From Modestobacter sp. L9-4 (GTDB lineage Bacteria; Actinomycetota; Actinomycetes; Mycobacteriales; Geodermatophilaceae), in assembly GCF_019112525.1 (NCBI RefSeq), contig NZ_CP077800.1:1364001-1428000 (forward strand): a DNA stretch of 64,000 nt. The letters are read 5' to 3'. A model generated the notes under the pieces. It was not told where the DNA came from. It saw only the letters and a program-made list of their open reading frames with translations, and did not search any database. Shown piece by piece: positions 1 to 64,000 of the stretch. How positions within the stretch are numbered: position 1 is the first letter of the stretch; every line of letters starts with the position of its first letter. Both the position numbers and the translations under genes were made by a program.

Positions 1-340
1 GGCTGCGGTCCAGCGGCCGGGCGGTCAGCCGGGCGACCAGGTCCAGCAGCTGCTCCTCGGTGCCGGGCCGAGGCAGCGCCGACCGACGCACGTGGTAGCC
101 GAGGTCGAAGTCGGGGTCGTCGACCCAGGCGGGGTTGGCCAGGTGCCCGGGCACCTCGACCACCTTCTGCCGGTACCGCGGCACCAGCGGCAGGCGTGCA
201 CGCACCAGCTCGACGAGCGTCTCGAGGTCGAACTCGCCGGACGGGCGGTCCAGCACCAGGACGGCGCCGACGTGCATCGGGGTGCCGGGCTCTTCCAGGT
301 ACAGGAAGGACGCATCCAACGCGGTCAGCCGATCGACCAC
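1..340 (-). CDS. Wax ester synthase/diacylglycerol acyltransferase, N-terminal part (cut by window edge)
   Basis: The frame reads VVDRLTALDASFLYLEEPG followed by TPMHVGAVLVLD, the characteristic N-terminus of the WS/DGAT family. These enzymes transfer acyl-CoA to fatty alcohol or diacylglycerol, making wax esters or triacylglycerol at the membrane. Only about 113 residues are in the window, so the catalytic HHxxxDG motif lies outside it. The GTG start at 340 is chosen because a GAGGAGG ribosome site ends five bases upstream (346-352, complement). The gene runs left out of the window. Family assignment is good; substrate preference cannot be told from this fragment. Confidence 0.82.
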   Translation of the reverse strand, partial: MVDRLTALDASFLYLEEPGTPMHVGAVLVLDRPSGEFDLETLVELVRARLPLVPRYRQKVVEVPGHLANPAWVDDPDFDLGYHVRRSALPRPGTEEQLLDLVARLTARPLDRS

Positions 341-420
341 CGTGACCCTCCTCACCGCCGGGGCCCTCACGCTACGGGCGATGACCAGCTCCTCTCCCCC
401 GGGGGTGTCCGGCCCAGCGG

Positions 421-1701
421 TCAGGCCCGGCGGCGTCCGCGGCGGCCGGCGGGGGCGGGCACCCCGGCCAGCCCGGCGGCCAGCGTGCGGAGCGCGGCCC
501 GCAGCGGCGACCCGGGCGCGGCCTCGGCCAGCGTCCGGCCGGCGGCGAGTGCGGCGTCGGTGGCCCGACGGTCGGCGGGCAGGAAGGCGTGCACCTGCCG
601 GCCGGTGAACCGGTCGAGCGCCGCGGTGATCTCGCGCTGCGGGTCACCGGGGACCGGGCCGCGCCGCACCTGGTTGACCACCACGAGCGGCTCGACGTCG
701 GGCAGCACGTCGCGCAGCTCGCCCAGTGCGCGGACGGTGCGCTGCAGGGCGACCGGGTCGGCCCCGCTGACGCAGAGCACCTCGTCGGCGGCGGCGAGGA
801 CGGCGAGGGTCGCCCCGTTGCGGCGGGGCGCGGCGGTGTCGAAGGACAGCTCCTCGTCCTCCTCCACCGCGAACCCGCAGTCGACGACGGTGAGGGCGGC
901 GAGCCGGCGGGCCTCCTCGAGCACGACCTCCACGCCGGAGGGGCGCAGTTCCGGCCACCGGTCGGCACGGGCCAGCCCGGTGAGCACCCGCAGCTGCGGG
1001 GTGACGGCCCACGCCAGCCGGGCCAGGGCGGCGAGGTCGAGCGTGCCAGCCGAGGCCTGCCGGGTGGCGGCGACCAGGCCCGGGGACTCGTCGAGCAGGC
1101 CGAGCACCTGGGCGACGACGCCCCCGTACACGTCGGCGTCGACCAGCAGCGTCGACACGTCCAGGCGGGCGGCCTCGTCGGCCAGGGCGACCGCGACCGT
1201 CGTCCGGCCCGGCGCCCCGGTCGGGCCCCACACCGCGACCACCCGGCCACGGCCGGCCGGGCGGGCCGACTCGGCAGGCGGCAGCCCGAGCACCGGCAGG
1301 GCGGCGCGCGGGTCGCCGACCTCGTGCCCGGCCGTGAGCTCGCCGGTCACGGCCTCGCGCAGCGCGCGGGCGATCGTCTCGGGGTCGGCGTCGGCGGACA
1401 GCACCCGCCCGACGCCCCACTGGCGCAGCCGGTCGGTGGCGCGGGTGTCCCCCGGCTCGACCAGCCCGACGACGGCGATGCCGGCGGCGGTGAGCCGGGC
1501 GACCGCGGCGCCGTCGAGCCGGCGGAGCTCGGCCGAGAGCAGCACCGCCTGGCCGGTGCCGGTCGTGGCGGCCGCCAGCAGGTCGCCGACGTCGACGCAC
1601 CGGCGGACGACGGTGACGCCGTGGTCCTCGCGGTCCAGGGCGCCCACCAGCTCGGACTCCCAGGCCGCCCCGGTGACGGCGGTGAAGACCTGCAGCGCCA
1701 T
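421..1701 (-). CDS. CpaE/MinD-like P-loop ATPase (Flp-pilus or septum-site type)
   Basis: 426 residues. The N-terminal 130 residues look like a receiver-like CpaE domain. A deviant Walker A follows at about 159-168 (GPTGAPGRTT), then LLVDADVYGG at about 185-194, the usual MinD/ParA/CpaE fold. The classical first lysine of the KGGxGKT motif is absent, as in many CpaE proteins. Members usually act as membrane-recruited localisation ATPases for tad/Flp secretion. The ATG overlaps the stop of the upstream SAF-domain gene by one base (TGATG), so the two are translationally coupled. No other tad gene is in the window, so a role in pilus assembly is inference only. Confidence 0.75.
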   Translation of the reverse strand: MALQVFTAVTGAAWESELVGALDREDHGVTVVRRCVDVGDLLAAATTGTGQAVLLSAELRRLDGAAVARLTAAGIAVVGLVEPGDTRATDRLRQWGVGRVLSADADPETIARALREAVTGELTAGHEVGDPRAALPVLGLPPAESARPAGRGRVVAVWGPTGAPGRTTVAVALADEAARLDVSTLLVDADVYGGVVAQVLGLLDESPGLVAATRQASAGTLDLAALARLAWAVTPQLRVLTGLARADRWPELRPSGVEVVLEEARRLAALTVVDCGFAVEEDEELSFDTAAPRRNGATLAVLAAADEVLCVSGADPVALQRTVRALGELRDVLPDVEPLVVVNQVRRGPVPGDPQREITAALDRFTGRQVHAFLPADRRATDAALAAGRTLAEAAPGSPLRAALRTLAAGLAGVPAPAGRRGRRRA

Positions 1702-2459
1702 CAGCCGGTCGGCCCGGCCGGTGCGGCACCCGCGGCGGGCCCGGCCGGGGCCAGGGCGGGCCCGGCCGGGGCGGAGTCGACGGAACTGCGGACGACGACC
1801 ACCAGACCCCGGCCGCCGATCGCGGCGAGCACCCGAGGCGTCTCCTGCGCACCGACGGCCACCACCACCTGCAGGGTGGTCGAGGACGTCGACAGGACGC
1901 CCTCACCCCGGCCGGTCACCGCCTGCACGGGCGCCCCGGAGAGGACCAGGTCGACGTCCCCACCGGTGGCGGCGTCGGCGCCGACGGCGGGGTCGGCGAC
2001 GGCGTAGACGTCGATCAGCTGGCCGCGGGCCAGCGCGGGCGGGACGTAGCCGGCCTGCACGGGCAGCGCCAGCTGGACCTGGCCCGAGGACTCCTCGAGC
2101 ACCGAGCGGGGCAGCAGCTCACCGGCGCGCACCGCGCGGGCCAGCACCCGTCCGCCCGGCCGCGTACTGGTGGCCAGGTAGGAGCCGGCGACGTCGTCGA
2201 GCCGCACGGAGACCGCGACGAGGTCGTCCTCGGCCAGCACCGTGCCCGCGGCCAGGTCACCGGCCGCCGACCAGACCGGCACCGTGGCGTCCGCGGAGCT
2301 CACCACCCGCGCGCCGATCAGCACCGAGCCCAGCACGAGCAGGACGCCGAGCACCAGCCGCAGGTCCAGCCACCGGGGTGGGCGGACCCGTCGCGGTGCC
2401 GGCCCGCCCGGGACGGCGTCGGTGCGGGCGGCTGTCGCCGCCGCGGTGGGCACGCTCAT
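1701..2459 (-). CDS. SAF-domain, CpaB/RcpC-like membrane protein
   Basis: 252 residues. Residues about 31-55 form one transmembrane helix (LVLGVLLVLGSVLIGARVV) after a basic proline-rich cytoplasmic tail. A SAF domain follows (AAGDLAAGTVLAEDDLVAV, then PGGRVLARAVRAGELL), as in CpaB/RcpC Flp-pilus proteins and other periplasmic SAF proteins. It precedes and overlaps the CpaE-like ATPase by one base, so the pair probably works together at the envelope. It is divergent from the HTH gene at 2631, with about 170 bp between. The ATG start has a GAGGG stretch about nine bases upstream. Pilus function is inferred, as other tad genes are not seen. Confidence 0.72.
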   Translation of the reverse strand: MSVPTAAATAARTDAVPGGPAPRRVRPPRWLDLRLVLGVLLVLGSVLIGARVVSSADATVPVWSAAGDLAAGTVLAEDDLVAVSVRLDDVAGSYLATSTRPGGRVLARAVRAGELLPRSVLEESSGQVQLALPVQAGYVPPALARGQLIDVYAVADPAVGADAATGGDVDLVLSGAPVQAVTGRGEGVLSTSSTTLQVVVAVGAQETPRVLAAIGGRGLVVVVRSSVDSAPAGPALAPAGPAAGAAPAGPTG

Positions 2460-2630
2460 CGATCGGATCCCTCGCCTGTCGACCTGACCCGCGGACGGTC
2501 GCGGACGGCGATCATGACCGAGCCGGCAGGGCCCGTGCAGCCGTTGTCCACACCTTCGGGTGGACGCCGGAGGGCCATGTCACCCGGCTGCCACACTGGC
2601 GGGGCACCTTCGACGGGAGAAGACCACCCC

Positions 2631-2876
2631 ATGGCCACCCAGCGGTTCCACACCCTCGACGACGTCGCGGAGATCCTCAACGTGTCCTGGTCGCAGGCCT
2701 ACGCGATGGTGCGCCGCCGGGAGCTGCGGGCGATCCAGGTCGGTGGCCGCGGCCAGTGGCGGGTGGAGAAGGACGAGCTGGAGCGCTTCATCCAGCAGAA
2801 GTACGCCGAGGCCAGCGGCACCCTCGCCACCGAGGAGCCGGTCCGCGACGACGTGGACGCCGACTCCACCCGCTGA
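2631..2876 (+). CDS. Excisionase-family (HTH_17, BldC-like) DNA-binding protein
   Basis: 81 residues. The sequence FHTLDDVAEILNVSWSQAYA then MVRRRELRAIQVGGRGQW matches the winged helix-turn-helix of MerR/excisionase-type small regulators. In these the helix pair is followed by a wing that inserts in the minor groove and by a dimerising or oligomerising tail (here rich in acid residues). The ATG at 2631 is preferred over upstream in-frame codons because the domain begins at once after it and GGGAGA lies at 2615-2620. No mobile element is nearby, so it is more likely a chromosomal regulator than a true excisionase. The exact family and targets are not known. Confidence 0.72.
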   Translation: MATQRFHTLDDVAEILNVSWSQAYAMVRRRELRAIQVGGRGQWRVEKDELERFIQQKYAEASGTLATEEPVRDDVDADSTR

Positions 2877-2910
2877 CCGCCCGCACGCCGGCCTGACACC
2901 CCGCGGCCCG

Positions 2911-2990
2911 GTGACCCGCAGGCCCCCTGACCCGACGACCCACTGACCCGCAGACCCACTGACCCGCCGGCCTCTTGACACGCCGGCCCC
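2911..2990. repeat. Five tandem copies of a 16-bp degenerate repeat
   Basis: Copies start at 2911, 2927, 2943, 2959 and 2975, all exactly 16 bases. Consensus is roughly CTGACCCGCNGNCCCN (third copy ctgacccgcagaccca). The tract lies just after the HTH gene and before a short hairpin at 2981-3000. No frame through it looks coding. It could be an array of protein-binding sites or simple replication-slippage DNA. Confidence 0.7.
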
Positions 2991-3000
2991 TGGGCCGGCG
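2981..3000. terminator. Short hairpin between convergent genes
   Basis: CGCCGGCCC at 2981-2989 pairs perfectly with GGGCCGGCG at 2992-3000 around a two-base loop. It sits between the HTH gene (plus) and the hypothetical gene ending at 3063 (minus). The tight loop makes it a moderate candidate; no T-tract follows, as is usual in actinomycetes. Confidence 0.4.
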
Positions 3001-3062
3001 GCCCGCTGGTGCACGGTCCCCGGTCCGCTGGATCACGGTCCCCGGCCCCGGGGCGGCCTGGC

Positions 3063-3617
3063 TCAGGCCGTGCGCACGGCCACCACGGCCGGCAGCGCGA
3101 TCGCCCGCACCCCGGTCACCGCGCCCCGGCGGCGGGGCGCGTCCAGCGGGTGCTCGGCCAGCTCGACGAAGTCCGCACCCACGCGGTCGATGGTGCCGGT
3201 GAGCACCCCGCCGTCGCCCAGCAGGCACTGCACCGCCGCCCGGTCCCGGGCCAGGCCCCGCAGCGCCCGGCGCAGGTCCAGGTGCCGGTCGACCGCGCTC
3301 TCCTCCCCCGCCGGCGCGGTCACCGCGGTCAGCCCGGCGACCGCGGCGACGGCCCTCTGGGCGACCAGCAGCTCGCGCTCGCCGGCCTCGGCGAGCAGCA
3401 CCCAGTCGACGCCGACGTCGACCACCCGCCCGGCGAGCTCCCCCACCCCCGGGCAGCGCAGCGACACCTGACCGCCCCGCGCGCCCCGCAGCCGGTCGGC
3501 CAGTCGCACCTGTCCGTGCTCGGCCCGCGCGCGCGACGGCGCCTCGAGGCGTGCGTCAGCTGCCTCCTGCTCCGCGAACTGTGCCTCGAGGTCGGTGAAG
3601 AGCTGCTCCCAGCGCAT
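3063..3617 (-). CDS. Conserved actinobacterial hypothetical protein
   Basis: 184 residues, soluble, with an acidic N-terminal helix (MRWEQLFTDLEAQFAEQEAA) and two similar beta-rich halves. ELAGRVVDVGVDWVLLAEAG and GVLTGTIDRVGADFVELAEH share a pattern of G-x-V-x-x-V-G-x-D-[WF]-V-x-L-A-E. This suggests an internal duplication of a small beta-barrel (Sm- or SH3-like) fold. No catalytic motif is visible. The ATG at 3617 is supported by TAGCCT six bases upstream (3624-3629), consistent with a leaderless mRNA. It is divergent from the LysM gene at 3711. I do not recognise a function. Confidence 0.6.
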   Translation of the reverse strand: MRWEQLFTDLEAQFAEQEAADARLEAPSRARAEHGQVRLADRLRGARGGQVSLRCPGVGELAGRVVDVGVDWVLLAEAGERELLVAQRAVAAVAGLTAVTAPAGEESAVDRHLDLRRALRGLARDRAAVQCLLGDGGVLTGTIDRVGADFVELAEHPLDAPRRRGAVTGVRAIALPAVVAVRTA

Positions 3618-3623
3618 GTCGGC

Positions 3624-3629
3624 AGGCTA
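3624..3629 (-). promoter_or_regulatory. Predicted -10 element, leaderless start of the gene ending at 3063
   Basis: TAGCCT on the minus strand, then six bases, then the ATG at 3617. TANNNT about seven bases before the first transcribed base is the actinobacterial -10 pattern, so transcription would begin at the start codon itself. Confidence 0.5.
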
Positions 3630-3645
3630 GCTCGTCCACAAGTCT

Positions 3646-3664
3646 TTGCGTTTGGTTGCGTTTG
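3646..3664. promoter_or_regulatory. Direct repeat TTGCGTTTG in the divergent promoter region
   Basis: TTGCGTTTG occurs at 3646-3654 and again at 3656-3664, ten bases apart (one helical turn), inside an unusually T-rich stretch. It lies between the -10 of the minus-strand gene (3624-3629) and the LysM gene at 3711. Head-to-tail sites one turn apart fit a regulator that binds cooperatively on one face of DNA. The binding protein is unknown. Confidence 0.4.
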
Positions 3665-3710
3665 CGTGCGTTCGTGGTGTTCTGTTGGCCGCAACAAACG
3701 GGGAGGTGCC

Positions 3711-4490
3711 GTGTCGGTACGACGGTGGGCCGCGACGAACGCGGTCATGGGGCTGGTCGCCTGGGCGCTGCTGGTGCTCGGGCCCGCGCCGGCGGAGCTG
3801 CGCGCCGCGCTGAGCGACCCGCAGGGCCTGGTGGACACCGCCGGTGCCGACGCGCTCGTCGTCGTCGGCGTCGGCGCACTCGCCTGGCTCTGCTGGGCGT
3901 GGGGTGCTCTCGGGCTGCTGCTGACCGCCGCCTCCACCGTCCCCGGGTGGGCCGGACAGGTCGCCGCCGTCCTGCTCCGGGGCGTGCTGCCCGCCGGCGC
4001 CCGACGGGCAGCAGCCCTCGCGATCGGTGTGGGGCTGAGCGCTGTGGGCCCGACCGTGCTGCCGGCGGTGCTCAGCCCGTCGATCGCCGTCGCCACCGCG
4101 AGCGAGACCGCTCCCGGCGTCCGGCTCGACTGGCCCGCGACCGCCCCGGCCGCCGACGCCGACGCCGCGGCCGCGACCGGGCAGTCCACCCCCGCGGCCG
4201 GGCCGCCGGCCCCTGCAGCCGGGCAGTCCGGCCCTGCGGCCGGGCCGCCCACCGCTCCTGCGGCCGACCTCGACTGGCCTGCGCTCGCAGCCGGGGAGCA
4301 CGTCGTCGTCCGCGGCGACTGCCTGTGGGACATCGCCGAGGCCTGGCTCGCCGAGCAGCACCCCGGCACCGCGGTCCCCGCCCCCGAGGTCGCCCGTGCC
4401 GTGCACGCCTGGTGGCAGGCGAACACCGACGTCCTGGGCGCCGACCCCGACCTGCTGCTGCCCGGTCAGGTCCTCCGCCCACCCGTTTGA
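3711..4490 (+). CDS. Membrane protein with C-terminal LysM-type domain
   Basis: 259 residues. Two to four hydrophobic segments fill the first 120 residues (AVMGLVAWALLVLG; ADALVVVGVGALAWLCWAW; ALAIGVGLSAVGPTVLPAVL). A Pro/Ala/Gly linker follows, and residues about 195-258 form a LysM-like module (GEHVVVRGDCLWDIAEAWL ... NTDVL ... LLLPGQVL). LysM modules bind GlcNAc-containing glycans, so a peptidoglycan-associated role outside the membrane is likely. The GTG start follows GGGGAGG with six bases between. The next gene begins 46 bases after its stop, so the two probably form an operon. Confidence 0.7.
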   Translation: MSVRRWAATNAVMGLVAWALLVLGPAPAELRAALSDPQGLVDTAGADALVVVGVGALAWLCWAWGALGLLLTAASTVPGWAGQVAAVLLRGVLPAGARRAAALAIGVGLSAVGPTVLPAVLSPSIAVATASETAPGVRLDWPATAPAADADAAAATGQSTPAAGPPAPAAGQSGPAAGPPTAPAADLDWPALAAGEHVVVRGDCLWDIAEAWLAEQHPGTAVPAPEVARAVHAWWQANTDVLGADPDLLLPGQVLRPPV

Positions 4491-4536
4491 CCGCACCCGC
4501 CCGCCGACCGACCGCACCGTCCCCAGGAGAGCCGCC

Positions 4537-5109
4537 ATGACCGCATCCCCGCACCTCGCCCCGTCGCCGGGCCGCGCTGCCGACCCGGCCCACCGCCGGC
4601 TGCGGCTGGTCGTCGTCCCCACGCCCGGGCCGCCGCTGGAGGACGAGACGACACCGGTGCGCCTGCTGGTGCCCGGCCGGCGCACCGCCCGGCCCACGCC
4701 CGTACCCGGCCCGCGCCCCCGGATGGACCAGGCGGAGCTGCGCGCGGAGGACACCGCGGACTTCGGCCCCGTCTGGTCCCGGCGGGCCGAGCTGCCCGAC
4801 GCCCAGGCGGCTGGCCGCCGGCTCGTGACGCTCACCCTGGAGGCCTTCGCCGGACGGCGGTCGCTCGGTCAGCTGCAGGCCCTGGTCAGCCCACCGCTGT
4901 TCAGCGCGCTCTCCGCGGGCCGTCGGCCGCGCTGGTGCACCGAGGGGACGGCCCCGCTGCTGATCAGCTCGGTCCGGGTGTGCGAGCCGGTCGACGGGGT
5001 GGCCGAGGTCAGCGCGGTGGCCCGGCGGGGCGGGCGGGCGCACGCCGTCGCCGCCCGGCTGGAGGGCATCGACGGCCGCTGGCGCTGCACTGCTCTGCAG
5101 ATCGGCTGA
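4537..5109 (+). CDS. Rv3235 family protein
   Basis: 190 residues. The proline/arginine-rich N-terminal half is probably disordered. A folded C-terminal domain spans about 75-190 (LVTLTLEAFAGRRSLGQLQA, then SSVRVCEPVDGVAEVSAVAR and IDGRWRCTALQIG at the end). This layout and the place next to secA match the Rv3235 family of actinobacteria, whose function is unknown. A GAxRWxxxxLxxG end is typical of the family. The ATG at 4537 follows AGGAGA at 4525-4530. The gene is convergent with secA and separated from it by a strong hairpin. Confidence 0.68.
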   Translation: MTASPHLAPSPGRAADPAHRRLRLVVVPTPGPPLEDETTPVRLLVPGRRTARPTPVPGPRPRMDQAELRAEDTADFGPVWSRRAELPDAQAAGRRLVTLTLEAFAGRRSLGQLQALVSPPLFSALSAGRRPRWCTEGTAPLLISSVRVCEPVDGVAEVSAVARRGGRAHAVAARLEGIDGRWRCTALQIG

Positions 5110-5160
5110 CGGAGGACTCCCTCCGCCCACCCCTCGCGGGGCCGGTCCGACCCCGGACAG

Positions 5161-5200
5161 CAGGACGCCCCGCCGACCGGGTGGTCGACGGGGCGTCCTG
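5161..5200. terminator. Bidirectional terminator between the Rv3235-type gene and secA
   Basis: CAGGACGCCCC (5161-5171) pairs perfectly with GGGGCGTCCTG (5190-5200) over an 18-base loop that itself contains CCGACC/GGTCG pairing. It ends both convergent genes. Confidence 0.75.
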
Positions 5201-5213
5201 GGACGTCAGGGCA

Positions 5214-8303
<3,090 letters not shown>

Positions 8304-8309
8304 GGCACC

Positions 8310-8315
8310 AGCGTA
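8310..8315 (-). promoter_or_regulatory. Predicted -10 element of secA (leaderless)
   Basis: TACGCT on the minus strand with a six-base gap to the GTG at 8303. No ribosome-binding site precedes the start, which fits leaderless translation. Confidence 0.55.
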
Positions 8316-8393
8316 GGCGGCGAACCCGTGAACTGGTCCACGCGGCGACGGATCTCCCTACCCGGGCGCGCCCGCTCCGTACCGTCGGGAAGC

Positions 8394-8828
8394 GTGTCCT
8401 CCACCGCAGACTCCCCCGCACCCCTCCTCGGGCCCGGGCTGGTGGCCTTCTTCACCGAACGTCACCTGGCCACGCTCACCACGCTCCGCGCCGACGGCAG
8501 CCCGCACGTCGTCCCGGTCGGGGTGACCCTGGACCCGGCGACCGGCACCGCCCGGGTGATCACCTCGGGCACCACGGCCAAGGCCCGGCACGTGCGCGAC
8601 GGGCAGTCCCGCGTGGCGGTCTGCCAGGTCGACGGCGCCTGCTGGACGACGCTGGAGGGGACGGCGGTGGTGCGGGACGACGCCGCGTCGGTCGCCGACG
8701 CCGAGGCCCGCTACGCCGCCCGCTACCGGCAGCCCCGCGAGAACCCGGCGCGGGTGGTGCTGGAGATCTCGGTGGACAGGGTGCTGGGCAACGCGGAACG
8801 TCACCGGGGCCCGGCGACCGAGGAGTGA
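8394..8828 (+). CDS. PPOX-class, probably F420-dependent oxidoreductase
   Basis: 144 residues of the split beta-barrel flavin/deazaflavin fold. The opening FFTERHLATLTTLRADGSPH followed by VVPVGVTLDP, and the later KARHVRDGQSRVAVCQVDG, match the actinobacterial FDOR-B / PPOX class F420-dependent enzymes. These reduce assorted substrates with F420H2; the F420 genes fbiA and fbiB lie in the same window. The GTG start at 8394 is preceded by TACCGT (8380-8385) eight bases away, so the mRNA is probably leaderless or nearly so. Its stop overlaps a possible GTG of the acetyltransferase gene downstream. Confidence 0.8.
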   Translation: MSSTADSPAPLLGPGLVAFFTERHLATLTTLRADGSPHVVPVGVTLDPATGTARVITSGTTAKARHVRDGQSRVAVCQVDGACWTTLEGTAVVRDDAASVADAEARYAARYRQPRENPARVVLEISVDRVLGNAERHRGPATEE

Positions 8829-8833
8829 GCGGC

Positions 8834-9388
8834 ATGGACCTGAGCGGCATCGACCTGACCACCGAGACCGTGCGCACCGAGCGACTCGTGCTGCGGCCCT
8901 TCCGCCCGGACGACGTCGACGCGGTGTTCACCGCCTGCCAGGACCCGGAGATCCCGCGGTGGATCGCCGCGGTCGGCGTCCCCTACACCCGGGAGGACGC
9001 CGCCGCGTTCGTCACCGGCGAGGCGCCCACCCAGCGCCGTGAGGGCACCGGGCTGACCGTCGCGATCGAGGCCGACGGCGTGCTGGTCGGCGCCAGCGGC
9101 GTCCAGCGGATCGGCCAGCACCCGATCGGCCCGGAGGTCGGCTACTGGATCGCCCCCCAGGCCCGTGGGCACGGGTACGCCGCCGAGGCCGCACACGCCC
9201 TGGCCGACTGGGCGATCGGGCTGGGGGCGCCGCGGGTGTACCTGGTGGCCGACGTGGCGAACACCGGCTCGCAGGCGGTCGCCGTCCGGGCCGGGTTCGC
9301 CCGCGAGGGCGTGCTGCGCTCCTACCTGCACTACCGCGACGGCCGCCGCGCCGACGCGGCCCTGTTCTCCCGCCTCCCCGGCGACTGA
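8834..9388 (+). CDS. GNAT-family N-acetyltransferase (RimJ/RimL type)
   Basis: 184 residues. TERLVLRPFRPDDVDAVFTA at the start, GYWIAPQARGHGYAAEAAHA in the middle (the acetyl-CoA-binding R/QxxGxG/A signature), and SQAVAVRAGFAREGVLRSYL at the end are classic for RimJ/RimL-like enzymes. These acetylate protein alpha-amino groups or small amines. The ATG at 8834 is preferred over the overlapping GTG at 8825 because GGAG at 8822-8825 is correctly spaced only for the ATG. The gene follows the PPOX gene by five bases, so they are co-transcribed. Substrate unknown. Confidence 0.85.
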   Translation: MDLSGIDLTTETVRTERLVLRPFRPDDVDAVFTACQDPEIPRWIAAVGVPYTREDAAAFVTGEAPTQRREGTGLTVAIEADGVLVGASGVQRIGQHPIGPEVGYWIAPQARGHGYAAEAAHALADWAIGLGAPRVYLVADVANTGSQAVAVRAGFAREGVLRSYLHYRDGRRADAALFSRLPGD

Positions 9389-9447
9389 CGCCCAGGGGTC
9401 TGGCCACCGCAGCGACCGGTGGGCCGTGTCGGGCAGCGGCCCACCGG

Positions 9448-9542
9448 TCGGCCAGGCGGCTGGACCCGCCTCGGCCAGGCGGCCGGACCCCGCCTCGGCC
9501 AGGCGGCCGGACCCTGCCTCGGCCAGGCGGCCGGACCCTGCC
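9448..9542. repeat. Four tandem copies of a 23-24 bp repeat
   Basis: Units start at 9448 (23 bp), 9471, 9495 and 9519 (24 bp each). The core is TCGGCCAGGCGGCCGGACCC. They lie in the 364-bp gene-free stretch between the acetyltransferase and hpf. A 24-bp period keeps frame, yet neither strand has a plausible start or codon pattern here, so I read it as non-coding slippage DNA. Confidence 0.75.
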
Positions 9543-9559
9543 TCGGGCACGGACCGCGC

Positions 9560-9614
9560 GAGATCTGCGATCTCGTGGCGTCCCGGGCCCGGAGGCCACG
9601 AGATCGCAGATCTC
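9560..9614. repeat. 20-bp perfect inverted repeat with nested palindromes
   Basis: GAGATCTGCGATCTCGTGGC (9560-9579) is the exact reverse complement of 9595-9614, with a 15-base GC-rich loop. Each arm also contains GAGATC-TGC-GATCTC, so it can fold on itself. The arms are AT-richer than the surroundings. It may be a transcription terminator, a REP/BIME-like element or a protein-binding site. Confidence 0.7.
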
Positions 9615-9701
9615 ACCACCACAGCAGGGCCCGGGCGGGCGGCGGGCCGCCGCAGCAGGGCCCGGGCGTCCGAGCCGCCGCACCGGCAGGACCCGGACGT
9701 G

Positions 9702-9740
9702 CGGCGAGCCGCCCTCCGCGGTGCGGAGGACGGCTCGCCG
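9702..9740. terminator. Hairpin terminator downstream of hpf
   Basis: Arms 9702-9719 and 9723-9740 pair over 18 bp with one mismatch (CGGCGAGCCG...CGGCTCGCCG) and a three-base loop. It lies 12 bases beyond the hpf stop and would end the minus-strand transcript. Confidence 0.75.
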
Positions 9741-9752
9741 GGTGTGCTGGGG

Positions 9753-10490
9753 TCAGGCGTGCGCGGGTTCGCGCTCGGGCGCCGCGGCGCCGTCGGGCGA
9801 GCCGACGGAGGCCCCGAGCCGGATCAGCCCGTAGTCGAAGGCGTGCCGTCGGTAGACGACCGAGGGCTGGCCGGTGTCGGCGCACAGGAACAGGAAGAAG
9901 TCGTGCCCGACGAGCTCCATCTCGTAGAGCGCCTGGTCCACGTGCATGGGCGTGGCCTGGTGCACCTTCTCGCGCACGATCTGCCCGGGCAGGTGCTCGT
10001 CGAGGTCGGTCACCAGCGGACCGTCGACCAGGGCGGCCTCGATCGACTGTGACGGCTCGCCGACGGTCGCCGGCTCAGGGGTGCCCGAGGGACCGGCGGC
10101 GTCGCCGACCGGGGCGGTGGCGTCCACCGGGGTGACGTCGGCCGGGACTCCCCCGACCCGCACGCTGGGCGGGGTGTGCCGGCCGTGGTGGACCCGGCGG
10201 CGGTCGTTGGCCCGCCGCATCCGGTTCTCCAGCTTGCCGGCCGCGAGCTCCAGGGCCGCGTAGAAGTCCGGCGCACACGCCTCCGCGCGGGCCACCGGGC
10301 CCTTGCCGCGCAGGGTGATCTCCACGCGCTGGCAGTTCGCGGACTGGCGTGGGTTCTTCTCGTGCAGCAACTCGACGTCGATGCGGATGACCTTGCTGTC
10401 GAAGCGTTCGAGCTGGCCGACCTTGTCCTCCACCTTCTGGCGGAAGTGCTCGGGCACCTCGACGTTGCGTCCTCGGACCACGATCTCCAT
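9753..10490 (-). CDS. hpf: Long-form ribosome hibernation promoting factor
   Basis: 245 residues. Residues 1-105 form the S30AE/YfiA fold (MEIVVRGRNVEVPEHFRQKV; VEITLRGKGPVARAEACAPD) that binds the 30S decoding region and stops translation. A charged linker follows, and the C-terminal dimerisation domain (about 175-235; PMHVDQALYEMELVGHDFFL) makes 100S ribosome dimers. The linker (about 110-175) is proline-rich and longer than usual. GGGAGGTCAG precedes the ATG at good spacing. It stands alone between two intergenic gaps; in mycobacteria the homologue (Rv3241c) is also near secA and comF. Confidence 0.93.
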   Translation of the reverse strand: MEIVVRGRNVEVPEHFRQKVEDKVGQLERFDSKVIRIDVELLHEKNPRQSANCQRVEITLRGKGPVARAEACAPDFYAALELAAGKLENRMRRANDRRRVHHGRHTPPSVRVGGVPADVTPVDATAPVGDAAGPSGTPEPATVGEPSQSIEAALVDGPLVTDLDEHLPGQIVREKVHQATPMHVDQALYEMELVGHDFFLFLCADTGQPSVVYRRHAFDYGLIRLGASVGSPDGAAAPEREPAHA

Positions 10491-10579
10491 CTGACCTCCC
10501 GGTCGAGCGGGTGATCTCTCTCACGCTAGCCGTCCCGCGGCCGTCCCGACACCGGGAGGAGCGACCGACCTCGTCCGGT

Positions 10580-11383
10580 TCACCCCCGCACGGTGAAGGT
10601 CGCAGGTGAGCGGCGCGGAGCCGGCCGCACGACCCGGCGCTCGGTGGCCGCGACGACCGCGGCGAGCACCGCCTCGGCCGGCCCGGCGGGTGCCCCGGCG
10701 GCCAGGGCCCGGGCCGCCTCGGTGAGCGTGGCCCCGCTGGTGGCGACGTCGTCGACCAGCACCAGCCGGCTCCCCGGTGGCAGCGGCACGGGCAGCCGGT
10801 GGAACCGGCCGGCGAGGTTGGCCCGCCGGGCTGCGGCGTCCAGGCCCGCGGAGTCGCGGGTGCGCCCGGCCCGGCCCAGCAGCGGCACCACCGTCGCCGC
10901 CAGTCCGGCGGCGGTCAGCTCGGTGACGGCGTGGGCGGCCAGCTCGCGCACCTGGTCGCGCCCGCGACGCCGCACGGCCGCCGGGGCGGTGGGCACCGGC
11001 ACCAGCACGACCGGGCCCGCGGGAGCCGGTACTGCGGCGAGCACGGCGACCACCGCCAGGGCCAGCGCGGTGCCCAGCGGTGCGCCCAGCTCGGCGCGGC
11101 CGTGCTCTTTGAAGGCCAGCACGGCCGGGCGCACCGGTCCGGCGTAGGCGCCGGCGGCCACCGTCGGCGGGAAGCCGGGCGGGTGGCGGCGCGGCTCGGC
11201 CAGCCGGGGCCGGGCCAGCCGGCTGCGGCACGCCGCACACAGCACCGCACCGGGGCGGGTGCAGCCGGCGCACACCCGCGGCAGCACCAGGTCCGACAGC
11301 GCCCGTCCCCCGGCCCGCAGCAGCCCCGGCGGGCCGTCGTCCGTCGTCCTGGCCGGTCGCACGCCGTCCACCCTGCCCGGCAC
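10580..11383 (-). CDS. ComF family phosphoribosyltransferase-like protein
   Basis: 267 residues. An N-terminal zinc knuckle (VCAGCTRPGAVLCAACRSRL, about 37-56) precedes a type I phosphoribosyltransferase fold. The PRPP loop is VLVDDVATSGATL near residue 210. ComF proteins accompany DNA-uptake machinery in some bacteria; in actinobacteria the role is not settled. The gene is 75 bases downstream of lpqB on the same strand, as in M. tuberculosis (Rv3242c). The GTG at 11383 gives the longest frame; the true start could be somewhat further in. Confidence 0.85.
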   Translation of the reverse strand: MPGRVDGVRPARTTDDGPPGLLRAGGRALSDLVLPRVCAGCTRPGAVLCAACRSRLARPRLAEPRRHPPGFPPTVAAGAYAGPVRPAVLAFKEHGRAELGAPLGTALALAVVAVLAAVPAPAGPVVLVPVPTAPAAVRRRGRDQVRELAAHAVTELTAAGLAATVVPLLGRAGRTRDSAGLDAAARRANLAGRFHRLPVPLPPGSRLVLVDDVATSGATLTEAARALAAGAPAGPAEAVLAAVVAATERRVVRPAPRRSPATFTVRG

Positions 11384-11458
11384 ACGGCCGCAGGGCCCGG
11401 GCCGGCGAACGGCTGGGGACCGGGCCGGGAGACGGGGACGGCGGCCGGCGCCGCCGGA

Positions 11459-13195
11459 TCACATCGGGTAGAAGGGCGCCGCACCGTCCAGCGGGGGCGC
11501 ACCGCGGACGAGGGTGACCCAGGTGCCCCCGGCCAGCTGCCAGAGGGTGCCCTTGGAGACGGCCAGCGGCTGCCGGCCGGGCGCCGCCGCCAGCGCGGTG
11601 GCCTGCTCGGGCAGGCCGTTGGTCAGCACCGGGGTGAGCCCGAAGCCGTCGACGCCCACGGTGTAGGGCACGGTCTTCTGCTCGCTGGGGTCACCGGCCA
11701 GCACCATGAGCAGCCCGGCGTTGCGCCACGCCACGTCGACGACCTGCCGCACCGAGGGGGCCACCGCGCGCAGGTCGCGGACGCTCACGGCGTCGTCGTC
11801 GCGGACCACCGTGCCCACGTAGAGCTGCGTGCCGTCGGTGCCCTCGATGACCACCGCGGCCCGGACGCCGTCCGGGGACAGCTGGAAGGTCGTCGCCCGG
11901 CCCAGCCCCGCCAGCGTGGGCGCGCTCACCGTCTGCGGCGACCCCCCGGCCGGCAGCCGGACGACGTCGGTGCCGTTGCGGACCGTCCAGACCTCCGACC
12001 GGGTGCCGGGGGTGGTGGGCGCGGTGAAGCTGCTGCCGTCGAGCACCCAGGCGAGGTCACCGTCGTACGGGCCGGCGAACAGCGTCGCCGGCGCCCCCGT
12101 GGGCGAGTTCGTCGTCGACACCCCCGCCATCAGGGCGAGCTGCCCGGTGCGCGGGTCGACCGACACCGCCGCCGACGACAGGCCGTAGGTGTTCGTGCCG
12201 GCCGGACCCGGGGACGGCGAGCCGTCGGAGGCCCGGCGCAGGCCGCCGTCGTGCAGGTAGTGCCCCACCGCGTTGGGCGGGGCGGCGTCGGGGTCGAGGG
12301 CCGGCAGGTCGGCCCTCGTCTGCCGGTCGGGGAGCCCGGGCAGGCCCAGCGGCTGGCCGTCGCGCAGCACCTCGACCGTCTGCAGGCCCAGCTGCTCCTG
12401 CTGCAGCGACCAGACCAGCTGCCCGGCGGCCGAGGCGACGGTGCCGTCCTCGGTGCCGGCCGGGAAGGTGAGGTCGACGGTCGCGGTCTGCCCGGCGACG
12501 GCCACGGTGCTGCGCAGGCTGGCCCCGTTGAGCGGGTTGACCACCCCGGCGCTCACCGCCGGCGACGGACCGGACAGCAGCCGCTCCACCACGGCGTTGG
12601 GCTGCGCCTCGCCGTCCACCAGGTAGCGCGGGTCGGGGACGACGCGGGTGCCGGTGGGGTCGAGGAAGTACAGGGCGATCTGCTCGTAGGTGCGGGTGAA
12701 GTCCGGCTCGAGCATCAGCAGGCCGTCGGGCGGGTTGGTGATCCGCCACTCCCCCGACTCGTCGGTCAGGGTGAAGTTGCGGGCGTAGACGTCCTCCGAG
12801 CCGACGGCGAAGATGCCGCGCTCGTCGATGGTGCCGACCGCCTCGGCCGTGACCTGCACGGTGCCCTCCTGCGCCTGCACCGGCGCGTAGTCGCCGCTGA
12901 TCACGGTCACCCCGTCGCTGTCGGACCAGCTGGTCGCGGCGTCGGTGCTGAGGTACTGGCGGGCGACCGGGTGGTTGCGGGCGGTGCTGGCGTTGGCGTC
13001 GATGAACCCGCGCACGACCTCCTCGGGGGTGGCCCCCGGCTCCGGCGCCTGCGGCTCGATGCCCACCGCGTCGGCCGGCGGCTCGGCGACCTGGGTGATC
13101 TGGGTGACCGGCGAGCTGCTGGGCACCGTGCTGCAGGCCGGCAGCAGGGCGGCGAGCAGCCCGACGAGCACCGCACGGGCCGCGCGGGCGCTCAC
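11459..13195 (-). CDS. lpqB: Lipoprotein LpqB (MtrAB accessory)
   Basis: 578 residues. The signal peptide ARAVLVGLLAALLPAC places the lipobox cysteine at residue 21. A GerMN domain sits in the middle (about 180-300; LTFPAGTEDGTVASAAGQLV) and a beta-propeller-like LpqB domain fills the C-terminal half. LpqB is an extracytoplasmic partner that modulates the MtrB sensor kinase. The GTG overlaps the mtrB stop by four bases (GTGA), so mtrA-mtrB-lpqB is a translationally coupled operon. Synteny with Rv3244c-Rv3246c is conserved. Confidence 0.93.
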   Translation of the reverse strand: MSARAARAVLVGLLAALLPACSTVPSSSPVTQITQVAEPPADAVGIEPQAPEPGATPEEVVRGFIDANASTARNHPVARQYLSTDAATSWSDSDGVTVISGDYAPVQAQEGTVQVTAEAVGTIDERGIFAVGSEDVYARNFTLTDESGEWRITNPPDGLLMLEPDFTRTYEQIALYFLDPTGTRVVPDPRYLVDGEAQPNAVVERLLSGPSPAVSAGVVNPLNGASLRSTVAVAGQTATVDLTFPAGTEDGTVASAAGQLVWSLQQEQLGLQTVEVLRDGQPLGLPGLPDRQTRADLPALDPDAAPPNAVGHYLHDGGLRRASDGSPSPGPAGTNTYGLSSAAVSVDPRTGQLALMAGVSTTNSPTGAPATLFAGPYDGDLAWVLDGSSFTAPTTPGTRSEVWTVRNGTDVVRLPAGGSPQTVSAPTLAGLGRATTFQLSPDGVRAAVVIEGTDGTQLYVGTVVRDDDAVSVRDLRAVAPSVRQVVDVAWRNAGLLMVLAGDPSEQKTVPYTVGVDGFGLTPVLTNGLPEQATALAAAPGRQPLAVSKGTLWQLAGGTWVTLVRGAPPLDGAAPFYPM

Positions 13196-14901
13196 GCCTG
13201 CTCCCGGCGCAGCATCGGCGGGCGCAGCGGCAGCGGCGAGCTGGTGAGCTCCGCACCCGCGACCAGCGGCAGCGTGAGCCGGAACTGCGCGCCCTGCCCG
13301 GGCAGCCCCCACACCTGCAGCCAGCCGCCGTGCAGCCGCGCGTCCTCCAGGCTGATCGACAGGCCCAGTCCACTCCCCCCCACGGTGCGCACCCGGGAGG
13401 GGTCGGCGCGCCAGAACCGGTCGAAGACGTGCTGGGCGTCCTCGGAGGTCAGCCCCACCCCGTGGTCGCGGACCGTGATCGCCGCCGCCGACCGGGAGGC
13501 GGCCAGGGTGATCTCGACCGGCTCGCCGCGGCCGTGCTCGATGGCGTTGCCGACCAGGTTGCGCAGCACCCGCTCGACCCGGCGTCCGTCGACCTCGGCG
13601 ATGACCGAGCGCGGCGGCAGGCTGACCAGCAGCGCGCACTCGTGCCGCTCGGCCAGCGACGCCATCCCGGTCACGACCCGCTGCACCAGCGGGCCCAGCT
13701 CCTGCGGCTCGGGCTCCAGGGTCGCCGCACCCGCGTCGTAGCGGCTGATCTCCAGCAGGTCGGTGAGCAGGGCCTCGAAGCGGTTGAGCTCGGCCTGCAG
13801 CAGCTCGGCGGAGCGGGCGACCGCCGGGTCGAACTCCTCGCGGGCGTCGTGCAGCACCGCGGCGGCCATCTGCACGGTGGTCAGCGGCGTGCGCAGCTCG
13901 TGCGAGACGTCGGAGGTGAAGCGCTGCTGCAGCTGCGACAGCGCCTCCAGCTGCGTGATCTGCTGCTGCAGCCCCTCGGCCATGGCGTTGAAGCTGGTGG
14001 CCAGCCGGGCCAGGTCGTCCTCCCCGCGCACCGCGAGCCGTTCCTCCAGGTGGCCCTCGGCCAGCCGCTGGGCGCTGCCGGCGGCGCGCCGCACCGGGTC
14101 GACGACGAGCCGGGTGACCAGCACGCCGATGCCGGCGACGAACAGCACCAGGACGGCGCTGGTGACCGCCACCGTGCTGCGGATGCCGGACAGGTTCGCC
14201 TGCTCCTGGTCCAGCGGGAAGGCGAAGTAGACCTCGACGCTGTCGCCACCGCCGGGGTCGGTGGGCACCGGCGCGCCGACGATGAGCGTGGGCACCGGCT
14301 CACCGCTCGGGTCGGGGACCCGGGCGTAGCGGTAGGCCTGCGACCCGGCGGCCACCTGGGCCTCCAGGTCCGCGGGCAGGGCGGGCTCGATGCCGCGGCG
14401 GCTGACCGCGGGCCGCTCGTCCTCCCCGGACCGGTAGATCATGACCACGTCGAAGTCGCCGGCCGCCCCGCCGCGGCGCTGCAGGCCCTCGACGGTGCGC
14501 GCCAGGGTCGAGCGCACGCTGGCCGAGTCGCCGGTGGCGATGCCGCTGACCTCGGTCTGGGCGTAGACGACCCCGGCCAGCGACTGGTCGACGGCGGCCT
14601 GCTGCTTGACCCGCAGCAGCTGCTCCCGGATCTGGGTGAACAGCACCATGCTCACGATCACCACCACCACGGCGGCGACCAGCATGGTGATCGCCCCGAC
14701 CCGCAGCTGCAGCGACGCGCGCCAGGCGTGCACCACACGGCGGGCACCCCGGCCGATGCGCACGGTCGCCCGGCGGCGGAACCGGCGGACACGCCGACGG
14801 AGCCCCCGGCCCAGCTGGGCGGGCCGGCGGCGAGGCGGCGGAGGCGCGGCGGCGGGCTGGGGTTCCCGGTCGACCGCCGGCGGCCCGGTGGTGGTGCTCA
14901 C
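13192..14901 (-). CDS. mtrB: Sensor histidine kinase MtrB
   Basis: 569 residues from GTG 14901. A proline/arginine-rich cytoplasmic tail leads to TM1 (about 68-88), an extracytoplasmic sensor region, TM2 near 240-260, and a HAMP domain (RRAAGSAQRLAEGHLEERLA). The HisKA box has the phosphorylated His at about 334 (SDVSHELRTPLTTV). HATPase N and G boxes follow (NLVGNAIEHG; GSGLGLSISLEDA). MtrB controls MtrA, which governs cell division and wall genes. The frame stays open to 14961 and would overlap mtrA; I chose 14901 because the sequence beyond is poorly typical. Confidence 0.92.
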   Translation of the reverse strand: MSTTTGPPAVDREPQPAAAPPPPRRRPAQLGRGLRRRVRRFRRRATVRIGRGARRVVHAWRASLQLRVGAITMLVAAVVVVIVSMVLFTQIREQLLRVKQQAAVDQSLAGVVYAQTEVSGIATGDSASVRSTLARTVEGLQRRGGAAGDFDVVMIYRSGEDERPAVSRRGIEPALPADLEAQVAAGSQAYRYARVPDPSGEPVPTLIVGAPVPTDPGGGDSVEVYFAFPLDQEQANLSGIRSTVAVTSAVLVLFVAGIGVLVTRLVVDPVRRAAGSAQRLAEGHLEERLAVRGEDDLARLATSFNAMAEGLQQQITQLEALSQLQQRFTSDVSHELRTPLTTVQMAAAVLHDAREEFDPAVARSAELLQAELNRFEALLTDLLEISRYDAGAATLEPEPQELGPLVQRVVTGMASLAERHECALLVSLPPRSVIAEVDGRRVERVLRNLVGNAIEHGRGEPVEITLAASRSAAAITVRDHGVGLTSEDAQHVFDRFWRADPSRVRTVGGSGLGLSISLEDARLHGGWLQVWGLPGQGAQFRLTLPLVAGAELTSSPLPLRPPMLRREQA

Positions 14902-14932
14902 CGGAGCGCGGGGACCCCGCGACGGGCGCCGG

Positions 14933-15640
<708 letters not shown>

Positions 15641-15703
15641 GCCGCCATTGTGCGTGACCACCGCCGGGAACGGGTCCGCCCCGCCCGGAGATCTCCCCGG
15701 GCG

Positions 15704-15739
15704 GTCCGTGGTCGGGCCCCCTGGGGCCCGACCACGGAC
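15704..15739. terminator. 17-bp perfect inverted repeat upstream of mtrA
   Basis: GTCCGTGGTCGGGCCCC (15704-15720) pairs with 15723-15739 around a two-base gap. It is the last of three hairpins between ahcY and mtrA and probably separates their transcripts, or lies in the mtrA promoter region. Confidence 0.6.
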
Positions 15740-15761
15740 GACTCGACCGGATGGAACGGCC

Positions 15762-15867
15762 CCCTCGCAGGGACCCACCGCGCGCGGAGCGTGTGGCGGG
15801 TCCTGCGAGGGTCAGGCCCCCGTGCAGGGTCCCGCCGCGAGCTCGCTCGCGGTGGGGGGCACGGGGG
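15762..15867. terminator. Two tandem hairpins downstream of ahcY
   Basis: First hairpin: CCCTCGCAGG at 15762-15771, extended to 15776, pairs with 15798-15811. Second: CCCCCGTGC (15817-15825) pairs with GCACGGGGG (15859-15867), enclosing CCGCCGCGAG/CTCGCGGTGG. The second ends six bases from the ahcY stop and matches in layout the hairpin after whiB2 at 27058-27109. Confidence 0.7.
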
Positions 15868-15872
15868 TCCTT

Positions 15873-17351
<1,479 letters not shown>

Positions 17352-17532
17352 GTCGCTCCAGTGTCCGGCCCGGCCGCGGTGGGCGCAGGCGGTCGTTGAT
17401 CTCTGAGCGAGCATGCCGAGGCTTCGGCGGGGCTCGAGCCGTCCCCCAGGCTACCGCTGCGCCTCCCCGGGCCGCCTCATCCCGTCGAGCCGGGGTCGGC
17501 GCCCCCCTGCCGACGGGCACAGGGGGCCTCCG
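17352..17532. other. Gene-free stretch upstream of ahcY
   Basis: 181 bases between ahcY and manA, both on the minus strand. It must hold the ahcY promoter and 5' leader. A small hairpin GCCGA-AGCC-TCGGC (complement, near 17418-17431) is visible. I looked for an SAH riboswitch and could not match its conserved core. Confidence 0.4.
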
Positions 17533-18708
17533 TCAGGCGGCGGAGGTGGTGGCCCGGTACAGGACGGCGGGGCCCCCGGCGGTGACCGGCTGCCCGGCGG
17601 GCACGAACGCCGACTCGCCCTGCCGGAGCACGACCTCCCCGTCGGGCCCGGACAGCACGGCCGTGCCCTCGGTGCACAGCACCACCTGGGGGCCGGCGGT
17701 GGTCAGCACGCCCGGGTCGACGTCGACCTGCGCGCGGGTGAGGTCGAAGTCGCGCACCGGCGTCGGGTACCGCAGGCCGCCGGGGCCGAGCACCGGGTGG
17801 ATGACCGGCACCCGGCCGTCGGTGAAGTCGAGCACCTCGATCAGCGCCGCCAGGTCGACGTGCTTGCTGGTGAGGCCACCGCGCAGCACGTTGTCCGAGC
17901 TGGCCATGACCTCCACCCCCGCCCCGCTGAGGTAGGCGTGCAGGTTGCCGGCGGGCAGGAAGACCGCCTCACCGGGCTTGAGGGTGAGGTGGTTGCACAT
18001 CAGCGAGATGACCACGCCGGGGTCGCCGGGGTAGGTCTCGGCCAGCGAGGCCGCCCACCGGTAGGTGTTGATGAACTCCGGGTCGTGCGCGGCGACGAAG
18101 CTCGCGGCCTTGGCGGCCACCGCGGTGACCAGGGAGTCCCGCCGGCGCTCCGACAGGGCCAGCAGCTGCGGGATCGCGGCCTGCAGACCGCCGTTGGCCA
18201 GCGCGGCGATGGTCGGCATGAGCTCGGCGAGCTGCAGCTTGGCCAGGCAGTGCAGCGACTCCGCGAGCGGGCGGAAGCCGCACAGCGCCTCGACCGGCGT
18301 GATCGCCAGGAGGATCTCCGGCTTGTGGTAGGGGTCCTTGAAGGTGCGCGTCGGGTCGTCCAGGGGGACCCCGGCGGCCTCCTCGGCGGCGAAGCCGACC
18401 TGCGCCTGCGCCGTGGTCGGGTGCGCCTGCAGCGACAGCGGCAGGTCCGCGGCCAGCACCTTCATCAGGAAGGGCAGCCGGTCGCCGAAGCGGTGCCGGA
18501 CGCTCTCGCCGAGCATCTGCTCGGGCTCCTCGGCGATCGCCGCGTCCAGCGAGCGGCCGTCGGACAGGACGCTGGGCTGCCCCGGGTGCGCCCCCATCCA
18601 CAGCTCCGCGTACGGCTGGTCAGCCGGCGACGGCTCGCCGAGCAGCTCGGGGATGACCGTGCGGGAACCCCACGGGTAGTGCCGCACGGCGTTCGTCATC
18701 TGCCACAT
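17533..18708 (-). CDS. manA: Mannose-6-phosphate isomerase, class I
   Basis: 391 residues. ManA interconverts fructose-6-phosphate and mannose-6-phosphate using zinc, feeding GDP-mannose synthesis with manB and manC in this window. Zinc-site motifs: SLQAHPTTAQAQVGF and YHKPEILLAITPVEALCGF; the C-terminal cupin has LPAGNLHAYLSGAGVEVMAS. The ATG at 18708 is supported by TATCGT (18717-18722, complement) eight bases upstream. The next gene upstream in the operon direction is the CDF gene, 73 bases away. Confidence 0.95.
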   Translation of the reverse strand: MWQMTNAVRHYPWGSRTVIPELLGEPSPADQPYAELWMGAHPGQPSVLSDGRSLDAAIAEEPEQMLGESVRHRFGDRLPFLMKVLAADLPLSLQAHPTTAQAQVGFAAEEAAGVPLDDPTRTFKDPYHKPEILLAITPVEALCGFRPLAESLHCLAKLQLAELMPTIAALANGGLQAAIPQLLALSERRRDSLVTAVAAKAASFVAAHDPEFINTYRWAASLAETYPGDPGVVISLMCNHLTLKPGEAVFLPAGNLHAYLSGAGVEVMASSDNVLRGGLTSKHVDLAALIEVLDFTDGRVPVIHPVLGPGGLRYPTPVRDFDLTRAQVDVDPGVLTTAGPQVVLCTEGTAVLSGPDGEVVLRQGESAFVPAGQPVTAGGPAVLYRATTSAA

Positions 18709-18781
18709 CGGCGGGGACGATACCGGCCAGGGCCCACCGGGCGGCCCCGGTCGGCCCGGTGCCGCCCGACCGGGTGACGCC

Positions 18782-19825
18782 TCAGCGCGCCGCGGGCTCC
18801 GAACGCCGGATGTCGGGCTCGAGGTAGATGACCCGGGCGATGGGCACCGCGGCCCGCACCCGCTGCTCGGCCGCGTCGATGGCGGCGGCCACCGCGGCGG
18901 CGGTGTCGTCGTGCCGGACGGCGATCTTGGCGGCCACCAGCAGCTCCTCGGGACCGAGGTGCTGGGTGCGCATGTGGATCACCGACTGGACCGACTGCCC
19001 GTCGACGAGCGCGGCCACGATCTGCCGCTGCGCGTCCGGGGTCGCGGACTCCCCGACGAGCAGGCTCTTGGTCTCGACCGCCAGGACAGCCGCGACGGCG
19101 ACCAGCAGCAGGCCGATGGCGATGGTGCCCAGCCCGTCGTAGAGGGTCTCGCCGGTGATCGCCGACAGCGTCACGCCGATGAGGGCCAGCACCAGGCCGG
19201 TGAGCGCGGCGCTGTCCTCGAGCAGGACGACGGGCAGCTCGGGTGCCCGGGCGTGCCGGATGAAGGCCCAGTAGCTCTCCCCCGGCTTGCGGACGGCGTT
19301 GGTCTCCTTGAGCGCGGTGCGCAGCGAGAAGCCCTCCAGCGCCATCGCCACCAGCAGCACGATGATCGCCACCGTCTGCGACTCGACCTCGCCCTCCTCG
19401 CGGACCTTGTGCACGCCCTCGTAGATGGCGAAGCAGCCACCGACGCTGAAGAGCACGATCGCGACGATGAAGCTGTAGATGTAGCGGTCCCGGCCGAAGC
19501 CGAAGGGGTGCTCGGGGGTCGCGGCCCGCTTCGAGCGCTTGCCGCCGACCAGCAGCAGCACCTGGTTGCCCGAGTCCGCCACCGAGTGGATCGCCTCGGC
19601 CAGCATCGACGAGGCGCCGGTGATCAGGAAGGCGATGAACTTCGCCAGCGCGATGCCGAGGTTGGCGCCGAGCGCGGCGATGATCGCCGTCGTCCCGCCG
19701 CCGTGCCCACCACCGCCGTGCTCCCCACCGCCGTGCTCCCCACCGGCCTGACCGGGGCCGCCCGTGCCGGGTCCGGCGGTGGCGGGGTGGGCGCCGGAGG
19801 CGCCGGCCGTCGAGCTCTCGGTCAT
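18782..19825 (-). CDS. Cation diffusion facilitator family transporter
   Basis: 347 residues. A Gly/His-rich N-terminal tail (HGGGEHGGGGHGGG) may bind metal. The membrane domain starts at about residue 46 and has HSVADSGNQ in TM2 and LEDSAALTG in TM5, the two metal-site segments of CDF proteins. The C-terminal cytoplasmic domain has RTQHLGPEELLVAAKI. It probably exports Zn2+, Mn2+ or another divalent ion against protons. The ATG overlaps the stop of the SIS gene (ATGA), so it is the last gene of a manB-Trm112-SIS-CDF operon. Metal not determined. Confidence 0.88.
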   Translation of the reverse strand: MTESSTAGASGAHPATAGPGTGGPGQAGGEHGGGEHGGGGHGGGTTAIIAALGANLGIALAKFIAFLITGASSMLAEAIHSVADSGNQVLLLVGGKRSKRAATPEHPFGFGRDRYIYSFIVAIVLFSVGGCFAIYEGVHKVREEGEVESQTVAIIVLLVAMALEGFSLRTALKETNAVRKPGESYWAFIRHARAPELPVVLLEDSAALTGLVLALIGVTLSAITGETLYDGLGTIAIGLLLVAVAAVLAVETKSLLVGESATPDAQRQIVAALVDGQSVQSVIHMRTQHLGPEELLVAAKIAVRHDDTAAAVAAAIDAAEQRVRAAVPIARVIYLEPDIRRSEPAAR

Positions 19826-20961
19826 GGCTGCAGGGCCCTCTCGTGGTCGAGCGCGAGTGCGAGGTAGACCGCACCGAAGTCGGCGACGGCGAGCTGGCGG
19901 GCGAGCCGCGCCAGCCGGGGCTGCTGACCGGGGTCGGTGGAGGCCAGGGCGCTGACCGGGACGTTGTGCGCCTCGGCGATCCGCAGTGCCTCGCCCATCG
20001 CCTCCCCGGCCGAGCGCGGCTCCCGCTCGTCGCCGTCGCGCGCGGCGGCGTGCTCGTCGCGGACGGTGACCAGCTGGAGCCGGCGGCCCACGTCGTCGGT
20101 GCGGTCGCGGAAGAAGTCGTCCTGACCGCCGGCCGGCGCCAGCGGGCCGGCGAGCACGGTGCGCAGCGACACCCGCTGGTCGGGCAGCCGGAACCCGGTC
20201 GCCGGCAGCCCGGCGAGAGTGGCCAGCTGGTCGGCGACCCGGCCGGCGGCGGCCCCGGCGAGCGGGCCCTCCGCGGCGATGACGGGCAGGGCGTCCAGCA
20301 GCTCCAGCGCCAGCGTCTTCGCCGGGTTGACGAAGGACTCGCGGGCCGGGCCGCACTCGGTGGCGACCTCGTCCAGCGCCGCGGCGACCTGCTCGGTGTC
20401 GGCCACCTCGGCGCTGACCAGGCCCAGCTCGGTGGCCAGCAGCAGCATCGGGGTGAGCAGCGACCACAGCGTGGCGTGCCGGACCCGGGTCGGGGGCAGC
20501 GCGACGTAGGGCGCGCGGGAGCTGGCGCAGGCGGCGTGCAGCGGCGCGTCCTCGGCGCCGATGCCGACCACGGCCACCCCGCGGCGGGCCGCCTCGTAGG
20601 CCGGGGTGACGGCGTAGCGGCCGGCCCCGGTGCGGGTGGCGATCACCGCGATGTCCGAGGGGCCCATCCACACCGGCAGGTCGGGACCGGGCACGACGTC
20701 GACGGTCACCGGGCTGGCCGGGCCGAGCAGGGCGCGCAGCAGCTCACCGGCCACCGCACCCTCGCGGCGGCCGACGACGACCAGCCCGCGGGGCCGGCCC
20801 GAGGCGGTGACCCGGGACAGCCCGGCCTCCTCGGTCAGCCGGGTGGTCTCCCGGACCTGCGCCCCGGCCCCGGCGACGGCCGGGAGCAGGCCGCGCGGGT
20901 CGCGGGCGCGCAACAGGTCCAGGTCGTCGAGGACCTCCTCGGCCAGCTCGGGCGAGGTCAT
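19822..20961 (-). CDS. SIS-domain protein, phosphosugar isomerase-like
   Basis: 379 residues. PRGLVVVGRREGAVAGELLR and PSDIAVIATRTGAGRYAVTP, then RRGVAVVGIGAED, form an SIS fold as in phosphoglucose/phosphomannose isomerase-like proteins. The second half repeats a weaker SIS-like layout. It lies between the Trm112-type gene and the CDF gene with ATGA overlaps on both sides. In mycobacteria the matching gene (Rv3256c) has the same position beside manB and manA. A role in mannose phosphate metabolism is inferred from position; activity is unproven. Confidence 0.78.
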   Translation of the reverse strand: MTSPELAEEVLDDLDLLRARDPRGLLPAVAGAGAQVRETTRLTEEAGLSRVTASGRPRGLVVVGRREGAVAGELLRALLGPASPVTVDVVPGPDLPVWMGPSDIAVIATRTGAGRYAVTPAYEAARRGVAVVGIGAEDAPLHAACASSRAPYVALPPTRVRHATLWSLLTPMLLLATELGLVSAEVADTEQVAAALDEVATECGPARESFVNPAKTLALELLDALPVIAAEGPLAGAAAGRVADQLATLAGLPATGFRLPDQRVSLRTVLAGPLAPAGGQDDFFRDRTDDVGRRLQLVTVRDEHAAARDGDEREPRSAGEAMGEALRIAEAHNVPVSALASTDPGQQPRLARLARQLAVADFGAVYLALALDHERALQP

Positions 20962-21158
20962 GCCGGGCGCTGCCGCGCCTCGTCGAGCAGGAGCACCGGG
21001 ATGCCGTCGCGCACCGGGAAGGCCCGCCGGCACGTCGGGCAGACCAGCTCGGACGCCTCGACGTCCACCGTCAGCGGGCTGTGGTGGGTGTCGGGGCAGG
21101 CCAGGATCTCCAGCAGCGCCGGGTCGATGCCCAGCGTGGCCTCGCTCGCGGCGGTCAT
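20958..21158 (-). CDS. Trm112 family (UPF0434-like) small zinc-ribbon protein
   Basis: 66 residues. LLEILACPDTHHSPLTVD and ELVCPTCRRAFPVRDGIPVL are the Trm112/UPF0434 pattern, with a CPxC knuckle in the second half. In place of a second CxxC the first half has a single Cys and a His pair (CPDTHH), so zinc binding may be altered. Eukaryotic and archaeal Trm112 activates methyltransferases; the bacterial role is not settled. ATGA overlaps join it to manB upstream and the SIS gene downstream. Confidence 0.82.
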   Translation of the reverse strand: MTAASEATLGIDPALLEILACPDTHHSPLTVDVEASELVCPTCRRAFPVRDGIPVLLLDEARQRPA

Positions 21159-22534
21159 GCCCGCACCAGCGCGAGGACCTCGTCGCGCACCTCGGCCATC
21201 CGGGCGGCGTCCGGGGCCTCGACGTTGAGCCGCAGCAGCGGCTCGGTGTTGCTGGCCCGCAGGTTGAACCAGGACCCGTCGGACAGGGAGACGGTCAGCC
21301 CGTCGAGCTCGTCGAAGGTGACGCCGTCCTGCTGGCCGAAGGTCTCCCGCACCGCGGCGACCCGCCCGGCGGCGTCGGCGACGGTGGAGTTGATCTCGCC
21401 GGAGGCGGCGTAGCGCTCGTACTGGGCGCTGATCTCCGACAGCGTGCGGGGCTGCTCGCCGAGGGCGGCCAGCACGTGCATCGCGGCCAGCATGCCGGTG
21501 TCGGCGCGCCAGAAGTCGCGGAAGTAGTAGTGCGCCGAGTGCTCGCCACCGAAGACGGCGTCGGTGCGGGCCATCTCGGCCTTGATGAACGAGTGGCCGA
21601 CGCGGGTGCGGACCGGCTCGCCGCCGTGCTCGCGGACGATCTCGGGCACGGCGCGGGAGGTGATCAGGTTGTGGATGATCGTCGTCCCGGTGCCCTTGGC
21701 CAGCTCGCGGACGGCGACCAGGGCGGTGATCGCCGAGGGGCTCACCGGCTCCCCGCGCTCGTCGATGATGAAGCAGCGGTCGGCGTCGCCGTCGAAGGCC
21801 AGCCCGATGTCGGCGCCGTGCTCCACGACCCCGGCCTGCAGGTCGACGAGGTTGGCCGGGTCCAGCGGGTTGGCCTCGTGGTTGGGGAAGGAGCCGTCGA
21901 GCTCGAAGTACATCGGCACGACGTCCAGCGGCAGCCCGTCGAGCACGACCGGGACGGTGAACCCGCCCATGCCGTTGCCGGCGTCGACGACGACCTTGAG
22001 CGGGCGGATGCCGGAGAGGTCGACCAGCCCGCGCAGGTAGGTGGCGTACTCGGCGACGAGGTCGCGGCTGCTCACCGTGCCCGGCGTCGTCACCTCGCGC
22101 TCGAAGACCGCCGCGCCGTCGACGAGCTGCTCGGCGACCTCGCGGATCTGCACCAGGCCGGAGTCCTGGCCGATCGGCGCCGCACCGGCCCGGCAGAGCT
22201 TGATGCCGTTGTACTGGGCCGGGTTGTGGCTGGCGGTGAACATCGCCCCGGGCATCTCCAGCGAGCCGGCCGCGAAGTAGAGCATGTCGGTGGAGCCGAG
22301 CCCGGCCTCCACGACGTCCACGCCGCGGGACAGCACGCCCTCGGCGAAGGCCCGCGACAGCGGCACGGAGGACTCGCGCATGTCGTGCGCGGTGACCACG
22401 GAGGTCGCGCCGGTCTCGGCGTGCACGAACTCCGCGAACGCGGCGCCGATGGCCCGGGCCACGCCCTCGTCCCACTGCTGCGGGACCAGGCCCCGGACGT
22501 CGTAGGCCTTGATGATCGATGTCAGGTCCGCCAC
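21155..22534 (-). CDS. manB: Phosphomannomutase/phosphoglucomutase
   Basis: 459 residues of the alpha-D-phosphohexomutase family. The catalytic serine loop is TASHNPAQYNGIK, the metal loop is FDGDADRC, the sugar loop is GGEHSAHYYFRDF, and the phosphate loop is LRASNTEPLLRLNVE. It makes mannose-1-phosphate for GDP-mannose (manC in this window) and may also act on glucose phosphate. The GTG at 22534 has TAGACT exactly six bases upstream and no ribosome site, so the operon manB-Trm112-SIS-CDF probably starts as a leaderless mRNA. Confidence 0.95.
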   Translation of the reverse strand: MADLTSIIKAYDVRGLVPQQWDEGVARAIGAAFAEFVHAETGATSVVTAHDMRESSVPLSRAFAEGVLSRGVDVVEAGLGSTDMLYFAAGSLEMPGAMFTASHNPAQYNGIKLCRAGAAPIGQDSGLVQIREVAEQLVDGAAVFEREVTTPGTVSSRDLVAEYATYLRGLVDLSGIRPLKVVVDAGNGMGGFTVPVVLDGLPLDVVPMYFELDGSFPNHEANPLDPANLVDLQAGVVEHGADIGLAFDGDADRCFIIDERGEPVSPSAITALVAVRELAKGTGTTIIHNLITSRAVPEIVREHGGEPVRTRVGHSFIKAEMARTDAVFGGEHSAHYYFRDFWRADTGMLAAMHVLAALGEQPRTLSEISAQYERYAASGEINSTVADAAGRVAAVRETFGQQDGVTFDELDGLTVSLSDGSWFNLRASNTEPLLRLNVEAPDAARMAEVRDEVLALVRA

Positions 22535-22540
22535 GGGGGG

Positions 22541-22546
22541 AGTCTA
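22541..22546 (-). promoter_or_regulatory. Predicted -10 element of the manB operon (leaderless)
   Basis: TAGACT on the minus strand, six bases (CCCCCC) before the GTG at 22534. Confidence 0.55.
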
Positions 22547-22603
22547 TGAGGACCCCGCCGATCCCACCGCCCGCGCGCCCGGACGTTCACCCGGGCGGGG
22601 CCG

Positions 22604-22957
22604 TCAGGGCAGGTTCGGGAGGATGCGCAGGTGCCCGCGGCGGGTGCCGCTGCCGTCGTCGGCGGGGTCCCGCGGGGGCTCGGGGCGGGCGGCCTCACGC
22701 ACGGCGTCGGCCAGCGCGAGCAGGTCGTCGCCGGTGGGCCCGGAGTCCTCGGTGTCGATCTCGTGCCGGACGACCTCCCAGCCGCGCGGCACGGTCAGCC
22801 GCTCGGCGTGGAACTCGCACAGGTCGTAGCTGTGCGGCTCCGAGTACGTCGCCAGCGGACCGACCACGGCCGTCGACTCCGCGTACACGTACGTCAGGGT
22901 CGCCGCTGCCGGTTGCGCGCAGCCGCTACGCGAGCAGCGCCGTGACTGCCTCACCAC
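22604..22957 (-). CDS. DUF3499 family protein
   Basis: 117 residues. The start VVRQSRRCSRSGCAQPAAAT, then LTYVYAESTAVVGPLATYSE and HSYDLCEFHAERLTVPRGWE, is the DUF3499 pattern found next to manB in actinobacteria (Rv3258c). CxxxxC plus CxxH suggest a metal site. Two GTG codons stand side by side (22957 and 22954); GAGG at 22963-22966 is closer to ideal spacing for the second. Function unknown. Confidence 0.85.
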   Translation of the reverse strand: MVRQSRRCSRSGCAQPAAATLTYVYAESTAVVGPLATYSEPHSYDLCEFHAERLTVPRGWEVVRHEIDTEDSGPTGDDLLALADAVREAARPEPPRDPADDGSGTRRGHLRILPNLP

Positions 22958-23114
22958 CGGTTCCTCACGTCCAGCACAGTAATCCCGCAGTGCCGGTCCG
23001 GTCAGCACCGACACCAGACGGACGTCGCAGCTGGCACCAGTGACACCACCGTTCCCGGCTGGCACAGACTGTCCCCGACCAGTCCTGGACGAGGGACGAC
23101 GGAGGGGCAGCGCG

Positions 23115-23864
23115 ATGACGCAGTCGACAGAGACGCTCCTGCTGCTGGGCGGGCGCAGTGAGATCGGCCTGGAGCTGGCCGAGCGGCTGGTGCGGGGCAA
23201 CGTCTCCCGCGTGGTGCTGGCCGCCCGCGACAGCGGGTCGCTGGCCGCCGAGGAGGCGCGGCTGCGGGCTGCCGGGGCGGTGGAGGTGCAGCGGCTGGAG
23301 TTCGACGCCGACGACGTCGCCCGGCACGCCGAGGTGCTGGCGGAGGCGTGGCGGATGGCGCCGGTGACCGTGGCGGTGGTGGCCTTCGGCGTGCTGGGCG
23401 ACCAGGCCCGCGCCGAGCGCGACGCCGCGCACGCGGTAACGGTGGTGCACACCGACTACGTGGCGCAGGTGTCGGTGCTGACCCACCTGGCCGGGCTGAT
23501 GCGCGCGCAGGGCACCGGGGCGATCGTGGCGTTCTCCTCCGTCGCCGGGGTGCGGGTCCGCCGGGCCAACTACGTCTACGGGTCGGCCAAGGCCGGTCTC
23601 GACGGCTTCGCCAGCGGCCTCGGCGACGCCCTGCACGGCAGCGGCGTGCGGCTGCTGCTGGTTCGCCCGGGCTTCGTGGTCGGCCGGATGACCCAGGGCA
23701 TGAGCCCCGCTCCCCTGTCCAGCACGCCGGCCCAGGTGGCCGAGGCGACGGTGCGCGCCCTGGACGCCGGCCGCCAGGTCGTCTGGGTGCCCGGTTCGCT
23801 GCGCTGGCTGTTCGCGGTCATGCGGCTGCTGCCGCGGGCGGTCTGGCGCCGGCTGCCCCGGTGA
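23115..23864 (+). CDS. DprE2-like short-chain dehydrogenase (paralogue)
   Basis: 249 residues. The Rossmann motif is LLLLGGRSEIGLELAERL, the catalytic Ser region is VAFSSVAGVR, and the Tyr/Lys pair is NYVYGSAKAGLDGFASGL. The end VWVPGSLRWLFAVMRLLPRA is collinear with that of dprE2 at 57073-57828 (VWVPGAMRWVMSGLRHTPRA), so this is a second DprE2-type reductase. DprE2 reduces the 2-keto intermediate to decaprenyl-phosphoryl-arabinose. No DprE1-like oxidase adjoins this copy, so substrate and role are open. ATG 23115 follows GGAGGGG at 23101-23107. Confidence 0.82.
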   Translation: MTQSTETLLLLGGRSEIGLELAERLVRGNVSRVVLAARDSGSLAAEEARLRAAGAVEVQRLEFDADDVARHAEVLAEAWRMAPVTVAVVAFGVLGDQARAERDAAHAVTVVHTDYVAQVSVLTHLAGLMRAQGTGAIVAFSSVAGVRVRRANYVYGSAKAGLDGFASGLGDALHGSGVRLLLVRPGFVVGRMTQGMSPAPLSSTPAQVAEATVRALDAGRQVVWVPGSLRWLFAVMRLLPRAVWRRLPR

Positions 23865-23930
23865 CGACCGACCGGCGGGGCGCGTTCCCCGCCCGGCCGG
23901 CCGGTCCGGCGACGTAGGCTGCGCACCGCG

Positions 23931-24386
23931 ATGGACCATCCCCCTGCACGCGCCCGGCGCGACCGCCACGGCCGCGGCCTGCGCGGCCGCCTCGTCCCCC
24001 CGACCGTGCCGCTGTCCCGCAGCCGGGCCGAGCAGTTCGACGACCTCGTCCTGGACGCCGTCGAGGACCTCGAGCGGCGCTGGGAGCGGGAGCTCGCCGG
24101 TGTCGAGTTCGCCGTCGAGGACGTGCCGTGGGTCGACCACAGCAGCCCGGACGACGTGGTGCTGGACTCCGACGTGCTCGACGACAGCAGCGTGCCGCTG
24201 GCGCGGGTGCTGCCGGCGCACCGCGAGGGCGGGCAGGAGCACCCGGCCCGGATCGTGGTCTACCGGCGCCCGCTGGAGATCCGGGCCGCCGACCGCGACG
24301 ACCTCGCCGACCTGGTGCGCGACGTCGTCGTCGACCAGGTGGCGGTGCTGCTGGGCCGTGACCCGGAGGAGATCGACCCCATCTGA
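23931..24386 (+). CDS. Zincin-fold (metallopeptidase-like) protein lacking HExxH
   Basis: 151 residues. SRSRAEQFDDLVLDAVEDLE, FAVEDVPWV, and RIVVYRRPLEIRAADRDDLA fit the zincin-like metallopeptidase family (PF06262-type) that neighbours manB/whiB2 in actinobacteria (Rv3259 position). In catalytic members a helix with HExxH occurs where this protein reads LVRDVVVDQVAVLLGRDPEE; the histidines and glutamate are absent. The protein is therefore probably not a peptidase. TAGGCT at 23915-23920 is a good -10 with a leader of a few bases only. Confidence 0.72.
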   Translation: MDHPPARARRDRHGRGLRGRLVPPTVPLSRSRAEQFDDLVLDAVEDLERRWERELAGVEFAVEDVPWVDHSSPDDVVLDSDVLDDSSVPLARVLPAHREGGQEHPARIVVYRRPLEIRAADRDDLADLVRDVVVDQVAVLLGRDPEEIDPI

Positions 24387-24396
24387 GCCCGGCGGC

Positions 24397-24810
24397 TCAC
24401 TCCCGGAAGACGACCCAGCGCAGCATGACGAAGTTGCACGCCGTACCGAAGCCCTGGGAGATCGCCCAGGCGAGGGTGACCTCCCAGCTGGACTCCGGCA
24501 GCACCGCCAGGGCCAGGGCGTTGACGCCGAGGATGACGAAGAACGTCACGCTGTAGAGCATCGCGAAGCCCGCGGCCCGCCGCCGGCCGCCCTCGACCTG
24601 GAAGGCCCACCGCCGGTTGAGCGCGTAGGCGGTGGTGGTGCCGACGACGAAGCTGATCGCGCGGGCACCCCAGGTGGGCAGGCCCAGGTGCAGCATCAGC
24701 GTGTAGACGCAGTAGTCGACCACCGCGCTGAACCCGCCGACGGCGGCGAACCGGACCAGCTGGTCGATGAGCCCGCGGCGGTCCGTCCGGGCCGGGTCCG
24801 TTGCAGCCAC
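24397..24810 (-). CDS. GtrA family membrane protein (Rv3789-like)
   Basis: 137 residues with four transmembrane helices. QLVRFAAVGGFSAVVDYCVY opens the family, then WGARAISFVVGTTTAYALNR and RRWAFQVEG are the GtrA hallmark. GtrA proteins handle polyprenyl-phosphate sugars at the membrane. In M. tuberculosis the GtrA protein Rv3789 lies beside dprE1/dprE2 and is tied to arabinogalactan synthesis, either in moving decaprenyl-phosphoryl-arabinose or recruiting AftA. A similar job is likely here, although the gene sits 33 kb from dprE1. The GTG at 24810 follows GGAGG with six bases between. Confidence 0.85.
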   Translation of the reverse strand: MAATDPARTDRRGLIDQLVRFAAVGGFSAVVDYCVYTLMLHLGLPTWGARAISFVVGTTTAYALNRRWAFQVEGGRRRAAGFAMLYSVTFFVILGVNALALAVLPESSWEVTLAWAISQGFGTACNFVMLRWVVFRE

Positions 24811-24931
24811 GAAGAGTCCTCCAGGTGAGCCGGGTGCGGACAGGACTGTAGGTGACCGGGCCACCGCGACCGGTCCGGTGGCGGCGGTCCGTGGAGGCGA
24901 CCGGCGGTGCGCTGCCATGCTGGGCGGCGAC

Positions 24932-26146
24932 ATGGGCACTGCAGCGGACGCACAACCGGGCACCTGGATCACCGTCGGCGTCCTGGTGGGCCTGGCCCTG
25001 GCGCTGCTGCTGGGCGTCCTCCTCGGCGGCGTGCTGCGCGCGCGCCGCGCCGTGCGTGCCCGCCGTGCCGCGGCACCTCCCCCGGCGGTCGAGCCGCGCC
25101 CCGAGGCCCCGGCCGCGGTGACCGGCTTCCCGGTCGACGACCTGCCGGGCTTCCTCGACCAGCCACCCGGCTGGGACGCCGGGCCCACCACGCTGCCGCC
25201 GGCCGGACCGGCGCCGGCCGACGGGGCGGCCGTCGACGGGCCGGCCGTCGCCGAGGCGCCCCGCACCGGGTCGACCGCTGCCGGGGACGCCGCCGGGCCC
25301 ACGGGGCACGACGGCGCAGCCGGGCCGGGCACCACGCCGGGTCCGGGCGGCACGGCGGGCCTCACCGCCGCGGTCGTGCTGCTGGTCGCCGCGGTGGTGG
25401 TCGCCTTCGTCGGTGGCTCCGCCGGCACCTCCCCGGCCGCGGACGCCGCGGTGGCGACCACGCCTGCCGCCCAGCCCACGCCCGGGGCGGCGGCCACGTC
25501 GGGGACCCAGGCCTCGTCAGGAGCGCCGGCCACGTCAGGAGCCGAGTCCACGCTCGTCGCACCGTCCGGGCCGGCGACCCCGGGACTGGACCCGGCCGCG
25601 CCCACCACGCAGGCACCGGCGGACAGCAGCGCGACCACCGCCGGGTCGCTCGCGCTCACGTCGGTGCCGCTGGGGAGCTCCGGGATCGCGGCCACGGCGA
25701 CCTTCCAGGGCGTGGTGCTCGAGCAGCGGGCGGTCGGGCTGACCGTCACCTACCCCGGCGTCAGCGTCTCCACCGACGGCCGGCGCGCGCTGGCGCACGT
25801 GCGGCTGCCGACCTTCAACTGCCTCACCCCCGAGCCGCCGGCCGACCCCACGCAGGCCAACTGCGTCCCGACGCTCACCGAGTACGCCGACCTCACCGAC
25901 CCCGGCCTGCAGGTGTCCCGCGACGGCGACCGGGTGGAGCTGGTCGGGCTGTTCGCCACCTACACCCGGCCCAACGGCAGCCCGCCGGTCTACACCGGGC
26001 GGGCCTACCAGCTCACCGCCGCCATGGCGCCCGACGGCCCGCGCGACGGGGACGCGGTCGCGGCGGCCGGGGTGGTGCGGATCGGGCTCGACAGCGCGCC
26101 GTCGATGCCCGAGCCCGGGGTCAACCGGCTGCAGTTCCCCGGCTGA
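24932..26146 (+). CDS. Membrane-anchored hypothetical protein
   Basis: 404 residues. TM1 is about 11-35 (WITVGVLVGLALALLLGVLL). A proline/alanine-rich stretch follows, then TM2 at about 145-165 (LTAAVVLLVAAVVVAFVGG). A Thr/Ala/Pro-rich region (about 170-250) leads to a folded C-terminal domain of about 150 residues with two cysteines (FNCLTPEPP; NCVPTLTEYADL) that may form a disulfide. The low-complexity part resembles a wall-spanning spacer. Its 3' end overlaps the convergent gene 26121-26990 by 26 bases. I do not recognise the family. Starts at 24917 and 24932 are both possible. Confidence 0.6.
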   Translation: MGTAADAQPGTWITVGVLVGLALALLLGVLLGGVLRARRAVRARRAAAPPPAVEPRPEAPAAVTGFPVDDLPGFLDQPPGWDAGPTTLPPAGPAPADGAAVDGPAVAEAPRTGSTAAGDAAGPTGHDGAAGPGTTPGPGGTAGLTAAVVLLVAAVVVAFVGGSAGTSPAADAAVATTPAAQPTPGAAATSGTQASSGAPATSGAESTLVAPSGPATPGLDPAAPTTQAPADSSATTAGSLALTSVPLGSSGIAATATFQGVVLEQRAVGLTVTYPGVSVSTDGRRALAHVRLPTFNCLTPEPPADPTQANCVPTLTEYADLTDPGLQVSRDGDRVELVGLFATYTRPNGSPPVYTGRAYQLTAAMAPDGPRDGDAVAAAGVVRIGLDSAPSMPEPGVNRLQFPG

Positions 26147-26990
26147 CGCCCGAGCGCCGGCCCAGCCGCACCAGCCCGGCCGAGGCGGTCAGCGTCACCG
26201 ACGGGGAGGCGAGCTCCCGGCGGAGCCCGCCGACGTCGCTGCTCCCCCACCACGGCCAGCGGTCCACACCGGCGGGGCCGCGGTCCAGCAGCGTGAGCAG
26301 GACGGCGGCCGGCCGGTCCGGGGACGGGCCGGCGACGACGGCCAGCTCGAGCTGGCCGATCGCGGCGTGCAGCCGGGCCGCGGTGCGGACGAACAGACGC
26401 TGGTGGTCGGGCACCCCGGCCAGCACGGCCGGCAGCGCCCGCTCCAGCTCGGCCGGGTCGGTGGTGCGGCGGACGTCGGCCACGGTGTCCAGCTCGTCGA
26501 CGAGGCGGCGGCTGCGGCTGGTGGCGAACTGGGAGTCCAGCATCACCGCCCCCAGCGCGGCCAGCGTGGGGTCCCCCAGCGGCAGGCCGGACAGCCGCAG
26601 CGTCCAGGGGCCGCGGAGCCCGTCCAGCAGGTCGACCAGACCGTCGGCCAGGGCGGTGGCGGCCTCGGGGTCGCGGGCCAGGAGCCGCGCGGGCGGCCGG
26701 CCCTCGGGCAGCGGTCCCGGCTCGGCGCCGAGCAGGGTGACGGCGGTGGTCGCACCGCGGCGGCGCAGGGCCAGCAGGGCGGCGGCGTCGGGCCGGTCAC
26801 CGGCGTGGCGGGCGACGACCACCGCGCAGGGGCGGACCCTGGCCAGCGGCCCGGTCGGCAGGACGTTCAGGGCGGCGGTCAGCCACGGCCCACGCGCGGG
26901 CACCGGGGCGGCGAGGTCGGCCATGAGCGGCGCGGCGGCGCGGATCTCGGCGACCACCCGGGCACGCCCGACGGCTTCGCGGGTCAGCAC
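26121..26990 (-). CDS. Hypothetical protein
   Basis: 289 residues, soluble, Ala/Leu/Arg-rich. PWTLRLSGLPLGDPTLAALG, RRLVDELDTVADVRRTTDPA and RLFVRTAARLHAAIGQLELA look helical. No catalytic signature, signal peptide or TM segment is visible. The codon pattern (strong G/C at third positions) supports coding. It lies between whiB2 and the hypothetical membrane protein and overlaps the latter tail to tail by 26 bases. The GTG at 26990 is the outermost start; an internal one is possible. Confidence 0.6.
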   Translation of the reverse strand: MLTREAVGRARVVAEIRAAAPLMADLAAPVPARGPWLTAALNVLPTGPLARVRPCAVVVARHAGDRPDAAALLALRRRGATTAVTLLGAEPGPLPEGRPPARLLARDPEAATALADGLVDLLDGLRGPWTLRLSGLPLGDPTLAALGAVMLDSQFATSRSRRLVDELDTVADVRRTTDPAELERALPAVLAGVPDHQRLFVRTAARLHAAIGQLELAVVAGPSPDRPAAVLLTLLDRGPAGVDRWPWWGSSDVGGLRRELASPSVTLTASAGLVRLGRRSGVSRGTAAG

Positions 26991-27057
26991 ACCGCCCAGT
27001 CGACCACACCCGAGGGGGACCGGGTCGATCGACCGTCAGCGGTGACGGTCCAGCGGC

Positions 27058-27109
27058 CCTCCTGCAGGGGCCCGCCCGCGAGCCTGTGAGCGGGTGGGGG
27101 GCAGGAGGG
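27058..27109. terminator. Hairpin downstream of whiB2
   Basis: CCCTCCTGC (27058-27066) pairs with GCAGGAGGG (27101-27109) and encloses a second stem (CCCGCCCGC with GCGGGTGGG, wobble pairs). The layout and parts of the sequence (GCGGTGGGGGGCA-type 3' arm, then GGGTCCTT) repeat the ahcY hairpin at 15817-15867. Confidence 0.7.
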
Positions 27110-27116
27110 TCCTTCC

Positions 27117-27443
27117 TCAGGCGCGGCGGCGCAGCCGGCGGCGCTCACGCTCGGACAGGCCGCCCCAGATGCCGAAGCGCTCGTCGTTGCCGAGCGCGTA
27201 CTCCAGGCACTCGGCCCGGACCTCGCAGCCGGTGCAGATCTTCTTGGCCTCGCGGGTGGAGCCGCCCTTCTCCGGGAAGAACGCCTCCGGGTCGGTCTCG
27301 GCGCACAGCGCGCGCTCCTGCCAGCCCTGCTCGTCGGCGTCCTGGCCGACGTCGAGCACGCCGGCCGTGCGCAGTGCGTCCGCAGCCGGCGCGGGCGTCG
27401 TCGTGGACTGGTGCTCGCTCAACCAAGAGACCTCGGCCATCAC
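27117..27443 (-). CDS. whiB2: WhiB family transcriptional regulator, WhiB2/WhmD type
   Basis: 108 residues. Four cysteines for a 4Fe-4S cluster: ALCAETDPEAFFPEKGG, then KKICTGCEVRAECLEYAL. The WhiB turn is FGIWGGLSERERRRLRRR with its basic tail. WhiB2 acts with the primary sigma factor and WhiA to control septation genes in actinomycetes. Gene order DUF3499 / zincin / whiB2 / fbiA / fbiB matches M. tuberculosis Rv3258c-Rv3262. It is divergent from fbiA. Starts MMAEV and MAEV are one codon apart; GAGGGG lies about 11 bases upstream. Confidence 0.92.
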   Translation of the reverse strand: MMAEVSWLSEHQSTTTPAPAADALRTAGVLDVGQDADEQGWQERALCAETDPEAFFPEKGGSTREAKKICTGCEVRAECLEYALGNDERFGIWGGLSERERRRLRRRA

Positions 27444-27741
27444 GTTGCGTCCCCTCTCGCTCCGTCACGGCGTGCGTCCCCGGGCGGATCCCGAGCGGCC
27501 AGCGCCTGATGACAACATCGGAATTACACGCGTGTCGTTGAGTCGAGGTCAAGTCGGACCGGTGTATCGCCGGGACTCACAGGTCACACCCGTCCCCCGG
27601 CGTCCGTCAGTGGTCACCAGCCACCGCGACACGCCGTCCCGCTGGCCACCATCTGCCATGCCCAGCTGCCCGGTTCGTGCAGTTCACCTGTGCACTGGCC
27701 GGGTGCCCGGTGCACTTCTGACGATCAGGCACCATGGCGGT
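27444..27741. promoter_or_regulatory. Divergent whiB2-fbiA control region
   Basis: 298 bases without a gene. The stretch 27508-27560 is markedly AT-richer than its surroundings and holds a perfect palindrome ACACGCGTGT at 27526-27535, a plausible operator. It must carry the promoters of whiB2 (left) and fbiA (right). I could not fix a -10 for either gene. Confidence 0.45.
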
Positions 27742-28701
27742 GTGCACATCGTCGTACTGGCAGGTGGCGTCGGTGGCGCCCGCTTCCTCCGTGGCCTGCT
27801 CGACGCCGCCCCCGACGCCGACGTCACCGCCGTGGTGAACACCGGCGACGACGTGACGATGCACGGGCTGCGGATCTGCCCGGACCTGGACACCGTGATG
27901 TACACGCTCGGTGACGGGATCGACGAGGAGCGCGGCTGGGGCCAGCGCGGGGAGACCTGGACGGTCAAGGAGCAGCTGGCCGCCTACGGTGCCGAGCCCA
28001 CCTGGTTCGGCCTCGGTGACCGTGACCTGGCCACGCACCTCGTGCGCACCCGGATGCTGAGGTCCGGCCACCCGCTGTCGGAGGTCACCGCGACCCTGGC
28101 GCAGCGCTGGCAGCCCGGCGTCCGGCTGCTGCCGATGAGCGACCAGCGGGTGGAGACCCACGTCGTGGTGGCCGACCCTGCGGGCGGCGAGCGCACGGTC
28201 CACTTCCAGGAGTGGTGGGTGCGGCACCGCGCCGCGCTCGACGCGCAGCGCTTCGTCCAGGTCGGGGTGGACGACGCCCGGCCCGGCCCCGGCGTGGTCG
28301 AGGCGCTCACCACCGCCGACGCCGTCCTGTTCGCCCCGTCCAACCCCGTGGTGTCGATCGGCACCGTCCTGGGGGTGCCGGGCATCCGCGACGCGGTGCG
28401 GGCTGCCGCCGGGCGGGTCGTGGGCGTGTCCCCCATCGTGTCCGACGCGCCGCTGCGCGGCATGGCCGACCGGTGCCTGCCGGTCGTCGGGGTCGAGGTC
28501 AGCGCCGAGGGCGTGGGCCGGCACTACGGCGCCCGCTCGGCCGGCGGCGTGCTGGACGCGTGGCTGGTGCACACCGGTGACACCGCCGACGTCCCTGGTG
28601 TCGACGTCCGGTCGGTGCCGCTGCTGATGAGCGACCCCGACGCCACCCGGGCGCTGGCCCAGGCCGCCCTGGACGCCGCGCTCGCCGGGTCCGCACGCTG
28701 A
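27742..28701 (+). CDS. fbiA: 2-phospho-L-lactate transferase FbiA (CofD)
   Basis: 319 residues. FbiA joins the phosphoenolpyruvate- or lactate-derived guanylyl donor to the deazaflavin FO, making (dehydro-)F420-0. Seen motifs: HIVVLAGGVGGARFLRGL at the very start, AVVNTGDDVTMHGLRICPDL, and LFAPSNPVVSIGTVLGVPGI. The length equals that of known FbiA. The GTG at 27742 puts the N-terminal strand directly at the start. It overlaps fbiB by one base (TGATG), so both are co-translated. Confidence 0.95.
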   Translation: MHIVVLAGGVGGARFLRGLLDAAPDADVTAVVNTGDDVTMHGLRICPDLDTVMYTLGDGIDEERGWGQRGETWTVKEQLAAYGAEPTWFGLGDRDLATHLVRTRMLRSGHPLSEVTATLAQRWQPGVRLLPMSDQRVETHVVVADPAGGERTVHFQEWWVRHRAALDAQRFVQVGVDDARPGPGVVEALTTADAVLFAPSNPVVSIGTVLGVPGIRDAVRAAAGRVVGVSPIVSDAPLRGMADRCLPVVGVEVSAEGVGRHYGARSAGGVLDAWLVHTGDTADVPGVDVRSVPLLMSDPDATRALAQAALDAALAGSAR

Positions 28702-29765
28702 TGACGGCACCGGCCGGCATCTCGGTGCACCCGGTGCCGGGGCTGCCGGAGTTCGCCCCCGGCGACGACCTCGCCGCCGCGCTCGCCGCGGCCGCGCCGT
28801 GGCTGGCCGACGGCGACGTCCTGGTGGTGACCTCGAAGGTCGTGGCCAAGGTCGAGGGCAACCTGGTGCACGTCGGGCCGGGCACGGACCGCGAGACCGT
28901 CCGCCAGCAGGCGATCACCGACGAGACCGTGCGGGTGGTGGCCCGCCGCGGCCCGCTGCGGATCGTGGAGACCCGGCACGGCTGGGTGGTCGCCGCCGCC
29001 GGCATCGACGCCTCCAACGTCGCCTCCGACACGCTCGTGCTGCTGCCCGCCGACGCCGACGCCTCCGCCCGCCGGCTGCGCGCACGGCTGGGCGAGCTGC
29101 TCGGCGTGACCGTCGCCGTCGTCGTCAGCGACACCTTCGGTCGCCCCTGGCGGGACGGCGTCGCCGACGTGGCCATCGGTGCGGCGGGGCTCCCGGCGCT
29201 GGTCGACCACCGGGGCCGCGTCGACTCCCACGGCAACGTGCTGGAGACCACCCAGGTGGCCGTGGTCGACGAGCTGGCCGCCGCGGCCGACCTGGTGAAG
29301 GGCAAGCTCGACGGCGTCCCGGCCGCCGTCGTGCGCGGCCTGGCGATGGCCGCGCCGACCCCGGACACCGGCACCCGCCCGCTGGTCCGGCTCGGCCCCG
29401 GCGACCTGTTCGCCACCGGCACCCGCGACCTGGTGGGCAGCCGCAGCCCCGCACCCGCGCTGACCCGGCGGGCGGGCGCCGCGGGCGCGGTCGCCGAGGC
29501 GTTCCGGGTGGCGGTCGCCGCGCTGCCGGAGTTCGACGTCGTCCTGCGCTACGGCCCGGGCGAGGACGGCGGCGACGGCGACGTGGTCGACGTGCACCTG
29601 GCCGAGCCGGTGACCCCGGCCGCGGCGCTTTCCCTCGGTGCGGTCGTCGGCGCGGCGCTGGTGCAGCTGCAGGCCGAGGGGTGGGCCACCCGCTGGCAGC
29701 CCGCCGGCACCCTCGGTGGCAGCTCGCTGGCCGGCCGGCTGCGGCTCGGCGCCCCTCCTCCCTGA
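28701..29765 (+). CDS. fbiB: F420 gamma-glutamyl ligase FbiB with shortened C-terminal domain
   Basis: 354 residues. Residues 1-245 are the CofE ligase domain (VVTSKVVAKVEGNLVHV; VVVSDTFGRPWRDGVADVAI; VVDELAAAADLVKGKLDGVP), which adds glutamates to F420-0. M. tuberculosis FbiB has about 448 residues, the last 200 being an FMN-dependent nitroreductase fold. Here only about 105 follow, ending GAVVGAALVQLQAEGWATRW, which recalls just the last part of that fold. FMN-binding segments at its start are not seen. The gene is otherwise intact with a clean stop. Confidence 0.9.
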   Translation: MTAPAGISVHPVPGLPEFAPGDDLAAALAAAAPWLADGDVLVVTSKVVAKVEGNLVHVGPGTDRETVRQQAITDETVRVVARRGPLRIVETRHGWVVAAAGIDASNVASDTLVLLPADADASARRLRARLGELLGVTVAVVVSDTFGRPWRDGVADVAIGAAGLPALVDHRGRVDSHGNVLETTQVAVVDELAAAADLVKGKLDGVPAAVVRGLAMAAPTPDTGTRPLVRLGPGDLFATGTRDLVGSRSPAPALTRRAGAAGAVAEAFRVAVAALPEFDVVLRYGPGEDGGDGDVVDVHLAEPVTPAAALSLGAVVGAALVQLQAEGWATRWQPAGTLGGSSLAGRLRLGAPPP

Positions 29766-29802
29766 GGGGTGGGTCCGGCTGTCCGGGTGCGGTCGCGGTC
29801 GA

Positions 29803-29808
29803 TAGCGT
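29803..29808 (+). promoter_or_regulatory. Predicted -10 element of rmlC (leaderless)
   Basis: TAGCGT followed by six bases and the GTG at 29815; no ribosome site is present. Confidence 0.55.
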
Positions 29809-29814
29809 CGGTGC

Positions 29815-30420
29815 GTGGAGATCCGTGAGCTCGCCGTGCCCGACAGCTACGTCCTGGACCTGGTGCCGCACGGCGACGCCCGGGGCCGGTTCACCGAGTG
29901 GTACCGCGCCGACGTGCTCGCCGAGGCCACCGGGCACGCGCTGCCCCTGGCGCAGGCCAACCACAGCGTCTCCGCCCGCGGCGTGCTGCGCGGTGTGCAC
30001 TTCGCGCTGGTGCCGCCGGGGCAGGCCAAGTACGTCTACTGCCCGGCCGGGAAGGTCCTCGACGTCGTCGTCGACGTCCGGGTCGGCTCCCCGACGTTCG
30101 GTGTGCACGACGCGGTGGTGCTCGACAGCGAGCAGCCGCGGGCGGTCTACCTGTCCGAGGGTCTGGGGCACGCGTTCGTCTCCCTCGCCGACTCCAGCTC
30201 GGTGACCTACCTGGTCTCCACCGGGTACTCCCCCGGCCGGGAGTTCGGCGTCCACCCGCTGGACCCGGCGCTGGACCTGCCCTGGCCGGGCGACGTGGAG
30301 TTCGAGCTGTCGGCCAAGGACCTCGCCGCCCCCACCCTCGAGCAGGCGCGCGAGCAGGGACTGCTGCCCACGATGGAGCAGTGCGCCGCCCGCTACGCCG
30401 AACAGCGCACCCAGGCCTGA
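29815..30420 (+). CDS. rfbC: dTDP-4-dehydrorhamnose 3,5-epimerase RmlC
   Basis: 201 residues, cupin fold. DARGRFTEWYRADVLAEATG, the HSVSARGVLRGVHF motif with the catalytic histidine, KYVYCPAGKVLDVVVDVRVG, and LSEGLGHAFVSLADSSSVTY are standard RmlC segments. It catalyses the third step of dTDP-L-rhamnose synthesis. Rhamnose is the linker sugar joining arabinogalactan to peptidoglycan, so the gene belongs with rmlABD and wbbL nearby. Predicted leaderless. It is convergent with rfbD across a GC-rich tandem repeat. Confidence 0.94.
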   Translation: MEIRELAVPDSYVLDLVPHGDARGRFTEWYRADVLAEATGHALPLAQANHSVSARGVLRGVHFALVPPGQAKYVYCPAGKVLDVVVDVRVGSPTFGVHDAVVLDSEQPRAVYLSEGLGHAFVSLADSSSVTYLVSTGYSPGREFGVHPLDPALDLPWPGDVEFELSAKDLAAPTLEQAREQGLLPTMEQCAARYAEQRTQA

Positions 30421-30430
30421 CCGGCCCCGG

Positions 30431-30486
30431 CCCGGGCCCGGACGGGGCCCGGGCCCGGACGGGGCCCGGGCCCGGACGGGGCCCGG
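30431..30486. repeat. 17-bp tandem repeat between rfbC and rfbD
   Basis: CCCGGGCCCGGACGGGG is repeated exactly at 30431, 30448 and 30465, with five further bases. Each unit can form small GC hairpins (CCCGGGCCCGG), so the array may stop both convergent transcripts. Confidence 0.75.
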
Positions 30487-30494
30487 CGAGGGCG

Positions 30495-31379
30495 TCAGGT
30501 GGCCAGGACGCCGAGCTGGGACAGGCAGGTCGCCAACGCCGGCTCCCAGGCCCCCAGCGGGGTGAGCCCGGCGGCGGTCCACCCCGAGCCGTCCAGCACG
30601 GAGTACGCCGGCCGGGGGGCCGGGGTCGGGTAGGCCGACGTCGGGACGGGCAGGACCCGGTCCCGGTCGGCGCCGACACCGGCGAACACCGCCTGGGCCA
30701 GCCCGTGCCAGGTGGTGGCGCCGTCGTTCGTGGCGTGCAGGACGCCACGGGTCGGGGACAGGGCGACCTCGACGAGCCCGCGGGCGAGGTCGTGCGACCA
30801 GGTGGGGCTGCCGGTCTGGTCGTCGACGACCGACACCGTGTCGTGCTCGCGCTCCAGCCGCAGCATGGTGCGGACGAAGTTCCTCCCGTGCGCGGCGTAG
30901 ACCCAGGCGGTCCGCACGACCACGGCGTCGCCGCCGACGGCGGCGACGGCCTGCTCGCCGGTGAGCTTGGTGCGCCCGTACGCCGTCCGCGGGGCCGGCT
31001 CGTCGTCGGTCCGGTAGGGACGGGTCGCGTCGCCGGCGAAGACGTAGTCGGTGGAGACGTGCACCAGCCGGCCGCGGCCGGCCAGCTCCTGCGCCAGCCA
31101 GCCGGGGGCGCGGCCGTTGACCAGCTCGGCCGTGGCCTCGTCGGTCTCGGCGGCGTCGACCGCGGTGTACGCGGCGGCGTTGAGCACCACCGGGTGGGCG
31201 CCACGGGCCAGCGCGTCGTCCCGCCAGGCGCCGACGACCCCGCGCACCTGCGCCTCGTCGGTCAGGTCGAGCTCACGGCGGCCCAGGGCGGTGACGTCGG
31301 CACCGGCGAGCAGCGCCTGCAGGTCGGTGCCGAGCTGGCCGGTGGCGCCGGTGACGAGCCAGGCGGTCGGGGCGCTCAT
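30495..31379 (-). CDS. rfbD: dTDP-4-dehydrorhamnose reductase RmlD
   Basis: 294 residues. AWLVTGATGQLGTDLQALL is the NADPH-binding loop, VVLNAAAYTAVDAAETDEAT and LVHVSTDYVFAGDATRPY are family hallmarks, and AYGRTKLTGEQAV carries the catalytic Tyr/Lys pair. RmlD performs the last step to dTDP-L-rhamnose. The ATG overlaps the rfbB stop (ATGA), so rfbB-rfbD form an operon. A residue stretch VVRTAWVYAAHGRNFVRTML is typical. Confidence 0.95.
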   Translation of the reverse strand: MSAPTAWLVTGATGQLGTDLQALLAGADVTALGRRELDLTDEAQVRGVVGAWRDDALARGAHPVVLNAAAYTAVDAAETDEATAELVNGRAPGWLAQELAGRGRLVHVSTDYVFAGDATRPYRTDDEPAPRTAYGRTKLTGEQAVAAVGGDAVVVRTAWVYAAHGRNFVRTMLRLEREHDTVSVVDDQTGSPTWSHDLARGLVEVALSPTRGVLHATNDGATTWHGLAQAVFAGVGADRDRVLPVPTSAYPTPAPRPAYSVLDGSGWTAAGLTPLGAWEPALATCLSQLGVLAT

Positions 31380-32374
31380 GCCCGGGCGGTGGCGGCGGCG
31401 GCCTTGAGCGGCTCCCACCAGGCGCGGTTGTCCCGGTACCACTGCACGGTCAGCGCCAGGCCGTCCTCGAAGGCCATCCGCGGGGCGTAGCCGAGCGCGG
31501 CGGTCTTGGAGTAGTCGACGGAGTAGCGCAGGTCGTGGCCACCGCCGCGGGGGTCGACGATGTGCTCGACGGAGGACCAGTCGCGGCCGGTGGCCTCCAG
31601 CAGCTTCTCGGTGAGCTCGCGGTTGGACAGCTCGCGCCCGCCGCCGATGTTGTAGAACTCCCCCGCCGCACCCTGCTCCAGCACCAGCTGGATGCCGCGG
31701 CAGTGGTCGTCGACGAACAGCCAGTCGCGCACGTTGGCGCCCTCGCCGTAGAGGGGCACCGTGTGCCCGTCGAGCAGGTTGGTGACGAACAGCGGGATGA
31801 CCTTCTCGGGGAAGTGGTACGGCCCGTAGTTGTTGCTGCACCGGGTGATGGAGATGTCCAGCCCGTAGGTCTTCGCGTAGGCGCGGGCGAGCAGGTCGCT
31901 GCCGGCCTTGGCCGCGGAGTACGGGGAGTTGGGCTCCAGGACGTGGTCCTCGGTCCAGGAGCCGGTGTCGATGGAGCCGTAGACCTCGTCGGTGGAGACG
32001 TGCACGACCCGGCGGACGCGGTGGCGCAGGCAGGCCTCGAACACCTGCTGGGCCCCGAGGACGTTGGTCAGCACGAAGTCGGCGGCGGCACCACCGATGG
32101 AGCGGTCGACGTGGGACTCGGCGGCGAAGTTGACCACCACGTCGTGCCCGGGCAGCGCGGCGTCGAGGTCGGCGGGTGAGCAGATGTCGCCGTGGACGAA
32201 CCGGTACCGCGGGTTCTCCGCGATCGGGGCGAGGTTGGCCAGGTTGCCGGCGTAGGTGAGCTTGTCGAAGACCGTCACCTCGGCGTCCTCGAAGCCCGGG
32301 TAGCCACCGGACAGCATGGTCCGGACGTAGTGGGATCCGATGAAGCCGGCACCGCCGGTGACGAGGACGCGCAT
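31376..32374 (-). CDS. rfbB: dTDP-glucose 4,6-dehydratase RmlB
   Basis: 332 residues. VLVTGGAGFIGSHYVRTML binds NAD, HVSTDEVYGSIDTGSWTE holds the catalytic Thr-Asp-Glu, and PYSAAKAGSDLLARAYAKTY has the Tyr/Lys pair; RCSNNYGPYHFPEKVIPLFV is diagnostic. It converts dTDP-glucose to the 4-keto-6-deoxy sugar. The ATG at 32374 is chosen because TACGGT lies six bases upstream, predicting a leaderless mRNA. Divergent from rfbA with 110 bp between. Confidence 0.96.
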   Translation of the reverse strand: MRVLVTGGAGFIGSHYVRTMLSGGYPGFEDAEVTVFDKLTYAGNLANLAPIAENPRYRFVHGDICSPADLDAALPGHDVVVNFAAESHVDRSIGGAAADFVLTNVLGAQQVFEACLRHRVRRVVHVSTDEVYGSIDTGSWTEDHVLEPNSPYSAAKAGSDLLARAYAKTYGLDISITRCSNNYGPYHFPEKVIPLFVTNLLDGHTVPLYGEGANVRDWLFVDDHCRGIQLVLEQGAAGEFYNIGGGRELSNRELTEKLLEATGRDWSSVEHIVDPRGGGHDLRYSVDYSKTAALGYAPRMAFEDGLALTVQWYRDNRAWWEPLKAAAATARA

Positions 32375-32380
32375 GAGGGA

Positions 32381-32386
32381 ACCGTA
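32381..32386 (-). promoter_or_regulatory. Predicted -10 element of rfbB-rfbD (leaderless)
   Basis: TACGGT on the minus strand, six bases before the ATG at 32374. Confidence 0.55.
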
Positions 32387-32472
32387 GCGAGGAAGCCGCA
32401 CCGTCAGGGGACGTCGCGGACGCCCGTCATCCGCCGGGGTGAGCACCACTGCATGCCGGGGGCTGCTGGCTC

Positions 32473-32478
32473 TAGGTT
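32473..32478 (+). promoter_or_regulatory. Predicted -10 element of rfbA (leaderless)
   Basis: TAGGTT, then CACCCC, then the ATG at 32485. The divergent rfbB gene has the same arrangement on the other strand. Confidence 0.55.
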
Positions 32479-32484
32479 CACCCC

Positions 32485-33348
32485 ATGCGCGGGATCATCC
32501 TGGCCGGTGGGACCGGCAGTCGTCTGTGGCCGATCACCCTCGGCGTCAGCAAGCAGCTCATGCCCGTCTACGACAAGCCGATGATCTACTACCCGCTGTC
32601 CACGCTGATGATGGCGGGGATCCGCGAGGTGCTGGTCATCACGACCCCCGAGGACCGCGACGCCTTCGCCCGCCTGCTGGGCGACGGCAGCCGGCTGGGG
32701 ATGCGGATCGAGTACGCGGTGCAGCCCCGGCCCGAGGGCCTGGCGCAGGCGTTCCTCATCGGCGCGGACTTCCTCGGCGGGCAGGCCGCCGCCCTGGTGC
32801 TGGGCGACAACATCTTCTACGGCGCGGGCCTGGGCACCGCGCTGTCCCGGCTGCCCGAGCCCGACGGCGGGCACGTGTTCGCCTACCACGTGGCCAACCC
32901 GCGGGCCTACGGCGTCGTGGAGTTCGACGACACCGGCCGGGTGCTCTCCATCGAGGAGAAGCCCGAGGTGCCCAAGAGCTCCTACGCCGTGCCGGGTCTC
33001 TACTTCTTCGGCCCCGACGTGGTCGACGTCGCCCGCGGCATCACCCCCAGCGCGCGGGGCGAGCTGGAGATCACCGCGGTCAACGAGCACTACCTGCGCC
33101 AGGACCGGTTGACCGTCACCGTCCTGGACCGGGGCACCGCCTGGCTGGACACCGGCACGTTCACCTCGCTGCGGCAGGCCACCGAGTTCGTCTCCGTGGT
33201 CGAGGAGCGGCAGGGCCTGAAGATCGGCTGCATCGAGGAGGTCGCCTGGCGCAACGGCTGGCTGGACGACGACGGCCTGCGCGCCGCCGCGGAGCCGCTG
33301 GCCAAGAGCGGCTACGGCGACTACCTGCTCGGCCTGCTCGCCGGCTGA
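32485..33348 (+). CDS. rfbA: Glucose-1-phosphate thymidylyltransferase RmlA
   Basis: 287 residues. The nucleotide loop is [20 protein letters not shown], followed by [33 protein letters not shown] (metal-binding Asp), and [19 protein letters not shown]. It activates glucose-1-phosphate with dTTP, the first step to dTDP-rhamnose, and is usually feedback inhibited by the end product. Predicted leaderless. A perfect 12-bp hairpin follows its stop at 33353-33382. Confidence 0.96.
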
Positions 33349-33352
33349 CCCC

Positions 33353-33382
33353 TCCCGCGGGCGCCCGGACGCGCCCGCGGGA
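33353..33382. terminator. Terminator of rfbA
   Basis: TCCCGCGGGCGC (33353-33364) and GCGCCCGCGGGA (33371-33382) are perfect complements around a six-base loop, five bases after the rfbA stop. Confidence 0.75.
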
Positions 33383-33573
33383 CGCCGACCCCTTGACGGA
33401 TCCGGACGGGGACGGTGTCCTCCTCCTGACGGTCACCGGACCGCCCGCTCCACCGGTGACCGCCGGGGCCGCGCCGGCGCGGCACCGCAGGAGGTCCCGG
33501 GCGTGACCAGACGACGACCCCGGCGGACGACACCGCCCACCGCCGGACGACGGACCGGGACGGGCCCGGCCTG

Positions 33574-35130
33574 ATGGCCACACTCGCGGCAGCGCCGGCC
33601 CGGCCGCTCCTGCCCCGCCCGCGGATGTCCCGGGCCGACGCCGTCCTGGTCGCCGTGGTCGCGCTCGCCGGGACCGCGACCTGGCTGCTGGCCCGCCCGG
33701 CGCTCGTCGACGACGCCTACATCACGCTCTCCTACGCCCAGAACGTGGCGCTGCACGGCACGTGGGGCCTGCTGTCCGACGTCCCGTCCAACGCGGCCAC
33801 CTCCCCCGCGTGGGTGCTGCTCCTGGCCGCGACCACGGTGGTCGTCCGGGACACCGGCGCCGCGCTGGGGCTGCTGCACGTCACGATGGTCGTGAGCGCC
33901 GCCCTCGCGCTGCGGTCCGCGGCCCGGCACACCGGTCTCCCGTCGTGGGTGGGCCCGGTCGGCGCGGTCCTGGTCGTGGCGAACCCCCTGGTCCTGTCCA
34001 CGACGGGGCTGGAGACCCAGTTCCTCGTCGTGCTCTCCACCTGCCTCGTGGCCGCGGCGGCGGCCCGCCGTCCGGCGCTCTACGGGCTGGCCGCGGGGCT
34101 GCTCCTGCTGACCCGGATGGACACCGCGGTCGCGCTGGTGGTCCTCACGCTGCTCTCCCCCGCGGTGCTGCGCCGGCTGCACGTGGCGGTCGGCGTCGCG
34201 CTCGCGGTGGTGCTGCCCTGGTCGTGGTGGAGCTGGACGCACCTGGGCTCGGTGCTGCCGGACACGCTGGCCATCAAGTCCGGGCAGGAGGCGTGGAGCA
34301 GCTACGACGTCGGCAACGGCTGGGGGTGGTGGGCGCAGTTCGACAGCCGTCTCGTCGTCCTCGCCGCGTGGGGGCCGATGGCCGCGGGCGCGGTCGCGAC
34401 GCTGGGCCTCGTCGCGCTCGCCGTCCGGGCCCGGGAGCTCCGGCTGCTGCCGTGGACCGCCCTCGGCCTCGCCGGCCCGGCGCACTGGGCGACGCTGGCG
34501 TTCATCGGCGTCCCGCCCTACCACTGGTACTTCGGCTTCGTCATCGCCACCGGGACGCTCACCGTCGTCGCCCTGCTCGGCGCGCTCACCGCCACCGGGT
34601 GGTCCTGGACCCGGCCGGTCGTCGCCCTGGCGTGCACCGCGCTCCTGCTGCCCGCCGGCTACGTGGACCTCGCCCACCCGGCGCAGGGCAGCCTCGCGCC
34701 CGGGGACCGCGCCGCCGTGCCCTGGCGGGTGGCCCCGGTGCAGAGCAACTGGATGTCCAGCGCCGCCTACGAGGCCATGGGCGCGGACCTGCGCCGGCTG
34801 CTGACCACCCCGGACGGCCGGGTGCACCGGGTCGCCGCGTTCGGCGAGCTGGGCCACCTCGCGCACAGCTGCGACTGCCTCGTCGACGGGTTCGCCGACC
34901 CGGCGCTGCTGGGACCCGACCTCGCGGCGTTCCGCGCGTCGAGCCCACCGTGGCTGCAGGGGCTGCTCGACGTCGACCACCGGCACCGGGACGCCGACCG
35001 GGCGCCCGTCCCCCTCGTCGGACGCCTCGTCTACCTCCCCGACCCGCAGGTGCCCCCGCCCGGGGCACCCGCCTGGCCCGTGGACCTCAACCCGGGCCAC
35101 GGCCACGTGGTGCTGCTCCGCGAGCCCTGA
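33574..35130 (+). CDS. GT-C family membrane glycosyltransferase, paralogue 1
   Basis: 518 residues with about ten transmembrane helices. LVDDAYITLSYAQNVALHG at about 45-63 places a DD pair (46-47) in the first outer loop, the usual catalytic acid position of GT-C enzymes that use polyprenyl-phosphate sugars. SNAATSPAWVLLLAAT follows. VPPYHWYFGF and the C-terminal SCDCLVDGFADP recur in the paralogues at 40919 and 42456. The general layout resembles mycobacterial AftB-like arabinosyltransferases (from memory). Sugar and acceptor are unknown. 225 bases separate it from rfbA; no clear ribosome site. Confidence 0.7.
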   Translation: MATLAAAPARPLLPRPRMSRADAVLVAVVALAGTATWLLARPALVDDAYITLSYAQNVALHGTWGLLSDVPSNAATSPAWVLLLAATTVVVRDTGAALGLLHVTMVVSAALALRSAARHTGLPSWVGPVGAVLVVANPLVLSTTGLETQFLVVLSTCLVAAAAARRPALYGLAAGLLLLTRMDTAVALVVLTLLSPAVLRRLHVAVGVALAVVLPWSWWSWTHLGSVLPDTLAIKSGQEAWSSYDVGNGWGWWAQFDSRLVVLAAWGPMAAGAVATLGLVALAVRARELRLLPWTALGLAGPAHWATLAFIGVPPYHWYFGFVIATGTLTVVALLGALTATGWSWTRPVVALACTALLLPAGYVDLAHPAQGSLAPGDRAAVPWRVAPVQSNWMSSAAYEAMGADLRRLLTTPDGRVHRVAAFGELGHLAHSCDCLVDGFADPALLGPDLAAFRASSPPWLQGLLDVDHRHRDADRAPVPLVGRLVYLPDPQVPPPGAPAWPVDLNPGHGHVVLLREP

Positions 35131-35169
35131 GGCACCGGACGGCGGCCGCGCGGCCGCCGTCCGACGCGG

Positions 35170-36006
35170 TCAGGCCGGGACGACGTCGGTCGTGAGCGCC
35201 AGCTCCCGGCCGGCCGCGAACTCGGCGATCAGCGCCTGGACGGCCGCCTGGGCCAGCCCGTGGGAGTCCGAGCCCAGCAGCTGGTGCAGCGGGGCGTCGC
35301 CGGACTCCACGACGGCGATGATCGCCGCAGCCGCCCGCACCGGGTCGCCCAGCTGGGTGCCGGGCATCGCCTGGTGCGCCGTGGTCATCTCGCGGACCGC
35401 CTCGTAGCCGCTGCGCGTCGCAGACGGCAGGCCCAGCGAACGGGACGTGAGGAAGTCCGTGCGCAGGTAGCCCGGCTCCACCAGGTTGACCCGGATGCCG
35501 TGGTCGGCGACCTCGGCGGCGAGGGACCCGGTGAGGCCCTCGAGGGCGTACTTGCCGGCGCAGTACAGGCCCCAGCCGGGGAACGTGGTCAGGCCCAGGA
35601 TCGAGGAGACGTTGACGACGTGCCCGCTGCGGGTCGCGCGGAACAGCGGCAGGACCGCCCGCAGCACGTTCCACACCCCGAACACCTGGACGTCGAACAT
35701 CTCCCGCGCCTCGGCGTCGGTGACCTCCTCGACGGCGGCCAGGAACCCGTAGCCGGCGTTGTTGACCACGACGTCCAGACCCCCGAACCGCTCGGTGGTG
35801 GCCCGGACGGCGTCGTCCACGGCCTGCTCGTCGGTCAGGTCGACGGCGATGGCGAGCAGCCGGGAGGTGTCGACGTCGCCCAGGGCGGCGGTGAGGCGCT
35901 CGGTCGAGCGGGTGGTGGCGGTGACGTCCTCGCCGCGCTCGAGCAGCTGGCGGACGAGGGAGAGGCCGAGGCCGCGGGACGTGCCGGTGACGAACCAGGT
36001 GGACAT
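35170..36006 (-). CDS. Short-chain dehydrogenase/reductase
   Basis: 278 residues. WFVTGTSRGLGLSLVRQLLE binds the cofactor, DVVVNNAGYGFLAAVEEVTD has the NNAG motif, VVNVSSILGLTTFPGWGLYC then AGKYALEGLTGSLAAEV give Ser, Tyr and Lys. This subtype (oxidoreductase of the YXXXK classical class) is often paired with a divergent HTH regulator, as here with the gene at 36163. AGGAG at 36012-36016 precedes the ATG. Substrate unknown. Confidence 0.85.
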   Translation of the reverse strand: MSTWFVTGTSRGLGLSLVRQLLERGEDVTATTRSTERLTAALGDVDTSRLLAIAVDLTDEQAVDDAVRATTERFGGLDVVVNNAGYGFLAAVEEVTDAEAREMFDVQVFGVWNVLRAVLPLFRATRSGHVVNVSSILGLTTFPGWGLYCAGKYALEGLTGSLAAEVADHGIRVNLVEPGYLRTDFLTSRSLGLPSATRSGYEAVREMTTAHQAMPGTQLGDPVRAAAAIIAVVESGDAPLHQLLGSDSHGLAQAAVQALIAEFAAGRELALTTDVVPA

Positions 36007-36162
36007 GGGGAGCTCCTCGCGAGTGGTGGACCGGATGCCCACCACCCTCCGGCCGCGCCGGGGTCGCCGGGGCCGCACAGCTGGCCCTGCGCACCCTGGT
36101 CCGCGCCCGCCTGGGACTCAGCGACCCAGGTTGCGGGGGCGTCCTCCTGCCACGATGAGGGG

Positions 36163-37038
36163 GTGACCGCCGCCAACCAGGAGCTCGCCGACTTCCTCCG
36201 CCGGGCGCGGGGCGCGGTCGACCCCGCGCGCGCCGGACTGCCGGCCGACGGGCGCGTGCGGCGGGTCCCCGGGCTGCGCCGCGAGGAGGTCGCGCTGCTC
36301 GCCGGGGTGTCGACCGACTGGTACACCCGGCTGGAGCAGGGCCGGCGGATCACCCCCTCGGACGGCGTGCTCGACGCCGTCGCCCGCGCGCTGGACCTCG
36401 GCCCGGCCGGCCGCGCGCACCTGGGCCACCTGGTCGGCGCACCTGCAGGACGCGGCGCGCCTCGGGCCGCCACCCCGCAGCGGGCACGGCCGGGGCTGCG
36501 CCAGCTGATGGAGGCAATGGACGGGCAGCCGGCGCTGCTGCTGGGCCGGCGCACCGACGTGCTGGCCGCCAACCGGATGGCGCACGCGCTGCTCCCCGAC
36601 CTCGACCGGCTGCCGGCGCGGGAGCGGAACTACGCCCGGTGGGTGTTCTGCACCGAGGCCGCCCGGGCGCTGTTCGTGGACTGGGACGTGCAGGCGCGGG
36701 CGGTGGTGGAGAACCTGCGGCTGGACGTCGGCACCGACCCCGGCGACCGCGCGGCGGCGGAGCTGGTCGACGAGCTGTCGGCGGCCAGCCCGGACTTCCG
36801 GCGCTGGTGGGCCGAGCACCGGGTGCACCAGCGCACGCACGGCCAGAAGCGGCTGCGGCACCCCGTGGTCGGCGAGCTGACCGTCGACTACGAGACGCTC
36901 ACGTTGCCCGGCGACCCCGACCAGGCGCTGTTCGTCTACTCCGCACCGGCCGGCACGGCCTCCCGCGAGGCGCTGGACCTGCTGGCCAGCTGGTCGCTGA
37001 CCAGCGGTCCTCGCGTCGTGGGTCAGAAGCCCCGGTAG
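36163..37038 (+). CDS. XRE-type regulator with MmyB-like C-terminal domain
   Basis: 291 residues. An N-terminal helix-turn-helix (RVPGLRREEVALLAGVSTDW then YTRLEQGRRITPSDGVLDAV, about 25-70) is followed by a PAS-like MmyB domain (LLGRRTDVLAANRMAHALLP; RWVFCTEAARALFVDW; HRVHQRTHGQKRLRHPVVGE). Such proteins may sense fatty acids or other small ligands and usually control a neighbouring oxidoreductase, here the divergent SDR gene. The GTG start has GATGAGGG just before it. Its end overlaps the DNA glycosylase gene by 16 bases, tail to tail. Confidence 0.85.
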   Translation: MTAANQELADFLRRARGAVDPARAGLPADGRVRRVPGLRREEVALLAGVSTDWYTRLEQGRRITPSDGVLDAVARALDLGPAGRAHLGHLVGAPAGRGAPRAATPQRARPGLRQLMEAMDGQPALLLGRRTDVLAANRMAHALLPDLDRLPARERNYARWVFCTEAARALFVDWDVQARAVVENLRLDVGTDPGDRAAAELVDELSAASPDFRRWWAEHRVHQRTHGQKRLRHPVVGELTVDYETLTLPGDPDQALFVYSAPAGTASREALDLLASWSLTSGPRVVGQKPR

Positions 37039-37958
37039 TTCGTCGGGGCCATCCGCGGGCCGCGCTTGGGGGGCATGCTGCCGCCGATGCCGAGCAGCCG
37101 GACGACGCGCTGGCGGTGACCGCGCCAGGGCTCGAGCAGCTCCAGCATGCCGGCGTCGTCGGTCTTGCGGCCGGCCAGCGACCAGCCGACCAGGTTCTTC
37201 AGGTGGTAGTCGCCGACGCTGACCTCGTCCGGGCAGCCGAGCGCGCGCTGCACGACCTCGGCGGCGGTCCACACCCCGATGCCGGGCACCGACTGCAGCC
37301 GGCGGCGCAGCAGCGCGCAGTCCTCCTCGTGGTCGCGCATCTCCGTGACCTCCAGCCGGGAGGCCGCCGAGGCGACCGCCCGCAGCGCGCGTCGCCGGGC
37401 GCCGTCCAGGCCGCAGGCGTGCCACTGCCAGTCGGTGACGGCCAGCACCCGCTCCGGGGAGGGCAGCACCCGCATCCCCTCCGGCGCGGGGCCGGGTGCC
37501 GGCTCGCCGGCCAGCCGGAGCAGCTCCCGCCAGGTGCGGTGCGCCTCGATGCCGGTGACCTTCTGCTCCAGGACGGCGGGCAGAGCTGCGTCCCACACCC
37601 GCCCGGTGCTGCCCAGCCGCAGCCACGGGCTGCTGCGGTGCAGCCGCTCGACCAGCGGGTGGGCCGCGGCGTCGAAGCCGTCGACGCAGTCCTCGGCGCC
37701 GAGCCAGCGGGCCGCGGTCGCCCCGGCCCAGTCCGCGCCCGGCCCCCAGGCCTGCACCCGCACCGCGGTGGCGCCGCCGGACAGCCGCACCGTGGCCGGG
37801 CCGTCGGGGGTGCTCGTCGTCCGCCAGACGCCGTCCTCGGCCATCCGCAGCGTCGGGTCGCTCGTGCCGCGCCGGTCCCGGGACAGGATCCGCCGCACGT
37901 CGATCGGCCAGTCCGGGGTGAAGACGGCGTCGTGACCGAGCTGGGTCGCGGAGCTCAC
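37023..37958 (-). CDS. DNA-3-methyladenine glycosylase-like (HhH-GPD, AlkA type)
   Basis: 311 residues. An N-terminal AlkA-like beta domain precedes the HhH-GPD helical domain: LPAVLEQKVTGIEAHRTWRE, then the hairpin SVPGIGVWTAAEVVQRALG, and the catalytic aspartate in EVSVGDYHLKNLVGWSLAGR. No FeS cluster cysteines follow, so it is AlkA-like, not MutY/Nth-like. It excises alkylated purines in base-excision repair. The ATG overlaps the stop of the upstream SDR gene (ATGA), giving an SDR-glycosylase operon. Confidence 0.88.
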   Translation of the reverse strand: MSSATQLGHDAVFTPDWPIDVRRILSRDRRGTSDPTLRMAEDGVWRTTSTPDGPATVRLSGGATAVRVQAWGPGADWAGATAARWLGAEDCVDGFDAAAHPLVERLHRSSPWLRLGSTGRVWDAALPAVLEQKVTGIEAHRTWRELLRLAGEPAPGPAPEGMRVLPSPERVLAVTDWQWHACGLDGARRRALRAVASAASRLEVTEMRDHEEDCALLRRRLQSVPGIGVWTAAEVVQRALGCPDEVSVGDYHLKNLVGWSLAGRKTDDAGMLELLEPWRGHRQRVVRLLGIGGSMPPKRGPRMAPTNYRGF

Positions 37959-38725
37959 TTGGGCGCCATCCGGAGGGCGCCGTCCATCCGGATCACCTCG
38001 CCGTTGAGGTAGTCGTGCCGGATGACGTCCAGCGCGAGCTCGGCGTAGTCCTCAGGGCGGGCCAGCCGCTTCGGGAACGGGATGCCGGCGGCCAGGCTCT
38101 GCTGCGCGGCCTCCGGCAGCCCGGCGACCATCGGGGTGTCGACCAGGCCGGGGGCGATGGTGCAGACCCGGACGCCGACCGAGGACAGGTCCCGCGCGGC
38201 GGGCAGGGTGAGGCCCACGACGCCGCCCTTGCTGGCGGCGTAGGCGACCTGGCCGATCTGGCCCTCGTAGGCGGCCACCGAGGCGGTGTTGAGGACGATG
38301 CCGCGCGAGCCGTCGGCGGAGGGCTCGGTGCGGGCCATCGCCGCGGCGGCCAGCCGCAGCACGTTGAAGGTGCCGACCAGGTTGACCATCACGGTGCGGG
38401 TGAAGTCGGGCAGCTCGTGCGGCGCCCCGTCGCGGGTGAGCGTGCGCCCCACCCAGGCGATGCCGGCGCAGTTCACCGCGATCCGCAGCGGCCGGCCCTT
38501 GCCGGACGCCTCGTCGACCGCCGCCTGCACCGACGCCTCGTCGGTGACGTCGGTGCGCACGAACGTCGTGTCGCCCCCGAGCTCGGCGGCCAGCGCGGTG
38601 CCCAGCTCCTCCTGCAGGTCCAGCACCGTGACCGCCACCCCGGCGGCGGTGAGCGCGCGGGTGGTGGCGGCGCCGAGCCCGGAGGCCCCACCGGTGACGA
38701 CAGCGGCGACAGCGAGGTCCTTCAT
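37955..38725 (-). CDS. SDR, 3-hydroxyacyl-CoA dehydrogenase type II-like
   Basis: 256 residues. VVTGGASGLGAATTRALTAA then VTVLDLQEELGTALAAELGG (NAD-type Asp), VNCAGIAWVGRTLTRDGAPH, and VAYAASKGGVVGLTLPAARD match the HSD17B10/3-hydroxy-2-methylbutyryl-CoA dehydrogenase group. GIPFPKRLARPEDYAELALD then NGEVIRMDGALRMAPK is its usual end. It probably oxidises 3-hydroxyacyl-CoA in fatty or branched-chain acid breakdown. I chose the ATG at 38725 over a TTG at 38734 because TACCTT stands seven bases upstream. Confidence 0.88.
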   Translation of the reverse strand: MKDLAVAAVVTGGASGLGAATTRALTAAGVAVTVLDLQEELGTALAAELGGDTTFVRTDVTDEASVQAAVDEASGKGRPLRIAVNCAGIAWVGRTLTRDGAPHELPDFTRTVMVNLVGTFNVLRLAAAAMARTEPSADGSRGIVLNTASVAAYEGQIGQVAYAASKGGVVGLTLPAARDLSSVGVRVCTIAPGLVDTPMVAGLPEAAQQSLAAGIPFPKRLARPEDYAELALDVIRHDYLNGEVIRMDGALRMAPK

Positions 38726-38732
38726 GCCGGCC

Positions 38733-38738
38733 AAGGTA
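38733..38738 (-). promoter_or_regulatory. Predicted -10 element of the SDR-glycosylase operon (leaderless)
   Basis: TACCTT on the minus strand, seven bases before the ATG at 38725. Confidence 0.5.
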
Positions 38739-38789
38739 ACCCGCCCAAGCGGCCCGGCTCCAGGGTCGCGCCGGGAGCCGGGGGCGCTG

Positions 38790-39887
38790 TCAGGCGAACC
38801 GCGGCCCGAACTGCGCCTCGACCTCGGCGAGCAGCGCCTTGACCCGCTCGGCGTCGGCGACCGGGCAGACCATCGTCACGTCCGCGGTGTGCACCACGAC
38901 GCTGTCGCGGACACCGACCAGGGCGATGACGTGCTCGGGGTCGTCGGAGAGCACCACGTTGCCGGCGCTGTCCAGCAGCACGGTCAGGCCGCGGGTGGCG
39001 TTGCCGGCCTCGTCGGTGACCAGCGTGTGCGCCAGCGCCGGCCAGGAGCCGACGTCGAGCCAGTCGACGTCGAGGTCGACGACCACGACCCGGCCGGCCT
39101 CGGCGGCGGCCGGCTCGAGCACGGCGTAGTCGACGCTGATCTTCGGCAGCGTCGGGAAGACCTCGGCCAGCACGGCGTCCCGCTCGGGGCCGGCGGGGGC
39201 GGCGACGATCCGGTCCAGCCCGGCCGCGGACGCCGGCAGGTGCTCGGCGAGGGCGTCGAGCACCGTCTGCGCCCGCCACACGAACATGCCGGAGTTCCAC
39301 ACGTACTCGCCGCTGGCCAGGTAGGCCTCGGCGGTGGCGCGGTCCGGCTTCTCCCGGAACGAGGCCGCCTCGGCGGCCCCCGGCACCTCGGTGGGGGCGC
39401 CCTTCTGCACGTAGCCGAAACCGGTCGCCGGCGAGGTCGGGGTCACCCCGAGGGTGACCAGCGCCCGCGGGCGGACGGCGAGGACGTCGTAGGCGGTGTT
39501 GAGCGCGGCGGCGAACTCGGCCACCGGGCGGATGACGTGGTCAGCGCTGACCACCGCGAGCTCCGCGTCGGGGTCGACGTCGGCCACCAGCGCGGCGGCC
39601 AGCCCCACCGCGTTGGCGGTGTCCCGCGCCACCGGCTCGAGCACCAGCCGGTCCGGGCGCAGCCGGGGCAGCGCGGCCCGGACGGCGTCGGCGTAGCGCG
39701 CCGCGGTGCAGACCCAGATCTGCTCGGCCGGCAGGACCGCCTCCAGCCGGGTGAACGCCTCGGCGAGCAGGCTGTGCGCACCCGCCTCGTCGGCGACGAC
39801 GTCCAGGAGCTGCTTGGGACGTGCCTGCCGGGACAGCGGCCACAGCCGAGTACCCGAACCGCCCGCCATGATCACCGCGTGCCGCAC
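38790..39887 (-). CDS. manC: Mannose-1-phosphate guanylyltransferase ManC
   Basis: 365 residues. HAVIMAGGSGTRLWPLSRQ and RPKQLLDVV are the pyrophosphorylase motifs; SADHVIRPV, FREKPDRATAEAYLASGEYV and NSGMFVWRAQTVLDALAEHL are typical for GDP-mannose enzymes. It makes GDP-mannose from mannose-1-phosphate supplied by manB. It lies 13 bases downstream of wbbL, as in mycobacteria (Rv3264c-Rv3265c). The GTG at 39887 has AGGAGG seven bases upstream. It has no C-terminal isomerase domain. Confidence 0.94.
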   Translation of the reverse strand: MRHAVIMAGGSGTRLWPLSRQARPKQLLDVVADEAGAHSLLAEAFTRLEAVLPAEQIWVCTAARYADAVRAALPRLRPDRLVLEPVARDTANAVGLAAALVADVDPDAELAVVSADHVIRPVAEFAAALNTAYDVLAVRPRALVTLGVTPTSPATGFGYVQKGAPTEVPGAAEAASFREKPDRATAEAYLASGEYVWNSGMFVWRAQTVLDALAEHLPASAAGLDRIVAAPAGPERDAVLAEVFPTLPKISVDYAVLEPAAAEAGRVVVVDLDVDWLDVGSWPALAHTLVTDEAGNATRGLTVLLDSAGNVVLSDDPEHVIALVGVRDSVVVHTADVTMVCPVADAERVKALLAEVEAQFGPRFA

Positions 39888-39900
39888 AGCCGTGCCTCCT

Positions 39901-40806
39901 TCAGTCCAGCTCGTCGGCGCCGCGCTGGGAGCGGGCACCGGCGGCCACCCGGCCGCTGACGTACGAGATCACCATGCGCAGCCCCAGACCGACACGCAGC
40001 ACCCCCCGCAGGGGTGCGTTCACCGGCCCGGGGTGCTGCGCGGACAGGTAGCGCAGCGCGCTGGTGTGGTGGGCCCGCTGCATGCGGTGCGGCTCGCGGC
40101 GGGTGGCGTGCCCGCCCTCGTGCACCACGACCGCCGAGGGGACGTAGACGGCGAGGTGCCCGCGGCGGCCCAGCCGGGCGGCGAGGTCGACGTCCTCGAA
40201 GTACATGAAGTAGCCGGGGTCGAAGCCGCCGACGGCGTGGAAGGCGGCCAGGTCGACCAGGAAGCAGGAGCCCGACAGCCACCCGGCCGGGCGCTCGCGG
40301 GGGGCCTCGCGCTCGCGGCGGTACCGCGCCGTCCAGGGGTTGGCCGGCCAGGCCCAGCCGAGCACGGCGTGCCCGATGCCCGTGGACAGCCGGGGCAGGT
40401 CGCGGGCGGAGGGGTACAGCTCGCCCTCGGGGGTCAGGATCGCCGGGCCGAGCGTCGCCGCGCGTGGCCACCGTGCCGCGGCGGCCAGCAGCTCGTCGAC
40501 CGAGCCGGGGGTGAACCGGACGTCGGGGTTGGCCACCAGGGCCCACCCCTCGGTCGCGTCGGCGAGCCCGGCGTTGACGGCTGCGCCGTAGCCGATGTTC
40601 CCGCCGGTGCGCAGCAGCCGGACGTGGGCGTGCGCCGCGGTGACCCGCTCCGGTGCGCCGTCGGTCGAGCCGTTGTCGGCCAGGACCACCTCGGTGGGCG
40701 CGGCGGTGGCCTCGGCCAGCGACTCGACGAACCCGTCGAGGGAGGTGCCGGGCGAGTAGGTCACCGCCACGACGCGGAGCGGCTGAGTCGGTACCGTGAC
40801 TGCCAC
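39901..40806 (-). CDS. wbbL: Linker-unit L-rhamnosyltransferase WbbL (GT2)
   Basis: 301 residues. VVAVTYSPGTSLDGFVESLA and VVLADNGSTDGAPERV start a GT-A fold; LVANPDVRF takes the DxD place; GWLSGSCFLVDLAAFHAVGG and FMYFEDVDLAARLGRRGHLA match family 2 rhamnosyltransferases. WbbL moves rhamnose from dTDP-rhamnose to decaprenyl-PP-GlcNAc, forming the linker on which galactan is built. Position beside manC and the rml genes agrees with M. tuberculosis. The GTG at 40806 has TAGGGT seven bases upstream. Confidence 0.9.
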   Translation of the reverse strand: MAVTVPTQPLRVVAVTYSPGTSLDGFVESLAEATAAPTEVVLADNGSTDGAPERVTAAHAHVRLLRTGGNIGYGAAVNAGLADATEGWALVANPDVRFTPGSVDELLAAAARWPRAATLGPAILTPEGELYPSARDLPRLSTGIGHAVLGWAWPANPWTARYRREREAPRERPAGWLSGSCFLVDLAAFHAVGGFDPGYFMYFEDVDLAARLGRRGHLAVYVPSAVVVHEGGHATRREPHRMQRAHHTSALRYLSAQHPGPVNAPLRGVLRVGLGLRMVISYVSGRVAAGARSQRGADELD

Positions 40807-40813
40807 GTCGCCG

Positions 40814-40819
40814 ACCCTA
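40814..40819 (-). promoter_or_regulatory. Predicted -10 element of wbbL-manC (leaderless)
   Basis: TAGGGT on the minus strand, seven bases before the GTG at 40806. Confidence 0.5.
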
Positions 40820-40918
40820 GAGGCCCGGTCACGGCGATGCCGCTCCGGCTCCCGGTTCCGCGGCCGCGGGTCCGGCCCGCGTCCACCGCCCGCCCACCGC
40901 CCCGGAGGGGAGACCCGC

Positions 40919-42466
40919 ATGGCCGCCCTGCCCACCGACGTTCGGCCGGGCACCCCCGACGCCGACCGCCCGGCGCGGCGCCGACTGCCCGCCGACCTCG
41001 CCTGGGGCCTGCCCGGCGCACTGCTCGGCCTGCTGCTGGTGCTGGCCGCCCACCGCGGGCTCATCGACGACGCCTACATCACGCTGGACTACGCCCGGAA
41101 CGTCGCGACCGACCTGCACTGGGGGCTCATCCCCACCGAGGAGTCCAACGCCGCCACCTCCCCGCTCAACGTGCTGCTGCTGGCGCTGGGCACCGCACTG
41201 GTGCGGCTGGTCACCGGCGAGGTGCGCCCGGTCGCCGGCTTCGGCGTGCTCAGCGTCGCCGCCTGCGCCGCGCTGGCCGTGTGGGCGGCCCAGACGGCCC
41301 GGCGGGTCGGGGTCTCCCCCGCCTGGTCGCTGGCGGCGCTGGCCGTCGTCCTGGCCAACCCCTTCGTGAGCTCCTCGGTGGGGCTGGAGGTGCTGCCGGT
41401 CGCGGCGCTGCTCACCGGGCTGCTCGCCCAGGCGGTGCGCGGTGCCCGGGTGGGCGCCGGGCTGCTCACCGGGCTGCTGGTGCTGACCCGGCTGGACCTG
41501 GCCGTCGTGGCCGCCGTGGTGCTGCTGTGCACCCCGGCGCTGCGCCGCCGCCCCTGGGTCACCCTCGCGGTGGCCGCGGGGACGGCCGGCCCCTGGTACG
41601 TCTTCAGCTGGTTCCACTTCGGCTCCGCGATCCCGAGCACCTTCGCGATCAAGACGCTGCAGAGGTCCTTCGGCGACCAGACCTTCGCCAACGGGCTGTG
41701 GACGCTGTGGGGCCCGCGCGGCGCCCTGCCGCTGTGGGTGGCGCTCGTCCCGGCGCTGGTCGGTCTGGTCACCGTCGTCGCGCTGCTGGCCTCCGGCGTC
41801 CGGCGCCGGCTGCCCGCGCACCTGTGGCCGCTGGCCGGGCTGGGCCTGGGCGGGGTGGCCTACCACCTGGCCTACGCGCTGCTGGGCGTGCCGCCCTACC
41901 AGTGGTACTACGCCCCCTCGACGGTCGCGCTCGGGGTCACCGGGGTCCTCGGCCTGGCGCTGCTGCTCCGCCAGCAGCTGCCGGCCGGCCGGCGGCAGGG
42001 TGCGGTCGCGCTCGGGACGGCGCTGGTGGTGGCGGCGCTGGCCTTCCTCACCCTCGACGGCCGGTCGCTGCCCTGGACGCACCCGGTGTACTTCGGCAAC
42101 TGGGCCGAGCCCGCGCAGTACCGCGACATCGGCGCCGAGGTGGGCCGGCTGGTCGGGCCCGACACCGTGATCGCCCCGCCGGAGATCGGCACGCTGGCCT
42201 TCGGCTGCGACTGCTCGATGGTGGACGCGTTCTCCGACCCCGGCCGCACCCTGGAGCTCATCGACCAGCGGATCGACCGGTCGGGCCCGGTCGGCCGGTT
42301 CCTGCTGTCGGTCAACTTCGCCCACCTCGACCGCGACCAGCAGCCCCGGCCCGCCCAGTACCGGCTGGTCTGGACCCAGGGCGAGGTGCCCGCCGGCGTC
42401 CCCTCCTGGCCGACGACCTCCCCCGCCACCGGCCCCGCCACGCTGTACCTCGACCGTGTCGGCTGA
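40919..42466 (+). CDS. GT-C family membrane glycosyltransferase, paralogue 2
   Basis: 515 residues, about ten transmembrane helices. The outer-loop acid pair is at 50-51 (LIDDAYITLDYARNVATDLH), followed by ESNAATSPLNVLLLALGTAL. VPPYQWYYAPSTVALGVTGV marks a later loop. The C-terminal outer part has FGCDCSMVDAFSDPGRTLEL. All three signatures are shared with the genes at 33574 and 42456. GGAGGGGAGA precedes the ATG. It overlaps paralogue 3 by 11 bases, so they are co-translated. Divergent from wbbL. Probably a wall polysaccharide glycosyltransferase using a decaprenyl-phosphate sugar; donor and acceptor unknown. Confidence 0.72.
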   Translation: MAALPTDVRPGTPDADRPARRRLPADLAWGLPGALLGLLLVLAAHRGLIDDAYITLDYARNVATDLHWGLIPTEESNAATSPLNVLLLALGTALVRLVTGEVRPVAGFGVLSVAACAALAVWAAQTARRVGVSPAWSLAALAVVLANPFVSSSVGLEVLPVAALLTGLLAQAVRGARVGAGLLTGLLVLTRLDLAVVAAVVLLCTPALRRRPWVTLAVAAGTAGPWYVFSWFHFGSAIPSTFAIKTLQRSFGDQTFANGLWTLWGPRGALPLWVALVPALVGLVTVVALLASGVRRRLPAHLWPLAGLGLGGVAYHLAYALLGVPPYQWYYAPSTVALGVTGVLGLALLLRQQLPAGRRQGAVALGTALVVAALAFLTLDGRSLPWTHPVYFGNWAEPAQYRDIGAEVGRLVGPDTVIAPPEIGTLAFGCDCSMVDAFSDPGRTLELIDQRIDRSGPVGRFLLSVNFAHLDRDQQPRPAQYRLVWTQGEVPAGVPSWPTTSPATGPATLYLDRVG

Positions 42467-44009
42467 CCCCGCTGCGGCGACCGGCGCACACGCACGGACA
42501 CCCGCCGCCCCGCCCCCGGCCGCCGGCCCGGACGACCGGCGGCGCGACGCCGGGTGGGCCGCACTCGGCGGGGTGCTGGCCGCGCTGGTGTTCCTGCTGG
42601 TGCGCTACAGCCTCATCGACGACGCCTACATCACGCTGTCCTACGCCCGGAACCTCGCCGAGCACCTGCACTGGGGCCTCACCCCGTACCGGACGGCGAA
42701 CAGCGCGACCTCCCCGCTCAACGTGCTGCTGCTGGGCGCGGCGGCGTTCGTCGTCCGCGACCCGGTGTGGGGGCTGGGCCTGACCTCGGTGCTGCTCACC
42801 GCGGCGCTGGGCGGGGGGCTGTCCCGGCTGGCCCGGCGGCTGCAGCTGACCGGCGTGACCACCGCGCTGGGCCTGGCGCTGCTGGTGCTGTCCCCGCTGA
42901 TGCTCTCGGTCGTCGGCATGGAGATGACGCTGGCGGTGACCCTGCTGGTGTGGCTGGCCGTCGCCGCCGTCGAGGAACGGCCGGTGCTGCTCGGCCTGCT
43001 GACCGCGGCACTGCTGCTCACCCGGGTCGACCTGCTGCTCTTCCCGCTGGTGCTCCTCGCGCTGCCCGGGGTGCGCCGCCGGGCCGGGCGGTCGCTGCTG
43101 GTCGCCGTGCTCGCGGCCGCCCCCTGGTACCTGTTCAGCTGGTGGGTGCTCGGTGCCCTCGTGCCCGACACGCTGGTGCTCAAGACGGTGGCCAGCGCCG
43201 GCTGGGGCAAGTGGCACTTCGGCAACGGCCCCTACCTCTACCTGCGGGAGTACCCGGTCGCCGCGGTGCTCACGGCGCTGCCGGCGCTGGCCGGGGTCGC
43301 CGCCCTGGGCTGGTGGGCGGCGCGCCGGGCCTGGCAGCGGCCCCGCTTCGCCGGCCTCGGCGTGCCGGCCGCGCTCGGGGTCGCCGGCGTCCTGCACTTC
43401 CTGGCGTACACGCTGCTGAGCCCGCCGCCCTACCACTGGTACTACGCCCCCTCGGTCGGCGCGCTGACCCTGGTGGCCGCGGTCGCCGCCGGCACCACCG
43501 GCCGTGGGCGGCCGGCCGCCCCGGCGCCCGCTGCCCGCCGGCTGCCCGCCCTCGCGCCGCTGGTCGCCGGCGTCCTGCTGGTGGTCGCCGACCTCGGGAC
43601 GGCGCTGGCCCGCCCACTGCCCTGGGACGTCGCCCCGGTCATGACCAACTGGGCGACCGCGGCGGAGTACCGCAGCACCGGGGAGGCCATCGCCCCGCTG
43701 GTGGCCGGACAGGTCGTCTCCAGCCCGGGTGAGATCGGCACGCTGGCCTACTGGTGCCGGTGCGACATCGTCGACAGCTTCTCCGACCCCGGACGGCTGG
43801 AGCCGCTGATCGCCGAGCGGCGTGCCGCCGCGGGCCCGGTGATGCGGCTGCTGCTGCAGGCCAACTTCGCCAACCACGACGTGGTGCCGGCCGCCGTCCC
43901 GACCCGCGCGCTCGTCTGGCTGCACGTCCCCGCGACCGCGGGGGCGTGGCCGGCGGACTCGCCGTGGCGCGGCCCCGGCAGCTTCCAGCTGCGCACGCTC
44001 ACCCCCTGA
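42456..44009 (+). CDS. GT-C family membrane glycosyltransferase, paralogue 3
   Basis: 517 residues. The acid pair is at 55-56 (LIDDAYITLSYARNLAEHLH), then NSATSPLNVLLLGAAAFVV. PPPYHWYYAPSVGALTLVAA and WCRCDIVDSFSDPGRLEPLI repeat the signatures of paralogues 1 and 2. It is closest in layout to paralogue 2, from which it likely arose by tandem duplication. The GTG lies within the last codons of the preceding gene. glf and glfT2 follow on the same strand, so the group probably serves arabinogalactan or a related wall glycan. Confidence 0.72.
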   Translation: MSADPAAATGAHARTPAAPPPAAGPDDRRRDAGWAALGGVLAALVFLLVRYSLIDDAYITLSYARNLAEHLHWGLTPYRTANSATSPLNVLLLGAAAFVVRDPVWGLGLTSVLLTAALGGGLSRLARRLQLTGVTTALGLALLVLSPLMLSVVGMEMTLAVTLLVWLAVAAVEERPVLLGLLTAALLLTRVDLLLFPLVLLALPGVRRRAGRSLLVAVLAAAPWYLFSWWVLGALVPDTLVLKTVASAGWGKWHFGNGPYLYLREYPVAAVLTALPALAGVAALGWWAARRAWQRPRFAGLGVPAALGVAGVLHFLAYTLLSPPPYHWYYAPSVGALTLVAAVAAGTTGRGRPAAPAPAARRLPALAPLVAGVLLVVADLGTALARPLPWDVAPVMTNWATAAEYRSTGEAIAPLVAGQVVSSPGEIGTLAYWCRCDIVDSFSDPGRLEPLIAERRAAAGPVMRLLLQANFANHDVVPAAVPTRALVWLHVPATAGAWPADSPWRGPGSFQLRTLTP

Positions 44010-44090
44010 CGCGACCCGCCCGACGCCACCCGCGCGGCCGGTCGGCGCGCCTCCTGCGGGGCCGGTCCGTGGCCCCTGGGGTGGTTGTGA

Positions 44091-45356
<1,266 letters not shown>

Positions 45357-45363
45357 CGAGGCC

Positions 45364-47337
45364 ATGACGACCACCACAGACCCCACCGACACCGCCGACG
45401 CCCCCGTCTCCCTCGAGGTCGTCAGCGAGCCCGCCGCCGAGGACCTCACCCCCGGCAAGGCGGTCGAGCTGGTGCAGCGCATCCTCATGCCGCGGCCGGC
45501 CGACCAGCTCAGGGTCCGCAGCCTCTACCTCGACGAGGTCAACTCCGCCGAGCGCGTGAAGGCCCGCGACCGGTTCAGCGCCGAGGTGCCGGCCGGCTCG
45601 GAGCTGTCCTTCGCCACGTACTTCAACGCCTTCCCGGCCAGCTACTGGCGGCGCTGGACGGTGCTGAAGACGATCGTGCTGCAGGTGACCGTCGCCGGCA
45701 CCTGCCGCATCGACGTCTACCGGTCCAAGGCCGACGGCGAGTCCATGCACGTCACCGGCGCCACGCACGACGGCGCCAGCGAGCGCACGCTGGAGTTCGA
45801 GCTGGACCTGATGCCGTTCATCGACGGCGGCTGGTACTGGTTCGACGTCACCACCGAGGACGCCACCACCGTGCGCAGCGCCGGCTGGTACGCGCCGCAG
45901 GCGCCGGAGCAGGAGCCCAAGCTCGGCATCGGCATCTGCACCTACAACCGCCCCGTCGACGCCGTGGCCGCGCTGACCGCGCTGGTCGAGGACGAGACGG
46001 TGCGCGACCTGCTGCACCTGGTCACCGTCGCCGACCAGGGCAACAACCACGTCACCGACACCCCGCTGTACCCGGCGGTCGCCGAGGCCCTGGGCGACCG
46101 GCTGCGGATCGTCGAGCAGCCCAACTTGGGCGGCAGCGGCGGGTTCGCCCGCACGATGTTCGAGTCGTTCACCAACAGCGACGTGACCCACCACATCCTG
46201 CTCGACGACGACATCCAGCTCGAGCCGGACAGCATCCTGCGGGCGCGTGCCTTCGCCAGCTACACGAGCAAGCCGATGCTGGTGGGCGGGCAGATGCTGG
46301 CCCTGCAGGACCGCTCGGTGCTGCACAGCATGGGTGAGATCGTCGACCGGTCGAACTTCTTCTGGCGCAACGCCCCGCACACCGACTACAACCACGACTT
46401 CGGCCGACGCTCGCTGCGGGAGTCCCCCGAGCTGCACCGGCGCATCGACGTCGACTACAACGGCTGGTGGATGTGCCTGATCCCCCGGACGGTGTTCGAG
46501 GAGATCGGCATGCCGCTGCCGGTCTTCATCAAGTGGGACGACGCCGAGTACGGCCTGCGCGCCTTCGCCGCCGGCTTTGCGACGGTGTCCCTGCCGGCCA
46601 CCGCGATCTGGCACCTGTCGTGGGGCGACAAGGACGACGCCAGCGACTGGCAGGCGTACTTCCACATCCGCAACCGGCTCATCGCCGCGGCGCTGCACTC
46701 CCCGTACAAGCACGGCGGCAAGCTCTTCCCGCAGATGATCAAGACCGATATCCGGTTCCTGATCAACCTGCAGTACTCGACGGTCGAGCTGCACCAGATG
46801 GCCTACCGCGACTTCCTCGCCGGGCCCTCGGAGCTGTTCGCGGGCATGGCCGGCTCGGTGGGCAGAGCGCGGGAGAAGCGCAACACCCACGCCGACGGCC
46901 GCGTGCTGCCCTCCTCGGCGGACCTGCCGCTGCCCTCGATGAGCACCGCCGAGGCGCTGCGGTTCCGCCGGATCCCGGTGACGCCGACCCAGATCGGCTC
47001 CACGTTGGTGAAGGCGATCGCCAACAACGTCTCCTCGGTGGACCCCGAGCACAAGGAGGTGCCGCAGCTGAACCTGGCCTTCCAGGACGCCCGCTGGTTC
47101 CTCCTGGCCCGGCTCGACAGCGCCACCGTCGGCACCGCCGACGGTCGTGGCGTCACCTTCCGCCAGCGCGACCCGCAGGCCTTCCGCGAGCTGTCCGCGA
47201 CCTCGGCGCAGCTGCTGCGCCGGATCTACCGCGAGTGGCCGCAGCTGCAGGAGCGCTACCAGGCCGGGGCGGGTGAGCTCACCTCGGTCGAGCGCTGGGG
47301 CGAGGCGTTCCGCGACTGGGGCTCGCGCCAGGTCTGA
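45364..47337 (+). CDS. glfT2: Galactofuranosyltransferase GlfT2
   Basis: 657 residues, close to the mycobacterial length. An N-terminal beta-sandwich precedes the GT-A domain (KLGIGICTYNRPVDAVAALT). Catalytic residues seen: DDD at 281-283 (ILLDDDIQLEPDS), WDD at 391-393 (FIKWDDAEYGLRAFA), and His 417 (AIWHLSWGDKDD). C-terminal helices complete the tetramer fold. It polymerises galactan with alternating 1,5 and 1,6 bonds from UDP-galactofuranose. Co-transcribed with glf. Ends at two strong hairpins. Confidence 0.97.
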   Translation: MTTTTDPTDTADAPVSLEVVSEPAAEDLTPGKAVELVQRILMPRPADQLRVRSLYLDEVNSAERVKARDRFSAEVPAGSELSFATYFNAFPASYWRRWTVLKTIVLQVTVAGTCRIDVYRSKADGESMHVTGATHDGASERTLEFELDLMPFIDGGWYWFDVTTEDATTVRSAGWYAPQAPEQEPKLGIGICTYNRPVDAVAALTALVEDETVRDLLHLVTVADQGNNHVTDTPLYPAVAEALGDRLRIVEQPNLGGSGGFARTMFESFTNSDVTHHILLDDDIQLEPDSILRARAFASYTSKPMLVGGQMLALQDRSVLHSMGEIVDRSNFFWRNAPHTDYNHDFGRRSLRESPELHRRIDVDYNGWWMCLIPRTVFEEIGMPLPVFIKWDDAEYGLRAFAAGFATVSLPATAIWHLSWGDKDDASDWQAYFHIRNRLIAAALHSPYKHGGKLFPQMIKTDIRFLINLQYSTVELHQMAYRDFLAGPSELFAGMAGSVGRAREKRNTHADGRVLPSSADLPLPSMSTAEALRFRRIPVTPTQIGSTLVKAIANNVSSVDPEHKEVPQLNLAFQDARWFLLARLDSATVGTADGRGVTFRQRDPQAFRELSATSAQLLRRIYREWPQLQERYQAGAGELTSVERWGEAFRDWGSRQV

Positions 47338-47344
47338 AGGAGGA

Positions 47345-47380
47345 CCCCGGTGCCCCACCGCCCGCGGTGGGGCACCGGGG
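47345..47380. terminator. 16-bp perfect hairpin after glfT2
   Basis: CCCCGGTGCCCCACCG (47345-47360) pairs with 47365-47380 around CCCG, seven bases after the glfT2 stop. Confidence 0.8.
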
Positions 47381-47388
47381 CCGGCAGC

Positions 47389-47437
47389 ACGACGACGAAG
47401 GCCCCCGTCCGTTGCGGACGGGGGCCTTCGTCGTCGT
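47389..47437. terminator. 23-bp perfect hairpin between glfT2 and glfT1
   Basis: The arms 47389-47411 and 47415-47437 are perfect complements (core AAGGCCCCCGTCCG) with loop TTG. GGGCCTTCGTCGTC gives a T-containing tail on either strand, so it can end both convergent operons. Confidence 0.85.
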
Positions 47438-47452
47438 CGTGCCGGTGGGCGG

Positions 47453-48349
47453 TCAGCCGCGGGTGAACCGCTCCCGCCGGCCGGCACGGGTCAGCCGCAG
47501 CCACTCCTGCCAGCCCGCGCGGTCCCGCCGGGTGACCAGGAAGAACCAGCTGAAGCGCACCAGCTCCAGCGGCAGCAGCCAGCGCATGCCCGGCTGGGCC
47601 ATCAGGTAGCCGCGGTTGCGGTAGGTGAAGAACCGCTTGACGTCGTTGGCCGGGTACTGCGCCGACAGCCGCCCGCCGAGGATCGGCTCGAACTCCGTCG
47701 TCCCCTCGGGGTGGAGATAGGCGGCGGCGGTGCAGGTGCCGAACGGCAGACCGGCGCGCAGCAGCCGCCGGTGCACCTCGGTCTCGTCGCCCCGGAAGAA
47801 CAGCCGGTAGTCGGGCACCCCGACCGCGTCGAGCGCCTCGGCGCGGAAGAGCGCGCCGTTGAACAGCGACGCGTAGCTCGGCAGCAGCTCGATGCCGGCG
47901 AAGTCGCTGCGGTACCGGCGCCACCGCAGCCCGCGTCGCAGCGGGAAGGCCAGCCGGTCGGGGTCGGCCTGGTCGGTGACCAGCGGGGAGACCTCGGCCA
48001 GCCCGTGCCGCTCGGCGCAGTCCAGCAGGGTGGCCAGCACCCGGTCGTCGGCGGGGCGGCCGTCGTCGTCGGCGCACCAGACCCAGTCCGCGCCGCGGGC
48101 CAGGGCCGCCAGCATGCCCAGGGCGAAGCCCCCGGCCCCACCGAGGTTGCGGTGGCTGGGCAGGTAGGTGGCGTCGAGCCCCGAGGCGCGGACGACGTCC
48201 TCGGCCGGGTCGTCGGGGCCGTTGTCGACCACGATCACGTGGTCGACCGGGCGGGTCTGGGCGGCGATCGCGGCCAGGCTGAGCGCCAGCAGCTCACGAC
48301 GGTGCCGGGTCACGATGACCGCGACCACCGACTGGCCGGCGGCGCTCAC
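47453..48349 (-). CDS. glfT1: Galactofuranosyltransferase GlfT1-like (GT2)
   Basis: 298 residues. VVAVIVTRHRRELLALSLAA, VIVVDNGPDDPAEDVVRASG, HRNLGGAGGFALGM and WVWCADDDGRPADD form the GT-A fold with its DDD motif; RLFFRGDETEVHRRLLRAGL is the later acid loop. In the position between wzm/wzt and galactan genes this is the GlfT1 homologue (Rv3782), which adds the first galactofuranose residues to the rhamnosyl linker. The GTG overlaps the wzt stop (GTGA). Confidence 0.88.
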   Translation of the reverse strand: MSAAGQSVVAVIVTRHRRELLALSLAAIAAQTRPVDHVIVVDNGPDDPAEDVVRASGLDATYLPSHRNLGGAGGFALGMLAALARGADWVWCADDDGRPADDRVLATLLDCAERHGLAEVSPLVTDQADPDRLAFPLRRGLRWRRYRSDFAGIELLPSYASLFNGALFRAEALDAVGVPDYRLFFRGDETEVHRRLLRAGLPFGTCTAAAYLHPEGTTEFEPILGGRLSAQYPANDVKRFFTYRNRGYLMAQPGMRWLLPLELVRFSWFFLVTRRDRAGWQEWLRLTRAGRRERFTRG

Positions 48350-49113
48350 GCGGTGGTCGCCTTGTAGGCCGCCAGGACCTCTTCCAGCTCGCCCTGCTGC
48401 CGGATGCGGCCGTGCTCCATCCAGATCGCGGTGTCGCACAGCTCGCGGAGGAACTCGTCGGAGTGCGAGGCGAACACCAGCAGCCCGGCGCGGTCGACCA
48501 GCTCCGACAGCCGCTTGCGGGACTTCTCCAGGAACGCGGCGTCGACGGCGCCGATGCCCTCGTCGAGCAGCAGGATCTCCGGGTCGATGCTGGTGACCAC
48601 GCCGAGCGCCAGGCGCACCCGCATGCCGGTGGAGTACGTGCGCAGCGGCATCCGCAGGAAGTCACCGAGCTCGGTGAAGTCCGCGATGTCGTCGATGCGG
48701 GTCTCCATCTGCTTGCGCGTCATCCCCAGGAAGAGCCCGCGGATGATGATGTTCTCCAGGCCCGAGACCTCCGGGTCCATGCCGACGCCGAGGTCGAACA
48801 CCGGCGCGACCCGGCCGTTGATGACCGCCGACCCTCGGGTGGGCTCGTAGATGCCCGACAGCAGCCGCAGCAGCGTGGACTTCCCGGCGCCGTTGTGGCC
48901 GACCAGCCCGACGCGGGCGCCGTGGCCGAGCTCGAGGGTGATGTCGCGCAGCGCCTCGATGATCGGCACCCGGGCCTCGCTGGCGATGTTGCCGCCGACG
49001 ACCCCCATGACCGTCTTCTTCAGCGACCGGCTCTTGGCGTCGAAGATCGGGAAGTCGACGCAGGCGTTGGTGGTCGTGATGCCGACCGTGACGTTCTCTC
49101 GGGACACGTTCAC
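48346..49113 (-). CDS. wzt: ABC transporter ATP-binding protein Wzt (RfbE type)
   Basis: 255 residues. Walker A is GLVGHNGAGKSTLLRLLSG, the signature is YSTGMRVRLALGVV, and Walker B is ILLLDEGIGAVD, followed by FASHSDEFL. The N-terminus (about 1-45) is specific to polysaccharide exporters. There is no C-terminal carbohydrate-binding domain, so export does not need a capped chain end. In M. tuberculosis the homologue (Rv3781) with Rv3783 is proposed to move lipid-linked galactan across the membrane. Overlaps wzm by four bases and glfT1 by four. Confidence 0.93.
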   Translation of the reverse strand: MNVSRENVTVGITTTNACVDFPIFDAKSRSLKKTVMGVVGGNIASEARVPIIEALRDITLELGHGARVGLVGHNGAGKSTLLRLLSGIYEPTRGSAVINGRVAPVFDLGVGMDPEVSGLENIIIRGLFLGMTRKQMETRIDDIADFTELGDFLRMPLRTYSTGMRVRLALGVVTSIDPEILLLDEGIGAVDAAFLEKSRKRLSELVDRAGLLVFASHSDEFLRELCDTAIWMEHGRIRQQGELEEVLAAYKATTA

Positions 49114-49946
49114 ACCCAGTAAGCGATTCGGGACCGGAAGCGGCGGAGGAACACGAGCGTGACCGCCCAGCCGACGACGGTGATGACCAGGACGACGATC
49201 CAGTGGTGCAGCTGCTGGTCCGCGCCCAGCAGCGGTGCCCGGACGATCTCCAGGAAGTGCAGGAACGGGTTGAGCTCGGCGAGCCTCGCCCGCTCGGCGA
49301 TCTTGGGGTTCGGGCTGTCGATGAGGTCCTGGTAGATCCAGACGATCGGCGTCATGAAGAACGCCAGCTGCATGATCGACTGGGTGATCGGCACCAGGTC
49401 GCGGAACCGGGTGCTGACGATGCCGAGCAGCAGCGCCACCCACGCGCCGTTGACGGCCAGCAGCGCGAAGGCCGGGAGCACCAGCAACGTCGTCCAGTGC
49501 AGCTGCTGCGGGAAGAAGAAGAGCATCAGCACGTAGACGACGGCGTTGTGCAGGAAGAACAGCGACTGCCGCCACACCAGCCGGTACAGGTGCACGCTCA
49601 GCGGCGCCGGCAGGTGGGTGATCAGGCCGACGTTGGAGGTGAAGACCTCCGCGCCCTCGTTGATGCAGCCGGAGATGAAGTTCCAGACGATGAAGCCCAC
49701 GAGCAGGTGGGGCAGCAGGACGTCGATGTCGGTGTCGAACAGCCCGGCGTACAGGATGCCCAGCGCGATCGCGGTGACCGCCATCGTGATGGAGATCCAG
49801 AGCGGGCCCAGCACGGACCGGCGGTACCGCTGGCGGATGTCCTGCCAGCCCAGGTGTCCCCACAGGGTGCGCTGGCCCCAGCCGGCGGCCAGGTCCCCGA
49901 AGGCGGCGCCCCAGGAGCGGGGGTTCGGCGCGGACGTGGCAGTCAT
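49110..49946 (-). CDS. wzm: ABC-2 type polysaccharide exporter permease Wzm (RfbD type)
   Basis: 278 residues, six transmembrane helices. WGQRTLWGHLGWQDIRQRYR then RSVLGPLWISITMAVTAIAL is the N-terminal signature; PHLLVGFIVWNFISGCINEG and LAELNPFLHFLEIVRAPLLG are typical. It forms the membrane channel of the galactan exporter with Wzt. I chose the ATG at 49946 over 49964 because TAGCGT stands seven bases upstream of it. First gene of wzm-wzt-glfT1. Confidence 0.93.
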   Translation of the reverse strand: MTATSAPNPRSWGAAFGDLAAGWGQRTLWGHLGWQDIRQRYRRSVLGPLWISITMAVTAIALGILYAGLFDTDIDVLLPHLLVGFIVWNFISGCINEGAEVFTSNVGLITHLPAPLSVHLYRLVWRQSLFFLHNAVVYVLMLFFFPQQLHWTTLLVLPAFALLAVNGAWVALLLGIVSTRFRDLVPITQSIMQLAFFMTPIVWIYQDLIDSPNPKIAERARLAELNPFLHFLEIVRAPLLGADQQLHHWIVVLVITVVGWAVTLVFLRRFRSRIAYWV

Positions 49947-49953
49947 GGGCAGA

Positions 49954-49959
49954 ACGCTA
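49954..49959 (-). promoter_or_regulatory. Predicted -10 element of wzm-wzt-glfT1 (leaderless)
   Basis: TAGCGT on the minus strand, seven bases before the ATG at 49946. Confidence 0.55.
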
Positions 49960-50032
49960 CCCACGGGTCACCCGCAGGCCCGCGCCCGGCCCGGCGCGTC
50001 GGCCTGTGACGACGAGCCGGGCGGGACAGGGG

Positions 50033-52846
50033 TCAGCGCACGGTGAGGGTGGTGACCCCGGTGCCGGTGGTGAAGGTGATCGAGCCGCCCTCGAAGTCGC
50101 TGCGCGCCCCGCCGGGCACCTGCTGCTCGTCGCTGACGGGCAGGCCCAGCGACGAGGAGGGCCCGCCCGCCTCCAGGTAGCGGGACCGGATCACCCCGTG
50201 CACCTCGCGGGCCCCGGTGGCCGCGGACCAGTAGACGTCGCCGCGCTGGAACGTGCTCCGCACGCCACGACCGGACGGCAGCGGCGTCTCGTCCGACGTC
50301 GGGTACCCGAGCAGGCCGCGCTCGCCCCCCTGCGCGTCCCAGGCGGCGCGGACCGCGCCGCGCACCGACCACGCGCCACTGGCCGGGGACCAGTAGACGG
50401 CCGTGCCCGAGGTGAAGACGCTGCGCCGGCCGACACCGTCGGGCAGGGCCTCCTCCCCACCGATCGGTGCGCCCGGGCCGGCGAGCCCGCCCAGCGCCGT
50501 CCAGTGGTCCTCGATCGCCCCCAACACCTGGGTGACCCCGGTGGCCGGGGACCAGTAGCCGACACCGCGCTCGTAGGTCTGGGACACCCCGGCGCCGTCC
50601 GGCGAGGGCTGCTCGTCGGTCACCGGCCACCCGAGCAGGGACGCCGGTCCGCCCTGGGCCGCCCAGGAGGCCCCGATGGCACCGCGCACCTCGGCGGCCG
50701 TGACGGCCCCGGGGGCCCGGAACAGCTGCCCGCCCTGGAACGCGGCCTGCTCGCCGCCGCCGGCCAGCGCCCGGACCTCCGCGGTCGGGTACCCGAGGCG
50801 CGAGCCGACACCGCCGCGCGCCTGCCACTGCTGGGCCAGGACCCCGGTGACCGCGTGCGCACCCGTTACCGGCGACCAGTACAGGACCCCGCCGGCGAAG
50901 GACGAGAACGCCCCCACCCCGTCGCCGGCCGGCTGCTCGTCGGTCAGCGGACGGCCCAGCGCGGAGCTCCCGGCGCCCAGCGCCCGCCACTGCGCGCTGA
51001 TCGCACCGCGGATGGTGACCGGGCCGGTCTCGGCCGTGGAGTAGACGTCGCCGTTGACGAAGGAGCTGTGGGCGCCGTCGGCGGTGCGGACCTCGTCGGT
51101 GACGGGGTAGCCCAGCCAGCCACGCTCACGGCCCAGCGCCGACCACCTGTCCAGCACCCAGCCGTGCACCTCGTGGGCCCCGGTCGCCGGTGACCAGAAG
51201 ACCATCCCGCCCTGGAAGGTCTGGAAGGAGCCCCCGTCGGCGGCCGGCGCCTCCTCCGACGTCGGGAAGCCGAGCACCCCCTGCTCGCGGCCCAGCACCG
51301 ACCAGCGGTCCATGACCATGCCCCGCACCCACCGGGAGCCGGTGGCCGGCGACCAGTAGACCGAGCCGTTCTGGAAGTGGGCGTAGGCGCCGTCCCCGCG
51401 CGGGGTGTCCGTGTGGTCGGTCACCGGGGCGCCGAGCACGCCCGGTCCGCCCAGCGCGAGGTAGCGGCTGAGGACGTCGCCCCACACGGCGTGCGCCCCG
51501 GTGGTGGCCGACCAGTAGAGCCGGCCGTTCGCGTAGACCTGCCAGGTCACCCCGCCGCTGGTCTGCTCCCCGCCGGTGGGGGCACCCAGCCTCGCCCGCA
51601 GTGCGGCGTCCGCGTCGTAGCGGGCGCGCACGGGGCTGGCCATCCGGCTGCTCACCTGGGTGCGGATCTCGGCCAGCCGGGCGTACCCGTACCGCCCGGG
51701 GCAGACCGTGTCGCCGACGTCGCGGTGCCCGAAGACCGTGGGCAGCGTGACCCGGACCCCCGAGGCGTAGCGCGACGTGCCGCCGCCGCTGGAGGTCAGC
51801 TGGGTCGTGCCGCGCGGGTCGACGCCGAACAGGGAGAACTTCCAGGCGATGACCGCGGCCACCGCGTCGACGGTCGCCTGGGGCACCGGCGCCGTGTCGT
51901 AGTTGCCCAGCATCGACACCCCGAAGGTCGCGGTGTTGAAGCCACCGGCGTGCGCGCCCATGACCGTGGTGGAGAGCCCGCCGTAGCGGCCCTCCCACGA
52001 CCGGCCGAACTTGTCGACGATGACGTTGTAGCCGATGTCGCCCCAGCCCAGGCTCACCGTGTGGTAGCGGTAGATCGACCGCATGATCGCCGGCACCTGG
52101 TCGGCGGTGTAGTCGTTGGAGTCCGCCGTGTGGTGCAGCGTCGCGGCCTTCAGCGTCGTCGCGTACTGCGGGCCCCAGGTGCGGATGCTCTCGTCGGCAC
52201 CCCACTGCGCGCGGGAGTAGACCGGCGGCATCGGCACGGCCGCCTGCGCGGAGGCCCCGATGGCCGGGGCGGCCGGCGCGTCGTCCGCCGGGCTGCTGCC
52301 CGGGTCGACCAGGTCGAGCCGGACGTCGGTCGGCCGGGCACCGGAGCGGGTCACCAGCTCCACGTCCACGCCGGTGCTCGGGCCGGTCCACAGCGGGCTG
52401 GTGCCACCGCGCAGGACGGCACCGGGTCGGGCGCCCGCCTGCTGGTCGGCGGTCTCGGCGGTGACCTCGGTCCAGCTGCCCCAGGCTCCCCCGTCGTCCT
52501 GGACCCGCACCGACACGACCGTGTCGGTGACCGCCGGGTCCAGCGCCCAGGTGACCCCGACCAGGGAGAAGGGGTCGACGTCGGTGCGGGTGACGGTGAG
52601 CGTCGGCGTGCCGGCCGCCACCCCGGCCACCGGGTCGGTGGTGCCCGACCGCACCGCGGCGTCGGGCGCCGGCGTGACCACCGAGCCCAGCGCGACGACC
52701 TCGCTGGAGGTGGCCACCGGCCCGGGCGCCGGCAGGGGCGCCGCGGAGGCGGACGGGACCAGGAACGTGCCGGTCACCGCGGTGGCGGCGAGGGACCCCA
52801 CGAGGCAGCGGCGGACCAGGGAGGGCCGGACGGGCAGGTGGCGCAC
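50033..52846 (-). CDS. Secreted N-acetylmuramoyl-L-alanine amidase with ten LGFP repeats
   Basis: 937 residues. The signal peptide covers about 1-35 (CLVGSLAATAVTGTFLVPSA). After a 160-residue beta-rich region comes a PGRP/amidase_2 domain (about 215-400): QWGADESIRTWGPQYATTLK, ATLHHTADSNDYTADQVPAI, and VFGHRDVGDTVCPGRYGYAR give the His, His and Cys zinc ligands. Ten LGFP modules fill the rest, seen as LGAPTGGE, LGAPVTDH, LGFPTSEE, LGYPVTDE, LGRPLTDE, LGYPTAEV, LGWPVTDE, GAPIGGE, LGYPTSDE and LGLPVSDE. LGFP modules tether proteins to the actinobacterial wall. It likely cuts stem peptides from peptidoglycan. Confidence 0.92.
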   Translation of the reverse strand: MRHLPVRPSLVRRCLVGSLAATAVTGTFLVPSASAAPLPAPGPVATSSEVVALGSVVTPAPDAAVRSGTTDPVAGVAAGTPTLTVTRTDVDPFSLVGVTWALDPAVTDTVVSVRVQDDGGAWGSWTEVTAETADQQAGARPGAVLRGGTSPLWTGPSTGVDVELVTRSGARPTDVRLDLVDPGSSPADDAPAAPAIGASAQAAVPMPPVYSRAQWGADESIRTWGPQYATTLKAATLHHTADSNDYTADQVPAIMRSIYRYHTVSLGWGDIGYNVIVDKFGRSWEGRYGGLSTTVMGAHAGGFNTATFGVSMLGNYDTAPVPQATVDAVAAVIAWKFSLFGVDPRGTTQLTSSGGGTSRYASGVRVTLPTVFGHRDVGDTVCPGRYGYARLAEIRTQVSSRMASPVRARYDADAALRARLGAPTGGEQTSGGVTWQVYANGRLYWSATTGAHAVWGDVLSRYLALGGPGVLGAPVTDHTDTPRGDGAYAHFQNGSVYWSPATGSRWVRGMVMDRWSVLGREQGVLGFPTSEEAPAADGGSFQTFQGGMVFWSPATGAHEVHGWVLDRWSALGRERGWLGYPVTDEVRTADGAHSSFVNGDVYSTAETGPVTIRGAISAQWRALGAGSSALGRPLTDEQPAGDGVGAFSSFAGGVLYWSPVTGAHAVTGVLAQQWQARGGVGSRLGYPTAEVRALAGGGEQAAFQGGQLFRAPGAVTAAEVRGAIGASWAAQGGPASLLGWPVTDEQPSPDGAGVSQTYERGVGYWSPATGVTQVLGAIEDHWTALGGLAGPGAPIGGEEALPDGVGRRSVFTSGTAVYWSPASGAWSVRGAVRAAWDAQGGERGLLGYPTSDETPLPSGRGVRSTFQRGDVYWSAATGAREVHGVIRSRYLEAGGPSSSLGLPVSDEQQVPGGARSDFEGGSITFTTGTGVTTLTVR

Positions 52847-52967
52847 GGGAGGGTCCTCCGATGGGGTGCACGGTGGGTGCGGCGAGCCCGCACGCCCCCG
52901 TCCCGCATCATCGGCACCACCAGCACCACCTCAAGCCGAGCAGGCCCGGCCCGGGGTGGTGCCGCGG

Positions 52968-54968
52968 TCAGCTCCCGTCGCGCACGTAGACGGTGTAGGG
53001 ACCGACCTCCTCGCTCGACCAGCCCTCGAACAGGTCCGGGTCGAACACGACGTCGTCGAAGGAGACGTTCACCGACTTCGGGAAGACGTCGCCCCGCAGC
53101 GTCATGTGCATGCCGTCGTCCTCGGTGCGCAGCACGAAGGCCGTCGGGGCGTCCCACGGGGAGCTGTCCAGCCGCTGCTCGAACTCCGCCGCGTCGTCGG
53201 AGGCGGCCAGGTCGGTGATGAACTGCGAGCGCTCGATGTAGTCCGACAGCGGGTTCGCGTAGTGCGGCGTGCTCTGCTGGAAGCCCCAGTAGGGCCGCAC
53301 CGACAGCATCGCGTAGTTGGTGGTGAGCAGGACGACGTCGTCCTCGGGCCGGCCGGTGCGCTCGTCGATGCTGGCGGCCAGCGCGTCGGACCAGCGCTCG
53401 TCGCGGGTGTCGTCGACGACGCCGCGGGCGTTGGGCCCGCTGGGGTAGGAGTCGCTGTAGGCGGTCTCGATCAACGGGTCGAGGTGGTCGCTGTTCTGCT
53501 GCAGGACGGTGACCGCGACGATCGTGGTCGCCACGCCCGCGACGACCCCGATGCGCGGCACGGACGCACCCGGCCGGGCGGCCATCCGCCGGTTGAGCAG
53601 CTGCCAGCCGCGGCGCAGCGCGAAGATGCCGGCGGTGCCCAGGGTGACCATCAGGACGGTCTCCATGCGGAAGGCCAGCAGCGTCGTGCCCACGGCGATG
53701 GCCGCCGTCGACAGGGCGTACCAGGCGTAGCAGCAGGCCACCAGGACGGCCAGGGGCACGAGGTACGCGCGGTCGTGGCCGGAGCCGGAGACCAGCCGCC
53801 AGATCGCGTAGCCGAAGCCGACCGCGAGCAGCGCGCCCCAGGCGGTGACGTCGAGCATCGGGTCGGGCCAGGCCGCGGAGTCCGGCGGGAGGAAGCGGGC
53901 GGCCACGTTGGCCCCGCCGCCGTCGGTGAGCACCGACAGCAGGTAGGGCGTCCAGACCACCAGGGCGATGAGCGCGGAGGGGACCGCGACGACGACGAGG
54001 CTCACGAACGCCGCGCGGAACGCCGCCTTCCGCCGGCCCGCGCCGGCCAGCCAGCTGCCCACGGCGGCGAGCACGACCAGGGACATCGCGCCGTAGGCGG
54101 CGTAGAGCGTGTAGAGGCACAGCGCCCCGCCGAGCAGGACCCCGACGCCCACCAGCTGGGCGATGTCACGGGTGCGGCCCGGGGCGACCGACCGCCAGAA
54201 CAGCACGGCCATCGCCGGCAGCACTGCGGCCACGGCCCACGAGTAGGGCTCGACGACGCCCTCGGCCAGCCCGGCGGCGACGGTGACCAGTCCGACGCAC
54301 AGCGCGATGCGCGGGGTGGCCAGCCGCGCCCACAGCCAGTAGGCGAAGGCCGGCACCACACCGAGGGTGAACAGCGCGGCGGGCTTGTAGGCCATCCAGC
54401 CCGGCATGTCGGTCAGCGCGGCCAGCCGGCCGGCCGGCCAGAACCAGCCCGAGGGGTAGAACGGCGCGATGTCGGCGTAGTTCATGTCCGCCGGGACGGC
54501 GCTGTCGGTCAGCCGCGTCAGGTACTGGGTGCGGAAGGACTGGTCGATGCTCAGGCCCTGCAGGTAGTAGTACGTGCCGTGCAGCTGGATGGCGACCGTG
54601 GCGGTGCCCAGGGCCGACAGCAGCGCCACGACCGCCCCGTGCCGGGCCCAGGCCGGCAGCCGGGAGGAGGAGAACAGGACCGCGAGCAGGCCCACGGCCG
54701 CCACCGAGGACCAGGTGATCAGCGCCCGCGGGATGTTGGTGTCGGTGGGGATGGGCAGCCGGGAGGCGATCGCCTGCACCGCGGCACTCACCAGACCGGC
54801 CAGGACCAGGACCGCGAGCGCACCGGCCAGCCAGCGCCCCCGCCCGCTGCGCGGGCCCGCGGTGCCGACGTCGGTGCCGGCGCCGTCCGCGACGGCCGGG
54901 ACGCGCGTCGCCCCGGTGGGCTCCTCTGCCCCGGACGCCGCCGTCCACGTGCTGGTGTGAGTGCTCAT
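52968..54968 (-). CDS. aftA: Galactan 5-O-arabinofuranosyltransferase AftA
   Basis: 666 residues. About eleven transmembrane helices occupy 45-490, then a soluble outer domain (about 500-666; SGPNARGVVDDTRDERWSDA; VDPDLFEGWSSEEVGPYTVY-like end). The loop YYLQGLSIDQSFRTQYLTRL, then NYADIAPFYPSGWFWPAGRL, is the AftA hallmark. AftA adds the first arabinofuranose onto galactan from decaprenyl-phosphoryl-arabinose. GAGGGGAACAGG precedes the ATG at 54968. A -10 candidate TACAGT lies at 55010-55015. Divergent from the LCP ligase gene. Confidence 0.9.
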   Translation of the reverse strand: MSTHTSTWTAASGAEEPTGATRVPAVADGAGTDVGTAGPRSGRGRWLAGALAVLVLAGLVSAAVQAIASRLPIPTDTNIPRALITWSSVAAVGLLAVLFSSSRLPAWARHGAVVALLSALGTATVAIQLHGTYYYLQGLSIDQSFRTQYLTRLTDSAVPADMNYADIAPFYPSGWFWPAGRLAALTDMPGWMAYKPAALFTLGVVPAFAYWLWARLATPRIALCVGLVTVAAGLAEGVVEPYSWAVAAVLPAMAVLFWRSVAPGRTRDIAQLVGVGVLLGGALCLYTLYAAYGAMSLVVLAAVGSWLAGAGRRKAAFRAAFVSLVVVAVPSALIALVVWTPYLLSVLTDGGGANVAARFLPPDSAAWPDPMLDVTAWGALLAVGFGYAIWRLVSGSGHDRAYLVPLAVLVACCYAWYALSTAAIAVGTTLLAFRMETVLMVTLGTAGIFALRRGWQLLNRRMAARPGASVPRIGVVAGVATTIVAVTVLQQNSDHLDPLIETAYSDSYPSGPNARGVVDDTRDERWSDALAASIDERTGRPEDDVVLLTTNYAMLSVRPYWGFQQSTPHYANPLSDYIERSQFITDLAASDDAAEFEQRLDSSPWDAPTAFVLRTEDDGMHMTLRGDVFPKSVNVSFDDVVFDPDLFEGWSSEEVGPYTVYVRDGS

Positions 54969-55353
54969 CCCTGTTCCCCTCCGGCCTGGCGATCGCCCGA
55001 CCCGCCTGCACTGTAGAGACACGACCTGACACCGGTCGCGGTTCCGGCGGGCTCCCGGCAGCTCCCGGGGCGGGTGTTCCCGGTGGTGCGGACGGGGTCG
55101 GGTCTCCGCCGTCCCACGGCCTGCCGGCGACGACCGGCGCAGCGTCCGCGGCGGCCGTCACCGGCGCGCGGGACGGTCGCGTGGGACTGGTGCGACCGGT
55201 GTGCCGACCGGGTCGGACACGGTGGACGACCCGGTCCCGAGGTGACTGCCCGGGACCGGACCGCGACGTAGCGTCGAGTTCGATCACGCCGCTGGACGAC
55301 TGACCACCGGGTCAGCAGACCGACGTCGGCACCTCGACGTGAGGGACCAGGAC
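54969..55353. promoter_or_regulatory. Divergent aftA / LCP ligase control region
   Basis: 385 bases without a gene. For aftA, TACAGT (complement of 55010-55015) gives a leader of about 35 bases. For the LCP gene, TAGCGT at 55269-55274 gives a leader of about 75 bases. Between them lies GC-rich sequence with no other clear feature. Confidence 0.45.
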
Positions 55354-56889
55354 ATGAAGCAGCACGACGACGCCGAGGCACGCCCGGCGCTCCCGCCCCG
55401 GCTCGACCCGCGGGCGCCCCGCCCCGGTCAGGACGCCACCGCGGGCAAGCGCGGGCTGACCTGGACCGGACGGGTCCTCGCCGGCCTGCTCTCCCTGACC
55501 GTGCTGGCGACCAGCGGCTGGGGCTGGTACCTGGGCCAGGTGGCCGAGGCCTCGGTCAACCGCACCGACGCGATCCCCGGGACCGGCAACGAGCAGACCG
55601 TGACCACCGGCGCGGCGATGAACCTGCTCCTGGTCGGCAACGACAGCCGCGCCGCGCTCTCCCAGGACCAGCTCGACGAGCTCAGCGCCGGGAAGGACTC
55701 CGGCACGAACACCGACACCATGATCCTGGTGCACGTCCCCGCGGACGGGTCCGCGGCCTCGTTCGTCTCGTTCCCGCGCGACTCCTACGTGGACGTCCCC
55801 GGGTACGGCAAGAACAAGCTGAACGCCGCCTACGCCTACGGCAGGCAGAACGCCCCGGCCGACGCCTCCGAGGAGGCGAAGTCCGCCCAGGGCGCTCAGC
55901 TGCTCGTCCAGACGATCAGCGGGCTCACCGGACTGCACATCGACCACTACGCCGAGGTCGACCTGCTCGGCTTCTTCGAGCTGAGCAGCGTCGTCGGCGG
56001 GGTCGAGGTCAACCTCTGCCAGGCCGTCGACGACCGCCAGTGGTCCGGCGCGTTCTTCCCCGCCGGCCCGCAGACGATCAGCGGCGCCGACGCGCTGAAG
56101 TTCGTCCGGCAGCGGCACAACATCGGGAACACCAGCACCGACTTCGACCGGATCCGGCGCCAGCAGGTGTTCCTGGCCGGCGTGATGCGGAAGATGCTCT
56201 CCGACGACGTCGTCCGCGACCTCGGCAAGCAGCGCGAGCTCGTCGGGGCGGTGTCCGAGGCGCTGACGGTCGACCAGGGTCTGGACCTGATGAAGCTGGC
56301 CCAGCAGATGCAGTCGGTGACCGCCGGCAGCATCGGGTTCCAGACGGTGCCGAACCTGGGCTCCGTGGACGACCCGAAGGCCGGGTCGATCGTCCGGCTG
56401 GCCGACACCGGCACGCTGCACTCGTTCTTCGCCGCGCTGTCCGCCGAGCCGGCCGCCCCGGCCGCCCCGGCCGCAGCCCCCGCCGCCGCCCCTGCGGCGC
56501 CGGCCGCCCCTGCGGTGACCCCGGCGGAGGTGTCGGTCGACGTCCGCAACGGCTCGGGCACCTCCGGGCTGGCCGCGAAGGCCGCGAAGGGCCTGGAGAA
56601 GGCCGGGTTCGTGGTCGCCGACACCGGCAATGCCGACTCGACGACCTACACGACCACCGAGATCCGGCACGCCCCCGGCGACGAGGCGCTGGCCGCCGTG
56701 CTGGCGGCAGCGGTACCCGGTGCGTCGGTGCAGCCGGACGACGACGTCACCGCCGGCACCCTGCAGCTGGTGCTGGGCTCGGACTTCACCGCGGTCGGCC
56801 AGGCCGTCGCCGCCCCCGCCGCACCCGCCGCGAGCGCCGTCCCGGTGGAGCAGCCGCGCACCGCTGCGGACACCTCCTGCATCAACTGA
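55354..56889 (+). CDS. LytR-CpsA-Psr family glycopolymer ligase with LytR_C domain
   Basis: 511 residues. One TM helix (about 42-62; GRVLAGLLSLTVLATSGWGW) anchors the protein. The LCP domain (about 90-330) has NLLLVGNDSRA, VSFPRDSYVDVPGYGKNKLN and FVRQRHNIGNTSTDFDRIRR, the arginines and aspartates that hold the polyprenyl pyrophosphate. An Ala/Pro spacer leads to a LytR_C domain (about 390-475; VSVDVRNGSGTSGLAAKAAK). Such enzymes transfer arabinogalactan from its lipid carrier to peptidoglycan. ATG 55354 is preferred over GTG 55339, which lacks a ribosome site. Confidence 0.92.
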   Translation: MKQHDDAEARPALPPRLDPRAPRPGQDATAGKRGLTWTGRVLAGLLSLTVLATSGWGWYLGQVAEASVNRTDAIPGTGNEQTVTTGAAMNLLLVGNDSRAALSQDQLDELSAGKDSGTNTDTMILVHVPADGSAASFVSFPRDSYVDVPGYGKNKLNAAYAYGRQNAPADASEEAKSAQGAQLLVQTISGLTGLHIDHYAEVDLLGFFELSSVVGGVEVNLCQAVDDRQWSGAFFPAGPQTISGADALKFVRQRHNIGNTSTDFDRIRRQQVFLAGVMRKMLSDDVVRDLGKQRELVGAVSEALTVDQGLDLMKLAQQMQSVTAGSIGFQTVPNLGSVDDPKAGSIVRLADTGTLHSFFAALSAEPAAPAAPAAAPAAAPAAPAAPAVTPAEVSVDVRNGSGTSGLAAKAAKGLEKAGFVVADTGNADSTTYTTTEIRHAPGDEALAAVLAAAVPGASVQPDDDVTAGTLQLVLGSDFTAVGQAVAAPAAPAASAVPVEQPRTAADTSCIN

Positions 56890-56923
56890 GCAGGGGCGGC
56901 CCGCTGCCGCCTCACGTGCCCGG

Positions 56924-56967
56924 GCCGAGCGCCCGTCCGGTGGCCGACCACCGGGCGGGCGCTCGGC
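56924..56967. terminator. 20-bp hairpin after the LCP gene
   Basis: Arms 56924-56943 and 56948-56967 (GCCGAGCGCCCG...CGGGCGCTCGGC) pair with one wobble around CCGA. Confidence 0.8.
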
Positions 56968-57016
56968 CGTGCTGCCCCAGCCCGTCGGCGAGCCGGCCGC
57001 GCAGGGGGTACGCGAA

Positions 57017-57055
57017 ACGGCCGGTGGCCCCCCTCTCGGGTGGGCCACCGGCCGT
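57017..57055. terminator. 14-bp hairpin after dprE2
   Basis: ACGGCCGGTGGCCC (57017-57030) pairs perfectly with 57042-57055. It lies 18 bases past the dprE2 stop and ends the minus-strand operon. Confidence 0.75.
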
Positions 57056-57072
57056 CGGCGGTGGTGCGGGAC

Positions 57073-57828
57073 TCAGATGGGCAGGCGGCGGAACACCGCG
57101 CGCGGCGTGTGCCGCAGGCCGCTCATCACCCAGCGCATGGCGCCGGGCACCCAGACCGTGTGCCGGCCCTTGCGGATGCCGCCCACGATCGCCTCGGCGA
57201 CGGCCTCGGGCGTGGTGGCCAGCGGGGCGTCGTCCATGCCCTCGGTCATCTTGGACTTGACGAACCCCGGGCGGACGACGAGGACGGACACCCCGGTGCC
57301 CACGAGGGAGTCGGCCAGGCCGGAGTAGAACGCGTCGAGCCCGGCCTTGGTCGAGCCGTAGACGAAGTTCGAGGCCCGCGGCCGCTCACCGGCGACCGAG
57401 GACAGCGCGACGATCACCCCGTGGCCCTGCCGGCGCATCTGGTTGGCCAGCTCCGTGCCGACCACCGTGGGCGCGACGTAGTTCACCTGGGCCAGCTCGG
57501 CCACCGCGGTGGCGTCACTGCGCAGCTGGTCGGCGTCGCCGAGCAGGCCGAAGGCGACCACGGCGACGTCGATGTCACCCGCGGCGGTCGCCTCGGCGAC
57601 CATCCGCGCCGGCGACGCGGGGTCGGCGGCGTCGAAGTCGACGACCTGGACCTGACCGCCGGCGGTCTCGAGCTCGGCGGCCACGACGGCCCGGCGCGGG
57701 GTGTCCCGGGCCGCGAGGACGATCCGCAGCGGCCGCTCACCGAGGTAGCGGCGGGCCGTCGCGACGGCGATGTCGGACGTGCCGCCGACGAGCAGCAGCG
57801 AGCTGGGCGAACCGAGTGCGTCGATCAC
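57073..57828 (-). CDS. dprE2: Decaprenyl-phosphoryl-2-keto-ribose reductase DprE2
   Basis: 251 residues. SLLLVGGTSDIAVATARRYL binds NAD(P)H; VALSSVAGERPRASNFVYGS then TKAGLDAFYSGLADSL hold Ser, Tyr and Lys; LVVRPGFVKSKMTEGMDDAP follows. DprE2 reduces the keto-intermediate made by DprE1, giving decaprenyl-phosphoryl-arabinose. The GTG overlaps the dprE1 stop (GTGA). Last gene of the operon PAP2-ubiA-dprE1-dprE2. Confidence 0.94.
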   Translation of the reverse strand: MIDALGSPSSLLLVGGTSDIAVATARRYLGERPLRIVLAARDTPRRAVVAAELETAGGQVQVVDFDAADPASPARMVAEATAAGDIDVAVVAFGLLGDADQLRSDATAVAELAQVNYVAPTVVGTELANQMRRQGHGVIVALSSVAGERPRASNFVYGSTKAGLDAFYSGLADSLVGTGVSVLVVRPGFVKSKMTEGMDDAPLATTPEAVAEAIVGGIRKGRHTVWVPGAMRWVMSGLRHTPRAVFRRLPI

Positions 57829-59219
57829 AGTGCGAGCCTCCTGGCCAGGTCGGACGTGAAGACGCCGTCGGGGTCGACCCGCCTGCGCACGGCGCGGAAG
57901 TCGCCGAGCCGGTCGTACATCTTCTCGAAGGTCTCCGGGCGCACCCGGGAGTCCTTGGCCAGGTAGGTGCGGCCCTCGGCGGCGATGACCACCTCGTCCA
58001 GGGAGTCCAGCAGGCCGGCCAGCCCCTTCATCACCGGGATGTCCAGCGCCAGCGTCCAGCCCGGCGAGGGGTAGGACAGCATGCCGGGGTTGCCCGGGCC
58101 GAAGCGCTTGAGCACGGCGAGGAAGGACGCCGTCCCGAAGGAGCTGAGCCGGTCGAGCACCTCGCGCATGGCCTCCTCCTGCCCGAAGGGCACGGTGACC
58201 TGGTACTGCACGAAGCCCTTGGGCCCGTAGATGCGGTTCCAGCCACCGACGGCGTCCAGCGGGTGGAAGAAGGTCGGGATGCTCTGCAGCTGGTCCCGCT
58301 TCTGCTTCGGTGCCTTGCGGTACCAGAGCTCGTTGAAGGCGGCGACCGTGGCCAGGTTGAGCAGGCCGGGCGGGAAGACGTCGGGGACGGAGGCCTTGAC
58401 CGAGCCGTGGTACTTCAGCGGGTCGGTGCGGCGCTTGGCCGGCAGCTCGTCGAGCTTGGCGAACCGGCCGCGGGTGACGACCGAGCGGCCCATCCGCTTG
58501 CCCTTGGCGAGGGTGTCGATCCAGGCCACCGAGTACTCGTACAGGTGGTCGGTCTCGGTGAGCAGCGTCATCAGCTGGTCGAGGTTCTCGGTGCGGTCGG
58601 TGTCGACCAGGCAGCGGGAGGACTCGATCGCCTTCATCTGCACCTGGGCCCGCAGGATGACGCCGGTCAGGCCCATGCCGCCGACGGTCGCCCAGAACAG
58701 GTCGGCGTCGGACTCGGGGCTGATCCGGTGCACCTGGCCGTCGGCGGTGAGCAGGTCGATCCACCGCACGTGCTGGCCGAAGCTGCCCGCGACGTGGTGG
58801 TTCTTGCCGTGGATGTCGGCGGCGATGGCCCCGCCCACGGTCACCAGGCGGGTGCCGGGGGTCACCGGCACGAAGAAGCCCTGGGGCACGAACTGGTTCA
58901 TCAGCTCGTCGAGGGAGATGCCCGCCTCGACGTCGATGAGACCGGTCGCCAGGTCGGCGTGCAGCACCCGCGCGGCGGCGGTCATGTCCAGGACGGTGCC
59001 GCCGGCGTTCTGCGCGGCGTCGCCGTAGCTGCGGGCCAGCCCGCGCGCGACGACCCCGCGGCCACCGGCGGCGAGCACCGCGGCGCGGACGTCGTCGTCG
59101 TTCGTGACCGGGGTCAGGGCGGCCCGGGTCGGTGCGGTGCGGCCCCAGCCGACCAGCGGGACCACCGGCGCCTCGGGGCGCGCGGTGGACACGGTTGCGA
59201 GCTCAGGCACTGAAGACAC
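57825..59219 (-). CDS. dprE1: Decaprenyl-phosphoryl-ribose 2'-oxidase DprE1
   Basis: 464 residues of the vanillyl-alcohol oxidase flavin family. GVVARGLARSYGDAAQNAGG and TVGGAIAADIHGKNHHVAGS bind FAD; the active-site lysine is Lys 422 in TYLAKDSRVRPETF. It oxidises the C2 hydroxyl of decaprenyl-phosphoryl-ribose. At the position of M. tuberculosis Cys 387 (WNVCVDFP, from memory) this protein has WTLALDIP, so Ala 391. The GTG at 59219 overlaps the 3' end of the UbiA gene by 17 bases. Confidence 0.96.
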   Translation of the reverse strand: MSSVPELATVSTARPEAPVVPLVGWGRTAPTRAALTPVTNDDDVRAAVLAAGGRGVVARGLARSYGDAAQNAGGTVLDMTAAARVLHADLATGLIDVEAGISLDELMNQFVPQGFFVPVTPGTRLVTVGGAIAADIHGKNHHVAGSFGQHVRWIDLLTADGQVHRISPESDADLFWATVGGMGLTGVILRAQVQMKAIESSRCLVDTDRTENLDQLMTLLTETDHLYEYSVAWIDTLAKGKRMGRSVVTRGRFAKLDELPAKRRTDPLKYHGSVKASVPDVFPPGLLNLATVAAFNELWYRKAPKQKRDQLQSIPTFFHPLDAVGGWNRIYGPKGFVQYQVTVPFGQEEAMREVLDRLSSFGTASFLAVLKRFGPGNPGMLSYPSPGWTLALDIPVMKGLAGLLDSLDEVVIAAEGRTYLAKDSRVRPETFEKMYDRLGDFRAVRRRVDPDGVFTSDLARRLAL

Positions 59220-60204
59220 CCACTCCGACGGTCAGCACCCACAGGGCACCGAGGACCAACAGGACACGGTCGTGCATGACGATCTCCTCCGGGGCGCCGG
59301 CGGCGCCCTTGTCCACGTCCCGCGCGTAGCGCAGGATCGCGAGAACGAACGGGGCGATCGAGATGGTCGCCCAGGGCACGTCGTCCTGGGTCTCGGCCAT
59401 CTCGAACGCCCACAGGCTGTAGGCGGTGCAGGCCACGCCGGCCGACAGGCTCCACACGAAACGCAGGTAGCTGGCGGAGTACTCCCGCAGCGTCTTGCGG
59501 GTGGCCGCCTCGTCGCCGACGACGATCAGCTCCGAGTAGCGCTTGCCGGCCACCATGAACAGCGAGCCGAACGCGGCCACGAGCAGGAACCACTGCGACA
59601 GCAGCAGGCCGGCGGCGACACCACCGGCGATGCCGCGCAGCAGGAAGCCCGAGGCCACCACGGCCAGGTCGATGACCGGCTGGTTCTTCAGGAACAGGCA
59701 GTAGGCCAGCTGGATGACCACGTAGGCGCCCAGCACGCCGGCCAGGGCCGGACGGGTGGCCAGCGCCGCGGTGGTCAGCGCGAACGCGAACAGCACCAGG
59801 GCCAGGCCGACCGCCAGGGGGCGGGGCACCAGGCCGGCGGCGATGGGGCGGAACCGCTTGCGCGGGTGCCGGCGGTCCTCCTCGACGTCGATCGAGTCGT
59901 TGACCAGGTAGACGCCGGAGGCGCAGACGCAGAACAGCAGGAAGGCCACGATCGTCGGGCGCAGGACGGCCCAGTGGAACACCTCACCGGCGGCCAGCGG
60001 CGCAGCCAGCACGAGCACGTTCTTGACCCACTGCCGCGGCCGGAGTGCGCGCACGACGGCCCAGGGACGCGAGCCGCGCCACCCCGGGGTGCGCGGCGGC
60101 GGGGGCACCAGCGCCGGCTCGGCCGGCGTCGCGGACGCCGTGCCCAGCGCGCTGGAGGAGCCCGCCGTCACGGGGGTCGGTTCGGGCTGCACGCTCACGG
60201 TCAC
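59203..60204 (-). CDS. ubiA: Decaprenyl-phosphate phosphoribosyltransferase (UbiA family)
   Basis: 333 residues, eight to nine transmembrane helices. ALRPRQWVKNVLVLAAPLAA, the first Asp-rich loop YLVNDSIDVEEDRRHPRKRF and the second acidic region YSELIVVGDEAATRKTLREY match Rv3806c-type DPPR synthase. It couples decaprenyl phosphate with phosphoribosyl pyrophosphate, the entry step to decaprenyl-phosphoryl-arabinose. Context before dprE1 and after the PAP2 phosphatase settles the role. GTGA overlap with the PAP2 gene; AGGAAGGC precedes the start. Confidence 0.94.
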   Translation of the reverse strand: MTVSVQPEPTPVTAGSSSALGTASATPAEPALVPPPPRTPGWRGSRPWAVVRALRPRQWVKNVLVLAAPLAAGEVFHWAVLRPTIVAFLLFCVCASGVYLVNDSIDVEEDRRHPRKRFRPIAAGLVPRPLAVGLALVLFAFALTTAALATRPALAGVLGAYVVIQLAYCLFLKNQPVIDLAVVASGFLLRGIAGGVAAGLLLSQWFLLVAAFGSLFMVAGKRYSELIVVGDEAATRKTLREYSASYLRFVWSLSAGVACTAYSLWAFEMAETQDDVPWATISIAPFVLAILRYARDVDKGAAGAPEEIVMHDRVLLVLGALWVLTVGVGVFSA

Positions 60205-60749
60205 GCCTTCCTGCCGGCGGTCGGGACGGGACGAGGGAGGAGCCGACGCCGGACGACAGTGGCCACGGTGGCCCCCAGCGCGGCCCCGGTGACCACGTCG
60301 GTCGGGTAGTGCACGCCCAGCAGCACGCGGGAGACCAGCATCGCGCCGGTCACCGTGGCCATCACGGGCGCGCCCAGCATCGGCGCGAAGCCCACGGCGG
60401 CCGCCGCGGTGGAGGTGCTGTGCGCGCTGGGGAAGGACAGCCGGCTGGGGGTCGACACCAGCGCGGGGACGTCGTGCAGGGCCGGGCGCACGCGGCGCAC
60501 CACCCGCTTGACCACGACGCCGGCGGCGTGGGCGGCGACGACACCGGTGACGCCGGCGGCCCACTCGTCGCGCCGGCGACCGGACAGCCAGCCCAGGCCC
60601 CCGATCGCGATCCAGCCCAGGGCGTGCTCACCGAAGTGGGACATCGCCCGGGCGGCCGGGACGGCGGGCGTCGAGCCCAGGGCGCGGCGGGTCGACCGGA
60701 GCACCGCGTGGTCCAGTCGGACGAGGCGGTTCCCGCGTGCAGAAGTCAT
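60201..60749 (-). CDS. PAP2-family phosphatase (decaprenyl-phosphoryl-5-phosphoribose phosphatase)
   Basis: 182 residues, several TM helices. KRVVRRVRPAL, then SFPSAHSTSTAAAAVGF, then SRVLLGVHYPTDVVTGAALG are the three PAP2 phosphatase motifs with their catalytic histidines. In mycobacteria the homologue (Rv3807c) is thought to remove the 5-phosphate from decaprenyl-phosphoryl-phosphoribose before DprE1. TAGAGT (complement of 60759-60764) is a likely -10, nine bases from the ATG. First gene of the operon and divergent from the gene at 60832. Confidence 0.9.
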   Translation of the reverse strand: MTSARGNRLVRLDHAVLRSTRRALGSTPAVPAARAMSHFGEHALGWIAIGGLGWLSGRRRDEWAAGVTGVVAAHAAGVVVKRVVRRVRPALHDVPALVSTPSRLSFPSAHSTSTAAAAVGFAPMLGAPVMATVTGAMLVSRVLLGVHYPTDVVTGAALGATVATVVRRRLLPRPVPTAGRKA

Positions 60750-60831
60750 CGGGGACGAACTCTAACCGCGCCGGCACACCGGACGCCGGTCCCGGGCGGA
60801 CCTGTCCGTCCGGAGCTGTCACTCTGGTCCC

Positions 60832-61635
60832 GTGCCCACCTCTCCCCCCAGCACTCCCGCCACCCTGCTGGCCGCGGCGCTCCGCCGGGACGCGGCCGCG
60901 CCGCTGGTCACGTTCTACGACGACGTCTCCGGCGAGCGCACCGAGCTGTCGGCCACCACGCTGGCCAACTGGGTGGCCAAGACGGCCAACCTGCTGCAGG
61001 AGGAGTTCGACGTCGGCCCGGGCAGCACCGTGGGGGTCGCGCTGCCGGTGCACTGGCAGACCGCCGCCGTGCTGCTGGGCACCTGGAGCTGCGGGGCCGC
61101 CGTCCTGGAGACCGCCGCCGAGGACGACGACCGGCTCACCGCCGCCGACGTCGTGCTGGCCGACGCCGACCGGCTGCCGCCGCTGGAGGAGCTCGGCCTG
61201 GCCGAGCTGCTCGGGCTGTCGCTGCACCCGCTGGGCATGGGGATGACCGGCTACACCGGCCCGGCCCGGGACTTCGCGCTCGAGGTCCGCGGCCAGGGCG
61301 ACGTCTTCTCCCCCTGGCAGCCGGTGGACCCCGCGGGCACCGGGCTGGTGCTCGGCGGCGGGTCGCTCACGCTGGCCGGCCTCGCCGACACCGCCACCGA
61401 GCTCGCCGGCCGGCTGGGCATCGCCGCCGGCGACCGGGTGATGGTCGACGAGCGGGCGGCCACCGAGGCCGGCCCGGTGGCCTGGCTGCTGGCCCCGCTG
61501 GCCGCCGGCGCCTCGCTGGTGCTGTGCCGGGCCGCGGCGCCGTCGGGCCTGGCGCACCGCGCCGCGACCGAGCGGGTCACCGCTACCCTCGGGCTCTCCC
61601 TCGACGGCATCCGCGAGCTGGGCCGCCCGGCCTGA
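60832..61635 (+). CDS. TIGR03089 family protein (truncated acyl-adenylate-like)
   Basis: 267 residues. RDAAAPLVTFYDDVSGERTE, LSATTLANWVAKTANLLQEE and VGVALPVHWQTAAVLLGTWS resemble the N-terminal part of AMP-dependent synthetases. The P-loop and the C-terminal adenylation domain of these enzymes are absent. This is the actinobacterial TIGR03089 group, commonly beside the LCP/dprE or manC region, function unknown. It is divergent from the PAP2 operon. The GTG at 60832 has only a weak -10-like CACTCT six bases upstream. Confidence 0.82.
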   Translation: MPTSPPSTPATLLAAALRRDAAAPLVTFYDDVSGERTELSATTLANWVAKTANLLQEEFDVGPGSTVGVALPVHWQTAAVLLGTWSCGAAVLETAAEDDDRLTAADVVLADADRLPPLEELGLAELLGLSLHPLGMGMTGYTGPARDFALEVRGQGDVFSPWQPVDPAGTGLVLGGGSLTLAGLADTATELAGRLGIAAGDRVMVDERAATEAGPVAWLLAPLAAGASLVLCRAAAPSGLAHRAATERVTATLGLSLDGIRELGRPA

Positions 61636-61669
61636 CCCGCGCCCGCCCAGCACTGCACCGGGAGCGCAC

Positions 61670-62491
61670 GTGACCTTCTCGGTGCTCGCCCGGGACCCCG
61701 CCACCGGCGACCTCGGCATCGCCGTGTCCTCCTGCATCCTCGCCGTGGGCCGCGCGGTCCCCAGCGTGCGGCCCGGCGTCGGCATCGTCGCGGTGCAGGC
61801 CCGCAGCCGGCGCGGGCTGGGCGGCACGCTGCTGGCCGCGCTCGCCGAGGGGTCGTCCCCGGAGGAGCTGGTGCGCCGGGCGTCGCACGCCGCCGAGGAC
61901 GTCGACCGGCAGGTCGCCGTCCTGGACGCGGCCGGGCAGGTGGCCGCCGACACCGGGCGCGGGTCGATGCCGGTCAGCGGGCACCTGCTCGGCGAGGGCT
62001 TCAGCGTGCAGGGCAACATGCTCGCCTCCGCCGACGTCCTGCCGGCCATGTCCCAGGCCTTCTCCGTGACCGGTGGCTCGCTCGCCGACCGGCTGCTCGC
62101 CGCGCTGACCGCCGGGCAGGACGCCGGCGGCGACCTCCGCGGCCGGCAGTCCGCGGCCCTGCACGTGGTCAGCGGCGGCCCGGCCACCGACGACGACGAC
62201 GGCGTCCGGCTCGACTTGCGGGTCGACGACTCCGGGGACCCGGTCGCCCAGCTGCGGATGCTCCGCAACCTGCAGCGCGCCTACGACGAGCGGGACTACG
62301 AGACGCTCGCCGTCTTCGCCCCCGAGGGCGCCCGGGACCTCTACGCCGCGCTGGCCGCCTCCCGGCGCGGCGACCGGGCGGCGGCGCGCAGCGCACTGGA
62401 GTCGATGCGGGCCCGGCCCGGCTGGTCGGCGTGGCTGGCGTCGATGGCCGGGGACTCCCGGCTGGCCGGGGTGTCCCGGCTGCTCGACTGA
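61670..62491 (+). CDS. DUF1028 family protein (Ntn-hydrolase-like)
   Basis: 273 residues. TFSVLARDPATGDLGIAVSS at the N-terminus, then VGRAVPSVRPGVGIVAVQAR and GEGFSVQGNMLASADVLPAM, define DUF1028, which has an Ntn-hydrolase-type fold. The last 75 residues (LRNLQRAYDERDYETLAVF onward) are an added helical tail. The GTG follows GGGAG with good spacing, 34 bases after the TIGR03089 gene, so they are probably co-transcribed. Substrate unknown. Confidence 0.85.
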   Translation: MTFSVLARDPATGDLGIAVSSCILAVGRAVPSVRPGVGIVAVQARSRRGLGGTLLAALAEGSSPEELVRRASHAAEDVDRQVAVLDAAGQVAADTGRGSMPVSGHLLGEGFSVQGNMLASADVLPAMSQAFSVTGGSLADRLLAALTAGQDAGGDLRGRQSAALHVVSGGPATDDDDGVRLDLRVDDSGDPVAQLRMLRNLQRAYDERDYETLAVFAPEGARDLYAALAASRRGDRAAARSALESMRARPGWSAWLASMAGDSRLAGVSRLLD

Positions 62492-62658
62492 ACGACCGCT
62501 CCGCGGCGGCCCTCGCCCCCTCACGCACCGTCACCGGCCTGGCCGGTGCCGTACCGCATCGGGTGATCCGCCCGTCCGCCACCTCAAGATGCCCGCGCCG
62601 GTGCCGAACACGAGTGAGGCGGGACCCACCGGTCGCGCCGACGACCGTTGGAGGACCC

Positions 62659-64000
62659 GTGCGTTCCCGTACCCGTACCCCCCGCCGGACGGTCGCCGCG
62701 CTGGCCGCGGCCACCGTCCTGCTCGGCGGCGTCCTGACGCTGGCCCAGCCGCCCGCCACGGAGACGCCGCTCACGACAGCCGCAGACGACGCCGGGGTGA
62801 CGGCCCTGCCCCCCGCCTACGGGTGGTTCGAACCGGACACCGTCTGGAACGGCGACTTCGGCGACCCGACCGTGGTCCGGGTGGGGAACACGTACTACGC
62901 CTACGCCTCACCGGTCGGTGGCCGGGTGCTCCCGGTGCTGACCAGCACCGACCTGCGGACCTGGAAGGTCCACCCCCGGTACGCCCCGCCCGGGAGCGTG
63001 CCGTACCAGAACGGCTTCGACCCGCTGACCGACCGCTCCGTCCCGGCCGAGGTGCAGAGCTGGGCGTCGAGGCTGCCACTGAGCACGCTCGACCGTGGCT
63101 GGAGCGCCTTCAACAACAACGACGCCCTGGTCAGCCGTCCGACCTGGGGCGTGCGGGCAGCCGACTCCTGGGTCGACCGCAACTACTGGGCGCCGGGCGT
63201 GTTCCCGATCGGCAGCACCTGGTACGCCTACTCCCCGGTCCTGTACTCCGACGGGCGCTTCTGCCTGACCGTCGCCTCGGCCACCTCGCCGCTGGGCCCC
63301 TTCCGTGACGTCAGCGGTGGCGGGCCGATCCAGTGCGAGGACGCGGCGGTCGACCCGGGAGGCTCGATCGACCCGGCCGGCTACCACGACGACGCCACCG
63401 GCAAGGACTACCTGATGTGGAAGTCCTCGGGGAAGGTCGACCACCACCCGTCCTCCCTCAAGGCCGTCGAGCTGGGCAGCAACGGCCTGCCGAAGCCGGG
63501 CGCGCCCGTCGTGAAGCTGCTCGAGACCGACTCCGCCTCCCCGTGGGAGGGCTTCACCATCGAGAACCCCTCGATGGTGAGGTTCGGCGGCACGACCTAC
63601 CTCTTCTACTCGGCCAACCTCTCCGACCCGCTGGACCGCATCGGGCACAGCAGCTACGCCAGCGGCTACGCGATCTGCCGCAACGGACCACTGGCCCCCT
63701 GCGAGCGGGCCGCGGCGAAGGTGCCGCTGCTGTCGAGCAACGGGACGGCGCAGGGGCCGGGCGGCTCCTCGGCGTTCGTGGCCGCCGACGGCAGCCTTCG
63801 CATGGCCTACGCGACGTTCTGGCTCGGTGAGAACATCGGCGGCCCGGTGCCCAACCCGCGCCGGATGGGCATCGCCACGCTGCTGCGCAACGGCGACGGC
63901 ACGCTCCGGGTCGCCGACGGCACCGGCCCGGTCTCCCCGGTGCAGGCGCTGTGGGCCTCGCGTGGCGGCGCGGCCGGCGCCCTGGGCCCGGCGGTGACCG
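62659..64000 (+). CDS. Secreted GH43-like glycoside hydrolase with LGFP repeat, 3' end outside window
   Basis: 447 residues visible, no stop before the window ends. A signal peptide covers about 8-35 (TVAALAAATVLLGGVLTLAQ). A five-bladed-propeller GH43-type domain follows: WNGDFGDPTVVRVGNTYYAY (base Asp near 66-69), YWAPGVFPIGSTWYAYSPVL, VDPGGSIDPAGYHDD, and SPWEGFTIENPSMVRFGGTT with a candidate acid Glu. The last codons read ALWASRGGAAGALGPAVT, the start of an LGFP module like those at 50033-52846. It probably trims arabinose-containing polymers at the wall. GTG after GGAGG at 62650-62654. Confidence 0.78.
   Translation, partial: MRSRTRTPRRTVAALAAATVLLGGVLTLAQPPATETPLTTAADDAGVTALPPAYGWFEPDTVWNGDFGDPTVVRVGNTYYAYASPVGGRVLPVLTSTDLRTWKVHPRYAPPGSVPYQNGFDPLTDRSVPAEVQSWASRLPLSTLDRGWSAFNNNDALVSRPTWGVRAADSWVDRNYWAPGVFPIGSTWYAYSPVLYSDGRFCLTVASATSPLGPFRDVSGGGPIQCEDAAVDPGGSIDPAGYHDDATGKDYLMWKSSGKVDHHPSSLKAVELGSNGLPKPGAPVVKLLETDSASPWEGFTIENPSMVRFGGTTYLFYSANLSDPLDRIGHSSYASGYAICRNGPLAPCERAAAKVPLLSSNGTAQGPGGSSAFVAADGSLRMAYATFWLGENIGGPVPNPRRMGIATLLRNGDGTLRVADGTGPVSPVQALWASRGGAAGALGPAVT

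Follow-up and report, generated by a model that had tools for sequence, protein, structure and literature searches.

Nearly all that is known of cell wall arabinan comes from mycolate-bearing bacteria, in which Emb makes the 5-linked backbone. The characterized enzyme nearest to the proteins described here is AftB (NF041481; PDB 9dlf, 9dlh), a terminal β-(1→2)-arabinofuranosyltransferase. In the available part of the work on AftB (PMC12041299), residues D62, E172, R221 and T274 hold a donor analogue, and R372, a second phosphate-binding arginine, is essential.

Three paralogous genes in a galactan and arabinan gene set

Three genes for proteins with a GT-C fold were found in the window, by which we mean the whole 64-kb stretch of DNA that was analyzed:

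33574–35130, + strand: P1, GT-C protein, 518 aa; DD at 33709–33714, CDCLVDGFADP at 34870–34902
40919–42466, + strand: P2, GT-C protein, 515 aa from the ATG; DD at 41066–41071, CDCSMVDAFSDP at 42206–42241
42456–44009, + strand: P3, GT-C protein, 517 aa, GTG start; DD at 42618–42623, CRCDIVDSFSDP at 43755–43790

The P2 reading frame is open further upstream, to a GTG at 40796, and the first 11 nt of P3 overlap the 3′ end of P2. The initial annotation had described the three as paralogues with two in tandem, and BLASTP bears this out, with E-values of about 6e-72 (P2/P3), 2e-50 (P2/P1) and 3e-47 (P3/P1) and pairwise identities of 35–41%. When the whole genome was searched with P2 (E ≤ 0.001), P1, P2 and P3 were the only copies of the family. 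In the tree, they are one member each of three old clades. P2 and P3 fall into separate starred clades, each shared with other genera, and a recent local duplication of this pair was therefore rejected.

The genes are surrounded by the following features:

24397–24753, − strand: GtrA-type small membrane protein, candidate flippase for decaprenyl-phosphoryl-β-D-arabinofuranose (DPA) (PF04138, E 1.4e-17); part of an open frame at 24397–25749
32485–33348, + strand: RmlA-like protein of the dTDP-rhamnose set, upstream of P1, named by sight from the translation
38790–39938: ManC-like protein (TIGR01479, 258.7 bits, below the cut-off of 373)
39901–41064, − strand: GT2 glycosyltransferase, WbbL-like candidate, divergent from P2 (PF00535, E 1e-14)
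44133–45356, + strand: glf, UDP-galactopyranose mutase (TIGR00031, 346.8 bits, cut-off 303.75; PF03275)
45325–47337, + strand: glfT2, galactan polymerase (PF19320, E 8e-70; PF17994, E 2e-57)
47453–48439, − strand: glfT1, galactofuranosyltransferase (NF050113, 500.4 bits, cut-off 330)
48346–49104, − strand: ABC transporter ATPase, Wzt-like (PF00005)
49110–49964, − strand: ABC transporter permease, Wzm-like (PF01061)
52968–55022, − strand: AftA-like priming arabinofuranosyltransferase (PF12250, E 6e-88; PF12249, E 2e-42)
57073–57828, − strand: DprE2 (NF053786, 367.8 bits, cut-off 250)
57825–59219, − strand: DprE1 (NF053785, 708.8 bits, cut-off 500)
59203–60198, − strand: decaprenyl-phosphate phosphoribosyltransferase, UbiA family (NF008978, 415.5 bits, cut-off 207)
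60201–60749, − strand: PAP2 phosphatase, by its position a candidate for removal of the 5-phosphate (PF01569, E 2e-13)

With Glf, GlfT1, GlfT2, AftA and the DPA pathway all in the window, the location within a galactan and arabinan gene set, as first proposed, is clear. The DPA pathway is complete for DprE1, DprE2 and the phosphoribosyltransferase, which all score above their curated cut-offs. The "undescribed wall glycan" of the initial annotation is unneeded, because the genes amount to an arabinogalactan set in which the arabinan enzymes are unusual. Genes for dTDP-rhamnose and GDP-mannose synthesis lie between the family copies, and the true start of the WbbL-like frame is probably short of 41064.

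Fold, motifs and relation to AftB

None of the three proteins had a match in Pfam, including the Emb domain PF04602, or a match above cut-off in NCBIfam. P3 stayed below the threshold for GT87 (PF09594), with 20.3 bits (cut-off 25). A sequence search of solved structures with a three-protein profile gave no match at E ≤ 1. The earlier statement that no named enzyme could be assigned thus stands, and strong hits of all three to one characterized family, the outcome named at the time as speaking against the proposal, did not appear. Current Pfam and NCBIfam models leave this family of ≈500-aa proteins blank.

AlphaFold gave confident models for P2 (pLDDT 94.7, pTM 0.93) and P1 (pLDDT 90.7, pTM 0.91). 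By Foldseek, the best PDB match of both was AftB, with E-values of 2.3e-7 for P2 and 5.6e-6 for P1, confirming the GT-C fold. The P2 model matched AftB, ALG9, ArnT, AglB and PglB at E ≤ 1e-3, and the P1 model matched most of them at that level. The TM-scores to AftB were only ≈0.5, not above those to ALG9 or ArnT. The many transmembrane helices, the first outer loop with its presumptive catalytic Asp and the shared fold place the family in the GT-C (GT-CA) superfamily. The C-terminal domain is predicted to contain helices and strands, and to be smaller than the two-lobed periplasmic domain of AftB.

Of the sequence signatures initially described, the D-D pair and DDAYITL are present in P1, P2 and P3. 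The cysteine motif CxCxxVDxF[AS]DP is exact in P2 and P3; that of P1 is one residue shorter, a form also seen in its three nearest relatives, all Kineococcus. The SNAATSPLNVLLL segment is exact in P2 and reads ANSATSPLNVLLL in P3 and SNAATSPAWVLLL in P1, while the PPYxWYY loop is found in P2 and P3 and reads PPYHWYF in P1.

Conservation was assessed in an alignment (A2) of 60 sequences. Of 80 fetched loci, 54 were chosen, and one of them, L032, was dropped because its match ran across more than one frame; four second copies and P1, P2 and P3 themselves completed the set. Excluded were the broken Thermomicrobiales frames L046, L050 and L051, the loci L013 and L083, and near-duplicates. The relatives had been fetched by DNA patterns for LIDDAYIT and PPYHWY, so the choice of sequences itself contributes to the conservation of these stretches, but not to that of the cysteines. 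Each of the two motif cysteines is present in 58 of the 60 sequences; only the two proteobacterial sequences are exceptions, and every other column has fewer than 15 cysteines. The absence of the motif from all orthologues, which had also been named as counting against the proposal, was therefore not observed.

The N-terminal halves are homologous to the catalytic half of AftB: their profile–profile alignment scored 44.3, whereas none of 30 column-shuffled controls exceeded 19.1. The C-terminal halves scored 12.7, under the shuffled maximum of 24.9. Four of the six donor-site residues are kept, with AftB D62, E172, R221 and T274 aligning with P2 D51, E157, R191 and T241. In the family, D51 and R191 are found in 60/60 sequences, T241 in 58/60 (Ser in two) and E157 in at least 90%. 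AftB T91 aligns with P2 A78, which lies two positions away from the invariant T80, and R372 has no aligned counterpart. The invariant W329-Y330 of the PPYxWYY loop (P2 numbering) may or may not fill its place.

Distribution of the family and of the arabinan genes

In a sample of 249 genomes of the window's order, with the best few candidates per genome scored, 28 were family-positive. DprE1 was present in all 28, versus 105 of the 249 overall, corresponding to a hypergeometric probability of 3e-12 under an assumption of independent genomes that does not hold. DprE1 and Emb were also checked in the named carriers, which account for 43 of the 80 loci and are of unstated genome completeness. A DprE1 match was found in 37 of the 43, including all 35 actinobacterial carriers, where it was above cut-off; the six Thermomicrobiales genomes, all family-positive, had no DprE1 match. 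In the fetched stretches, which extended up to 8 kb on each side, at least one of Glf, GlfT1, GlfT2, AftA, DprE1, DprE2 and phosphoribosyltransferase was near 50 of the 80 loci. Near-copies adjoin decaprenyl-phosphate phosphoribosyltransferase, DprE1 and DprE2. This company, together with the DprE1 co-occurrence, points to a polyprenyl-phosphate pentofuranose donor. A search of a plasmid collection gave no family match.

In the genome studied here, no match was found for Emb (PF04602), for AftD, or for the AftB equivalog NF041481 at E ≤ 1e-5; P1–P3 themselves did not match NF041481 at E ≤ 1. The GT87 proteins of this genome are closer to other proteins than to L126, a mycobacterial protein that we take to be AftC. 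Likewise, no Emb match was found in 10 of the 35 named actinobacterial carriers, all DprE1-positive. Across the order sample, Emb was retained in 25 of the 28 family-positive genomes, AftA matched in 17 and gave no match in 11, and AftB matched at E ≤ 1e-30 in 8. The family is therefore no simple stand-in for AftA or Emb; a simple replacement of Emb everywhere was rejected on these counts, as was complementarity with AftA or AftB. Moreover, 5 of 13 DprE1-positive genomes in the window's own family group have neither Emb nor the P1–P3 family, so something else can do the work.

The available part of PMC8602919 reports arabinose in whole-cell hydrolysates of Modestobacter deserti CPCC 205119 (= Goekera deserti) and M. 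lapidis DSM 100206, both among the ten DprE1-positive carriers without an Emb match. In Geodermatophilus nigrescens DSM 45408, which has two family copies and DprE1, a re-analysis lacked the arabinose of the first report, according to the text available (PMC5742155). Among the papers searched on Emb-less arabinan, none dealt with the P1–P3 family in its title or the start of its abstract.

Function of P1–P3 and comparison with known systems

Most likely, P1–P3 are outer-face, DPA-dependent, AftB-like GT-C arabinofuranosyltransferases acting on galactan. The earlier option that they finish arabinan is supported. DPA would be the donor, and lipid-linked galactan primed by AftA the acceptor. The N-terminal half would form an AftB-type catalytic core, in which the first loop would carry the catalytic Asp in the DD at its tip, the donor phosphate would be bound by the invariant Arg of LTRxD, and Glu and Thr would hold the donor sugar. 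The C-terminal periplasmic domain, which bears the double cysteine, is likely to shape the acceptor site and to set the linkage. P1, P2 and P3 represent three old clades and so probably each form a different linkage.

As no match to Emb, AftB or AftD was found in this genome, P1–P3 are the foremost candidates for enzymes that extend, branch or cap its arabinan. They may have replaced Emb here, which we rate somewhat short of an even chance, and the ten carriers without detectable Emb are candidates for the same replacement.

A more modest role, in which each enzyme only decorates galactan or a short primer with a single Araf and Emb-less species have no long arabinan, is a real possibility, if not the one we favor. 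It agrees with the capping function of AftB, as given in the available text of PMC12041299, with the retention of Emb in most family-positive genomes of the order, as would fit an accessory role, and with Kineococcus rubinsiae, which has the family and no Emb match and for which the accessible part of PMC7472656 gives arabinose as minor only. On the other hand, the presence of three old clades in a single Emb-less genome speaks for more than one step. For Kineococcus aurantiacus, whose genome lies outside the tested set, arabinogalactan has been reported, going by the title of Yokota 1993.

Transfer of another pentofuranose from a polyprenyl-phosphate donor, such as ribofuranose or xylofuranose, is improbable. 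Such GT-C systems have been shown for ribose and xylose in the three-component systems of Citrobacter, according to the part of PMC11127046 available. The Thermomicrobiales relatives without DprE1 would suit this reading, and a phosphoribosyltransferase adjoins the family in three of their loci, from two genomes (NF008977, 252 and 255 bits in the two loci scanned, cut-off 234); the L011 locus also has an SDR-type epimerase-like frame. However, DprE1 accompanies the family in every actinobacterial carrier tested (28/28 and 35/35), and the window holds both DprE1 and DprE2.

The attachment of rhamnose or mannose raised in the initial annotation, taken here as the work of GT-C enzymes with a polyprenyl-phosphate-mannose or rhamnose-type donor and with the linker, some mannan or a lipoglycan as acceptor, is very unlikely and was rejected: the intervening nucleotide-sugar genes, the fold common to the Dol-P-Man enzymes ALG9 and ALG12 (Foldseek, both models) and the sub-threshold GT87 score of P3 are outweighed by AftB as best match, the kept AftB donor residues, the DprE1 co-occurrence and the near-copies beside DPA genes, and dTDP-rhamnose is a donor for GT-A enzymes in the cytoplasm.

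Returning to arabinosyl transfer, one rather doubtful extension is a second, Emb-independent arabinan machine in several Geodermatophilaceae and Kineococcus. Three AftB-like enzymes (or two), all of one new GT-C family but from separate old clades and each with its own linkage, would make the entire arabinan on AftA-primed galactan with DPA as donor, and in genomes without AftA would carry out the priming as well. The CxC pair would then be a fixed or redox-sensitive part of the acceptor domain. If so, such walls should not depend on the Emb target of ethambutol. The family would also explain wall arabinose in non-Emb lineages. With its AftB-like donor site, DprE1 association and hosts without detectable Emb, it would offer a small system for studying linkage choice by GT-C arabinosyltransferases.

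Among known systems, GT136 ORF12 of Citrobacter youngae, compared by its description in the available text of PMC11127046, is likewise an outer-face GT-C enzyme with a polyprenyl-phosphate pentofuranose donor. There, the donor is made by a phosphoribosyltransferase and a phosphatase, with or without an epimerase, the enzyme acts on O-antigen side chains, and the flippase is a MATE protein rather than a GtrA-type candidate. AftA, AftC and AftD are GT-C arabinofuranosyltransferases of the same pathway as P1–P3, but of other families. EmbA, EmbB and EmbC also depend on DPA in making wall arabinan and occupy the same place in the pathway, but they are twice as long, belong to a different family and match the P1 and P2 models less well in fold (Foldseek). 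AftB shares with P1–P3 the GT-C fold, the first-loop DD and the DPA-pathway context, and is their best PDB match. The similarity in sequence is limited to the catalytic N-terminal half, the C-terminal half being unalignable; P1–P3 are smaller (≈515 aa, compared with ≈670–700 for AftB), and the double cysteine sets their family apart from it.

Three GT-C genes and their predicted fold

Three genes in the window, P1, P2 and P3, most likely encode arabinofuranosyltransferases of an unnamed GT-C family that are AftB-like and dependent on decaprenyl-phospho-arabinose (DPA). They are listed here with a nearby amidase gene.

33574-35130, + strand, P1, GT-C gene
40919-42466, + strand, P2, GT-C gene
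42456-44009, + strand, P3, GT-C gene
50033-52846, - strand, N-acetylmuramoyl-L-alanine amidase with ten LGFP repeats (PF08310)

The last 11 nt of P2 are shared with P3, and glf starts 124 nt past the pair. The three proteins were the sole family copies returned by a search of the window's genome (4.22 Mb, 99.98% complete). That they are GT-C paralogues, as the initial annotation had proposed, was borne out by their mutual identity of 35–41% and by the GT-C fold in the models of P1 and P2. The double cysteine signature said to be shared near the C-terminus (CxCxxVDxF[AS]DP) is real, but not uniform, reading CxCxxVD in P2 and P3 and CxCxVD in P1. Neither signature nor proteins could be tied to a named family, again as proposed: Pfam gave no match to any of the three at E <= 1, the sole NCBIfam match was to P3 at E 0.18, far under the cut-off, and no solved structure was matched in sequence by a three-protein profile at E <= 1.

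The AlphaFold models were confident (pLDDT 94.7 and pTM 0.93 for P2; 90.7 and 0.91 for P1), and the best PDB match of both was AftB (P2: 9dlf, E 2.3e-7, and 9dlh, 5.2e-7; P1: 9dlh, 5.6e-6, and 9dlf, 1.8e-5). Because ALG9, ArnT and AglB followed close behind with equally good TM-scores (about 0.5), the modeled fold by itself indicates GT-CA, leaning to AftB.

Cell wall genes in the window and its genome

Other genes of the window code for Glf, GlfT2, GlfT1, an ABC exporter pair, the LGFP-repeat amidase, AftA, an LCP protein and a GtrA-type protein, together with DprE2, DprE1, decaprenyl-phosphate phosphoribosyltransferase and a PAP2 phosphatase. Searches for Emb (PF04602), AftD (PF11847) and AftB (NF041481) gave no match in the window's genome, and each was positive in a Corynebacterium glutamicum control. 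GT87 matches were found at three other places in the genome: one protein was nearest to PimE-like proteins (NF009915, 163 bits, under the cut-off of 413), another to an unnamed conserved protein (43–45% identity to L127 and L128, two fetched loci), and the remaining match was under the cut-off. Since the sole match to locus L126, which we take to be mycobacterial AftC, was a segment of 153 residues in the PimE-like protein, AftC is probably absent. The protein related to L127 and L128 (L085:1114-2670) is GT87-like and membrane-bound, and its 43–45% identity holds across this genome, a mycobacterium and a pseudonocardial genome.

Relatives and their association with DPA genes

One scan of bacterial genome contigs yielded 101 confirmed relatives, from which 80 loci were kept. 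They occur in Geodermatophilaceae, Kineococcus, Pseudonocardiaceae and Actinopolyspora, and further in a few Mycobacteriaceae, Thermomicrobiales, one Caballeronia and one Microvirga. A 60-row alignment had 16 invariant columns, including D50, D51, T80, R191, W329, Y330, E422 and D436 (P2 numbering), and the cysteine pair was kept in 58 rows. The pair is missing in the Caballeronia and Microvirga relatives (L080:8001-9332 and L082:8001-9524), whose genomes encode DprE1-like proteins under the curated cut-off.

In a maximum-likelihood tree, whose root is unsure as the two outgroup rows do not form one side of a branch, P1 and three Kineococcus sequences formed one clade (4 rows, 100/100), P3 belonged to a clade of Geodermatophilaceae (6 rows, 100/100), and P2 to a third, made up of Geodermatophilaceae plus two Mycobacteriaceae (9 rows, 100/99) and adjoining other Kineococcus. 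Lying in three separate clades, the copies are old and probably differ in function. That the two Mycobacteriaceae sequences, from Mycolicibacterium stellerae and a MAG (L005, L007), nest among those of Geodermatophilaceae suggests horizontal transfer. Both lie near a GlfT2-like gene, L005 also has GlfT1- and exporter-like genes, and both genomes carry three Emb copies besides the P2 relative.

Neighborhoods were called on the fetched stretches of the 80 loci, L004–L083 (phmmer > 60 bits). DprE1 and DprE2 were each found in 31, phosphoribosyltransferase in 30, Glf and GlfT2-like proteins in 27 each and AftA in 3; 50 had at least one arabinogalactan gene. LGFP-repeat relatives were present at 14. 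L048 and L063, two of the three Kineococcus loci grouped with P1, have a PAP2 phosphatase and a phosphoribosyltransferase directly downstream. Phosphoribosyltransferase also adjoins the family gene in three Thermomicrobiales loci from two genomes, in which DprE1 gave no match.

L011:2677-9407, Thermomicrobiales locus with decaprenyl-phosphate phosphoribosyltransferase
L050:2747-6166, the same
L051:6054-9221, the same

PMC11127046 describes systems of this type that use ribose or xylose; by analogy, these loci are likely to be ribofuranose or xylofuranose systems of bacteria other than Actinobacteria. An SDR epimerase-like frame is present in L011 as well.

Among 249 genomes of the window's order, DprE1 was found in 105, Emb in 87, AftA in 70, AftB in 62 at E <= 1e-5 (55 of them at E <= 1e-30) and the P1–P3 family in 28. 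All 28 family-positive genomes had DprE1; 25 had Emb, 17 AftA and 8 a good AftB match. Emb was lacking from the window's genome, from that of Goekera deserti and from a third genome of the same taxonomic family. That family had 13 DprE1-positive genomes, five with P1–P3 relatives and five with Emb (two with both); the five that had neither show that DPA can be used without the P1–P3 family. Ten genomes of the same taxonomic family (G016, G057, G064, G085, G170, G182, G190, G198, G202 and G225) matched the Emb domain PF04602 (E about 1e-64 to 1e-92) and had no DprE1 match at E <= 1e-60; their Emb-like proteins thus stand apart from the DPA pathway and perhaps use another donor. The arabinan gene set is patchy within one genus, as comparison with window positions 27000-60749 found DprE1 in only two of its six sampled genomes (the window's own, G039, G048, G092, G099 and G182) and the GT-C family in the window's genome only.

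When named carriers were checked (43 of the 80 loci), 37 had DprE1 and 25 had Emb, including Kineococcus xinjiangensis. The 18 Emb-less carriers, several of them draft genomes in which absence is weak evidence, were six Thermomicrobiales, Caballeronia, Microvirga and ten Actinobacteria: Modestobacter lapidis, a Geodermatophilaceae isolate, Goekera deserti, Geodermatophilus nigrescens, Kineococcus siccus, K. rubinsiae, K. vitellinus, Kineococcus sp. TRM81007, one MAG and Kibdelosporangium persicum. All ten Actinobacteria had DprE1. Family members are candidates to replace Emb in Emb-less genomes.

Excerpts of published chemotaxonomy, which give neither D/L form nor linkages, report whole-cell arabinose in Modestobacter (now Goekera) deserti CPCC 205119, likewise in M. 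lapidis DSM 100206 according to a table note (PMC8602919), and in the genus Goekera (PMC9686282), arabinose and galactose in Kineococcus species, with arabinose only minor in K. rubinsiae (PMC7472656), and conflicting arabinose reports for Geodermatophilus nigrescens (PMC5742155).

Comparison with AftB

AftB was represented by a mycobacterial locus (L090; NF041481, 1196.7 bits) and a profile from 20 further loci. Profile–profile alignment extended over the N-terminal half alone; the C-terminal halves scored 12.7, below the shuffled maximum of 24.9. The family profile also found an Amycolatopsis-type neighbor protein (L100:6001-8130, E 2.4e-9) that carries GAVAYFGEHHVVDLIGL at its C-terminus, in place of the cysteine motif; by eye, the double cysteine therefore looks like a specialized version of an element that is also present near the C-terminus of other GT-C proteins.

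The N-terminal halves scored 44.3, whereas 30 column-shuffled controls reached no more than 19.1. According to an excerpt of the AftB cryo-EM study, D62, T91, E172, R221, T274 and R372 hold the donor analogue (PMC12041299). Four of these positions have the same residue in P2 (D51, E157, R191 and T241); T91 aligns with A78, two residues off the invariant T80, and R372 has no counterpart. Model, length, C-terminal domain and R372 thus set the P1–P3 proteins apart from AftB, but the aligned residues suggest that their donor site works like that of AftB.
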